A program made the position numbers and the translations under genes. Shown here piece by piece: positions 1 to 64,000 of a DNA stretch of 64,000 nucleotides. The stretch's first letter is position 1. Every line of letters begins with the position of its first letter. Location of the stretch: positions 14,101,175 through 14,165,174 of the forward strand of contig NC_058046.1 in the NCBI RefSeq assembly GCF_020085105.1, given 5' to 3'. The DNA comes from Siniperca chuatsi (lineage: Eukaryota > Chordata > Actinopteri > Centrarchiformes > Sinipercidae). The notes beneath the pieces were generated by a model. That model was given only the letters and a program-made list of their open reading frames with translations, ran no database searches and was not told the DNA's origin.

Positions 1-186
1 CAGTAAAAGTGTGATTTCAGTATGAATTTCTTAGGTTCTTATCACAGCTGCAAACTCCTGCACTTTTGTGATGTTTCGGTTTTAAAGTGGTTAAACTGAA
101 ACTGATTTTACATATTATAACTTTTTAACATTTATCAGATATTATGAAATATCTGTTCTTTATTATTTATTTATCTCTCTCCACAG

Positions 187-3136
187 GCTTTGGGGAGCAT
201 GTACTTCATCCACAAGACACTGAAAAACATCTATCAGTATGATTTTAATGGTAAAAACTTTACTCCTTACGCATTACGTTTGCATTAATTTGTATCATTT
301 TATTGAATGTTGGCTGGTGATGGATTCATATTGCTTTTTTCCTTGAAAAAAATGTGATGATTTTAGATCTGAACATAAACCACTCCCCTTGCATCCTGTG
401 CTGTTTTGGTAATGGCTCATAATGGCTCATACCTTCAATGAAGTAAAAGCAATGTTGCATATGATTGCCAAGATTCTTGTCATTTTTTAATATCAGGAAT
501 TTCAGGTAATTTCTCTGTGTATAATGACAGCTTGATGGCCAACCCTCCTAGCCAGATATTTGCAAAGAACCTGAATTTAAAATGGAGCTGTTATTTTCCT
601 GCTGCATAGTCCAGTCACGTTAGGTGTGAAAAAGCTCCTCAGAAAAGCTTATGGAAGAACCATAAACATCCTGCAGCTGCCACTCGCTGTGTGGCCCAAA
701 CCGATTGTTGTTCACCAAACACAGTCTAATGGCTCGCTTATAGATCCTCTCATCACATATGCCACTCTGATGAGGTTAACACCAGTTTATTGATTGTTGT
801 TTGCATGTTTTCTCACTCTTTTTCATGTCACACCTCCCCACCCCACCCCCCCCCCCACCCCCATCCCCCACCCCCCACCTCCTCCCTCCACCCTCTACCT
901 CTCTCCCTCTCTCAGTTAAGGATTTTAAAGCAGTGTCGGGGCAGAACAAGTACATGGGCTCTCTGGATGGGGTCGCCACAGTGGAGAAAGAAAAATTCCC
1001 AAAGAATTTCTGGCCTGATGTGAGTATGTATGCATGAGTGTGCATCTGTGTATGTCTACACACTGTATGTATGTGTGTGTAGTGTGTGTATGAGTGTGCA
1101 GGTGTGGGGAGGGGTACATGACGGCCAAAGGGAGATGTTGGGACAAATGAGTCTACTGGGTCTATAAGGGCTGTCTGCTTGCTCTGACAGGGAGATGAGA
1201 CAAATTATGTGAAAGAATCAATAATTATCAGTTTGGCCCTTCAAAGACACGACTCACTGCTGTTTAGTGACTCACTCTAATTTGTCTCTGTTGCAGTTCA
1301 AGTGGTCCAGAAAGGGCTTCATGAGGACCCGCTGGATCATACACAACCAGTACGTACTGCACACTAACCTCACCTTGATTAAAAAAAAAGTCAGGGTTGG
1401 GCTCAACTCACTTTCACTTTTGGTTGTTTGTTGACTTTTGTGAAATGCAGTTATTAGAATTGTCCTGATAACTCCCACTTTTAGAACAAAACTAGCAAAA
1501 TTCTTGTGATTCCCTTGATACATTGATACAAAGACACCCTGGTTTCATAGAATAGCTGTCTCTGAAGTTCTCCAAAATGAGAAACAAAAGAAAGTCTGTC
1601 ACACCCTCAGAGGAGGGTTGGGTATCACTAGAAAATTTTCAGTTCTAGTGCCGATACAATACTTAAATACTCAAATATACTATCACCTTTATTGGACAGA
1701 GTGACGTGAAGAGGCAGACAGGAAATGTGGGGGGCATGTCGTTGTAACCATTCGGCTACCAAGGCGCTCCATTAATTGACTCAATACTTTGAAATATATG
1801 AATTAGTTTTTCCACAAAACCATTTTTTATAATTTAAAGCAGCATTTTATTCATATATTTGTATTAACAGTGGATCACATGACTACTTATATGTGACAGG
1901 GGTCACTCTTAGTGACGAATCCACAGATAATTACCACCCGTTTTTAAGCGAAAAAGCTCTAAAAACCCACTGTACGCTACCTGCTCAGCACCAAACAGCC
2001 GGCAGACAAAGTTAGCGACTAGCTAATGAACAATGTGGAGCATCTAGCAACTAAAGAGGCAGGTATATCCCTCAAGAGTTTGTGGAAATCAAAACAGAGC
2101 TAAAAAGAGAGTTAATATTGGACTTAAATTTATCAAGTCACCAGAAACAGGACTCCAAATGAAAGAGCTAATGTTGCTTTGTATCTCCTGGATGTGTAAA
2201 TAAGCAACTGTTAACTGCTAACAAGTTCATTATATCAACTTAACTAGGTGATAATATGCAAATGCTGTGTGCAGCTTGTTTCCGTTGCCCGTGAGAGGCC
2301 AAAAATCAGTTAATGCTGGTTTAACACAAAAGTTCAAATGTTAAATGTTCTCTAAATACAAGCAGCCGAAGAAGAACTTCACCCAATTAAATAGTCTAAA
2401 ATTGGCAAAATTATGATGTAATCAGTAAATATCTGACCAGACATCAGATGCCTAGTTTTGACAGTTTTCACATTTTGGTTGGTACAAAACAAATACTGAG
2501 GTATGATACCCAACCCTTCCTCGGAGTTGTTTGAGCTCTCGCCACATTCAGAAACAATTGCTCACTGCTGCTGACAGTGGCACAAACTCATACCTTCTGT
2601 TTTCTCATCACCCCAATCACTATTAGCTAGTTTTATGAAAAACCTTGAAATTATTAATTTAGTTTGGCGACTAAACAAATAATTACCAGATATTTTACAT
2701 TTATACTCAGCCTGGTGCCTTGGTGCCGACCCAGGCCATATGTGAACAAATTTTTATTTAATTAGCAAAGAATGTATATTTATGATCTATGTTTTGAATC
2801 CACTTTATTGAATAGCCCTGAAACCAACCAGGATAAATCACACAGGGCTGCTACAGCTGTGTTTTCTGAGAACTTTAGTCACTATTTGCTCTGCTGTGTT
2901 GCTACTGGGGGGTAATAACAAAAGGAGCCCACAATCTGTGTGCCACAACATCGCGCTGTGAGTCAACACAGCTCGTGGTTGGATGCACATTAATTGTTTT
3001 CCAGTGACAGCCAACGAAAAGGAGTGAGTGCTCGGCACAAAAGACAAATGTGCTTGTTTGTGGACTCAGCATTAACACAAGTGCGGTCATTGATAAGAAA
3101 GCTCCTCATAAGTGACACCCGTGTTGGCACACACGC

Positions 3137-3202
<66 letters not shown>

Positions 3203-5827
3203 ATCAGATGTCCGGTTTTGGTGTTATCAGATTGTTTCCTGTTTTTTCACCTGCCACATATCACCATATTTTGTGTGTGTGTGTGTGTGTCTTCACAGAG
3301 GACTGGACTTGGTCAATGTCCACCTGTTCCATGATGCCTCCAACCTCATTGCCTGCAACTCCAGTCCTTCCATTTATTCAGCCAACCGCAAAAACGCTCT
3401 CAGATATGTCATCAACAGGTCAGATTTCTAGCTGCACACAACTATGAAAAACACGACTGTAAAATGTAGAAGATGACAGCAAATACACACTGAGTCCAAA
3501 GCAAAAAAACAATAATTGAAAACTCCTTGCTTGACTGAATGACCTCTACGAATGGAGTATGTTTCTTACAGTCTTGGCTAATATCATCTGCCATCATAAT
3601 GCCTTTCTTATCTTGTAAACAGTATATTTCAGGAATTTACATAAACTCTGACCTCTGAAACAGTGAGGTTTAATAGAGATAAAGACCCAAACATCCAAAC
3701 ATCTATATGATTCCTGACAATGCTACTTCCCTCCAGGATATCAGACAGCCACTACACTCCTCTGCCTTTCTTCCTGTTTGGAGATTTCAACTTCCGTCTG
3801 GACACACTTAGTCTTGTCCAGGTATGTAACAACTTTCATTTCTCCTGAAGCTCATGTGACAGGTTTGTGTATCTGCCTGGCATTTTGACATAGACCCTTC
3901 CCTGTGTTTGTGTTTTTGTGAGCAGCATCTGTCCACTTCGGCAGATATGCAGACAGTGAAGAAGGACAGCAGTAATGAAGTGGAGAAAATCATCTGCGAA
4001 GAAAAAGACAACGACCACCAGGTGATTAAAACCTGTTCAGTTAAGACAACAACTGACATTTTATTTTTAGTGCTGCTTTCACTTAACTTGCCTTCACTTC
4101 ACCTGCAGGTGCTCCTCCACATTGAGGAGAAGCTGTTTACCTATCTGCACCAGGCAGTTTTCAGGGAGGACAATGGCAGAGCAGTGAGTACACAATTTCA
4201 ACTTTCACCTAGACTGATCACTTCAGCTACACCACAGTTCCAGAGAAACTCTGTGCTGTGACTATTACTTATAATACAACAGGCTGCTTAGCAACAATCT
4301 GACATTTCTTCGCAGATTTTAGATTAGATCCTGTCAGCGTAAATAGAGTCCTATGAATGACAGGACAGTAAATACAAAAGCTCGGAGTTAAACAGAACTG
4401 CGATAAGTAAACTGGGTTTTCACTCGTGCTGAAGTTACACTCACTCACTTCATGCTTGTTTGTAATATGTTGAGATTTCCTGTAATCAGTAATGGCCTCT
4501 ATCCCTCAGCTTTTGAAATATGACAAAGAAGTCGCAGCCTTTCATGATGTTATAAGGGAAGAGGACATCAAGTTTCCACCCAGGTAAGATGTGTAACTGA
4601 GCTACTTGCTGCAAACATAGTGTATGAACTCCCACCTCTGTTGTTATCCCTTAAATGCACTGTCTCTCTCTGTCTCTTAGCTACCCCTACAGTGAAGAGT
4701 ACACTAAACCGACCCAGTACATGAACACTCGCTGTCCTGCCTGGTGTGATCGTATCCTCATGTCACACACAGCCCAAGAATTAATCCACAAGGTCAGTCA
4801 GTGCTTAAAATCATTGTATCTAAATCTGAAATGCATAACTTTCTGCATGTTAGCTGTCTTTACACTTCCACACAAAGTGCAGAATGTAATCTCTGGTAAA
4901 AAGCTTATATATACACAGAGTTTAATACAAGATTGCAACTTCTTGATAGGTTGTTGTCAGATAAGGCTAAGTGGCTAGTGGACCTTTCTAACACCATTGT
5001 CCAAACAATATTTACATTCTCACATGGCTAGAGAGTTTATTACAAGATTAATGTCATTTAGCTTAAAAGCTAACCAAAGGTTATATTATTAGCTAGTACA
5101 TTACCTGTCCAAATTAAGCTTCAACATCTTTAAATCCCTTATCTTTCTTTTGAAATAATATTTACCCTTGTTTTGACCACTTTCTCTCACTTTGCCTTTT
5201 TGGCTTTTTTTGCTGCCTCAGATAGGGTGCAGGAGATTGCATCGCAGTCAGCACTGACCGTTTGCTAAGCCCCGCACCCCTTAGTTACTGTTGCTATGCC
5301 TGTCAAGCTTCACGTTCTTGCACAGCACGCATTCAGTTTACAATAACAATAATATGTGCTACCATACTGAAGTGTGTTATCTGCTATTAGCATTGTGCTG
5401 TTGATTTCAATGTGTGAAAAAAATTGTGGAAAACATGTCACTTCCTGTATAATGGCTGTGGTTTGAACAGAATTTTTTGTAGTCCTATCCGGGAAAATGT
5501 GCCAGTCTCTTGACCATGCAGATGACATTTTAACTAAAAGAAATTATAGATGTAAGCTTTAATGTTGAATGTCACATTTTCATATTTGCTTTTTTACTTG
5601 TCTACTAGATGATATAAAAGTTCATTCTTCTTTTCAGAGAGATGATGGTGAGAAGAGCGTTGTTTATGACACAGTGGGCCCTAATATCTGTATGGGAGAC
5701 CATAAGGTAACAGTTTAAATAGCATGTATATTATGCAGGCAAACAAACCAGCCATGTAGAGTAACTGTGGTGTGTTTTCTTGTAGCCGGTTTTCTTGTTC
5801 TTCTCACTGAAGACAAACGAACATTGA
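187..5827 (+). CDS. INPP5A-like inositol 1,4,5-trisphosphate 5-phosphatase (5' end outside window)
   Basis: Type I 5-phosphatases remove the 5-phosphate of Ins(1,4,5)P3 and Ins(1,3,4,5)P4 and so end calcium signals. Eleven phase-compatible exons are seen: 187-250, 916-1019, 1297-1349, 3299-3418, 3737-3821, 3926-4021, 4109-4183, 4510-4583, 4681-4792, 5638-5706, 5786-5827. They give 297 residues; about 100 N-terminal residues of a usual ~410 lie off the left edge. Visible motifs (numbered within this fragment) are NVHLFHDASN, the metal/phosphate motif FGDFNFR (128-134), the RCPAWCDRIL motif (241-250) and GDHKPVF (281-287), so the enzyme should be active. The protein ends PVFLFFSLKTNEH and stops at 5825-5827, without the C-terminal CAAX box by which human INPP5A is farnesylated. 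Divergence from INPP5A (about half to two thirds identical by eye) and the neighbour nkx6.3 suggest an INPP5A paralogue, not INPP5A itself. Family certain; exact orthology inferred. Confidence 0.93.
834..915 (+). repeat. C-rich polypyrimidine tract before a 3' splice site
   Basis: About 80 bases of almost pure C/T with long C runs, interrupted by single A residues, end at the acceptor CAG at 913-915. The opposite strand carries many G runs of four or more and could form G-quadruplexes. It serves as an unusually long polypyrimidine tract for the exon at 916. Confidence 0.75.
1613..2518. mobile_element. hAT-like non-autonomous DNA transposon (906 bp) in intron
   Basis: The ends read GAGGGTTGGGTATC and, inverted, AAGGGTTGGGTATC. 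They are flanked by 8-bp direct repeats CCTCAGAG (1605-1612) and CCTCGGAG (2519-2526), matching at 7 of 8 bases. Eight-base duplications and AGGGTTGGG-type ends fit the hAT superfamily. No transposase frame is present. It carries a reverse-oriented tRNA-SINE remnant near 1685-1775. Confidence 0.7.
1685..1775 (-). mobile_element. Degenerate tRNA-derived SINE fragment inside the hAT-like element
   Basis: On the minus strand it begins with a box-A-like GGTAGCCGAATGGTTAC and ends with a TTTCCTGTCTGCCTCTT stretch and CAATAAAGG tail. This is the layout of tRNA-head SINEs found throughout percomorph genomes. It is short and diverged, so the family is not named. Confidence 0.5.
3129..3200. repeat. 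(CA)n microsatellite
   Basis: About 35 CA units in the intron upstream of the exon at 3299, with a few G interruptions at its left end. A (TG)9 tract lies about 70 bases further on, so the transcript could fold the two together. Confidence 0.95.
3272..3290. repeat. (TG)n tract next to a 3' splice site
   Basis: Nine TG units end eight bases before the acceptor CTTCACAG of the exon at 3299. It replaces most of a normal polypyrimidine tract. Confidence 0.9.
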
Positions 5828-6550
5828 CTCGGATCCTTCACAATGGTAAGCACATGTGCTAGTGAGCGCGTTTCTATACTGTACAGCGTGTGGAAGTGTA
5901 TATGTGTCCATGTGGTGATTCCAGAGGGGGGATTCAATGTGTGAGAGCGATCACAGTAATCTTGCTCTGCTCCCCAGAGAGCCGTAAGCCAGGCTGGCCC
6001 ATTGGAGTCGGGATATGAACTAAGATGAAGTGCCTGCGGGACACGAGCGCTCCTTTGTGTCCAGCATAGTAGAACCACAGGCGATCAGCACCTTTCACTG
6101 ATCTATGTCTATTGAATCCTCTCCACTGTCACTGTGGCTACACACTAAGTGCATTGCAGGCCCGCTTTTCATTAATTACCATCTTGATGGTCGGCTGGAG
6201 AGACATGCATTGTGCCAGACAGCATATTGGCATTTTTACGGCCATGATTTTGTTTTGCTGCCGTTAAAATTTTATTTTTTAAGGATAGACTGCTTTTTCA
6301 TGAGGGTGCTTCTTCAGAGGGCTGCAAAATGATGAGATCCACACAGTGAAGATGCTACAACCAGCTCACTTTTCCTTTTGTTTTTGACATTTTGAGACAC
6401 AGACCAAGTTCATTCCAGTACGGCAGTAACTGTATTTCTCATGCCACATTTTGCAGTAGGCATTTTACATTTTTTGTATGTTGATGCATGTTGATTGATA
6501 AGCACTTTTTTATGAATGTAACATTTTACATCTTAAATTTAAATTAAATA

Positions 6551-7915
6551 CAGGGCTCAACAATATGGATTGCCCGATTGCCTGGGGCAAGTAAAATGGC
6601 ACTTTGGGCAAGTAAATCAAGCAACTCACTTGCCCGATCTGGCAAGTGGTAAAAAAGAATTAAACATATGTATTTTTCCGGAGCTGATAATGGATCTAGC
6701 TTTCTCTGTTGAGAGTTACACATACTGATTGTGCACTCACGAGTAGGGATGGATACTGAAGCACGGTATTAAACAGGCCCAGGGGCTAAATAATTAAAGA
6801 CCGTAGTCTTATCACACTCGCTGCAGCCTCTCCTGCTGTCTGTGTCAGGCTGAGCTCCTCCACACACACACTCACAAATGTAGCGCAGCGGTCAGCAGAT
6901 CAGACAGGCCGTGGTGGAGATTACTAGAGTTGACATCAACTACGCTCGTTACTTTAAGTAAGTGCATTAAATCCTCCGCGAGTAAAAAGCAATACTTTTA
7001 TCAATACACCTGTTCAACAAGCACGTCATGTAGAAAGCAATATTTTAATCTGCTCTGTCTGCAGTCTCTCATGTTTCACACAAGCACAGTGCGCTAGCTC
7101 GGCTTATAGCGCATTGTTACAAACAAGCCAAAATGAAGCTGTCAGTATGTAGTCTAACAGTTTATCTTAGTTTGCCACGAATCTTAAAATTTGGCAAATT
7201 CTTGTAAACTTACTGCTGGCTTAGACAAACAAGCCCCTCCTCCCTCTACCAGCTAACTTATCTGCAGTGAATCACAGCAGCAGCAGAGGGAGGAGGACAG
7301 AGGACAGGAGGAAGGACTGATACTGACTGATGTTCAGATAGAATAAAGAACACAGACATCACTCAATATTTTGATGTCAGGAATAGGATTTATTTTATTA
7401 TTGAGTTTATATAGTGACTTTGCTGTTGTAAACACTGTTGCTGCTTTAAAAAAAATATAACATTTAAAATATTCAATTCTAATCATGTAATGAATTTACA
7501 CTTTTACAAAAATATATTTTTTAAAAAGCAGTTATTTAGTAATGAAAAAGAACTGATACTAGTATCAATAAAGAACCAATAAGAGAGTTGATAAGAATAG
7601 TAGTATCAATAAAATCCTAACAATACCCATCCCTACTCATGAGAAAATGGCAGCGGGTAAAGACAAAGATAATTTAGATAATTTATCACTCACTCTCAGT
7701 TAAGGAGTCCATCTCTAGATAGGAGGGGGATTGTCATACCATTTTCGATATGCAAGAATGTTTGTTGCTTTGCATCTATGACACGCTGTGTCCTTGTTCT
7801 GATTAATTTACTTTATTTATAACAATTAAATATGACTTTAGTTTTTGTTGTTATTTGATAACCGCTAATAAATAAAACAATTTGTACAGAGGCAAGTAAA
7901 ATTTGACTTTGGGAT
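6551..7915. repeat. Interspersed repeat interrupted by a younger transposon
   Basis: Two related direct segments, at 6584-6616 (GGGGCAAGTAAAATGGCACT followed by TTGGGCAAG) and 7891-7913 (GGCAAGTAAAATTTGACTTT followed by GGG), bracket about 1.3 kb. Between them lies a complete hAT-like element (6744-7635). The outer sequence looks like an older interspersed repeat or duplicated fragment. I cannot assign its class. Confidence 0.45.
6744..7635. mobile_element. hAT-like non-autonomous DNA transposon (892 bp), nested
   Basis: Terminal inverted repeats start TAGGGATGGATACTG on the left and TAGGGATGGGTATTG (reverse complement) on the right. The 8-bp target duplications are CTCACGAG (6736-6743) and CTCATGAG (7636-7643), 7 of 8 identical. 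The size and ends resemble the element at 1613-2518, but the sequences are not the same. No transposase frame is seen. Confidence 0.78.
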
Positions 7916-8051
7916 TTCTGAGGTGTTCTTGTTTGCTTTGAAAGGCTTCCAATGGCCTTTGTATTAATAGTGTCAGATAATATGGTCCCCGTCAGCAATG
8001 TGATCTATTTCTCATTCCTACGCTTTTGTTTCTGTTGGCACGTGATGTATG

Positions 8052-8052
<1 letters not shown>

Positions 8053-8097
<45 letters not shown>
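8053..8097. repeat. (TG)n microsatellite
   Basis: About 22 TG units directly upstream of the CTGCAG acceptor at 8101-8106. It acts as the whole upstream tract of that putative splice site. Confidence 0.95.
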
Positions 8098-8098
<1 letters not shown>

Positions 8099-8106
8099 TG
8101 CTGCAG

Positions 8107-10290
8107 GTCTATGACTGCACCATCCTCAGAGCTCTGCCACAGTATCAGTACCAGAGGTTAATCAGCATGATGGTTACCTGCCACAACCCACCCATCAGCC
8201 AGCTGCGGGTCTTGACACAGTTAGTCCCCACTGTTAAAACCCCGTCCTCACATCACTGGTGTCTCACATCTGATCTCACTGTTTCATACTGTCGACCACA
8301 GCTGGAGTGACACGAGCACAGATTTTTTAGCCGCTGTCATGGATTTCTGAGGCAGTTGTCCAGATTCTCCAACTCGCTCTCAGATCTTAAGTCCCCTGAC
8401 CTGAAACCTCAGTGTCACTGAGGATGTTCCTGTTTTTTGAACGTCCCCGAACAATGACGTAAAGACTGCAGTGTGTGACTGTGGACCAGCCCCTTGGACC
8501 AGCCCCCACATGGATGGGTACATGCATATGCAAAGTTTTGATTAGAGTGATTTTAATTGTTGCATTTTAAAATATATGCCTTTTTTACCAGCAGTGTCAG
8601 ATAACCCCAGACCAAGGCATCACAAATGTACTCATTCCTTATTTAATTTATGAAATCTCTCCAGTCAGTCAGGCCACTTTGTAGCAACTGAACTGGATAG
8701 CTTCCACTCAGTCAGTTTTAAATTAGCAGTTGAATTCAGCCAATCAGAATCCAGTATTGTGAAACTCCAGTGTAAATAACTTCTAGCTAAACATTATGAA
8801 GAACATTAGTGTTATTATAAACCACAGTGAATGTAAAGACAAAAAATATGGGATCTTTAATATCAAGTTTTGGACCAGGCCTACTGACTGTGTGCATGCT
8901 ATTTTGTATTTTATGAAATTTTTTGTTCAGGTATTTATACTTAAATACTTTTTAAAGTTGTTTACTGTCAGGGTAAGCAGGATATTTTAAACACAGGGAA
9001 ACACAGTAGAGGAATGCTGCTATTCTGTTCATTATTCATGAATGATTTCTTACTGACATGTTATTGTTTTTCATACATGTAGCTACTTCATCACAGTGGC
9101 TTTAACTATGTCACGTCTCTTGATTACAGAACAAAATCTATTATAGAATTGATTTTGATAAATGTAAATGACGATTTTAATATCGAAATGATGTAGAAAA
9201 GACACTAGACAGTGGACAAAAGGCCAATAACATTTTAAAGCAACAACAAACCGACTGCAGCAGTTTTGTCTGTTTATGAATGCTGTGGTAGATGCTGAAT
9301 TAATTCATATAACACAGCAGCAGAGTGTTTCACCCTGTTGAATTTAAAGTAGCATTCTTTTGCTGTTTTTTCCATGTACCAATAATAATACCAAGTGCTT
9401 TATTCCACAAGCTATAACTCAGCAGTTCTCCATGTTTCAGTTTCCTCACTCAGAAAGTTCCCTTTACAGTTTGTCTGCACAGAAATCTCTTCCACCCTGT
9501 TCTGGTTGGCATCGACCTTATTTCATTGCCAAAAGAATTATACTGTAGGCCTCACATGTTTACTTCTAACTCTAGTTAATGAGTGTGGGTGTTTCCATCA
9601 CATGGCTTCACTTGAAGTCCACAAAATCCTGTATATATACAGTATATGCACACATGTGCACACCTACACACAAACAGAAGGTTTGCTTTTGGATGTTTGT
9701 CTTATTTTATTTTGTTGATTCATAATCTCATACTTTAGCTGTGTAATATTTTTGATGTGAGTTATTGGTTAGATTCTTTGATCTGGCTTTAATAATGACT
9801 AATTGAAAGAATTTAAAATATGTTTTTGTGGTTTTTTACTTCCATCCATCCATCCATTAACCATACCCGCTTAGGGTCGCGGGGTCGGCTGGAGCCAATT
9901 CCCGGCTGACGTTTATCATATATATTTTTGGAGTGTTTTGTGAAATGTCTTTTGTGTTACACAGCTTGGTGGAACAGTACACCCCCTATATTCATACAAT
10001 AACACTTTTCATGCATAAATTCACAGATATTCATATTAAGGACTGTCAGTCATATCTGTACTGTGGGACTGAAGCCTTGCCATAACAAGATGAAGTTAAG
10101 AATCAGTGATGCAAATGTCTGTGTGGATTGAGAACAGTTTGTAAGTAATAAACTTTAAGCGGTTCACTGTTGACCAGTCATGGGAGTGGAGTTCATTCTA
10201 AGGCCAGTATTACCTTCAGATTAACTCTGGTCAAACACTACATCATTGTGATATTTCACTTTTGTAAATAAAATATTAACCTCTTAAACA
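8107..10290 (+). other. Probable noncoding last exon / 3'UTR of the INPP5A-like gene
   Basis: The stop codon of the phosphatase is followed 18 bases later by a good donor (GTAAGC at 5846). The next convincing acceptor is CTGCAG at 8101-8106, preceded by a ~45-base TG tract. A polyadenylation signal AATAAA lies at 10267-10272. A stop this close to the last junction would not trigger nonsense-mediated decay. No long open frame fits as coding extension. Alternatively transcripts may end unspliced after 5827, and the exon may be a chance match. Confidence 0.4.
9840..9911. mobile_element. Short copy of a CATCCATCC-type teleost interspersed repeat
   Basis: A run of CCAT units is followed by a segment reading TACCCGCTTAGGGTCGCGGGG and a GGCTGGAGCCAATTCCCGGCTGAC segment. 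This signature recurs widely in teleost genomes, probably as a retrotransposon tail. Only about 70 bases remain. Confidence 0.55.
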
Positions 10291-12700
10291 TGTTGCATTG
10301 TTTCTTATTGGCTCCACCAGCACTGCATATACAGTTATTTGGCAACACATTTAGGGGATTTTGAGACTGACAGCTCAGGCTTTTGGGAACAACAGTCATC
10401 CCTTTACAGTATTTGAGTCACACCTGTTTGGGGAAATGCTACAAGTGAAAGACATCTACAATCTCATTGACCTTATTTCCCTCATGAAGCCGATAAACCT
10501 GAAAACCTACGTGCCACAGACTGTGCACGCTTCCAAGTGCTGCTGCCTTTCCGGCTTTAGCTGTTACTAGGAAAAGAGATGTGAAACTTAACAGACGTGG
10601 CATTTATATTGATACGAAGAATGCAAAATGGTGTTTGTGTTGGTAAGATGAAGAAATATAGACCAGAGTCCTGCAAAATGGACGTTGAGCCTGCAGTAAC
10701 TTAACCCAAGGTGTATATTACTAAATGTCTGTGTTAAGCATTCAGTTTTCATAGTTAGTAGAATTCAGCCGCAAGGTGAACTGCACTTATTTTGTGGCAG
10801 AAGAAAAATTACATCTAAAACAGAGGGGGTATTAAGCCTGCCCTCGAAAGTTGGAATGGGCTATTTAGGCCTTTTTGCTCAGATTGAAAGTCTTCAAGGG
10901 TCAACAAATCAAGCGACCGATTCTAACCTTTATTGCATTTCATTTTTGTGTTGATTCAATGGCTTGACTCAGATAAATCCTGATTTTTTTTTTAAATCAC
11001 AGATAGCAGCAGGTTGGGGGAGACTAAAACATGTATTTACCTCCTGAAAATTCATAAATCACAAAGAGTTTATAATGCTTGATCATTTTTAAATATTTGC
11101 ATGATCATAGCTCCAATATGGACTTGACATTTACATTATGATAGGATTAGCAATGTATGATACTGACATTAGCACAACTACATTGTTGACACACTCCAGT
11201 GTATTGTATTGTCTTTGATGCGAGTTATCAAAGCAGAATCTTCTCAGTAACATTCCTGGGCTTTTCCTTTGACGAATCATCCAGCCTGATGTCAGCTGCC
11301 TGAACCGTATGGAGTCTAAACTCACTGAGCCTACATGGTGAATGAGCCGGCCTGTTGGTATTGATTTCATGTTGAAGTTGGTTGTGGGGGTCATTGTCTT
11401 CAAGTAAGCCATACAACAATAGTGAATCATGCAAGATTGGACCTTTGACCTTTGCACTTCTCGTCAGCATTTGTGCCTTTTTTGCTCGCAGTTTCATTTT
11501 AACTGTCATTTGGCAGCAAACACACAGACGGAACTTGAGCCTTTGCAGCCAAATAATGTTATGGTTAAGTTAGATTTTTCATTTAAAAGCAGACACCAAG
11601 TACCACCAAGTTTGATAAATGATTCATAATAATTTATTGTGCAACATTTCAGGTGTTTTCTTACATTGTCCACCTTAATATTAATACAATGTATTTCAAA
11701 AACAAGTATACAAATAATGAAAAACAAAGCTGTCAACTTGCAGTTATTTTAACCAACCTCAAGTCAGCATTCAATTTAAGCATTTAGCAGAATTACAAAT
11801 CATACTGTGGAACATTATAATAGATGAGCAGAGCCTGATTATCTATAGATGTTTCCATTACCTTTTAACACACACTTCTTTCTCTGCACTGTTTTCATAT
11901 AAATAAAAATGTAGGCTTTTCCTGCCTTTTTCAGAGTTTGTAGCTCTGTGATTCATCAGCACACAAACCCATATACTGTACATCATAACAGAACGTCTCA
12001 TTTGTAACAAGAATGTTAAATAATCCTATTTTATTTAAAAGCCCTAGAAATAGCTGAATCTGAAATTACTTTACCTGCAGATTTATCAGTTTTTTGATTT
12101 TAGAATTCATTTTTTGAAGTTTTGATTGAAGGACATTTCAATTTTTTTCTTATACCTTGAGACTGTAAAACATTTGTTTTTACCTTTGACGTTTGAAATT
12201 ATATTGAATATATTGATGGCTTAAGAAAGTTTCATAAAGTTATCTTACTGTATGGCATGGCACTTTCATAACAGTTTCATTTTGAAAGTCAAATAAGCAC
12301 AACATAATCACAAACCGCTTTAACTATTAAAAAAAGAACACCAATAATTTCATTACTCTCTTTTTTTATTTATTATTATTAGGCCTACCAATAGCATCAT
12401 GCAGTTGTGGGTTGTTGTTGTTTGTTTGTTTTTTTCCATTTTCTTCTGTCTTTACAAAACGATGTGTATGACATAATTCCCCCACATACCAGTGTAACAT
12501 TAAACAGAGACATTTCTTACAGTAGGCTAACTTATAAAACTAAGCGTCTTTTTAGCTTCATTATTTCAGCCTATTTGTCTATTGAACCCTTTGGTGCTCA
12601 TTTGTTGGATGACCACAAATGACCTCTTCTGAACATGCTTAAATGCTCATTGATTAAACTTTGTATTCAAAACTAATTGCTTTCATTACAGCATGCAGGT
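10291..12700. other. Intergenic DNA between the tail-to-tail genes
   Basis: AT-rich sequence with no convincing coding frame. Candidate minus-strand polyadenylation signals for nkx6.3 (TTTATT read on the plus strand) lie at 12365-12370 and 11633-11638. The first would give a 3'UTR of about 390 bases, the second about 1.1 kb. Nothing else is recognised. Confidence 0.6.
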
Positions 12701-12713
12701 CTGCTGAGAAGCT

Positions 12714-12741
12714 TGTGTGTGTGTGTGTGTGTGTGTGTGTG
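12714..12741. repeat. (GT)n microsatellite in the nkx6.3 3'UTR
   Basis: Fourteen GT units on the plus strand. In the nkx6.3 mRNA this is a (CA)n tract starting about a dozen bases after the stop codon at 12753-12755. Confidence 0.95.
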
Positions 12742-12752
12742 CATGAAGTTTG

Positions 12753-14428
12753 TTAGACTTGGTGTGGCCCGAGGCGCAGGACGGAGAAAGCCCTGCGGTG
12801 TTTACGCAGCAGCAGCCGGATCTTATCGTCGTCAGAGTCGGGGTCCAGAGGCTTGTTGTACTCCTCGTCCTCCACCTCGTTCTCCGAGGCCTCCCCGCTC
12901 GGCACCGCGTGGCTGGCCTGCGTGGAGCTCGGCTCCGAGGCGCTCTTCTTCCTCCACTTAGTGCGTCGGTTCTGAAACCACACCTAAATACAACGGGGGG
13001 GGGTTACTCTCTGTGAGTGTGACTGACTCGCGACGATGAATGAACTTGTATCTTGTATTGCTCAACAGGTGCCAACCATTTTCCATTAAGGAAGTAGACT
13101 AGCTGTTTGCGTGGGAAGTAACCTGTTGTTGGTTCTCTTGGCCTCCTTGTGTGATACTGGCACATTGTTACACACTTGTAAGTAATTAAGTAAGTAAACT
13201 TAAATTCTTTTGCACTGTTCAAAACAAAAGTTACAAGTTACTTAACAGGTGCACCTAAAACCAAACATAGAGACATTCAACTAAATATAAAAAGAACAAC
13301 ATAAAACCATTGGAGTAATACGTTTTAAAGCCACCTTATAAGTTGTAAGGCACCTCACACAAAAGCAGCATTTTAACAGCTTTGATGTAAATGTGCTGTT
13401 CTCTTTACCTTGACCTGTGATTCAGTCATGCCCAGAGAATAAGCCAGTCTTGCTCTCTCAGGCCCAGCCAAGTACTTGGTCTGCTCGAATGTTTTCTCCA
13501 GAGCAAATATCTGATGTCCACTAAATGTTGGTCTGGTGTGTTTCTTCCTGCCTGACATCTCCCCAGAGGTCCGCTACCTGGAAACATGGGGGCAGCATCA
13601 TCCACATATATTCATAAAAGTGACATTCTATGAATATTTGATTGGACGTTTGAAATGCCACATATACTGTCAACCCCCACTAATTCTTGTTTTTGTATTT
13701 TCTTTTAGATTATATCCCTTAAAATGTACATTTACACTAAACACCTAAAATATTAATAACATGTTGAATAGTATTTTATATAATCTAAACATTACTCAGT
13801 TTTTCAGAACAATACAAAAGGTCAGTTTTTGAAGTTACTGTATATACTGTATATTTCTGTTATCAGTTATTAGATTGAATTTGTGTTTTTCAGTAAAGAT
13901 GAATGACATTCTAGCATCACTAAAAGGTCACACGTCTTGTTGAGTCCTCAGAGACAGACACAGGGAAGTTGATGCGCTGGATGTTGAGTCCAGTCTGCAG
14001 TATTTAGACTCACTGTTGGTGCATTGCTGCCTCCCTCCTCTCCAGTCACAGCCGCTCTCCGCCCAGCAGCTCACACTGCGACCCTTCATGGGGCACTCGG
14101 CACCTGGCTTGGAGAAGCCGCCCAGGTTGGAGTTGTAGTCTCGGTTATAGTACATGGACGTGCTGGTGACGGAGGGGCCAAACCCTCCCATTGTGGAGTA
14201 TCCGGACAGCAGGGTGGTGGTGCCCGTGGAGCCCATTCCCACCATGGAGCGGCTCAGGATGTCGCTGATGCCGTGAGGGGTCCCTGCCTGCAGCTGGCTG
14301 TTGAGGCCCGGGTTGAGCTTGTAGAAAGAGTTGGGCACTGAATACTGGCACACCGGTGCCTTGAGGTCCGATGGGAATTGGTTCAGGCTGTTGTTGAACA
14401 GGAAAGACCCCTGGATGTTTGGATCCAT
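12753..14428 (-). CDS. nkx6.3: NK6 homeobox 3 transcription factor
   Basis: Homeodomain repressor used in vertebrate gut endoderm and hindbrain patterning. Minus-strand exons are 14428-14014, 13551-13409 and 12983-12753, giving about 262 residues against 265 in human NKX6-3. The N-terminus ([14 protein letters not shown]...[17 protein letters not shown]) matches NKX6-3 and not the longer NKX6-1/6-2 forms. An eh1/TN-type motif GISDILSR lies at 53-60; the Groucho-binding role is known for the family. The homeodomain (about 139-198) contains [21 protein letters not shown] and [12 protein letters not shown], with the usual intron between SQVK and VWFQ. The C-terminal [22 protein letters not shown] block is family-specific. 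The intron 1 acceptor is uncertain: only the one ending at 13552 keeps frame with the strong donor after 14014, and it shortens the linker before the homeodomain. Confidence 0.94.
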
Positions 14429-14960
14429 GGGGAGTACACTGTAACTCTGCCTCCAGGTCTCAGTAACACATCCAATAAGATCCAGGCAGGAAAAGACCTC
14501 TGATGGGCCCACAACAAGTTCTCTCACGCACAGGCGATGTCTGGATCTGGGATCACACCCACCGTCCCCAGATATTATTTAATAATAATTAAGAGCACTA
14601 ATAGCAATTTTAACAAAATCCCTGGTGTTTGTCAAAGTTGCTGCCACATCAGAAACACTGCAGCAGCAGATAAACTCTTCACTCTCGCCCTTCACCTCTT
14701 CTCAGCCACAGTGTGGTCTGTGATAATCCCATATCTGACGTCTTGGGCGAGTCCTCTGGACGCAGATTTTAGCACTTTCCTAAAGACATGAGTCTCCTGC
14801 CGGCTCTCTCCTCAGATATCATAAATAAGCAGTATCTGGAAATGGAGTGGCACCTTGATAAAGATAGGCCACATTAGAATGCAGCCTGGGATTGGCCTGG
14901 GTCTCACAGCTTTAATGCCTTCCCATTGGCTCCTCTCTGAAAGCCAAGCCTTTTATTGGA
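14429..14960 (-). promoter_or_regulatory. nkx6.3 5'UTR and proximal promoter region
   Basis: Upstream of the nkx6.3 start, read on the minus strand, are a TATA-like TTATTTATG near 14820-14828 and paired GATA cores near 14859-14870. CCAAT boxes lie near 14889-14895 and 14924-14930. This spacing fits a start site about 350-400 bases before the ATG. GATA sites would suit an endodermal gene. The start site itself is inferred. Confidence 0.45.
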
Positions 14961-16111
14961 AGGCAGCAGATTAATAGTGTTTTGAACAGGTGGAGTGGGA
15001 ACAAGTAGATTTTTTGATGGCCTGCCATGTCTGACCAAGTGTGGTGGAGCGGTGGCAGCTGAGCCTGGAGTGCACAGAGGAGGAGAAGAGGAAGGGTTAC
15101 TCTGTTTCTTGCTTTAATACTGGAGAAATGTAGTTTTGAAACACACAAGTATATTGTTTTGTGTGCAGAACATAACCATAACCCAAACAAAACAAACTCC
15201 ACATGTATACACCAGTTCATGTCAGTTAAACCGTTGTATATCTGATTCTTTTAATGGATAGACTAATCCATATAAAGTAAAGTGTGGGGGATTTTATCAT
15301 TAGTTGGTTTTCTGCTGCTATTCCACTCTTTAGAAATGTATTCAGAAAAGGCAAAGACATTGTCAAAAAGATATTCAATCAAATCCAAATCTGGACCTTG
15401 AACTTTTTTAAACAGTGTTTGTCTTACTTTAAATTATGATATAAAGTAGACGGTAGAGAATGAAATGAATTTTGTTTTCCACCTCATTCAGTTTACAATA
15501 TTCATAGATCCTCTTAGCTTCATCCACTGTGCTGTATCTTCCACATGGCAACACACCACTTCTTATCTTATCTACGAGTGTGTACGAATATGAGTGTTGT
15601 AAATCTATCATATTAATGTATTATAGGGTTTGTATTAGAAAACATGGAAATATTCAGAACAAGTAACTGTTTCATTTTACTGTTTAAGATTTAATAACAT
15701 CCATAAAAGCCTGTATTAGAATATATTAACTATATTAATTGAGGAAATAAATTATTGTGATTTATATGAAAGTATAAAATTCAAACAACAGATCTAGTTT
15801 CAGAAAATATCTAATCTCTTATAGTGTGCAATTGCTTCAGGGAACATTTATAGCTTGTGCTGTAGTTTGATCAATTTCATCATATGTTGTAAGAGTTTGA
15901 GAACAGTTACTACTCCCAGCTGGTTAAACCTCTCTCTTCCTAAACAGGAACAAACCTGGTATGAGGTTGGTATTAGGCCACATTAGATTTAGATTTGAAT
16001 TTATTTCAGTATAATTCAGAAATAAGAACAAGAATCTGATATACAAATGAATGGAAAAACTGTGACTATCCACTAGCACTACATATGAAAAGAGAAGCTG
16101 AGGTTTTATTG

Positions 16112-16230
16112 AGCTTAATTCAGAATCAGAATCAGAAATACTTTATTGGTCCCCGAAGGGAAACTCTTTGTTACAGCAGCTCGCCTTTACGTCAGTGCAC
16201 ACAGGAGAAAGTACTAGCAAAAAATATAAT
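16112..16230. mobile_element. Fragment of a teleost non-LTR retrotransposon-like repeat
   Basis: It contains the signature CAGAATCAGAAATACTTTAT followed by TGGTCCCCGAAGGGAAA and CAGCAGCTCGCC. This block recurs across percomorph genomes, most often as the 3' tail of a retrotransposon. The exact family is not assigned. Confidence 0.55.
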
Positions 16231-16659
16231 ACAAAACACTATAAAACAGGTCAGAAAATAAATTAAGTACCAGGTATAAGATAAAATAATTCCATTTTAT
16301 TTTCAACCATTTTAACTATAATAGAGTTGCAATTGTTATATGATGTCTTATAATGAACTCTATGAACACATTTAGTCATACAAATGTTAATATTATGTGA
16401 CTTACTGTTATGCTTTTCGAATTGGGGCGGAAACATCAATGTGGTTTTTAACTCACAATGTATTTTAGGAGTGGCCTGCAGTGTCTGGGGGATGAGATTT
16501 CTGGAGAAAAATCATGTGATTTTTTTTGTCACAGTAGGAGAATAACTAGTAACTTTCCAAGAGTGATGATGTCATTTTGGATTTACAGTCGTTGCCCCAT
16601 CCTGTCACATGATCGGCACTGCTAACCAATGAGGACTAAAGAAACGACAGCGTATGTGT

Positions 16660-16674
16660 CCTGTAGAGGGCGAC
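16660..16674. promoter_or_regulatory. Candidate CTCF site between nkx6.3 and neurl3-like
   Basis: CCTGTAGAGGGCGAC matches the CTCF core CCASYAGRKGGCRS at all but one core position. It lies between two divergent genes with presumably very different expression, where an insulator is plausible. Motif match only. Confidence 0.4.
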
Positions 16675-17278
16675 AAAGCTCTGCCCACGCTGGTGTGAGA
16701 TAAACCAGCAGCAACCGAGGAAATTTTAAAGTATGCACTTTTGCACGTTCTCATCATATAACCATGTATGAAATTCCTTCAAATCCACAGGGACAATCAG
16801 GGAAATGACAGCCAGTAGTTTGGTGGTATTTTCCATGATGTGTTGAATCAGAGGAATTTCCCAACGTTTCTCTAAAAGGAGGTCATGTAGCATTGTATTT
16901 CTTAAAGAGTGTTTTGTTCTGCGGATCTGATAAAATGGCAATATCGGGGTCAGGCATTCAAATATTAGATTCACTTCAGCTTAGAAGAACAAAGTCTGGT
17001 CAGTGTGCGCACAGCGTCATATTTCAAAATCTCAAAAGAGGAAAAAGATACATTCCATTTTACGGTAAACGCAAGCAAGCAAAGTAAACTGATATATGAA
17101 AGTTAGTTGCATACACTTGGCTGTTCACTTCCTCTATGTCATTGTTTCAAATATAGTATAATTGCTACATAGTATTTTTAATCTGTTGTATTTTGTGCAC
17201 AGAAATGTACATACATGTGTGTTTGCATGGCCTTTTTCTTTCAGCATAAAGCACAATCACAAGACGATGACAAATAAT

Positions 17279-17290
17279 GAAAGTGAAACT
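17279..17290 (+). promoter_or_regulatory. Interferon-stimulated response element upstream of neurl3-like
   Basis: GAAAGTGAAACT is an exact ISRE core (reverse complement AGTTTCACTTTC), the site bound by ISGF3 and IRFs. It lies about 270 bases before the start codon at 17553. A second, weaker IRF-like GAAAGAAAGTG is near 17529. Mammalian NEURL3 (LINCR) is known to be induced by inflammatory and interferon signals, which agrees. Confidence 0.6.
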
Positions 17291-17552
17291 GTTGTACGCT
17301 ATAGTTTGTTTTGCTGTTGAAAAAGTCACTGACTTAACAGAGACTACTTAACTACAGGTAAATTTCCATAGTTTGCTACCTCCCTAAGTCCCTCCCTTTT
17401 CCCTTTGCACTTGAAGCAGGGGATGTTTGTGTTTTGAAACCACACGTGTTTTAAAGCCAGCCAACGCTCCCATTTTTCATGACAACTAAACCAAGAAAGT
17501 ACCTGAGCACATCTCCTCTCATGATACGAAAGAAAGTGTCTGCCTCTTCAAG

Positions 17553-19992
17553 ATGGTGAAGGAGAGTGGCAACGAGAACTCTGGTGAGATATTTATTCTT
17601 GGTTTTCAGTCTTTACAGAGAACTTGCTTTACAATACTGCTTTAAATGTCTATAAGATCCTGTTAACCACAATTTGTCAAGTTACATTTAGGTAGCCACT
17701 ATATATGAAGTTAATACAATTTTACAGTTTAGTAACAAATGTTTTTTAATGTTGCTAATTTTAACAGTGGTTTAACATCTAACAGTTTTTAGTAAATGTC
17801 GACAAAACAGATGCTTTTATGACAAAGGTATATTACTTTGGTATGAAAACAGCTATTATAGCTCCGTTTTTTTAATGGACAATAAAAACATATCTATTTT
17901 CCTAATTTTGTCCAGAGCTACTGAACGCCACTGTTCTGTCCATTGAGAACGTGACCATTGTTTTTAAAAATCTGATTAGGTGTTAATCAGTGTTTTAGAC
18001 CAGATGATTAGCACATGAGGAAGAAGACTTGGCAATAAATAGGAGGAAGAAAGGATTTATGACCAGTGCGTAAAGTGTGAAATAAGGGAGATGAGAGATA
18101 ACTAGAAACTAGGTTTTACTGGAAATGCTCAGCTGGTCACTGATGAGTAAAAGGCTTCACATACAGCAAGTAGTTGCTACACGTGTGAGTCACACCTGCA
18201 ATCTAAATCTTCACGGGATGGCTAGTGGGTTATCATTTACTGCACCTTGTCCTTTGACAAATTAACAAATGCTTTGATTAAATTCAGTGTTCACTTTAAT
18301 GAGTAACCTTTGCATGAATGAAACACCTTCACCAGTTCCTCAAAAGTGAAAACACAAGTGTCTGCTACTTGAACTATTACTTGATTACAATTTTATCTGC
18401 TGTTATAGCTATAAAATCTCCGTCGGAATCTGTATTGCTGCAGTAAAGCAAAACATTAACTGGCATCCGGTTAGATTAAAGAAGAAACATTGGCGATGTG
18501 GTCATAATGAAACTGTTTGAGTTTATTAGAATTAATTATCTATGATTTAAATAATGGAATCATACAACCAATTTTCATTAGTAACATTAAACGTAAAAGG
18601 AGAAATTAATTAATAATAAGAGGAAAATTCTCCATGTTATTATTCACTTCTTATAGTCCAAAATGAGTACAGTGCAATGTATTGTTTACTACACTGTATT
18701 CAGGTGGCGGATGCAAAACTTCCCAGCTTGTTGTTGTCTGTGACACATGCACATTTTTTGCAGATGTAATCTACATGCTTGGACCGAAAAGGAATTCACT
18801 GTATGCATGGCTTGCACATCAAGATTCATAACTGTGTTTTTGTTCCTTTGCAGTTGCTGGGTCAGAGATGTCACACAGGTGCGGCCGGTCCTGCCTCGGT
18901 CCTCTGACCTTCCACTGTCAGTCGGTGGGAGACATGGTCCGCCTGAGCCAGGGGTGTCTACTCGCAGAGAGGAGGGAGGACACGTTCAGGAACGGCCTGG
19001 TGTTCAGCAGCCGCCCAGTGAAGGTCCAGGAGAGGATTCGTCTGAGGGTGGAGAAAGATTTGTTTAATTGGCACGGAGCTCTGCGCGTGGGCTTCACCAA
19101 CGTGCCGCCCTCAGCCAGATCTCTGCCTCTGCCCCAAATGGCCATCCCCAACCTCACTGACCTCCCCGGGCACTGGGCTGCTCCCCTGCATGAATCCTAC
19201 TGCCAATCAGGTTCAGAGCTGGAGTTCTGGGTTTCCTGTGGAGGCACCATATACGTCACAAGCAACAACATCAGGCAGCACAAGCTACTAACGGGAGTGG
19301 ATCTCCGCCAGCCGCTGTGGGCCATGATAGACATCTACGGTCAGACGTGCTCCATTTTCCTCCTGGGTATGTTTACTATTAAATAACAATGACGTGTTGT
19401 TGGCCGTACTGCCTGTTTTTCTTGTTCTTATTTATTTGTTGACAATGCCAAGTAATTGTGTGAATGGATAAATAGATGAAATGCCTCTACTCGTTGCTGC
19501 AGGCTCAGAGAAAAGGGGGCTGTTTTGCACCAGAAGGTCCTGTCCAGCACCTGAACGCCTCACCTTACCTAATGTTGACAACCACTTCAGTTTGATTCCT
19601 GACGCGTCGAGCCTCTATGGAAACAGCGAGGAACGCATCTCATGTCTTGACACGGAAGTCCCAGGAGGTAAGAAAGAGTCCCTTCAACGAAATACTGATA
19701 CCTGATGTCAGACCAGAGAGCAGGAGGATGTAATCAGTGAAATCAGCTGTTTGCGTTGATTTAAAACATAGCACACGTTTGCCTATCTCTGATGTCACTC
19801 TCTGTTTTGATCACAGGTGAAGGCAGAGTAATGGACTGTGTGGTGTGCATGGTTAAAGAGGCCAGAATCACTCTGCCTTGTGACCACAGGTGTTTGTGTA
19901 ACCACTGCGCCTCCAGGGTCTTCCAGCAGTTTGGCACCTGTCCGCTGTGTCGACAGGAGATCAGAGCTCCATGTGTCACTGGGACTCTTTAA
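17553..19992 (+). CDS. neurl3: Neuralized-domain RING E3 ubiquitin ligase, NEURL3-like
   Basis: A single NHR domain plus a C-terminal RING points to a ubiquitin ligase of the NEURL3/LINCR type; NEURL1 has two NHR domains. Exons are 17553-17583, 18854-19366, 19503-19667 and 19817-19992, all phase-compatible, giving 294 residues (human NEURL3: 262). The NHR domain spans about 28-180, with conserved blocks GLVFSSRPVKVQERIRLRVE, GALRVGFTNVPP and LWAMIDIYGQTCSIFLLG. A low-conservation linker (182-236) follows. The RING at 244-285 reads C-x2-C (244, 247), then PCDH (258, 260), C264, C267 and CPLC (278-281), as in Neuralized proteins. The first exon is tiny (10 codons); its start context AAGATGG is good. 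A polyadenylation signal lies at 20537-20542. NHR domains bind targets or lipids; the substrate here is unknown. Confidence 0.88.
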
Positions 19993-20082
19993 GCTCCAAG
20001 ACACCAGGCAGGAATCCCCAAATACAAGCTACTGAGTGACTGTAACAAAGCAAACACAATGATCAGCACCTACTGAATGAGT

Positions 20083-20190
20083 CCTGGTAGCCCTGTGGTT
20101 AAGGAGGTTGGCCATGTGGCCACAGTGTCCCAGACTGAAGCCCTTTGTCACATATTATTCAACTCTCTCTTCCTTAATATGTAAATGTTG
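20083..20190 (+). mobile_element. Degenerate tRNA-derived SINE in the neurl3-like 3'UTR
   Basis: A box-A-like stretch GCCCTGTGGTTAAGGAGG starts it. A body resembling GGCCATGTGGCC follows, with a CACATATTATTCAACTCTCTC tail-like region. This matches the general layout of percomorph tRNA SINEs ending in CATGTCATTCCCC-type tails. The box B is poorly kept, so it is an old copy. Confidence 0.45.
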
Positions 20191-20536
20191 TACAGCATGT
20201 GTAAGATAAGATCTATTGAGATGTTGATGTGAAGATATTAAGCAGGACTATTTTCTGATCATGTAAAAGAATGTGTGAAAAATGAGGAAACTGCACTTTT
20301 AATGTGATTGCTAAATAAGGACAGAGACAAACATCACACATTTTGGTGTGGACAATCAATGACTTATAACATATTTATTGCTCACGGCATAGCGTGTAAT
20401 GTAATTTACATGTTTTCACTGTACAGTATATTTTGCCTCCTTGATGTTGTAAATCTTAAATCAATCTTTATTTTTTTTATTTATTTTTGATCTCTGAAAA
20501 TGTTTTTATATTATTTGATTGTCAAAATAAGTATAT

Positions 20537-20542
20537 AATAAA
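20537..20542 (+). terminator. Polyadenylation signal of neurl3-like
   Basis: AATAAA about 545 bases after the stop codon at 19990-19992, followed by a T-rich downstream stretch. It is the best cleavage signal after this gene. Confidence 0.6.
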
Positions 20543-21164
20543 ATTTCTTATGTCTATGACGATCTTCTCTTTTATGTTATTCTTATTTTTGTTGAATATT
20601 TATTGTAAAATGTTTGTGTGATATGGATTCCTGAAACTTATGTGCCTGTAAGCTGATAAAGGTAATATCCATTCCTTGTCAGCATTTATTAAATGAGACT
20701 TATTAAGAGAATTTGACAAAGCAATCTCCGGTCAAGGTCCAGTTACTCGCTTGTTTGGAAATGGACCTTGAGTAGAGATAATTTTGTCAACAGCTCTTTT
20801 CAAGGTCAGGAATGAACTGTCAAGCTCAAAATAAGAACATGTTTTCAGATAAGAGCATGTTACTCATATTCATTTTGGAAATGGAAACTTGTTGCAAAAA
20901 ATTATTTGTAATTTTGAAAAGGAATACAATATTAGCACATGGCAGAAATCATTAATCTTCAATCCATGTGCACACTAAAGAAAGACCACTGAGGAAACTA
21001 AATTTACAGTTCCTAATCATTGCTCAGGTGGCACCAGGAGCCTGAAAAACATTCAAATACTAGTTAATCAGTCAACAAAACCACTGTCCCCTGACTTAAC
21101 ATGAATACAGTGCTTACATTTATTATTATTATTTGTGTAAATTATGTAGCATATCTTTAAAAGG

Positions 21165-21985
21165 TTCTTCAAATGTGGAAGTGCATCACTCAGCTAGTTT
21201 CATTATTACTTGTTTACAATTATAGCCATTTTTATAGCTTTTAAGTGTCCATCAAAATCAACGTTATCAGTCCATAAAAACAAATGATTAACAAAACTGG
21301 TTAAAATAAAGCAAAATACAAGCAAGGTCTTTTGTTGTTTGACCTTGAAGATCACGTGCAAGAAATTAGCACCATCAGCACCAAATGTTTTTTAATCCAA
21401 ACCTGAAGGAGCTTCATGTGTTAACAGAAGCTTGGGTATCTGCTGATTTGCTACATGTAGGTTAAAGGATCTCACCTTCTGTCTGACATTCGCTGATTGT
21501 CTTGCAGATTTAATCTTCCTGATAGGACTGAAAAAGAATCTCAAATGCAAACACAGGCTTTGTCTTTTCTATATAACGTAACCCTTGTGGTTTGCATGTC
21601 AAGGATATGCATTCCAGCAGCATATACTGTACGTCACGAGCAACAGCAGATCAAACTAATAACAGGGGTTGACCTCAGCCACCTGCTGAGGGCCATGATA
21701 GACATCTATGCACTGACATACTCTATTTACTGGGTAAGTTTAGGTTATGAGGTTCATTTCCTGTATGTTGTACAGGCTCTTTTTTTCTTGTTCTTCTCAT
21801 TTATTGGCCTGAAATTTCACATGTATTTACCAAAACCCAATAATAGTATATGAATATATGACAAAATGATTACAGTTTGAACTGTGTTCCTGAATGTACT
21901 CAAGTTAAGGAAGCTTTTATGAAACAGCAATGAACGCATCCTTTATCTTGCCGTGGAAATCCCACCAGATCACAATCAATGTCAG
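21165..21985 (+). pseudogene. Decayed partial tandem duplicate of the neurl3-like gene
   Basis: The 3' half of an NHR exon is recognisable near 21617-21733: LITGVDLSHLLRAMIDIYAL against LLTGVDLRQPLWAMIDIYGQ in the intact gene, ending at a kept donor GTAAGT (21734). A second match at 21910-21968 (GAAACAGCAATGAACGCATC) corresponds to the next exon (GAAACAGCGAGGAACGCATC near 19620). Intron 1 sequence is also similar (21205-21300 against 18370-18480). The 5' half of the NHR exon and the RING exon are missing, so no functional protein is possible. It is a segmental tandem copy, not a processed pseudogene, because introns are included. Confidence 0.75.
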
Positions 21986-22104
21986 CTGGCAGCATTAAAC
22001 ATAAAAGAGAAAACCATTCTGTTGTGGAGCAACTTATTGTTTTGCACCTTGCACACAGGTAATAGAAACAACATTTAGTGACTTACTGATTTTATGGGGC
22101 ATAT

Positions 22105-22250
22105 GCAGATTGGTTTGTAGATTTAATCTACATGACTGTCCCAAAAAGCTATTAACTGTATGAATCCAACTTCGTTATAACCCTCATGAAGTATACTGTG
22201 TGTTCTGTTGTGTCCTCTCTGTCAGGGAGGTCACACAGCCTGGTCCATGA
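22105..22250 (+). pseudogene. Second, smaller neurl3-like duplicate remnant
   Basis: GATTTAATCTACATGACTG near 22130 and GCTATTAACTGTATGAATCC near 22148 parallel the sequence just before exon 2 of the intact gene (18765-18815). GTCAGGGAGGTCACACAG near 22221 parallels the start of that exon (GTCAGAGATGTCACACAG). Only the exon edge remains. Confidence 0.5.
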
Positions 22251-22838
22251 TGCCTAACAGACATACATGCACCAATGTCACATAAATGGTTTATAACCAA
22301 TTACTGATATGTATCATACAGCCTAACACATAATTTTTTTAATGTATTGGTGATAATTATATGCAATGCAATGCATTTATAATTTAATTTAATATGATGA
22401 CATGATATATTGTCACTCTTGCATATGAATGCATTACATGCATTTGTGCATTGCCTTTAGGCAACTAAACAATGCATTGCACTGTTATGTGTAAATACTA
22501 TATATTTATTATGATATGTATTGATAATGTGTGTATGATAAACCTCGTTTGCTGTGTCAATTAAGAGTTTTCAGTTTGAAGTAGGGAAGAAATCATATTT
22601 TGATTGAGTGTTTTATAAGATTTTATGCTTTGAAACCATTTCTACAGATTGGTGGTGGCATGTTTGTGATTCTGTCGACATCTACCTGTATTCATGGTAA
22701 AATATAAACTCCACACAGTTCTTCTCAAAACCACTAAGAGGCAGTGTGGTACTGCTTATCATGTGAATGTCCACTGCAGAACAAAGTCTGTGAAAGTGAG
22801 ATAAGAGGATATTTTTGGCAAAGTGTATCTTGTTCACG

Positions 22839-22875
22839 GAATTTTGGGAATGGACGTTTGCTATTCCCAAAATTC
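22839..22875. repeat. Perfect 13-bp inverted repeat with 11-base loop
   Basis: GAATTTTGGGAAT (22839-22851) is followed after 11 bases by ATTCCCAAAATTC (22863-22875). It could form a stable hairpin. No Rho-independent role applies in a eukaryote; it may be a collapsed foldback element. Confidence 0.7.
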
Positions 22876-23892
22876 GTCAGCCAGAAAAAACCATCCATTT
22901 ACTGACATTACAGGTACATTATCAGACCAGTGATGGAAAAAAAATTGCTACTACTACTACTTGGTCGGACGTAACAAAGCTGAAGTGCGTATCATAAATG
23001 TTTCTTTCCTGTCTGTTACAGTTTGTTTCTCATCTGGACTGTGATTCCACTGAAAATAACTCAAGGTGTCACTGTGGAGCTGTTGGGTCTGATGGTCGTC
23101 TTCTCCCGGGTCCAACGTGAAGATGTACTTCAGAGAAACAGAGAGATGTGACCTTTGGTTGCTGATCTCGCAGCCAACCTGTTAAATATTTATCTTGGAT
23201 GGCAGAGCTGAGAGCTGAAGTCAGAGTGCAGGAATCCAGCAGGCGTCTGCAGACTAATATCTCAGAACAAGGAGGAAACATGGGAGTGGGAACTGACAGA
23301 TAAACCTCTCAGGGAGCTTCACAGAAGCTTTACACTTACTCTGTAGTTACAGAAATACAGCTGATCTGCCGCAGTGACACTGTGGACTTAAAAAGGAAAG
23401 CAGGAGCACGACTTCTCTTGGCTTTGCTGCAAGGGTGTCCTCATACTGGGTGAGTAAGTCAGGGTTGGTCCTGGAACCCTCAAGTACCCTCACGTGTTTG
23501 CATGTGGCAGGCCTTAGCATATGTGTGTATGCATTTGTACTTAGAAATTCACTCTTTCCTGAATGTAAAGATGGAGCTTGCACAGGTGAGACAACAGGTG
23601 ACGACAACTGAGCCATCTGGATCTCATAGAAAGCACTCCAGACTGTCTTTTGTGCCTGGTCTGAATGTGACAGACACAACCTAAGACAGTGAATAGACCA
23701 TGGTATAATATGTGTGTCACTCACAGGCCTATTTATTGAGATGGCTATGGAAATCGCCTCCTCTTCCCTTCCACGTAAAACACTGGAGGGCGGTGCCACT
23801 GAGCCTGGGCCTGTATGGGAATCTCTATTATTTCCAGCTGTGGATGGAAACTATTACTGAGTGCCTTCTCACTGATGAGCTTTAACATGCAT

Positions 23893-23928
<36 letters not shown>
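23893..23928. repeat. (CA)n microsatellite
   Basis: About 18 CA units upstream of a purine-rich stretch and the candidate noncoding exon ending at 24137. Confidence 0.95.
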
Positions 23929-23932
<4 letters not shown>

Positions 23933-24039
23933 ACGCCTACGGACACGCAGTCAAACATTCAGACCCACGCTGAATCATTCACCAAAGATAAAAGACACCC
24001 TGTTGGCCTGAGAAAGAGAAAGAGAAAGAGGGAGGGAGA

Positions 24040-24137
24040 GGGAGAGAAGAGCAGCAGCGGTTCCCTCCTTCTTTTCCATTCACTTCCTCTCTCCCTCTGC
24101 ACTGTGGAGACCTCACTGCTAAGCCTGCTCTCGCCTG
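24040..24137 (+). other. Candidate noncoding first exon of sorbs3 (distal)
   Basis: A pyrimidine-rich stretch ends at CTCGCCT followed by the strong donor GTAAGTAC (24138). It is upstream of an (AGAAAG)n-like purine tract. No supported coding frame. Assigned to sorbs3 only by position and strand. Confidence 0.25.
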
Positions 24138-26559
24138 TAAGTACTGTACAACTTGTGTTGCGACTTCACACCGTGACTAGAGCGAGGGTTTAGTATCACA
24201 AGAAGTAGATATTCATATTTCAAAAGGAAAGGAGTTTTCTGTCATTGGCATGTGATTGACTTGATTTGGTTTTGACTGAGTGGTTTTGATTGACATTTGT
24301 ATTTGAAAGGAAAGTGCCTCTGACACAGATTTAAGCATCATGTCTTTCCCCCGCATCACTCAGTTCATCACTGGAAACCACGGCAACAAACATGATAGGG
24401 CTGTTTATCACTGCTCTGTCATTGTTGGGACAGTTTTTTTCAATTTTTCTCAGAACGTTGTTGAGCAGTTATATGGAAAAGGGCGGATATGAGGAAGACT
24501 TTACTATAGCAGATGCCAATCATTTACTGTCTGTGGTTCAGAAGATGGTTATCATCAGACCTCTGCCCAAAAGTTGCCTCCTGTTGTGGCTTGTAGTTGT
24601 TGTTTTGGTCTGAAACATGTTAGAAATGTACTTGTTTTTTTTTCTTCTTCACCAAACTTTAAGTGTCCTGGGAGCAGCAGGTCCCATGAGGATTTATGAC
24701 TATACCAGAGATTGTTTGTCCCAGAGTCCAGGACATGCATAGCTCAGAAAAAAAAATAGTTTACCGCTAAAATAAACCCTGATGCTTTTGTGTTTGTTCT
24801 TAGAGACATTCCACAAGCGCTCCCTCAGAGCACAACCTGTGGTATGAATGACACATACAGTACTATGTTGTATGATGTCCAGAGCTCCTTATCTGTCTTC
24901 CATGGTTATGCTTTAACGATGGAAGAATAACCATTATGCTTTGCCTGTCGACTTTATAGTTATATCTTCATTTAATGATAACTTTATCTTGTGACTTTTA
25001 CAGACTTGCTGTTTCTTGTTCCCTCAGAGTAGAGAGAGGCTGGTGGTTTAAAAAAAAAAGCCCAGGGCTAAAGTCATCTGTGATGTAGTTTTTGATTATA
25101 AAACAGATTTATGTCACAGTTTATTCACTCATTGGAATCTTTAGCTGTCAGGCTTTTTAATGAGCTTCTGTAGTAACATACTGGCACATACCACTCAGTG
25201 TGAAAGGACTGTGGTTGGCTGTTACAGCGTAGTAAAGGTCAACTGGTATCCACCCATCTCAGAAGGAGCTGATGTAAAACATCATGCCTCTCTCCTCCTG
25301 TTCTGACAATGTTTCTGTGTAATAAAAAAAGGGAGCTAGAATTGGTGAAGCCTTGCTTTTGTTTCCTAAAGAGACTGAGACAAAGTGAACAAGGATCCAG
25401 TGTGGGGAGAGGTGTCAGGTCCCGGGCCAAATCTGCAATCGCCTCTTGTGTGATTACCTCATTTAGCTGCAGAGTGACAGGGTGTCAGATGTGGTCACAG
25501 CGGGGTGAAAGTCTGCTCCGGCAGGGCACAGATAATGAAGGGAGCCTCTGCCTGAAGCCTGCACTGCCCAGCTTGCCCCTTCAGGTTCTGCAGCTCAACA
25601 GTTTGGCAAAAACAAGGAGTACAGGCTCAGTAAATGGATATCTGCCCTGAGTTTCACTCTACCAAGCCAGACCACTGAATTATTAAGAAAGAGCTGAGTC
25701 CTTCAATTTCAAGCTGGATCTGGCCAGCACACACACACACAAACACACAGACAGCACTTTCAAATGAATGGATAGACAATTGAGTAGACCATGTTAGTCT
25801 TTGTCCTGTGTTTATTGCTAGAACCCAAAATGCATATGAGTAAGAAAGCTGACTGCACTTGTTTGCAGGTGACATACATTGTGGATCTTGTAACTCAGTC
25901 CACCTGCTGCAGACTCAGTGCCAATACAAGCCTGTCAGCATGTTAGAGTTCAGGTTTTGCATTGTTTGTCTTCACTGGCAACTGCAGGCAAACTGGAAGT
26001 CCTGGTTTTATTTGGGCAAGTACTGCATGCAAGAGCAATGTTGAGAATTGTGCTTCATTCTTCATTGACTCTTGTTGGCTATGTAGTTTGAGCAACCATC
26101 CTACTGGAATTTGGATGCTGACTGAGATATCTGTGCACCTACCGCTTCTTCAGATTTGAATAATTTGAACATTGTTAACTCACTGGTAATTTCCTTTAAC
26201 CTTGACATCCAGCAGTATTACTGGTGTGTATATGTGTGTGTGTGTGTGTTTGAGTGTGTGAAAAGTCAGCAATCTATATGGTGTAGACCAATGACTCTGA
26301 AACACTTCCAGAGCTACTGGGACAGAAAGAGCTCCTATTCTCCCTTCATGTCTTTGGCTTGCCAGAGACCTGGCCTTTGCACTCACACACACATAAATAC
26401 ACACACACAAAAGCAGAGGGAGGTATGGGAGAGATAAAGTCAGGAGGGGGTATCATAGAGTCACTGGGCAGTGTCTGGGATGTGGAGGTGATGAATTATT
26501 TGCATTCCCCTTTGGTTAACCCTGTGCTGTGAAATATCACCTTATCACAACAATAGGGC

Positions 26560-26840
26560 TGCTTCACTGAAGGAGGTGCCCCGAGCTGACAGGCCAAGAG
26601 CAGGGTTGCTTTAGAACGGGGGCCGAAGTGGGGTTGCTATGGCGATGCCTGTCAACCGGGAAATCCTCTGCGGAGGCAGGCAGAGTGAGGGCTGGGAGTG
26701 AGAGAGAGAGAGAGGCAGAGAGATTGTGTGTCCTGGCTAGTTTCATGGGTGAGAGAGAAAGAGCAGGGAGGGTGTGCAGCGTGGTTTACGTGCAGGCAAA
26801 CAGACCGAGGTGTGAGTTCACTTGTTGGTGCCACTTTTAA
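26560..26840 (+). other. Candidate alternative promoter/noncoding exon of sorbs3
   Basis: A locally GC-richer segment with GA repeats ends at CTTTTAAG followed by a consensus donor GTGAGTAC (26841). It includes GGTTGCTATGGCGATGCC near 26631, which resembles a degenerate RFX X-box. The features fit a promoter-proximal exon; transcription is not shown by sequence. Confidence 0.3.
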
Positions 26841-29800
26841 GGTGAGTACAGTCTTTCCCACGGGAGAACAGATTTAAATCACAGGGAGGGAGCTTTAACA
26901 TTGAGAATGTAGAAATGTATGTCTTGTCGGCTGTTTTTTTAAGGTTGAGTAACCTGTCTGACTTGCTCAGGGCTCCACAGGATTAGTGCTGCAGACCTAC
27001 CCACAAATACGTTGTCTTAAAAGAGGGTTGCTTTTGCAGTGCACCTGAAAACAAGTTGACCCATGTGATCTGTGTAGTTTCATGTTGAAACAGACCTGTG
27101 GGAGTTGAGCTTTTGGGCAAGTGGAGGCCAGAGCAGATGTGAGTTACAGCTGGAGCACAGACAGAGAGAGAGAGAAAGAGAGAGGGCACTGTGGGCAGTG
27201 TTTTCCAACATGTCATCCCTCATTGCTCTGCCCAGTGTGCACTGACAACTGCTAGCTGAGCTCCAGAGAGTCAGAGGAAATCATTTGTGCTGTCAGAGTG
27301 CTTTCCCATCCTGCTGTAGATTCCAAGCCGTAATGGCCTGAAATTTGGACGGTCCACTCATCACCGGTGGCTCCCCTTACTGTCAGGGTGATTTCCACAG
27401 CCGGCTCTGATTCCCTTTGTGATATTACTGAGGGTCTGAGCTGCCAGGATTTGTGAGGTTTTCTCTGTATTTTCTAATGCTTTATCTGACACATTGTATT
27501 ACAGTTTTACTTCTACAATCATGCATGATATGAAGTGTGTTTGTTGTAAGAGCAAATCTGATAAAACTGCACAGTACTCCGGCTCAGTGTTGGGCTCTTC
27601 TTGGAGAGAGAGGCTTTGATTTATTGCTCTGGAGCTCCTCCTGGGAACACATCGCCTCTCCATTGACAAGAAGCACACAGGCCAACTCCTCCTGTTGCTC
27701 AGACTGGAGGAGCACCATACAAGGAGGTGAAATACTTCCCTCCTGATAAATGTGTGTATCCCCCAATAACCGCATGTCATAAACTTGCGGCTCCAGGACC
27801 TTGTATGGACTGCATCTGCACATCTGCTAAATTGCAGTAGGGCAGCAATGGTTGTGTGATCAACCTCGCAGGACCTCTAACATCTCACATAACTGCAGAG
27901 TGAGTCAGTTCATGTGTTTAGAAATAAATGCCCGCTTTATTTATTCACCAAATGTGCTTTTAATTACCTTCACACTACTTTTTAAGGCAGGTTTTCTTCG
28001 GTTTTATGACCCAGTTATGTAACTTGTTGGGCAGCAGTCACTTTGTGTACTTGCAAATGGGTGATACGACTTTACCCTTCAGTCTGTCGTGTTGTTCTCA
28101 GTTAACATCCAGGAAATAAACACTTCATTAGAAGATCAGAATGTGTTTATACTTTCTGAAGATTGTACAATATGATTAAGAGTGTCAAATGTAATGCAGG
28201 TCAGTGTTCGCCAAAAGAAAATTACCACTGTAAGCAAATGTGGAGCTCATATTTTGGCCGGTTTCATTCATGTATGTGAAAAGGACTGTGTGCAGTAGTT
28301 CCCACCTTATGGAGTCAATGATTAACTCGCCATTTCTCCTCACCACCCTGCACACGGAAGCAGAGAAACACACTCTGCTACTGAATGGAGATCGGTTCAC
28401 AAGTGACAGTTTTATTTGTTTTATTTAAGTCTCAGGACTTTCAGTCATTGCCCCTGCTCATTACCGACACATTCTCCACTGTCACTTGCTTGTATAGATG
28501 ATTTATGGACAACGTGATTCTGCCTCTGACCACAAATCATGGCTTTTACTGACGATGCACCGACAGGTCACAGAAGTTAATGGGTCAACCCTGTGTCAGT
28601 TATTCATTAGGGTATGTGTGGTCACCTTGACAGCCTTGTTCTTAGTGAGAACAATGCAAGAAGCTCTGCATATGGTGGAGAAGGAGGTCATTGTAGGTCA
28701 GGGTCTTCTCAGAGAGACCTGGTCCCATCCGTCTATGGAAGAAAATTGAAAGTTGACCTGATAGCAAGATCACTTGTCATCAGGTGACCTTGCTGTGGTA
28801 CTCAATGAAAACTATACAGTGAATGGTTTAGTCTTTTGACACATTTTTAAGGTTTTGACAGGGGTTTTTTTCTGCAATAATGTTACTGTTGTATTACAAT
28901 TGTGTTGCTATTCCTGGCTGTGGAAACCTCCCATTGTGATTCACAGGACTCACAGGGGTGTGGTGAAGTTCACTGACCTTGTAGCTGCTGAGTAGGTCTG
29001 CTCTGTTTCAGCAACTTCAGATAATAGTCTGGTTCCTCATCCGCTCCTTATGGGTAAAAAAAAGGAGGGGAAAAAAGCCCTTATGCTTCACTAATGTAAC
29101 TTGCTTTTTTATAAAGTATTTCACAACACAAATGTTTTTTTTGATAATGCTGATGAATCTGAATCGACTTCTGTTTTGTGGATCTGTTTACAGAGTTTAA
29201 CATCTGGCCTAGTGCTTTGAGAGACCGGATGAGTTTCCTGGGGACAGAGGCAGAGATTTACATACTAAAATCTCCTGATTCTCATTTTGCATGTGCTCAG
29301 TTAATATAAAGCATGGGTAGAACACAACAGAAGAAAGTCCAAAGCAGGACATCATCTCATCTTCAGCTGAGATGCACATGGGCCTTTTATGGTTCTGTTT
29401 TTCCTTCCATCCTGTGGTGATAATGAACCTCTCACCTAGCAGGGGTTTAACTTTTAAATATATGGGCTATAAAGTTCATACATTTCAGAAAGATAACATC
29501 AAGGCACTCACACACCACTGGTTCGAAAACCACCTCTATGTCTCTATGTGAAGGCTTATAGCTGCCTCCGCTGTTGAATCTCAGTAATTATATAAGAATG
29601 CACTGGGTGTTCAGAGAAAACCCAGGGAGAGCCAGACTTCTGGACAGGGATTTTCTTGCTAGATATCGACAGTGATTTTTCCTTATTAGGTAGGATTGTG
29701 TTTGGTGCTCTGGAAGGGGGAATGCATGCGCAGCTGAAGGATTTCTCTGTTGGATTTTTCCCCAGAGAAATGAGACACAGAGACACTGTTATGACATGAG

Positions 29801-30087
29801 CTTGCTCATCAGGATGCTACATCGATGAAGCAGGGCTTTTCAGTTTTTGGGCCTCTGAGTGGAGGGAGGTCCACTGTCAGATTTTTAATTATGTAGTGAA
29901 AACATAAAGTGGTCCATAATTCTAATATTAAGGCAAATTTGAATTTCTTTAGTTTATGTACATAAGAACAACAACTCAGTCCAACAGGGGAATAATGAGG
30001 GTCAGATACTTGTTGTCAAACTGTTGCTTTCACTGCACGTATCCCTTTCAATAAATAGCATTATTATAATATTTCAGTGTTTATTAA

Positions 30088-30469
30088 AGTGGCACTACAC
30101 TGATTTTACACTTGAAGTTTATTGAACTCATCTCGAGGAGTACTACTACTTTCCAAAGTTTAAAAAAAATATTGTTATCTCGACTTGGGCTTGAATTTTG
30201 AAATGTTTAACAGCAAACTGCTACAAACTGTAGAAATTTGAAAGCAGTGGGCATTTAGGAGGCAGAGAGGATCTATTTTTAAAAGAGATGCTTTTGAGTT
30301 GTATTATGGGAAATGTAGGATCCAGTGGTTTTGGAGCTTGACCCAAACTAGAGACTAAAAGTCAGGATATCTCAGTCTCTGCTGCTCCAATTTTGACCAT
30401 TCATTTTTAAATCTGTTTCTTGTGAGTCCCCCACTTTATGGAAGTGCACTTAATCAGTGGAGTGCCCCT
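30088..30469. mobile_element. piggyBac-like MITE (382 bp) flanked by TTAA
   Basis: Ends read AGTGGCACTACACTGAT on the left and, inverted, AGGGGCACTCCACTGAT on the right, with two mismatches over 17 bases. Both ends abut TTAA (30084-30087 and 30470-30473), the target duplication typical of piggyBac elements. No transposase is encoded. Confidence 0.72.
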
Positions 30470-32437
30470 TTAATTTTCCATTTTATTGATAAATGTGTTA
30501 ACATTTTTAAGTAACCATACCCATTATGAAATGCGGTGAACTGCAGTAGTTGCTTTCGATACTTGAATGGCAGCAGTGACAAGGTGAAAAAGAAGCGCCT
30601 TTGGTTGCACTTTAGGATTTCCATATCAAACAAGTCTGTGTGTTAACAGAACTTGTTGAAAATGCCAATGATTTACTCATCTAGTTATTTGTTCATCAGT
30701 GTGATGGGGCGTTTAAAGTGAATGGCAGCCTCGTGAGTGGAGATCTGGTGTAAATAAGGACCAGCATGTCAAACACGTTGTAAATGAGATAACTTTGAGC
30801 CATTATTTGTAAATGTAGCTTGTTTGCAGTGTTGCCTATTGTTAGAAGGATAATCAGCTGGCTGTGATTGCTTCGGGCGATGATAGGTCATCTGTGATGC
30901 CTGAGCAGTAACAGTATTGTTGTAGACACAATTCTCCGGGTCCCATAATTTTCCTGTTATGTAACGCAGTTTACTGGGAGATGATGACTCAGATAGAGTG
31001 ACATCGTTGTCTGGAAACTGGAACACTGATTCTATCACCACATGGCCTCTGAGCTGTTTCCTAACCTTGTGCAGAGACACAGTATGAGTATAGTTTTCTT
31101 GGTCTTGACCACAATGATTATAGACTCTAATGCTCAGCTGGAAATGCCACATGGAAAATTCATCAGTGCAAATTGTGTTGGGCAGCTCTCATCCTGTAGT
31201 AGCCTGGCCCACACTTGGTCAGTACTTTCTTGCCAAGCTCCAAAGCCATAGTTTGCACCAGAACAGAAAAAATAGCCTAATCCGTACATGAACTCTATTG
31301 TTTGCTTCAACAATTACGATCTCTGATGTTTTTTTTTTCCCAAGACAAGATGTTTGGACTGAGTTTGGACTGAGTGCACAAAGACTAAGAGTCACTTTAC
31401 AATGTTTATGCAGAGGCCAGGGTTGCAGGGATGCAGGGTTGTACAGCGGCCATGGTTTCTATACCAACAATGTTATTATGGACCATTTAGCCACTGTAGA
31501 TGAGAGGTGCCTGCCTCACACAGGAGCGGAAATGGCCTCCCCCTCTTTCTCCCCATGACTTTGATGTTGAAACAGCAGGCCTAATCTGTTTTTCTGAGGT
31601 GCAATTGATTAGGAGCTGGTCTCTGCTTTCAGTAGCGGACCTTCTCCATCATCAAGCCTCCTCAAGTCCAGCTTATTACAGCATTGCATGAGTGGGAAAA
31701 GTGAAGCGAGCATGTGAGTCACACTCATTGTTTTGGGTGGGTTTTTCCTTAGTAACAGGGAAAAGTGTGTGACTCTAAGTTTCCCTCTTTGGAATACTAG
31801 TGGGATGGGATAATGGAACAGTTGTCAAGGCTGCCTGTATGTAAAACGTAATTTATGACAGAGAGGCTTTGTGGAACCCCACACAACCAATGACTCAAAG
31901 GGTTAAAAAGGGCATGTCTGCAAGATTCAGAATAAAAATAAAATAAGTGATACAATCTTCAGATCTACAACGCTTAAAGGCCCTAAAAAACCTATTTTCT
32001 CATTCAGCTTGTACTTCGAGCAACGATGTCCCAATGATCTCACAATTTTAGTTAGAAGTTAGAACAGTTTAGGTTATTTCACATGAAAGATATTAGTATT
32101 TATGTATGAGCTCTATTTAAGGCTCAGTTGTGGGATTCTTACTAGCACTGAGGCAGATCATTTTTTGTGTTTAAATATTAATTTAAAAAAATATATATTA
32201 TAATTTATTTTTCAAACTTTGATTGTTGCTTATTCAGCCATTAATATTTAATTTTTTGTATAGAAATACTAAAGAGTCATACAAAGTTTTCAGCGTGACC
32301 AATGTAAAATTTCTCCAGGATGTTTCCAACAATTTAGAAAGTCCTTTATTATTATTGCAACTACTCTGGGAAATATTTGAAAGAAAATAAAAAATGTGTA
32401 ATTTCATATAGTGTTTGCATTTTGTTTGTCTTTGCAG

Positions 32438-32510
32438 ATACTTTTGATGCTGGGCACAATAATTTGATATCTGTCACACAAGGGCCATAACAGATCACAT
32501 GCAGTCGCAG
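32438..32510 (+). other. First coding exon of sorbs3 with uORF
   Basis: A strong acceptor (TTTGTCTTTGCAG, ending 32437) and donor (CAG/GTAAAG at 32511) define a 73-base exon. The start ATG at 32499 has in-frame TGA and TAA codons upstream in the same exon, so translation cannot begin earlier in this frame. A short upstream frame begins at 32447 (ATG CTG GGC ACA ATA ATT TGA), which could dampen translation. Confidence 0.6.
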
Positions 32511-35500
32511 GTAAAGCCATTTTTATTGACATTTCCAACTGTTTACGAAATGCCATTGTCTTAAATATTTAAATCCACAAAATCCAGGAAAAACTCTCAT
32601 GAGTGTCACACAAGTCAGACCAGTGTCACAACAACATGCCTTTGGTACGGATAAGAGTTCTACCGTTACCATGAAGCACAGGGGCTTTCCCATGACCCCC
32701 AGCAACCACAGAGGGGACCAAAGCACCTGATTCATTCATTCCTATAGAAGAGCTAGACTGGCCATCATGGGTGGGCGGAGTAAAAAGATCACTATGGAGA
32801 CCACAAGACCACTGCTAGCCCTGCTGGACTTTGAGGTTGACATCAACGGCCCCTTCCCAACCTCTCTGGCCCCAGCTCCACCCACTGGCTGGAGAATAGG
32901 GAGGCCTGGTGAATAGGGAGTTAATGGGCTCATAATGGTCCTCTCCTGTTTCAGTGCCCCCACTCTGTACCTTGAATGAGGCCTTTCTGCAGTTGTGGCA
33001 AGAGAGATGATGAAGTGGGTGGAACACCACTTTCCACTGGTCCTGCTTTAAATAAATTAGGGGCCTTTTCATCGGAGGCTCCCCTACAGAGGCTAGTCTC
33101 TGGAGAATAGCTGGGCCGCTAACAAGTTCACATGACCTCCCACAGAGAGCGGTGTTTACCCAGGCCAACAGGAGAACATGACAGGAGCAAAGTTCACACA
33201 TTGTTCATCCATATTTCTCATTTCCTCTATGTTTAGCAACGTGCAGAAGTGGTTGGCGATCCAAATGGCTCCCAGATTACCTTTTCCAGGGAGCCTGGAG
33301 TTTCCTCTGGTCAGCAGATCCTAACATCTCCAGAGTTGACCCATGAGGTGGTTATCTCCCCGGGACTCCCTACGCCTCCCCTGAGCCCTTTTCGCTCCGC
33401 AGGGCTCCCATTTGGAGAGTTCAAGGTATGCACAGTAATGTCCTGGAGGCTGTGTTAATAACAATGCTGAGGTGGAGTGCGTGGAATTCAGTAAACAAGT
33501 GCTCCTCCCTGTGGAAAAATGATGCATCACAGGCTATACATTCAGCCATGGACATGTTTTGAAACCGTCACGTTGCAGTTGTCATTTACATTACACTGAG
33601 ATGCTTGTATTACTGATATACATATATAATTCTGCCCTTCTCAAGGTGTCAGAGGTGAATGGAAGTGGACCAACAACTCTCAGCTTTGGATCTTACTATG
33701 GCCCCTCACAATTGCATGGTAAGGTTATGATTTTTAAATCTGTGCATCACATGAGTGCCTTGCTGTACAGTCAAAATAAAATTTCAGGAAATAAATATTA
33801 ATTTAGTGGGATTTTAAATAAGCGAAGATGTCATAAGTGTATAACTTTGCATTTAATGTTTGTTATGGGAATGTAAGGTTGGAAACAATTGCTTGAAAAG
33901 GCAATATTTACGTGTGCTCGCTGCTGAAATTATGCTGTTTAGAAATAGTAGTAAAATAGTTTTAGTTGAAGTGGCAGTCAAAATACAAATGCTGCAAGAA
34001 GCTGAAGTAACAGTTAAAATGTAAGCACTGAAAGAAGTTGAATTTTAAGTTTAAGCGCAATCTCTGGATGAAATCCTAGTATCAGAAGTTGGTTTACACA
34101 TACAAGGAATTTTCTTTGGTGTTATGGTGCAAAACAATAAACATAGTAAGTAGAAAAATATAAATAAAGATAGCAAGCAAGTACTGTGAGTCAAAAGTCA
34201 AGTAGTAAATATAAAATAGACAATAAGATATGAAAAATATTGTAAAAATAATAAAGAATCAGTTGAAATGAAAGTGCTGAGAGGAGTTGGAGCACTGAAA
34301 GGAGATGAAATGTCAGGTGAACTGCATATGATAAATTGAGCTACAAGTGTCAGAAATGAATGCCAGTTCAAGTGTATAAACTGAAGAAGGTGTCAGTTAA
34401 GTGTCAGCTGATGTGTAAGCACTGAAAGCAGTTTCAGTAAATTGTGTATGAACAGAAGAAGTTGTGGGAGTTAGAAGAGCTGAAGAAGTTTTCTTTTGTT
34501 TGAAACCTGAGACCTGAAAGGATTTGAAATGTAAGTTTTGAAAGAAGTTAAAATGTTAGTTGAAAAGAAAGAGATGACTTTCATACAGTTGAAATGTCAG
34601 CTGACGTGTAAGTGGTACACAATAGCTTGAACTTATCTGGGTTTCATGTGATGTGGTAGGGTTTAAAATCAGATGAATGTTTGTATACTTCACCTGAAAT
34701 CAACTGAAATCAATAATTGATCAGAACAACATAATAACAGAAATCTTACTGTTGTGACTGTAACTCAGGCGGACTGTCCAATGGCGTCCAGAGCTCTGCC
34801 ACTTTACCACGCAGCTGGACTCCCACCAAGGAGGAGAGGCTTATCAAGTTCTCAGGAATCGGTCCAGTGGATGAAACCGGGATGCCCATTGCCTCCAGAT
34901 CAGTAAGACAAAGAAGCAGAATGTACTGTTTGATAATCAAACACTAGCTTTACATTTGATTGATTTATCTATTTATTTTTTGCATATATTCAAACAAACA
35001 ACAACAAACATGCGTTCTATGTTGATTTGAGCTGACATTTTTATGTTCTTGCTGCATCCAATGTGCTTTATTTCTCAAAGTCGAATTGACCAGATTTGTT
35101 TACCTTATGCACCCTACCTTCTTTTCTTATACCAGAGTGTGAACAAGCCCAGAGACTGGTACAAGAGCATGTTCAGACAGATTCACAAGAAGCTAGAGGG
35201 TAAGGACGCGCCTCCTCCTCCTCCTCCTCCTCCTCCTCCTCTTCTTCTTACAAACATAACATCAGAGCATTCCTCTCTGTCAGTGTCAGGTACTACAAAG
35301 TTGATCCAGCAAACAGATTATTGCAGAGGCAAAATAAGACATGATGAAAGAACCTTAAAGTCTTATGTCATTTGTGTTTATTAGCTCTGACAATAATCCA
35401 GCTTCTTATCTCAGCCCCCCCTAAATCTAGCTGTTCATTTGTCTCCATTACATGTTGCGTAATAGAAAAACATTCCCTGTTATTTGTGTGGTTAATGGCA

Positions 35501-38500
35501 CCACTGCAGCACTGAGGTGGTTTTAGAGGATTGCTTTGGATCAGTTTTAGAGAAATATTTTCAACTCTCTGCAAGTGATTTATCTTCTTAAACAATATTT
35601 GATTTCAAAGCACTGAGGAGTACTGCTACAATGCAACTCAACTGAGGTGCTTCTGATGATCTTTGGTGGACCAAAAACAGGATTTCTACATTTCTGAGAG
35701 AAACTTTTTTCTCTACATTTATTTGGCAGCTGTTCAAGTTACTTTGTTTAAAAATCATATGTACAAAACATATGATCAGCTTATATTAATGGTGACTTTT
35801 TATAGTCTAAACTTTCAAACGGTATTTAATGGAGTTAAAATTGGCTCCACCTTGACCAACTACAACATTAAAAGGCTGCTTATACATTAATACATCAGTA
35901 AAAATAATCAAATGATATATTATAGATAATATACAACACTCTGAAAGGGTCCATTCTGCATAATGAGTATTTTTACTTTTGCTACTTTATTTATACTACT
36001 GTATTTTTCATGAGTACAATTTTGAATGCAGGACATTTACTTGTATCAGAGAACGTTTACACTGTGGAATTACTACTTTTCCTAAAGTAAAGGATCTAAA
36101 ACACTCCTTCCCACACTGGTATTGTAAGAGTTGGCTTACTGTAAGACAAATCCAGCCATATTGTAAGGGAGTATGAAAAAGAAATGTATAAGTATTATAT
36201 TTGATTGATTTATCTATATAAAGTACTCCAGTATCTAAAAAGTCTCTTTATTGTACTTGTTTCCCAAGAACCTGATCTGGAGGATTCAGAGCAGTGGTCA
36301 GCCGAACGTAAGTGAATCTACCAAAGTCCACATTGTTGTCCTGTCCAGTTATATAATGAGTTTTTACTTAAGACTGATCTGCACTGATCCTCTAATCTGC
36401 AGGGCTCCAGTTATCTGCCAACACAGAGGAAAGTAATGAAGCAGACAAGAATCTCTTCAGACTAACACCTTATGGAGCTCTACCAGACTGGTGAGTTTAC
36501 ACTGGTTTGATGTAATTGCCTCAGGGTCACGGGGTGGCTTAGCATATCGTAGCATGCAGTGGAAAGAAGACAGCCAAACTGCCAGTCCATTACATACAGA
36601 CAGATTTATAATCACTCACTTTCATACCTTTGGGCAATTTAATAAAGTCTTGAGTCAACCTGAAGTGCATGTTTTTTCACTGGGGTAAGAAAATTAAACC
36701 CAGGGGCCCACAGCATACACATGCACACAGGAAGGCCCAAATCAAACTTAAAAGAATAGTTTGACATTTTGAGAAGTATGTTTACTTGTTTTCTTGCTGA
36801 GAGATAGACTGATACCACTCTCGCCTCTTGACTCTAGTCTAAATATGTAGCTACACCCAGCAGCCAGTTAGCTTAGCTTAGCACATAGACTGGAAACATG
36901 GGGAAACAGCTAGCCTGGCTTTGCTCAGTAGCTTCTTGGAATATCTGCTGGCAACCTCATGGTGACAAAAAGGGTTAAACAAATGAGATATAACGTGTTA
37001 ATTAGTGAGCTTTGGAGGTGGTTTTTGATACCTTTGGACAGAGCCAGACAAGCTGTTTCCCCCTGTTTCCAGTCTTTGTGCTAAGCTAAGCTAACCCTTT
37101 CCTGGCTTGCTTCATATTTAGCCGACAGATACGAGAGTGGTATCGAGCTTACTCTTGGCAAGAAAGCGAATAAGCATATTTCCCAAAACCTCAAACCACT
37201 AAAGATACAATAAATTAAATAATTTCATCTGCAAATTCAGCTACTGAAATACAGTATTTTAAATGTTTAGCAAGAGAGGAGATTTAACAGTCTACTGATC
37301 TTTATGTATGCTCTTTTGATTTTGATTATTTTTAATCAAGTAGTAGACTACTAGTAGTAGAATACACACCCATATGAATTTATTCTTCACATCAGATAAA
37401 CACTGCAGGCAGGTGACGTCTTATGTGAATACCAACCAAAATTCAGGCCAAGAGCAGTGGAGGGAAAACGTGTGGGACCAGACAAGTTTGGATTTGTTGC
37501 TACAGGCACTCACAATGAAGCCATGATTAAGTTGCTGTCCGTGGTGTGTGTGTCTGTGTGTGTGTTGGGGTGTTATGTTTCAGGAGTGAGGATGTAGACA
37601 AGCTGTCAGACGCAGGAAAGCAGCACCCTCAACCGAAGAGCATATTCGACTTTGAGCCTGGAAAGAGCACTGCCTCAGAAAGCCACAGCCAGGTAGAACC
37701 TCACATGCAGTCACAGTTTAAAAATAGGCAGTGATACCACTCTGATTCCAGCAGAAAAAATGTTTCTGCATGATTCTTTAACCTCTAGATTTATCCAGCA
37801 TTGTTGTTATCTCTAATAACTGGAATTCTTTGTGTAGTCTTGCACTGTTTTCCCAGTGTGGGGCTTAAGAACAGGTTTGAGGATGGGCACCTTTTCTTTA
37901 AGGATTATAGTCTAAGTCCTCATATTTCATGTTCTCACGCGAGGTAACTTGTGAGTGTGGTCATTCTACATTGTACCTGCTGCTTACCAGCAGATGTGCT
38001 CACTTCTTCTTTTATTCAGAGGATCTAACAGGCTTCCAGCTTTCATTCATTTAGCTTTTCAGACAAGAAAAGATTTGATCTAAGTATTTATGTTGGTGTT
38101 TCTATCTGGTTTTGTACCGAATGTCAGTATTTACAAGCTAGTGACACTTTGACTCACTTTGACATTTATTTACCACTAGGGTTATAATTTATTGTCTTGT
38201 GTAATCTGCACTGTTCAGGAGCTGTTGCTATTGAGTGTGCAGCCTTTTGTATGTGTCTCTGTGTTTAAACACCCTGGGTGAGTTACACAGCGGTGTCTCT
38301 AAGGTTTTTTTTTTAATGGCTCTTGCAACAATGTCCCAGATCTGGTGCATATTGTGCCTTGTGTCTGCGCTTGTGAAGAAAAGGAATGTTTGTTTCCTCT
38401 CCCCCACAGGAGCTGAGGTGTCTTGTGATCTGTATTATGGCGTTAACTGCTTGTGGTGTATAATGGCTCACAGCATGGAGACTTATTTAATTTCCTCTTT

Positions 38501-41500
38501 ATGACAGCGACCTATGTTCTATCCCCTGGACAGCGTTTAGAAAACCAGCACACAGACCATATCAGGTGTTGTGCTGCTTCACAGTGACATTATAGTCTGT
38601 GATTGTAGTGAGGATGGCTCCCAAACTGAGGGGAAGGCCTTGGCGTTCAGAGAGACACATTCAGCCAAGGTTTTACAAAAAAAACCTGAAAATGGAGCAG
38701 GGGATGCTGTGGTTTTCGCCAGCAGAGCCTTTTAAAGTAATGCTTGATAGAATCAGCTGTAATTAGTGTATTGAGTTCCCTCCATTTTGAAAACTCTGTT
38801 TGATTATTTTTTTGTCTTATAAATGTAAGATATAGAAGATGTTTAAGAATTGTACTTTTAATTGCTTCTATATCTGTCCCTGAAAGCTCCATCCGTCCCT
38901 ATTGACCCCTGCTGTACATGGCAGCTTCATTATTTCCCAGACACCCAATAACCAACCATATCCTATGCTGGAATAATATTAACTGGCCCCAGGTTTTCAG
39001 TGAGTCTAGTACTTTGAAGCAATAAAACACAACTTTATTTAGGAATATGCACCATGTGAGCACAACATAAACTAAAGAAATTAATGTCCTAAAACTAGAT
39101 TTTAAAAGGTTACATACAACCAATAGTTATGGAGTGAACCTGGGGGTTCTGTGGTCCCTGGGTGTATATGAACAAGAGCACTTTAGTATGTTATGACAAA
39201 AGAAACTTCTGTTAAGTGTTGTTGTTGCTTTCTTTTTCCACCTTAGGTTCATTTATCCCCGAAGAAACAGCCTGAGAAACCAAAGTCCCCTTCAATTGAG
39301 GTGAGCTGCTTTTCAATTTCAATTTCTGCCTTTCTGCATTCACTGTGGTGAGGTTTAATCTTATAAATTATTGAAAAGGGACACCATTAGCTCCAAAAAA
39401 AAAATCACATTGTTTTAGTACACTGTATTAGTATTTTAATTTTGCCCTTCCAACTCCATCGTTGCTCGGGGCTCAGGCCAGTCTGGTCTCTGAGCTGAGT
39501 CGATTTGAGGCTGAGCTGGACTCGGAGATCCAGGGCCTGGAGAGGAGACTTTCCCAGAAGAAGCAGCGTCGAGGCCGGGGTGAGGTACTGAGCCCCCCTC
39601 CTGACTCTCTCTGCTGAAGCATCCCTCCTACCCCCCAATCTAGCAGAACCCTCACCCTTACTCCCCCACTCTCAATGAAGGCCGTGTGTCTCAGAGACCC
39701 TCCCTGCTTGCTAGCTTTGACCACACGTTTTTCCTCTGTGACCTGGATGACAGCCCTGGAATCGCCTGCCTGCCTTGCACTTGGATTGATTTGCTATGTT
39801 ATTCACCTGCCTGCAAGTTCCCCTCACCCACATGCAAATTTGGCTGCCAAAAAAAATTAAGAACTCTTGCAATCAGTTTCCTTTAAATCATGTTTTTTTT
39901 GATAATTTTGTTAAGAACTTCCTTTTGCAATGCCACAGTGCTTCTTTTAGAGAGCGACTTGGATGTAACCATTCCAAAAATGTTGTTGATTCTCATGCTC
40001 TTCTTGATTCTTGTGTGATTAAATTAGCTTTATAGGCTTGATTTGACTGAAATCACAGACAGCTCAGACAAATCATGAGTGGTGTTGTTTTTAGCCTGAG
40101 GAGGATAGGACCCAGGGGATTTCTTGCTCCTTTGGGAGTGGTCAGCACAGCACCTCTACTTTGACTGAGTTGTTGTGAGATTTCCTCTGAGCTGTGAGAT
40201 ACAGTAGAGTATGGGAACTGTGTTAAATGTTAACTCTGCTTTCAGGAGGCCAGGGGCAGGGATCCAGTAACTGCTCCAAAGACTGGGACTACAAACTACA
40301 GGTTAGTGACAACATTACTAAAGAAAGCAATGTGGAATGTGATTACTTCAAAGGATATTTAGAAATTTATAATGACATCTTTACTGTCCTTTTAACCAAT
40401 TTTTTTATCATTTGAGATGCATTTTTCTACGATAGATTCCACTAAAAGACTAACTAAAAGTGTTTTTTCTGCATTATAGTGTAACTTATACCTATGTTGC
40501 ATTACATGCCAGTGGTCAATGATAAAACATGTACTGTTTAAAGTAGATTCAGGGTTTTCAGTAGTGACTATGTAGTGTGAGTTTCTTGGCACTTTTTGTT
40601 TTTTTTAACCTTTTTTTTTGGTTTATGGTGATGTTTAGCAGGTCTTAAAGTGATGCTATTTTCATTGTGTGGATTGTATAATAGAGGTACATGCAGGACA
40701 GGTTAATGGAAAGGCCTAGGTCAATCACCACATGGCAGACCTCCTCTGAGCCCTACACCCAGCCTCTTAATCCACTTTGATATTGCTTCATCAAGTGGGA
40801 GTAACTGCCCATTGCTTCCTGCTGTTTTAAGAAACTGTGATTGGACAGCACAACGATTAATACTTTGCAGGGTACCTGTTCTGTTATTTGATCAGGTGAT
40901 TCTGTGTGCTGGATTCTGTTAGGAAGCTGTTGAACTTTAACAAGTTCAAGTACAGTGTTTGTTACTTCAAACAGCAGGCAGCATTCCACATTTCTCACCA
41001 TGTGTGTAATGCTTTCTGGGAGGATTTTTGCTGTTGTTTGCTAAGTTGAGTTCTTGGCTTTTGACCTTTTCTGGCATAGTGGGATAATGGGCTTTTTTTT
41101 AAAAGAGCCTGTTGCTAAGGACATGTGAAATAAACCACACAGCAGTTGTTTAGCTATGGGCATCCAGCTGCAAATACTGGAATACAAAACAACACTGTCT
41201 ATAAATATGCAAATAGGTTCAGAGGAAGCCAGGCAGGAAGCTTTGGGCTTTGGATTAATTCTTAACCCAGAAACAACTAGACTCATGGTTCTGATCATGA
41301 ATGGAGTTTCAGGGCTGTAAAGATCATTTAAGCTCCAAACTAAACCAGATTTTCAATTCAAGGATAACATGAGTCACTCAGTATCATCTGATGGCCTTCT
41401 AGCTGTCTGATTATTTGTCTCATCCCAGTCCAGTGTATGAAAACCAGCAGCTGCAACCAGATGTGCTGTACAGTAAATCTGCAGGGAAAGGACACACACA

Positions 41501-44500
41501 CTGTCTCACAGCAGAATTGGGCTGTGTGTATTTCAGTATGTGTGTGTTGGACTATCCTTTGATGTGATTAGAAACCCTCCCCCTGATTGGGAGACACAGT
41601 AATATGAATACAAAAATCTTACATTTTCTTCACCTTTTCAGCAATTCATCAGCATCAAAGCAGCCTGTCCATCGCTCTGTTGGCACATCATCAACCTCTG
41701 CTCCCACATATGGTAAACATGGAGTTTCTTCCCTTTTGGCTCTGCAACACACATGCACATTGTGATTTTGCCACTAACTCTGCCATAGCTTTGATAATTG
41801 TCTTTGATAAGAAGAAGTTTATAGTCTATTTCTATTAGCACTGTCCATACGTTGGTCATGTTCTGCTCTTCCTCTTCCTTGAACCCACTGACCCATCAAA
41901 AGACATGTGCACTTTCAGTGAGCAGGCCACTCATTCAATCAGGCAACATATATCTGATGAAAGCTTTCAGTGATCTAATATATTTTGAAGGTCCCATGAT
42001 TCTCTTTCATTGCCACTGTTATTTTCTGCTCTGGTATTTTGCATTTTAGATGAGGCTGGTGTGAGCATGGAAAGCTTTTGCAGTTTTTTCCTATAGGATC
42101 AGAAGGTACTGTAGATGGGTGGGGAGGAAGCCCACAAAACTAGGAAGTGGAACTTGGAAGACCTGATTAAAGATTAGCTTTATCCAATTGTTTTTCCTGG
42201 AAATGAGTCCAGAGAGAGCGAACCTGAATAATTCATTAGTGTAGTTGTTAAGGCTGTGATTGCTTTTTCATCGCAACACATTCAAAAACACAACATTTGC
42301 TGAATAAAAGAGGGCACATTTTAGACACCACTCATACCGTTGTGCCTTTACTTTGCTCCACAGTAGAACGTCTTTCCCCTGCAAATGAAACCATGGAGCT
42401 CCCACCTAAGAAAGAGGAGAAAAGGGTAGGCTTCTATGACTTTCTTGTTACCTAAAAGGCTGGTGAGTCTTTCAAAAATCCATTTTGTTATGTGGTTTTA
42501 TGTTGTAGCATTTTGTTTCTGTGATCTGAGTACATTCTGAATTGTTCACATCTGTACAAATCTTCCCAAAACACTGAATGACAGATGAAAGCAGCGCGAG
42601 CCAAGTTCAACTTCCAGGCTCAGTCACCCAAGTGAGTTACAGTGTGAGCTTATGTAATAAATATGCCATTTCCTTTCTTGCATAGTCATTTCCATTTCTG
42701 AAAGAAGACATTAAGTTATAGCAAGATTATATTTAAAGCTCTGGATCATCTTTGAACTTGTGTCTAATGGATTTTTTCTTTTGTGTGTCTCATTATCCTT
42801 ATGTCTTCTGCAGGGAGCTCATGCTGCAGAAAGGCGACATTGTTTACATCCACAGGCAGGTAGATGCCAACTGGTTTGAAGGAGAACATCACGGAAGAGC
42901 TGGCATTTTCCCCACATCTTATGTGGAGGTGACTTTCTTCATGTCTCTCATTTGGTGCCATTTCTCTGTACTGTTGCTTTGTGCTGGTTATCTAAGACCC
43001 TGTGGCTCAAAACTCTGTCCTCTGTCCTTCATAGATTCTGCCTCCTACAGAGAAGCCGACTCCTATAAAGTGTCCCACTTTACAGGTGTTGGACTACGGG
43101 GAAGCTGTGGCTCTGTTTAACTTCAACGCTGACCTACCTGTTGAACTTTCTTTTCGTAAAGTGAGTATTGCAGTGGAGCTGCAGCAGAGAGGAAGCTGCT
43201 TTCCCTCCACATTGAGCTCCTGTAGATGTTTGTATTGGAATACATGAAATCTTATTAGCATTCTTTCCAAGTTAAATGAGAAGATTGATACCACTCTCGT
43301 GTCTGTATGCTTAATAGGAAGCTACCAGCAGCTCGTTATCTTAGCTTAGCATAAAGACTGGAGACAGCTAGCCTGGCTCTGTAACAACTTCCACCTACCG
43401 GCACCTCTAAAGCTCACTAATTAACATGTTATATGTTGTTTGTTTAATCTGCACAAAAACTTAAGTTTAAAAATGACTTGTTGTGGTTGTACCGGGTCGA
43501 TCTTACATCAGCGGAACACTTCAACTTAAACAGTCCTTCAACCTGTCAAAAAGTTTTCCACCATTGCCACTTCAGGCAGCCAAAGTGAAAAGCTCCTTAG
43601 TGCAGCTTTAAAAATGTCTATTACTTAAAGGTCTGCAAGATAAGACAACGATGCCGCCATTACTGTCATGTTAGAATTGACTGATTACTATGTGTTGCCA
43701 ATATGTTAAACAAACTATTTAATTCTCATTGAATATTGTTTTTCTCTGTGTAATATCTAACTTTTGTCCTCAGGGTGAAGTGATCAATATAACCAGGCGT
43801 GTTGACGATAAGTGGTTAGAGGGCAGGATCTCAGGGACCAGCCGGAGCGGCATCTTCCCGGCCAATTATGTTCAGGTCAACAAGATGCCCCGTACCAAAT
43901 ACTCCACGGATGACTACTCACCTGGTCCCATGTCTCCCATCTCCCCTGGACCTCAGAGTCCAGGACGCCCACTCCACTCACCCTGCCCGCGGTCACCATT
44001 ATCCCCTTTCACCCCCACTTCCCTCAGTCCTAAACCCGAGCACTCCCCCCTGAAGCTGTCTTCACCTGTACCTTATGGCAGCCCAGCTTCACAGTCACGC
44101 TCCCCCACCCAGACACCCGTATCCAAAGAAACGGCCAATTGGTGGCCCCACAGCACCTCCAAAACTGCTTCACCCACCAACCAGAACAGCCACTGGGCTG
44201 GAACACACTCAGCTAACCAGAGCTCCGCGGCTAGAGCTGTTTCACCTTCCACTCAGTCATCAGCGTCTGTACACAGAGCAGGAGCTACCACAGCGAACAC
44301 TCCCAGATACACTGACCCCTCACAGGTCTGCTGTCACTGCCTGTCTGAGAAAGTCACTGCATGTCCACATCCGTGGTGTTACTGTTTGTGTTGATAGGAA
44401 TGTTGCTCATTCCTTAGTTCATAATGCCTGACATGAGGTTTCTATTTCTTCCAGGATGCAATACCAAACCAGGCTGCGCCATCTAATCCACACGCTAACT

Positions 44501-45639
44501 TCCTGCCGCAAACACAAGTGCCAAACAACCCTGGTTCAACTGTGTCACAACGCCAACCGTACGTCTCCAGATTTTTTGTTCACATTGTTGCAGTACAGAC
44601 CAAGTGTTGCAGCTTGGGTGAATTTGTGGCTCAGACCATTTGTTTGTCTGTTTTTTCTATTTTAGATACAAAGCTGTTTACAACTATAAACCACAGAATT
44701 CAGATGAGTTGGAGCTCAGAGAAGGAGACATTGTGCAAGTGATGGAGAAATGTGATGATGGCTGGTTTGTAGGTAAGGAATAAAGAGATTTGTTTTAAAA
44801 TCACAAAGAATATACTTTTCAGTGTATGTTACTCCCTCAATATATTTCCTGTGAAAACAGCATAGTGAAGCGGAACATTATGTAAAGATGGGTGACAAAT
44901 AAAAAACAAAACAAAAACATGTGTCTTAGGTTTTGAGCCACCATGAGTGTTTGTATGATGGGAGAAGAGCACTGGCTAACACATTGCTCCAAAATCTCTG
45001 ATAGGTATTTGTTTTTATTCAGATTAAATGACTCCATGCTTCACATATTTTTATACTCATCAAAGCATTTAGTGAATTAGTCTTTTTGACTTTATTCAGG
45101 TTTTTCCTTTAATTTGTCTTCCTTCTGTATTTTGTACACCAATGGGGTATCACTTAGGGACAGTAAAGTAGTATTTAATAATAGGCAAAAAAATAAAAAA
45201 CCTATGATGGAGCATCTATTGATACCTTATCATTGAATCATTAAAGATACACTATTTCCATTTAGTGAAGGAATGGGATTTTACAGTAGGTCTAAAGTCT
45301 ACATTATTAAAAAAAACCCCAGCCAAATTATTAAAGAAAATTTCATAAAAATTGTAATAAAAGAAAGAAAAGAAAAAAAACATAAAACCTTTTGAGGCAA
45401 CAAAGTAGTTCTGCAAACATTCTGTAGTGTCAGTTCCCCCTCTAGTGGACATCAGGAAACATTGCTGGTGTAATTGGCACAATGAACTTAAACCAGACAT
45501 TGTTTCAGTTTTAGAATATATGCATACATTTATTTGTTTCTGTTGTGTGACCACAGCGTGTGCTCTGGTCTCTCTAGGTACGTCAGAACGGACTCGTGCT
45601 TTTGGGACTTTTCCTGGGAATTACGTGGCACCGGTTTGA
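32499..45639 (+). CDS. sorbs3: Vinexin (sorbin and SH3 domain-containing 3), alpha form
   Basis: Adaptor that links vinculin, actin and signalling at focal adhesions. Twenty exons join in frame: 32499-32510, 33237-33425, 33646-33718, 34769-34902, 35136-35199, 36269-36307, 36403-36490, 37584-37692, 39247-39300, 39477-39584, 40246-40301, 41642-41712, 42364-42425, 42585-42631, 42814-42928, 43035-43160, 43774-44325, 44455-44558, 44666-44772, 45578-45639. Product 723 residues (human SORBS3: 671). SoHo domain about 112-158 ([30 protein letters not shown]); SIFDFEPGK motif near 218; charged helix about 255-290; SH3-1 about 356-407 (ALYDF-like ARAKFNF), SH3-2 about 425-484, SH3-3 about 668-723 ending [12 protein letters not shown] exactly as in human vinexin. 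Between SH3-2 and SH3-3 is a single long exon rich in SP/TP, a likely proline-directed kinase target. Identity over SORBS1/2 rests on the short length, C-terminus and neighbour pdlim2. The 12-base coding first exon and the exon-10 donor (39585) are the least certain parts. Confidence 0.93.
35208..35249. repeat. (CCT)n tract in sorbs3 intron
   Basis: About ten CCT units a few bases after the donor of the exon ending at 35199. The opposite strand is purine-only (AGG)n. Confidence 0.9.
36757..37201. mobile_element. Foldback MITE (445 bp) in sorbs3 intron
   Basis: The two arms are inverted copies along nearly their whole length. The left arm includes TTTTCTTGCTGAGAG, GATACCACTCTCG and GTTAGCTTAGCTTAGCA; the right arm carries their reverse complements (CGAGAGTGGTATC, GTGCTAAGCTAAGCTAAC, and a CAAGAAAGCGAATAAGC end). 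This is the common percomorph GCTTAGCTTAGC-type foldback repeat. No coding capacity. Confidence 0.82.
37541..37580. repeat. TG-rich tract before a 3' splice site
   Basis: Interrupted TG repeats end just before TTATGTTTCAG of the sorbs3 exon at 37584. Confidence 0.85.
43272..43510. mobile_element. Second, truncated copy of the foldback MITE
   Basis: GATTGATACCACTCTCG, TATCTTAGCTTAGCATAAAG and CTAAAGCTCACTAATTAACA match the element at 36757-37201. Only one arm and the centre remain. It lies in the intron between the two exons of the second SH3 domain. Confidence 0.75.
45434..45450. promoter_or_regulatory. Candidate CTCF motif in last sorbs3 intron
   Basis: The minus strand reads GTCCACTAGAGGGGGAAC, close to the CTCF core CCACTAGRKGGC. 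It lies shortly before the last exon of sorbs3. Motif match only. Confidence 0.3.
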
Positions 45640-47280
45640 CCTCCTCACTCCCCTGCTTGTCCACATCCACCTGGACTCATAAGAGCCCAACCCATAACTT
45701 AAACTCACTCCAACAGATCCTGCTTTAACACCCCAGTATTTCTTCATCCCATTTACCCACCACACTCCTACATCTGGTTTAGTCAGACCTGCATGATCTC
45801 TCTGTTTCCCAGAACAGAGGTGAAGGCAGGGATATTGAGTGGTTTCTCAACCTCACCTCCCTGCATGAGTGCATGTGTGTGTTCCACTGATTCTTGGAGA
45901 GTGTTTTCACACACACCACTTGAGAGGAAAGAATGAATGCTGATGATACTGTTTCAGATGCAAAGAATGAACTTTTTTGTTCCACAACTATTTGCAGCTG
46001 CAGGAAATTTGCATTCCTTCCCAGTGAACAGCACTGTTCCTTCTGAGGTCCTGATACAGTATGATGCTGCATTCAGCTTTTTGTCACCACAGTGCCATCA
46101 CAAACCACTGCAGAGAATTTTGAATTAGGGTGGCACATTTTTTTCTGGCATTAATGTTTCCTTCAAATATCTTCCTCAGATTTTCTTTCAGATCTCTGAA
46201 AATACCCTGGACAAGTTTGAGGAAACAACACCAACATCTGTAGATATGTGCTTAAAGTAAAGAGCAATAAGGGCTTGGACATGTCAAGATAAGTTTACAG
46301 CCTTTCACAAGGCTATGCAGAAGAGCAGGTATAATTAATGCATGTACTGGTTTCTTAAGCAAGTTATTCATTAGAGAATATTTGGCTTTTGTCAATCACA
46401 TTTGTTCCTCTTAAGCCATGGAGTTGAATGCCAAAGGTGGAAGTAATAAGATAGATCATGTTCTGTGCTGTAACCGAAGTTGCTTTGCTCTGAAATTAAA
46501 TTTCAAACCTCTGTAAGTTGTACAAGATCAGCTGTATTGAAGTTAAATGCCTCCACATTTTACAAGAGCAAATGGTTAAATGAAATCTTTTTGAAGTATT
46601 TGAAGTAATGCTTTAAGTGCAAAATCAAACCTTTCACAACATTTCTCTTTTAAATTCTCCACTGAAGAATCCCAGCTCACTTTATTTCTGCTACATTTGC
46701 TACTACTGCTTTTATAATGTTTTCTCTGGTTAGGGGTTAACATTCTCACTTTGACAGTATTTCCAAAACCACTCACTGTATGTTTGTACCAGTGCAACCT
46801 TTGACAAGTGTCTAATTAGAAATCCTTATCATGAAGTCATTTTGCAATTTCATGATTTATTCATGATTTCACTGTAAAAATGAATCATATTGAGTAGACA
46901 CAGGAGATGATTGTACAGAATGTAACCTTTTTATCAAATTGAAAGTATAATATATATTTGCTTATAAAACAATGTATCTCATATGTATGGTACGCAATTT
47001 TTTAAAAGCAATTAAACATTACAGAGTGATACTAAAAGTAGCTTGTGTTCATGTGTTCATTTGTCAGATGCTTTTGATGTTGTGTTAATTCAACAGACAC
47101 TTAAGGCAAGTATGGAGCTGACCAGCAGGGAATGTAGCCTTTATAGTTTCAGCATACACGTATTTGTACTGAACCTCACAAATGTTCACCTATCCCATAA
47201 CATAACAGTGACAACCAAAATAAAATGAAAATACATTCACACAAAATACAATAAATAAAATACTTTCTGACAGTGATTTT
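45640..47280 (+). other. sorbs3 3'UTR and downstream sequence
   Basis: No coding frame is supported. Polyadenylation signals are ATTAAA at 47011-47016 and AATAAA at 47219-47224 and 47250-47259. They imply a 3'UTR of about 1.4-1.6 kb. Which is used cannot be told from sequence. Confidence 0.55.
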
Positions 47281-48180
47281 CTTCTCATAAAATCCCCTGC
47301 ATTAACTCTTTTCTGAACTTAAAAAGAGACGACATGCACTATACAGTATTGATCACACTTATCCTGAATGGTTAGTCAGACAGTGTTACAACCATCCTTC
47401 TTCCCTACATCTCAATATCAATATCTCAATATATATATATGATAGTGTCAAAAAACCCTGAACATTATAAGCATCATTAAACTAGACTTAATGGCAGAAC
47501 AGTTGTATTGGATTGTATTAGGACCTAATAAAGGTGACACTGAGTGTATATGACTCTAAATGTAAGCTATGTTATGCTTCAGTGATATTAAATGTCACAA
47601 TCAACACTGTTTCATCAACATATTGCATAACACTGATACAGACTACACACACAAGCTCATTGTTCCCCTCAAAATACATGTGTAGCAGAAACACACAAAA
47701 GGCGCACAAGCTAGGCTACAATTTTACTTTATACTGCAATGGAAAATTATCTGAAATTTTGATAAAAGGACAGCAGTTGTTTTAAATCTCATTGGTGTAG
47801 CTATAAGATTTCGTGAATGTCCTTTATTGTGAATTTTCATGTTGATTTTAAGTGGTTACGTTGGCCACGTGACTTAACAGGAGGACAAGAATTTAAGATT
47901 ATAGTAAGATTAAGAAAATATAAAATAGGATACAGCTTTGTTACAGATACAAATTTAATAAATAACCCAAGGCCAGATGAGGTGAAAGGAAATAATTATT
48001 GACAATTTCAGTAGCAATTGTTTTCTTTCTCTTTTGTACTTCAGCGCAATCACCTGCTATATATATTTGATATAAACCAGTTAACCGTCTAATCAGCGAC
48101 CTATTTACACCTGTGACGCCAGGTGACAGCGATCACTTAAGCTGGAAGGACAGAAAGGTGAACTACGTCACTAGTTCATT
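47281..48180. other. Intergenic spacer between sorbs3 and pdlim2
   Basis: AT-rich, with a short AT dinucleotide run near 47430. No gene, RNA or recognised repeat. Confidence 0.5.
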
Positions 48181-48740
48181 GATGTGGTTCTAGTTGGGAG
48201 TGGTTAGAGCGCGTGCTGCTCTCCTCCGCGCCGACAGCAGGTGGCGCGCGAACACAAAAAGCAGCCACAGAGTGTTTTCGAATAAATGGCTCAATTATCA
48301 CTGCGGCAACCTCCTCTCCTACCTCCTCTCTGATGCGACACGCCCCGGGTTGCTGCGTGTGTCAGAGCATTTATTTTGGTAATAGCACATGGTACCGCGA
48401 GCTCATCCCTCAAAGTAGTCCCAGTGATACCACTGCGCGCGCAGCCACAGGTGGTGTTCATGCGGCCCACCCTGCTTTAAACAGTCTATGGTGCCACCCT
48501 AGCATCTGAAACAACAGAAGAGAGACCGAGACAAGGGACTACCAGCGCTTTACCATCGTTCCGGTGCTGCTACATTGACTGAGGGAACTCATAAAGCTGC
48601 TTTCTGCTTTGTTTTGTTCGCATTTTGGAGGCAGTTGTTTCAAGCTGAGGGGAACTAAGGCCTGCGTTCAGTGTTTTGTCGAGGAGCGTGCAGATTTAAC
48701 AGGTGGAGAAGGCACCTTAAATTACACTGCACTCACCTTG
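48181..48740 (+). promoter_or_regulatory. pdlim2 promoter and noncoding first exon
   Basis: A sharp rise in GC and CpG content (48200-48470) is followed by a segment ending at CACTCACCTTG and a strong donor GTAAGTAAAC (48741). The next acceptor on the same strand that joins to a start codon is TTTTTTTCAG at 57059-57068. This implies an 8.3-kb first intron. The start of transcription is probably near 48480-48540. Confidence 0.55.
48232..48250 (+). promoter_or_regulatory. Candidate CTCF site at the sorbs3/pdlim2 boundary
   Basis: CGACAGCAGGTGGCGCGCG matches the CTCF core (CAGCAGGTGGCGC) very closely. It sits at the CpG-rich promoter of pdlim2, between two co-oriented genes. Occupancy is inferred. 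Confidence 0.5.
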
Positions 48741-51700
48741 GTAAGTAAACATAGCGTTATTAAAGTGTCTCAGCGTCCATAAAGCCTCTTAGTTAATTTA
48801 AAAAAGAAAAAAGGATTTGGTTTGATTTTTCTACATACAGATCAATTAATCAAAACTCAGGTGGGTTAAATGCTTATTTGTTGGGGTTGCTGAGTGAGTG
48901 CACATGCATCATCTTGTCATTACATATATATTTCTGTTTGAAATGTTTGTTTTTATGGCAGGTGGTGTGATTTTATTATAGGTTATAGTTATTAAACATG
49001 AGAGACTCATATCTGTTAATAAAGTGTGGGAACCGCAGAGAATGCAGTGAAGCCTTGCTAAATTATGATTGTGCCAAGTAAGTGAGTTGTTAAAATGTGC
49101 AGTACCCACATATGAGCTGTTTTTGGCTAATGATGCAAGCGATAAGTGGAAACTGAAAGTCATTCTAACTGACCAGACAAACTTTAGCCCACTTAGAGTG
49201 CCAGTTTCCTCCTTCCACCCTGTCACTGCATCTGTATTCAGGAGAGCAGGACAGGTTACTTTTGCACATTAAGCAGTCAGGGTGATTTGTAGAGGGTCTG
49301 GACCAGGTGCAACCCCAGGAAACTTTGTCAGTATTTATGTCACATTAGTTCAACTGGTGAAGTTATATTCTCTCCCCTCCTCCTTAAAGTGGCCTGTGGA
49401 GGGCGATGACTCTGAATCAGCAGGTCCACTGTAGTTTAAGTTGAAGCTGGCTCTCCAGCACTCTTTCTCTCCCCTCTTTTTTAAGTGTCTAGACATGGCT
49501 CTTCCTCCAGTTCACTTAATCAAATGTTCAGAAATAGATCTGGCTTGTAAGCTCAGCAGGTGGGAAAGTACTTTAAGGTGTTTCTCATGTATAATCCAGA
49601 ACAGTCCTAATGAAACTTCATATTTACGAACCCCCACCCCCTGCTGTTTGTGTACCTTCCCCATTGTGATTGTGCCTTTCATGTGTGTGTGCTCTACCTA
49701 ACCCTCCTCTCACTTTATATTGTGTTTGTTTCCTGATGGCTTAGCTTTTTCTATTTTTTTTTTTTTTGCGAGAATGTGCTGTTACTCAGATAGGTTAAGA
49801 CTAAAGCCATCAAGGAACCAAAAACACACCACTGTAATTTTGGATAGTGCAAAAGCAGTGGCTTTTCAGGAAAACAGGGAAAAGGCCAACTCATTACCTT
49901 CTAACTCAAGGAAAGAATTTTTTGTTTTAAGGTTTTAACTAAAGCAAAAAACACTTTTAGTCTTCTAGTTTAGTTAAATACTACTGTGTTGTTTTTTTTT
50001 TATTTAGTTCAGGGCCTATAATAGGCAGCCTTTCTCTGTGATGAACATGATATGCAGGAAGTCAGTATGTTAAATCTGAATGATGGAAGTGGGTTTTTTT
50101 TTTTTGGCTGTGGTATTCAGTTTTAGCTGAGGCAGAGGCATCGCAGGATGGTTCTGACTGTTCTTTCTTTCACACATTACATCAAATATTGTAGAAATGA
50201 CAGTTTGTGAGGCAGAGGATGTCTTCAACCTTTCCAAGAAAAGTTGTTTCTCATCAGGCATGCTTCTGAATGGACTGAGGTGCACTGTTGTTGACTGAGC
50301 AGTGTGTTTCAAGAGCGTGCATGTAATGAACAAAGTGGTGGTTGGTGTGTCTTTTGTGAGGAGGGCCTAATGGTGTATGCAGAGGATGTGGTGAACTGTC
50401 CTGATTGCTGAGCAGCAGAGTGTGGAGTCTGTTCAGTGTGAACAGCAGTAACATGATCTCCAGATGATGATGATGCAGCGGGAGATAAGTAGAGCCAGTA
50501 CCACAAACCATACTTCAGTGGCCACAATCCAGTCCACTGTAGCAGTGCTGCAGCAAAGTGCTAAAGGGATGATGGGTAATCTTAGAAATTGTCTTTTTTT
50601 TGTACTGCAGTAGATAAGATTATGTAACATTTTTAATAATGTTACAGCAGGAACAGGAGCGTGTACTCTTAGTTTTCTCACTGAAAAGGGAGTTACCCAC
50701 AAAAATGACAGGTATGGCTCTGTCTATAATTATTTTGATGACACATGCACAATTTTATTTATATCTATCTATCTATAATATAAATAAAAACAATACAGAA
50801 ACTCATCAACCAACACCCTTTTTGACATCATTTGTTGTTGTTTGATATTTTCTCATCTCCCTAGTGACTGCAGCTATATCTTACCAACTGGGTGTGATTT
50901 GGAGAATGCCTAGAATGTTATTTCACTCTGCTCAGTCCAGGGAGAGGCTTGCTATTGCATTCTTCTCCTTTTTATTCAGTGTGTGTGTGCGTGTCCAGGT
51001 AGGTGCCGACCTGTCACTGTACTGCGTGACACACAGGGTAGAGTCAACAGTAGACTGCATCACTGACGAGGGCTGTGGAAAGTTCACACTGGTGTATGGC
51101 CACCAGCGAGAGCCTTGACAGGTGTGATTCATACCAGCAATATTCCCCCGCAGCCACAGTGGTTCATCTGAGAGTATTCCTTCGCATCAAAGCTCAGCGC
51201 TTAGAGCTTTTAGCTGAATGTATTGGGTCTGCTATGTCCATCAGCCATTCTTTCAGTATTAGCTTGTTGCAGAGTGCTTGTTCAGTTCAATCCAGTGGAT
51301 TTTGGCCCAGAGTTCAAGGTGAAGAAAAACAATCTCTGTTAAGAACTGTAGGTGGCCAGGTTTGGCTGCCAGACATTTTATTATACAGAGGTTTAGTCAG
51401 CTATATTCTTAGTTGATCTAATGCCATTCAGTTTTCATGAATATTTGATTTCCTCTACAGTACATATGGTAACAACTTGTTTTTCCAAACGTTTCATTCC
51501 TTGGTGCTAATTCTTAAGATTAGCTTTGTTAAACATAATGATGATAATGGTTTCCTGTAATACAAATATTTATTGTTTGGCCATTTCACTCTGCATGTTT
51601 AGCAGGCCATATATTCTTTCCATCTAAATCGTCCATTTTTTTCAGTTTTCAATATTAAAAACTAATATAACTGTCAACTTGACTACTGGTTGCCATAGCT

Positions 51701-52156
51701 GTGTTGTGGTGACATGCTGATCAAAGATAATGACTCATCAGGGTTGAGTCATCATAATCTTTGCCACACTCCAGTAAATTACACACACAGTTTCAGACTT
51801 GTGTTAGCAGGTTTCACTCCTTCAGCCCAAACTACCCATAACTTCATGTTACGGTAAACATACTAAATTGAAGATTACACATCAGTTAAGTGTTGTTGTG
51901 TGTCTACAAGCCTCAGCCTAAATGACACTAAGGCTCACTGCCCCTGACCACCAGGGAGTTCTACTGAGGCTTGTAGCACATGTCTTTTCTAATTTCCAGG
52001 CAAAGACAAATAAAAATACCTCTAATACTGTTTGCAGTTACACTCAGATCATATACAGCAAACACAATGAAACATGTATATTTATGTGAGGTTTTTTTTA
52101 TTTTTATTTATTTTTTTAACCAGCAGCGACAGTGTGTGGCTTTGATTGTTTTCACC

Positions 52157-52176
52157 GTGTGTGTGTGTGTGTGTGT
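52157..52176. repeat. (TG)n microsatellite in pdlim2 intron 1
   Basis: Ten TG units in a long intron. Confidence 0.9.
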
Positions 52177-54289
52177 CATCATGGCAAAATGTGGTCCTTG
52201 AGACACCTACTGTTGCAGGAACTACCACAAAAGCGGTTTTGAGTACTTTGCCACGTGTTTATGTCTCTGTGGACAGACTTTGTCAATGTGATAGTGTCAA
52301 AACCATGCAAGATGCAGTCACGAAACTTTACAGATGCGTAGTTGATCAAAATGAAGGCGAAGTTTAAAGATGGATGTGGTCTGACCCGTGACTGAGTACT
52401 CTTGGGTTGGAACGTCAACATGTTGATGGTGTCGTGGCTGGTGTGATCCCATTGCAAGATGGTCTCTAGTTTAAGTTCTGCTATGCATTAAGTATCCTAA
52501 TGTAAGAATAATCGACAAACTGTTTTCATCTTTATTCAATATAGAGTAGCATTAAATGTCAATACTATATCATGTGTCATATTTGTAGTTTCACCAAAAT
52601 TTAAAAGAAAATCAATATAGTTCTCTGCTTTTGACACAACTGATCCTTTATTTTTCACTACAAGCACAACATGTTATTGAAAACCTTTTGCAAATGAAAC
52701 CCTTGAGGCTCTCTGCATGTTGAAGCAATGAGTCTTGAATCCAACGTTCGGAAAGGCCTGTTCTTCCCCTCATACCTTCACTATCTCCTTTTGCTTGTAG
52801 GGACAGTCTCTCATAGATGTGTATAGTACCAAAAGGCCTGCAACATATAGAGTATGTACATGACAGGCTTAAACTTCCCCCAGAGAGCGAAAATGTCCCC
52901 ATGGAAACTGAAATACAGTCTGAGCCAAGTGATGCCTGGCCTTGTTTACCTTTTGAACATCTCTTCAATCCTGCCACCCCAAAGTGTACTTTATATGCAG
53001 AGTAGCAACACTGAGATTTGGGTCTCTGAATCCAAATATTTTTGTCCGTCTCAATAATATTTTGTGCCAGTACATAACATTCATTGTCCTAGGGTTTCCC
53101 TAAATTTTATTTTTGATTTGTTGGACATTCAGTTTAGTCCATCATGTGCTAGTAAAACTCTTCATTGAAACATAGTGATAAAATATTTGTGGGTTTAGCA
53201 GCTCTTTAGGGTGATCAGTGTGATCCTTTACTCTGGTGCACTGGTGGAGGAAACTCGATGTCCACCTGGCATAAATGCTTTGTTAAATGCTGTAAGGACA
53301 ATCGCATGTAAATACAAATATTAAAATGTTAGAAAATTGTGAAAAACCCGCATTACAATTTCCTGAAGCCCAAATTGATGCTATTGACTTGTTTTGTCTG
53401 ACCAACTGTCCAAAACCTAATGACATTTGGTTTCTTGTCACACAAGACAAGGAAAAGCAGTAAATCCTCACAATTTAGCAGCTGGAGTTAGGGAATGTTT
53501 GGCATTTTGTCAAATTTGAAAAATTACTATAGAGATTAATGAATCATCAAAGTAGTATTTTTCTGATTGATCAACAAATTGTCTCATTGCTGCAAAATAG
53601 TAGAAACACCTCCTCGTAATACACTTCAACAGCACAGTCTTCTATAGCCTCCAAAATTATTATAAAGTAGAATTGACGCATTTTTAAAACAGTTTTAACA
53701 AAAACTGAATGTAGGATTTATTGCAGTGCTGTTATATCAGTCTACATTAGGTTTAACTTGGTCTACCTAATAAACTCGCAACTGAGTGTATGAACCAATG
53801 GATAAACCTGTCTAGGAAATGTGGATGCTGCCTCTTGTAGTCTGTCAAACTTGATACCTTGCTGTTTGTTGGTATGCACAGTAGGAATGCAGGTAAGTCG
53901 TAAACCTGTCCATTGTTAGTCGGAAGTAAGAGTATTTCACTACACCTACAGTATCATTCTCCTCACGCTGATCTCCTGCTGTGCAGCTGATGCTGATCTG
54001 TGAGCCATAGAAATGACTTAATGACTAGAATTCTTCTCATTGTGTTGGATGTGTAGAATTGCAATGCCAAATTGGCTTGGCAGCAAAAGCAGCGAGATGT
54101 CACCAGAACAGAATTCACCTTTTTTATGTGTTTTGGCAGCTGCCCAACAGTTCTTTTGTGTGATGGTGAGGTTTCATCAAACTGTGCACTTTGTTTTATG
54201 TGAGCAGCAGTGCATTGTGTAGTCTTAAAACCTCATCAGCAGCCAATTAAGCACAGCCCATGAGTGTGCCACTTATCCTCACTACTACT

Positions 54290-54780
54290 GTGTTGTTTTT
54301 CTTCTCCACTGTTTGTCAGCTCTGCCGTATACTTTCACGATCTTTTCACTTTGACATTATCCGCCACTAGTGTTTTTATGATGCTAACAGTGAACGTTTA
54401 CGCAGAGAATTAGCAGGGTGCTCGGTTGATAATGGCCGCTCTATAGGAGAAACTGCAGAAGCTCATGGAACTAATTGACACCCCCAAAGGCTGGGAAACT
54501 TTGGGGCGGCTGCTCCCTGTCATTATCACAACTGCACTTATTTCTGGAGGCCACAGCAATTAAGAGACCCTAATGATGGTGCGCCCAGTAACCCTGCTAA
54601 TTGGCCCAGACTGTTAATAACTAACTGGGTCTGCACTGCGTGTCCCAAACACTTGTGGAATGTGCGGCTGATGAAATGGGCCACTGTTTGGAGGGATTTA
54701 AGGGAGTAGCATGGCTGATGTCCTAGATCCACTTTACATGGGTCTGTGATTTCCACAAGTTTTCCTTGCCTGCTCCTCAT
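54290..54780. promoter_or_regulatory. Possible conserved noncoding element in pdlim2 intron 1
   Basis: A roughly 500-base stretch of high complexity and balanced composition within AT-rich intron. It holds many homeodomain-type cores (CTAATTGACA, GCAATTAAGAG, GCTAATTGG, TTAATAACTAACTGG). No open frame or repeat explains it. Proposed as an enhancer on texture alone. Confidence 0.25.
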
Positions 54781-55827
54781 ACTTTTAGAATACTTTTTTA
54801 GTCACTGACAGGCTTTTATTACTTCATTTATGGACCTTGAGTAAGATTTATAATTCCACTGTTGGCCACAGTATTTATTTCTGTCCATACTGTCTGAAAT
54901 GATGATAATAAATACAATACCAAAAAGTCCAAATTAAAGTGTAGTTGCATGATGATCTGGAAAACAAATCCAGCATGGCATTGTGTCTCTGTAGAAAGGA
55001 ACAGTCAATTACTGGGTGTAAGTTCTGCATTTACTTTCAAAGGTTGATGCAAGACCAAGATTTGTGTTGTGAGTTAAGCAACAGATGACTTTCAGTTTTG
55101 GGTGTTGACATTTTATTTTTCGAGAGAAGTTGTCTCTACTTAAAATTGCTTATGCCATTGTCTACTCATACACCTATATATTACTTGTTACACTAATGTC
55201 TTCGGCTAAAATAAATGCACATCTGTGTGTGTGCTCAACCCATCATCACTGTACGCCACAGAGCTCTGTCTCCGCATGAAGTCATACAACAGACACGCTT
55301 CATCCACAGCTATGAGCAGCGTTTGAGTAAAACTGGCAGTTGATTAGAGGTTATCTGCAAGTCGAGAAGAACATCAGCATAATTATTGCAATGCTTTAAA
55401 CCATATTCCGCTCTGGTTTTGGCCCACTAATATCTTAGAAGATAGTGTAAATGCTAACACTGAGTTTAGTTAATTATCTGGGTCTGGATGTTCAATGACA
55501 GTGGTGGAAAATACTGCTTGAGACACCCTTTCAAAACAGTTAAAGGTTTATTGAGCATTTTATTGAGAAACTTTCAGTTATTGCCAACATCAGTATCATG
55601 TCTTGTAACCCGTTTGATTACCCTTTAGCACCTTGCTGATCGGGACATTATCATCCTTGGATCGATGCTGTTCATGTCAGCAGTGTTCACTGATAACTTG
55701 AGAATTTGACACTGAGTGACTTGTTGGGAGGAATGCCTAAACACAAACCCAGCACATGCAGGTATTTTGTCATAAAGCAGTTACTCAAGCAACATGAAGC
55801 TGGATAGCTAATAATCGTTGCCAGGTC

Positions 55828-55900
55828 AGCACACAGTACACAGTATTAGCAGCACACAGAGCAAGACAGCAGCAAGACAGTATTAGTAGCACACAGTATT
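55828..55900. repeat. Short imperfect tandem repeat
   Basis: The unit AGCACACAGTA/CAGTATTAG recurs about three times with CAAGACAGCAG insertions. Confidence 0.6.
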
Positions 55901-56455
55901 TACTCATATGGATCCTCATCTTTGTACGTCTACACAGATAAGCTCATGCAGAAGGTTTCACAGACTGCTGGAGAAAATCTACATGCTACAGACAATAGCA
56001 TACGCCACACTGTCATCACCATAATTTTTTGAAAACTCAATCCTCACAGTAATTAAAGATCTACATCCGGGGGATCTGTTACTTATCTGGTCATGTAGCT
56101 GTGTAGGTTTGTGATGGATGAAAATGATTAACAAGGCATAACAGAATCATGAGCCTTAACATACAACATGATAGTCAATGCTGACTGTCAACCCCAAAAT
56201 ATTATCAGATGAAGTGATTTGTCCCATATGGAAAAGATCAGCAAAAAGGCCTGTGGATGATGTTACAGTATGATTTGTTGTTAATATTGCATTAATGCCT
56301 TTACAGAAAATTCTTGTCTACAAGAGAATAGAACAATCAAAACTCCACACATGGTTTCACTATACATTGGCGCCTCCAATGAGTTGATTTTAAACACTAG
56401 ATTTACAGTTTTAGATTCACAACATACTTGGTGGAAAGCAGAATCTGTTATATTA

Positions 56456-56476
56456 AAAAAAAAAAAAAAAAAAAAA
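56456..56476. repeat. Poly(A) tract
   Basis: About 20 A residues followed by CACACACC. It may be the tail of an old retrotransposed copy, but no body is recognised upstream. Confidence 0.8.
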
Positions 56477-57104
56477 ACACACACCAAGGAACTACAGATT
56501 TACAAAACAATAGAATTGTTAAACACGTTTATTTACATATACAGCCCATTCTTATAAACATGTCTTAAAGGGCTACCCTACTACATGTCATATCCTACTA
56601 CACCACTGTTTACTGTATACATATGTTAAACACAATGGTCACAGTGAAACCCAGAAACATTCAGCCCCTTGTATATTGTGCTTGCACAACTTTTTTTTTT
56701 TTGCGTTTATTTTCCTTGTCTCAAAAGAGCATTTGGGTTTAATGAAAGGCTTTGGCACTTTAGCAATGTTAGACATGTGTCTTTGGTTTCAGATTCTTCC
56801 CATTCTCATTTGATGTGGTTACACAATCCATGTCAAGGGGACTTAGGCCAGTGGAAGTGGCGTGTTGCCGGAGATGAAGGACGGCTTATGCAAATGTTCA
56901 CTGTCTTCACCTGTTGATCTAATGTTAAGCCTGGCCAGCAGAAACACGGCTTTCTGATGAAAACATTCAGCCATGCACATGTATATGTTCCACATTTTAC
57001 TCTCACTCAATCTTATGTTTAGTGTCTCCTTTTTATTTTTTTAATTTTTTTAAAAACATTTTTTTCAGGGTTTTGACCAGAGTGTGTGCTGACCTGATCA
57101 CTAA

Positions 57105-60100
57105 ATGGCGCTGACAGTGAACCTCATCGGCCCTTCACCATGGGGCTTCAGAATATTTGGAGGAAGGGACTTCAAGAAGGCCATAACTGTATCAAAGGTA
57201 CTCGTCAACAGTCGCCATGTTGCTGAACCTCAACACACCTTATCAAACCATATCCTCTGCTTTTGTAAAAGCACAGCCTGTAATGGCATGTCATGCAAAG
57301 TCAACTTCCTCCTTACTACGTTTCTTTTCTTGTCTTTGTTTGTGTCCGTGGGCTGCTTCGTACTTATTTCCTTGACTACTAAACCTGTTAGAATAGAATG
57401 GAAGTAGATTACATTAGAAGGAAACCACTGATTACAGTTACAGTGGAAGCTGAGGTGGGAGGTGAGGGGTTCCTGATCCCAGAGTGCATTGTGAGTGTGG
57501 GTTTGTGTTTCTGTACTAATGTGTGTGCATTACCACGTGCGTCAGTAAATTTGTACTTTAGCATGTGCATGTTGGTTTTTACTGACCATATTTTCCCAGT
57601 CACATTTTTTAAAGGGGGGGGGAGATGGAATAGAAGAAGCGGAAACGTTACCACCGTAAGCAGACAGGACACGGTAAACACCACCAGGAAACTCAGACTT
57701 CAGCATACCAGAGACACCCAGTTCTGCTCACTGCACATCCTGGTCCTACATCACCACCTCAGCCTGGATTTTTCCAGTGAGATTTCCCCAGTAGGTCCTC
57801 AGACCCATAAAGGATAAATTATGGCAAAACCATGGCAGGGTACCAGTGCTTCACAGACTTCAAAAGCAAAAACAGGTCTTCTCATAAATAATGGGCTTTA
57901 AACACCAGTACATTTGCTTGTCTCGAATATCAAACGGGTTCTCTGAAGTGACAGGCATTCCTGCTGAGGGAGAAACTTTATCACAGAAATTGGTTTACAA
58001 AGCCCATTTTGAGAAACTGCTTCTCCCACCTTGCAGTTAAGCAGCTATAGGGTGACCATCTGAAGTGGTTGGCGCTCGGCACAGAGACGTCACGGATGCC
58101 CTCTTTAATTCCTCTTGGCCTAAAAGATAGCTTGCCCCTGATTCACTCGGGCACAAACCCCAACTGCTCTTAGTTTATGTGAAACCGGGCATGTCCTGAT
58201 CAGAAAAGGCACGCACGATTGTGGGTCACCACGGCAACGCTTAATTGCCTCTTGAGTGGGCCCATAGACATAGCACCTCTGCCCTCTTGCCTGGCTAGAC
58301 TGACAAACAGCCTATTAACTGGCATTCTCTTTGCATCCATTTTTCCGCTAGATATGTAAGAATGAGACTTTCATGCTCTTTGCTTGGCACTTTATTTATT
58401 TTGTTTTGCATTCTTTGTTTTATTGCCTCTCTCTGTTTTTTAATTGTGAGGCGAGCACGGTTTGTGGCAAATGTCATACTTCTCTCTAAAGTTTAAGCAG
58501 TTGCAGCATCAACGTCCACATCTTGCCTTTTTGTTTTAGTAAGCCTGTGTGTTTGGGCCTGTATGCCTGGGACACAGGAACCAAGCTGAAAGTGGTGGCT
58601 AGGACGTTATGTTTCGGCCCATTAGTATGGAATTCCCTCTAATGTGGTGGTATAGCATTGGCTTTGACATGCGGTGAGGCTGGTTGCAAAGGTCAGGCCC
58701 AGTCAAACCATAAAGTAGTGTCACACGAATGACTTCTCCCCGAGGGTGTCATGAATCTGTCCGCTGTTGACCGGCACTGCCTCATTCCATGTGTGTGAAA
58801 CGCTGTGGCGTCTGTTGGTATTTACTCTGAGTGTTATGAGTTGTAGACAGAGACAGTTGGAAGAGTGTGGCAAATGTGTGAAGCAACTCGTCAACAGGTC
58901 TTCTTCTTTACTCATTTGTTGATGCGGAGTGTCAGCCACTGACAAGCTGTCCACACAGCCATAAGATACAGAGTTGTTTATGCTTGCCAGATGGATAGCA
59001 TCCACGAAGTGTTATGTTCAGATCAGGATCTGGGCCCAGTAATACATGACTGGAGCTCATTCTTCTGTTCAACAGGTCAACGGGGACAGCAAGGCAGAGC
59101 AGGCAGACCTGCAACCTGGTGACATTATCTTGGAGATCAATGGGGAAAACACAGCCGACATGCTGAACGTGGAGGCCCAGAACAAGATCAAGAACTCGAA
59201 GACCCAGCTGCAGCTGGTGGTGGAGAGGTACGCTGTCATGCAGATCTGCTATAGAACAAAAATATTCCTGCTACCATGACTTGTAGTTTTTATGTTGTGT
59301 ATATTTTGGATTTATAAACATAAAATACATACAATACAGTGCCATGCAACCATCTGCAGAATAGTTCTCCATATGAATACCTTTCTGTGCAACCAGTCGC
59401 CCTAGCTTCCAACTTTTCTTTAAGCTGTTTTAAACTTTATCATGCAAGCACTGTACAAACAAAACAAGTGATTGTAATCAGGGGAAATGCCAGCATGTAT
59501 GATAGCCACACAGTTCCCTTCCCTGGTCCTTCTTAATAAACCCTGTTTTGCGATTTGCCAAGACCTTGTTTGGATGACAGGGAGTTGGCTACTAAAAAGG
59601 TTTTCCTTTGAGCCAGGACTGCTCTTGGCTGGCATTTTGATTTGATCCACCCTAAATTCTCATTTCTTGTCACTGTTGAAACCCCCCCATCTCTCTCTTA
59701 TTGCATGCAGACAAGCACACACACTTGCGCACATACTTCTTCCTTGGATGTCCTACATCCATGTGAGTGAATTTTTCCCTGCTGACCTCATGTCTCCCAC
59801 AAAGCCAGAAACACCATTACTCCTTGCTTGCCCAGGACAATGCCACTATGTAGTTCTGCCATGTCTTTAATCCCACCCTGTTAACTGTCAGTGGTTTTCA
59901 GCACCAAGACTCCTATGTACCTCACAGGCTCCTGTCTTAATGGCACCCATCAAGCATATTACCTATTTGAATTACATTCAGACAAGCTCTCAAGAGGTTT
60001 TGTAATTGAGTAACACAAATCAGCAATGTTTAATTTGTTCTCTGCTTAGTTGAGTGCTCCGTTTTTCCAGCTAAACATCTGGTTGGCAGTTTATTCTCAT

Positions 60101-62916
60101 TAAACCAGCAGTGAAGTGGATACTGGCAGTTATCACACTGATTGTGTTGCCCACTGGAAGAGGCTGGCATCAAAAATGTTTTTTAGATGTCTGCAACTGT
60201 ATTCAGAGGCAGTGGTTTATTGTTGGTGCATCCAACGACATGTTTGTCCCAGACTTTGCTAACTGGGGTTATTTTTAAATGACAAAGCAACCACACCATC
60301 ACTATCTTGTAATTGACCCTGGGCTTTGTTTGCAGCTTTTTGTTTGGACTTCATTGTTCATTGACGCCTTTTTGGATCACGTTGACCAAAGCATTTGCCT
60401 CTCTGTGATCCTGTTGCTCTCTCTAATGGAGTTAGCTATCAGCAGCTAGCATAAGTCATCTAATTTGATCACCAAAGATTCAGAACACTTACTGGGGGAA
60501 AAAGCTCCACAAAAATCCCTTTTAACATTTAAAAACAAAAAAAAAAAAAACTTTTTGGCACCAAAAACGATAGTGCTTGAAAGTTGCCGTCAAATTTCTG
60601 GTCAGATTTGTACTTTTTTGTTTTACTTATTCCTTAGTCTAAATGTTGCCATTTTTATTTAGGCGGAGTTCTTGTGTGTACTTGTTTGGACAGCAGTGAA
60701 CATTTGAGAACTTTTGCTTATTTTTGCCAACTGTTCACTTTGGCAACATTACCGAAACATACCAGCACTAATATATAAAAATATTTCCAATGATACCAAG
60801 TCCTATAAAGCAGTGCCTTGTCCTAAATACTGGTCACAGGTTGTTACAAAGTCTGTTACTATTGCTTCTTATGGGTTTGAATCCTCTTGAACTATGGTCA
60901 GTATTAAGATTTTTTTTTTTTTTTAATATTTCAGTTCTCAGAATGGAGAGGTATTCTCACAATGCAAACGTTTAAAGAATCTGGCTTGTTAACTCCAGAT
61001 CCCCTCAATCACAGCTGTGAACAGCTAGTATCAGCAAATTGTTTCAAGTGCTGATTTATGCCAGTTTGGCATCTCTGTGGTATAAAGTCACAGTTAGCAT
61101 TTTCACCAGAAGCAAAGTCTTCTTCTATAAAGGAGACCTGTAACCAGAAGTCATTAGTTATAGACTACACACTGATCTGATCACTGAACTGAAATACATT
61201 TCATTGTCTTAAGACCAAGCCTTCCTCTGGTGTTCTGATCTACATGGTAGAAAGTGGAAGTTTAAAGCACAAGGTGAGAATTTTTCAGATGTACAGTTCC
61301 TAATTCAAAGCAATGAGTTTTTCAGGCCTGCCACATTAATATCTCCTATGGGAAGAATTGTCTTACGGCTACTGTATCAGTTTTCGTCGTCTTGCCGTGT
61401 CTCTCTTGTACACAGTACGTGGAGCCCAGGCCACGAGAGGTGTGTTTGTGGGTGATTTACCACAGGCATCCTGGCCTTCCTGTGTGCCTCATTACCCCAG
61501 GCTCAACCAGAAGCCAGTCAGCCTCTGGCCCTGCAGCCAGGGGGGCACTGTGTGTTTGCATTGGCGCTTATACTGCCCATATTTTTTTACCATCCAAATT
61601 CAGTGATGGAATTGCTCACAGAATGTGTTTAAGAAAGTAAAACAAAAGTGACTAGTTGGAAAGAAGAGATCCATCGGGAGAATATTTTCAAAAGTGGGAC
61701 AGGGTCTGCAGTACTTGTCTTCTGCAGTAATCTCCAAGATTAATGGGAACATACCAATGGATGCTTGCCCGGACATTAGCAAAAGGGATGTCAATTTTAT
61801 TTTTTTTTATTTATTTATTTTTTTACTAGCCTGCACTTCAAATTAAGTTCACGTAGACTTATGACCCTCAGAAAATCATCACAACTCAGCATTTTTCCTT
61901 GCAAGCTCTTGAACATGATATTACATACTTTTGGGATCAGCTTATCCTAACATTTAGACCAGTTTTACATACCTTGCTGATTTATTTAACGAGAACTTCC
62001 TTACTGCCTTGGTTGATTATTTTCCTGTTTTTTAAATTCAGCAGAGATGGGATCAGATTTTATCCTACATGCTACATAGATGGAGAATGAAACTTTGGGT
62101 AGTCAGATATTATCAATGTTGACAGTCAATTGATCTGTGATTTTCTGTCTTTCAAGACGTGAACCTCTAAGCCCCGGACAGACCAATGGCATCAGCACCC
62201 CTGAGCAGCTCACTGGACGCTTCCAGGTCAGTGCAGCTCCACAGGAGCTTTAATCTGTCTACACTTTGTCTTGATGACTGGATATCAGATGGCAAACTGA
62301 TGTCCAGAACTGTATTCTCCATATCTTTTTGATCTACATCTTTGCTCACAAGTGTCTGTGTTATTTGGATAATGTATTGTTTTGACTAAATACAGTATAC
62401 TATTTCATTTCTACTAAAGCATGTACAACCAATCTGTTTATTACATATCTGCTTATGTCACTGTCCTCAGATGTAAGCAATACAAGACATTGCAGTGATT
62501 TAGTATTTCTTCTTGTGTTTTTATTGCGATCATAATGAGTCCCAAATCACTGCCTACAATACATGGTGATACTGTATACAAAATCTGTAGACCTGTTTGA
62601 GGATACAACATTTACTTCTATGTACTTGTGTGTGTGTGCGCTGACATTCTCACAGGTGTCCATTATGCTTTCACTACTTGTATGGCAAAAATGCAGTAGT
62701 AAAGATTAAGTTATGTTCAACAGATACTAATGCTATAACATTCCTCTGACGTGATGTTATGTAGGAGGCGGTAATAGTGAGTCGAGATGAGAATCAGAAC
62801 TACAGAGAGTACACCATCGCCAGCCCTGCATCGCTGTCCCCTGGACCTTATTCACCAGATCCTCCTGCCAGCCCTGATGGGAAGAGGGAGAGGCTGACAC
62901 CAACCACCAACAAGAG
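57105..62916 (+). CDS. pdlim2: PDZ and LIM domain protein 2 (3' end outside window)
   Basis: Actin-associated PDZ-LIM adaptor (mystique/SLIM family; in mammals also promotes turnover of NF-kB p65 and STATs). Coding exons in the window are 57105-57197, 59076-59227, 62157-62226 and 62765-62916, joined in frame into 155 residues. The exon with the start begins at 57069 and carries a short 5'UTR. The PDZ domain spans about 3-82, with the PWGFRI carboxylate-binding loop (12-17) and QPGDIILEINGENT. The following segment SPGQTNG...EQLTGRFQ is a PDLIM2 signature and rules against PDLIM1 and PDLIM3. A serine/proline-rich linker (ASPASLSPGPYSPDPPASP) follows. The LIM domain must lie past 64000. Adjacent and co-oriented with sorbs3, as in mammals. 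Intron 1 is about 8.3 kb. Confidence 0.93.
58225..58238 (+). promoter_or_regulatory. RFX X-box in pdlim2 intron
   Basis: GTCACCACGGCAAC fits the X-box consensus GTNRCC-N2-RGYAAC at every position. It is inside a GC-richer, repeat-free block (about 58060-58310) in the intron after the first coding exon. Binding is inferred. Confidence 0.45.
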
Positions 62917-63775
62917 GTAGCTCACTTGACCTACTGTATTGGGAAATCAGCATTGCAGTGTTCAAGCAGGCAGATCAAATATGGCTTTTATTGCATATCT
63001 GATAGAAAACCATCACACTAATGGGCTGCAATGCATATTTGATGACGAGAAGGTTTTTGAGGCAGATGCCACCCTCCTTTTTTAATTGTGCGGTGTGAAG
63101 AATCCACTCTGGGCCACAAAGTTTGGAATTTACATTCAAAAATTGCTAGTTAGTGGAACGTTATTATTAGCATTCTTGTAGCATTTGGAGTTGGACAGAT
63201 ACTGAACCCTCAGCCTGCTTGTCCGCTCCTGCAATGTCACTGTGCTTACCAATGTTGTAATGAAAGCAAAGGATTATACTGTCTGAAGTCACACACATGT
63301 GATCTGGTTACTTGTAAATTACAGTTTGGACAATCAGCCTAAAAGATTAGATTAAAAAGAGATTCTTTCAGCATGAACAGGGTCTAAGATAAAGGAAATT
63401 GATGGGCAGTTGAGTCTTTTTCAGAAACCCATCCATTCACTGCTTAAATAGGCTTATATCTGGACAAAAGTGTTCTCTTGACTCCACAACAGGCCCAGAG
63501 TCAATAGGTATGGGAATAACAGACAGAAAGTAGAGCCATGGGATTGTACTGTAGTAACAAAGGATATGCACAGGATATCACATTCCACCATTTGCATTCA
63601 CTTTAACAAAAGGCAGAATGTGGAACATTCTCACATGCTCACTCTCTGAGCATGGCCGCTTGTTGACTCTCCTGGACAACTTTTAGTAGGTCACAGTTTG
63701 AACTCAAATTTTCTCCCTCGTCTGGACTGATGACGCTTCCTGCCCTGTACTTGATTTCCATCTTGATGATGATGA

Positions 63776-63855
<80 letters not shown>

Positions 63856-64000
63856 ATAATAATAATATTATTATTCCATCTTTGACATTATATACTGAAA
63901 CAGATTTATGATTGTTACATTGTGCAGTACAACAGGGTGTTACTTTTCAATACAGCAATAATTTTATGATTTGTGGCTTATTTCCATTAAAACTACTGTG
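62917..64000. other. pdlim2 intron continuing past the window
   Basis: It starts at the donor GTAGCT (62917). No further exon is supported. It contains the trinucleotide array at 63764-63866. Confidence 0.7.
63764..63866. repeat. (CTA)n trinucleotide array with (GAT) and (ATA) flanks
   Basis: Four GAT-type units lead into about 26 perfect CTA units (63776-63855) and then AAT units. It is one of the longest uninterrupted microsatellites in the window and likely polymorphic. Confidence 0.95.

What the first reader, a model, noticed from the sequence alone, without database searches (positions are those of the whole stretch)
187..14428. INPP5A-like gene tail-to-tail with nkx6.3: an ohnologous copy of the INPP5A-NKX6-2 pair
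The sequence shows an INPP5A-family gene on + and an NKX6-3 gene on -, ending toward each other. In human the same arrangement is INPP5A and NKX6-2. NKX6-2 and NKX6-3 are genome-duplication paralogues, so the phosphatase here is probably the INPP5A ohnolog of the NKX6-3 branch. I recall no INPP5A-like gene beside human NKX6-3, so it may be lost in mammals.
Basis: partly seen in the sequence, partly recalled or inferred. Interest (0 to 1): 0.7.

Follow-up and report, generated by a model that had tools for sequence, protein, structure and literature searches.

The report
Second INPP5A-type gene beside nkx6.3
A fish-like genome carries, next to the nkx6.3 gene, an intact-looking relative of the calcium-signal-ending enzyme INPP5A, probably an ancient whole-genome-duplication twin, whose end lacks the lipid-anchor signal that holds human INPP5A on membranes.

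Summary
On + there are 11 exons (187-5827), in phase with AG/GT junctions, encoding the last 297 residues of an INPP5A-type inositol 5-phosphatase; the 5' exons lie off the window. On -, 12753-14428, is a three-exon nkx6.3, so the genes are tail to tail. Further along are neurl3-like, sorbs3-like and pdlim2 genes. Published synteny (passages read) puts nkx6-3, sorbs3, pdlim2 and gpr124 in one block and INPP5A with NKX6-2 and ADGRA1 in human 10q26.3; another paper makes the chromosome-8 and chromosome-10 NK regions duplication sisters. Identity to human INPP5A recalled from memory is 168 of 297. New here: the protein ends ...GDHKPVFLFFSLKTNEH, without the CCVVQ farnesyl/palmitoyl tail, while the catalytic motifs inside the window are kept. 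I read it as a catalytically competent but soluble, possibly nuclear, IP3 5-phosphatase from the second vertebrate genome duplication. Confidence about 0.7 for that origin, less for the functional shift.

The parts
187..250 (+). INPP5A-like exon a (ALGSMYFIHKTLKNIYQYDFN..)
916..1019 (+). INPP5A-like exon b
1297..1349 (+). INPP5A-like exon c (KWSRKGF motif)
3299..3418 (+). INPP5A-like exon d (VNVHLFHDASNL motif)
3737..3821 (+). INPP5A-like exon e (FGDFNFRLD catalytic motif)
3926..4021 (+). INPP5A-like exon f
4109..4183 (+). INPP5A-like exon g
4510..4583 (+). INPP5A-like exon h
4681..4792 (+). INPP5A-like exon i (NTRCPAWCDRILMS catalytic motif)
5638..5706 (+). INPP5A-like exon j (GPNICMGDHK catalytic motif)
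5786..5827 (+). INPP5A-like last coding exon, PVFLFFSLKTNEH then TGA; no CaaX tail
14014..14428 (-). nkx6.3 exon 1
13409..13551 (-). nkx6.3 exon 2 (first part of homeodomain)
   Evidence: boundaries by hand
12753..12983 (-). nkx6.3 exon 3 (end of homeodomain, C tail)
18854..19992 (+). neurl3-like gene: Neuralized domain and RING finger (syntenic context; start not defined, name inferred)
35031..45639 (+). sorbs3-like gene, part: sorbin-homology exon (35031 is the start of the open frame, not of the exon) and three SH3 domains, ending ..[11 protein letters not shown] (syntenic context)
57105..62916 (+). pdlim2, four 5' exons including the PDZ domain (syntenic context; gene continues)

Best explanation
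The phosphatase is a second-round (2R) vertebrate whole-genome-duplication paralogue of INPP5A. An ancestral NKX6-INPP5A tail-to-tail pair was duplicated with its chromosome. One copy became NKX6-2/INPP5A (human 10q26.3), the other nkx6.3/INPP5A-like, kept in this lineage. It most likely still removes the 5-phosphate of soluble Ins(1,4,5)P3 and so damps calcium release. Because its C terminus lacks the cysteine pair and CaaX box, it should not be farnesylated or palmitoylated. It should therefore work in the cytosol or nucleoplasm rather than at the plasma membrane and ER. Shown: gene structure, motifs within the window, tail, neighbours. Inferred: 2R origin, activity, location.
For: Spliced frame without a stop and 5-phosphatase domain. 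Motifs FGDFNFRLD, NTRCPAWCDRILMS and GDHK present. 168 of 297 residues identical to recalled human INPP5A, gap-free up to the tail; the recalled letters agree with the published C408, C409 and Q412. Neighbour fits NKX6-3 better than NKX6-2 by recalled human sequences. NKX6-2 and INPP5A listed together on the flank of CFAP46 in birds (PMC10445033) and in 10q26.3 with ADGRA1 (PMC12453924). nkx6-3, sorbs3, pdlim2 and gpr124 among the common loci of one block across vertebrates (PMC6233590). Chromosome-8 and chromosome-10 NK paralogons as sisters at the second duplication (PMC2446394). PDLIM a full quartet as expected by 2R, though without the expected tree shape (PMC2453138). Tail: the two GTs inside the last coding exon are poor donors, and at 5707-12700 on + only 2 CaaX-like ends occur (1.6 expected from shuffles), neither credible. 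C409S human INPP5A leaves membranes, accumulates in nucleoplasm and strongly inhibits calcium oscillations only at the lowest agonist dose (PMC12450637 passages).
Against: No tree: my only reference INPP5A is the human one, recalled. No proof that the same genome has a separate inpp5a beside nkx6.2. No comparison with gar, shark, frog or coelacanth. About the first quarter of the protein, including further catalytic residues, is outside the window. A single genome cannot show that the tail loss is old or shared; an assembly fault at the last exon is possible. The main texts of PMC6233590, PMC2446394 and PMC2453138 hold no word beginning inpp5 or inpp (0 occurrences), so no published block that I saw contains this gene. 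Both scored SH3 domains of the sorbs gene score higher against SORBS1 (a chromosome-10 gene by recall) than against vinexin/SORBS3.
Confidence: 0.7

Rival explanations
1. It is the true INPP5A orthologue (or a teleost third-round copy of it) that was carried to the nkx6.3 locus by rearrangement or a small duplication in the fish lineage.
For: No tree excludes it; the family resemblance is clear; no second inpp5a could be looked for (9 unanswered calls to the genome search: 3, 5, 14, 27, 38, 46, 57, 61, 64).
Against: Only 168 of 297 residues match recalled human INPP5A, which looks low for an orthologue (expectation from general knowledge, not measured).
Confidence: 0.2
2. A variant of the ohnolog reading: a 2R ohnolog on its way out, whose CaaX loss is the first sign of decay.
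For: Missing lipid tail; a donor-like ATG|gtaagc at 5846, in phase, 18 nt after the stop, may be the remnant of a former junction to a tail exon.
Against: 11 of 11 exons in frame with AG/GT junctions over 894 nt, and catalytic motifs in the window kept.
Confidence: 0.15
3. Another variant of the ohnolog reading: an ordinary membrane-bound enzyme whose tail is supplied by an alternative exon that I did not recognise, or by stop readthrough.
For: Donor-like site in phase after the stop.
Against: No credible CaaX-type end at 5707-12700 on + (2 pattern hits, 1.6 expected); an alternative donor would have to lie before the stop, where the two GTs fit a donor poorly.
Confidence: 0.1

Closest known systems
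INPP5A (type I inositol 1,4,5-trisphosphate 5-phosphatase), human 10q26.3
   Same: Domain, catalytic motifs, colinear sequence (168 of 297 identical to the recalled human protein), neighbour gene of the NKX6 family
   Different: Diverged sequence; lacks the CCVVQ palmitoylation/farnesylation tail; sits beside nkx6.3, not nkx6.2
NKX6-2/INPP5A locus (10q26.3; birds, PMC10445033)
   Same: INPP5A-type gene near an NKX6 gene
   Different: Different NKX6 paralogue; flanked by neurl3-like, sorbs3-like and pdlim2 genes instead of CFAP46 and ADGRA1
Other 5-phosphatases with solved structures (OCRL, SHIP2, INPP5B, INPP5E, INPP5K)
   Same: Shared family and the PAWCDRI-type motif (best OCRL, E=7e-5)
   Different: Only short, weak matches (9 sequences at E up to 1)

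Membership tests
Inositol polyphosphate 5-phosphatase superfamily | 5-phosphatase catalytic domain with GDxNxR, PAWCDRI and DHK motifs | tested here: met
   Pfam PF22669 E=2.2e-17, 63.9 bits against cut-off 27; motifs located
INPP5A (type I) subfamily | Colinear similarity to INPP5A over the whole stretch rather than to other 5-phosphatases | tested here: met
   168/297 to recalled human INPP5A; weak short matches to OCRL, SHIP2, INPP5B, INPP5E, INPP5K. The INPP5A reference is recalled, so this is a weak test
INPP5A (type I) subfamily | C-terminal CaaX box with preceding cysteine (CCVVQ), as in the human enzyme | tested here: not met
   Protein ends SLKTNEH; tail described in PMC12450637
One-to-one INPP5A orthologue | Tree position within INPP5A; neighbour nkx6.2 | tested here: inconclusive
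   Neighbour fits nkx6.3 better than nkx6.2; no tree possible
2R ohnolog of INPP5A | Lies in a paralogous block whose genes have partners near INPP5A | tested here: met
   nkx6.3, sorbs3-like and pdlim2 in the window; published blocks. Of the window's genes only NKX6 has a partner near INPP5A in a text that I saw; the 10q positions of SORBS1, PDLIM1 and NEURL1 are recalled
2R ohnolog of INPP5A | Gene tree with duplication before the split of bony vertebrates | not testable with these tools
   No vertebrate INPP5A obtained; own genome unanswered
NKX6-3 | NKX6 homeodomain with NKX6-3-type N and C termini | tested here: met
   176/249 to recalled NKX6-3 against 126/246 to recalled NKX6-2; homeodomain; NKX6-1 not compared

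The most novel reading that the evidence does not exclude
Jawed vertebrates inherited two INPP5A-type genes from 2R; the nkx6.3-linked one survives in ray-finned fish as a lipid-anchor-free, soluble or nuclear IP3 5-phosphatase, giving a natural separation of the enzyme's catalytic and membrane-targeting roles, and was lost in mammals.
Probability: 0.4. Interest if true: 0.55.

Novelty: new member of a known kind. Interest (0 to 1): 0.38.

Why it matters
INPP5A is the only type I IP3 5-phosphatase in human (recalled) and is under study as a target in GNAQ/GNA11 uveal melanoma (PMC12450637 and PMC11848503 passages). A naturally untethered sister enzyme would show what the catalytic domain does without its membrane anchor, and it would add a family to the NK-homeobox chromosome-8/10 paralogon. 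It would also mean that fish studies of inpp5a must take a second gene into account.

Tried and rejected
PDB sequence search for INPP5A relatives: only distant 5-phosphatases, so no reference INPP5A came from a tool. Viral contigs: 19 stretches matched a pattern, 1 was reported as related (L001, 28 percent over query residues 112-194); the match lies in a 673-aa ORF that contains FLFGDFN and looks phage-like to me (no family search made), so I reject it as chance. Bacterial and archaeal genome contigs: 43 pattern matches, none related. Rfam at gathering thresholds: no match in the window. Pfam on open frames elsewhere in the window: of the 10 sequences (sorbs and pdlim pieces) matched and 6 gave nothing; the window was not scanned in full.

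Literature, held library only. inpp5a with nkx6: 17 papers, passages of 2 opened. nkx6.3 with synteny and zebrafish: 1, passages opened. inpp5a with ohnolog: 0. inpp5a with zebrafish and paralog: 7, none opened. INPP5A/farnesyl/CAAX/5-phosphatase, 3 of 4: 50, 20 listed, passages of 2 opened. nkx6.3 with nkx6.2 and whole genome duplication: 0. Paralogon terms, 3 of 6: 37, 25 listed, passages of 3 opened. inpp5a with synten: 3, 1 opened. inpp5a with teleost: 5, 1 opened (a flounder expression study whose passage does not tell copies apart). inpp5a with gene duplication and vertebrate: 1, not opened. In what I saw of these no paper describes an INPP5A-like gene beside nkx6-3; genome databases may well carry it as an automatic '-like' entry, which I could not check.

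Considered and dropped: reading the third frame of the last exon (it ends GKHMC and does not resemble the INPP5A tail); readthrough at the TGA (no evidence).

Full report
What is there. The left end of the window holds the 3' part of a gene on the + strand. I set 11 exons by hand and checked them with a script: the 11 acceptors are AG, the 10 donors before the last exon GT, the phases agree, and 894 nt read as 297 residues and a TGA stop. Pfam finds the endonuclease/exonuclease/phosphatase family 2 domain (E=2.2e-17). Solved structures give only other 5-phosphatases, 9 sequences at E up to 1, best OCRL at E=7e-5. The window protein begins at about human residue 103, so about the first quarter is not visible. 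On the - strand lie three exons of an NKX6 gene, start codon at 14428. With recalled human proteins it matches NKX6-3 at 176 of 249 and NKX6-2 at 126 of 246; NKX6-1 was not compared. The PDB search with it found other homeodomain proteins and no chain named NKX6 among the 60 of 100 sequences shown.

Neighbours. To the right, all on +, are a Neuralized-plus-RING gene (the name neurl3 is my inference), a gene with sorbin-homology and SH3 domains, and a PDZ gene. The PDZ domain matches PDLIM2 best among the 16 PDB sequences listed (90.5 bits for PDLIM2, next 82.5 for PDLIM4). The last SH3 domain scores slightly higher against SORBS1 (98.0) than against vinexin/SORBS3 (95.1), and so does the second SH3 (106.4 for a longer SORBS1 chain and 77.7 for a single-domain one, against 76.0 for vinexin); both are against my naming. 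For it: the final residues NYVAPV are those of vinexin and not of SORBS1 (NYVKPL), and the gene stands beside pdlim2. SORBS2 was not among the matches. I call it sorbs3-like. The rest of the window was read only by ORF lists and selected Pfam scans, so other genes may have been missed.

Origin. PMC6233590 (passages) lists sorbs3, pdlim2, gpr124 and nkx6-3 among common loci of the npm2b regions of human, mouse, alligator, frogs, coelacanth, gar and zebrafish. [quoted passage not shown] PMC2453138 (passages) treats PDLIM and SORB as families expanded in this time window on human 4, 5, 8/2/7 and 10; it notes that the PDLIM tree lacks the expected symmetrical shape. INPP5A is listed next to NKX6-2 on the flank of CFAP46 in birds (PMC10445033 passage) and in the same 10q26.3 interval in human, with ADGRA1 (PMC12453924 table); gpr124, which is ADGRA2 (recalled synonym), is in the nkx6-3 block. 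So both NKX6 loci sit in regions held to be sister paralogons and share NKX6, ADGRA and, with this window, INPP5A-type genes. I take this as good positional evidence that the window gene is the 2R twin of INPP5A. It is not a tree. That the window is from a teleost is plausible from its compact introns but was not tested.

The tail. Human INPP5A is farnesylated on C409 and palmitoylated on C408; the C409S mutant leaves membranes, gathers in the nucleoplasm and inhibits calcium oscillations strongly only at the lowest carbachol dose (PMC12450637 passages). PMC11848503 passages also report INPP5A as farnesylated and relocalising under a farnesyltransferase inhibitor. The window protein ends PVFLFFSLKTNEH after the conserved GDHK. 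Inside this coding exon there are two GT dinucleotides, neither like a donor; a better donor-like site, ATG|gtaagc at 5846, lies 18 nt after the stop and in phase. Between 5707 and 12700 on +, 2 CaaX-like ends exist in the three frames, 1.6 being the mean of 200 mononucleotide shuffles; one lies in the intron before the last exon and the other follows no recognisable exon. The simplest reading is that a stop arose upstream of, or in place of, the lipid-tail codons. The catalytic motifs within the window are kept, so I expect a working enzyme that is not tethered. This last part is inference.

Verdict. Observation confirmed; ohnolog reading favoured by position, unproven by phylogeny; loss in mammals plausible but untested. 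The absent lipid tail is the most testable new point. The second and third rivals are variants of the ohnolog reading, so the confidences are not meant to add to 1. As an extra member of a well-known enzyme family in a described paralogon it is of moderate interest.

Noticed in passing
21630-21742 (+): Partial second copy of the neurl3-like Neuralized exon: 91 of 124 alignment columns identical to 19252-19375 (score 54, maximum of 100 shuffles 15). The open frame over it gives no Pfam match and only this part of the exon is recognisable; likely relic of a tandem duplication.
   Followed up: partly
5846 (+): Donor-like ATG|gtaagc in phase 18 nt after the INPP5A-like stop codon; either a 3' UTR intron or the remnant of a former junction to a lipid-tail exon.
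   Followed up: partly
13551-13584 (-): The acceptor that looks strongest by eye for nkx6.3 exon 2 (ttccag|GTAG) is out of frame; the in-frame acceptor lies 26 nt further on, which shortens the linker before the homeodomain compared with recalled human NKX6-3.
   Followed up: partly
about 3126-3200 and about 63777-63855: Microsatellites, (CA)n in an INPP5A-like intron and (CTA)n near the right end.
   Followed up: no
L001 1440-1658: Viral-contig match to the phosphatase looks like a chance hit on FLFGDFN inside a 673-aa ORF that looks phage-like.
   Followed up: partly
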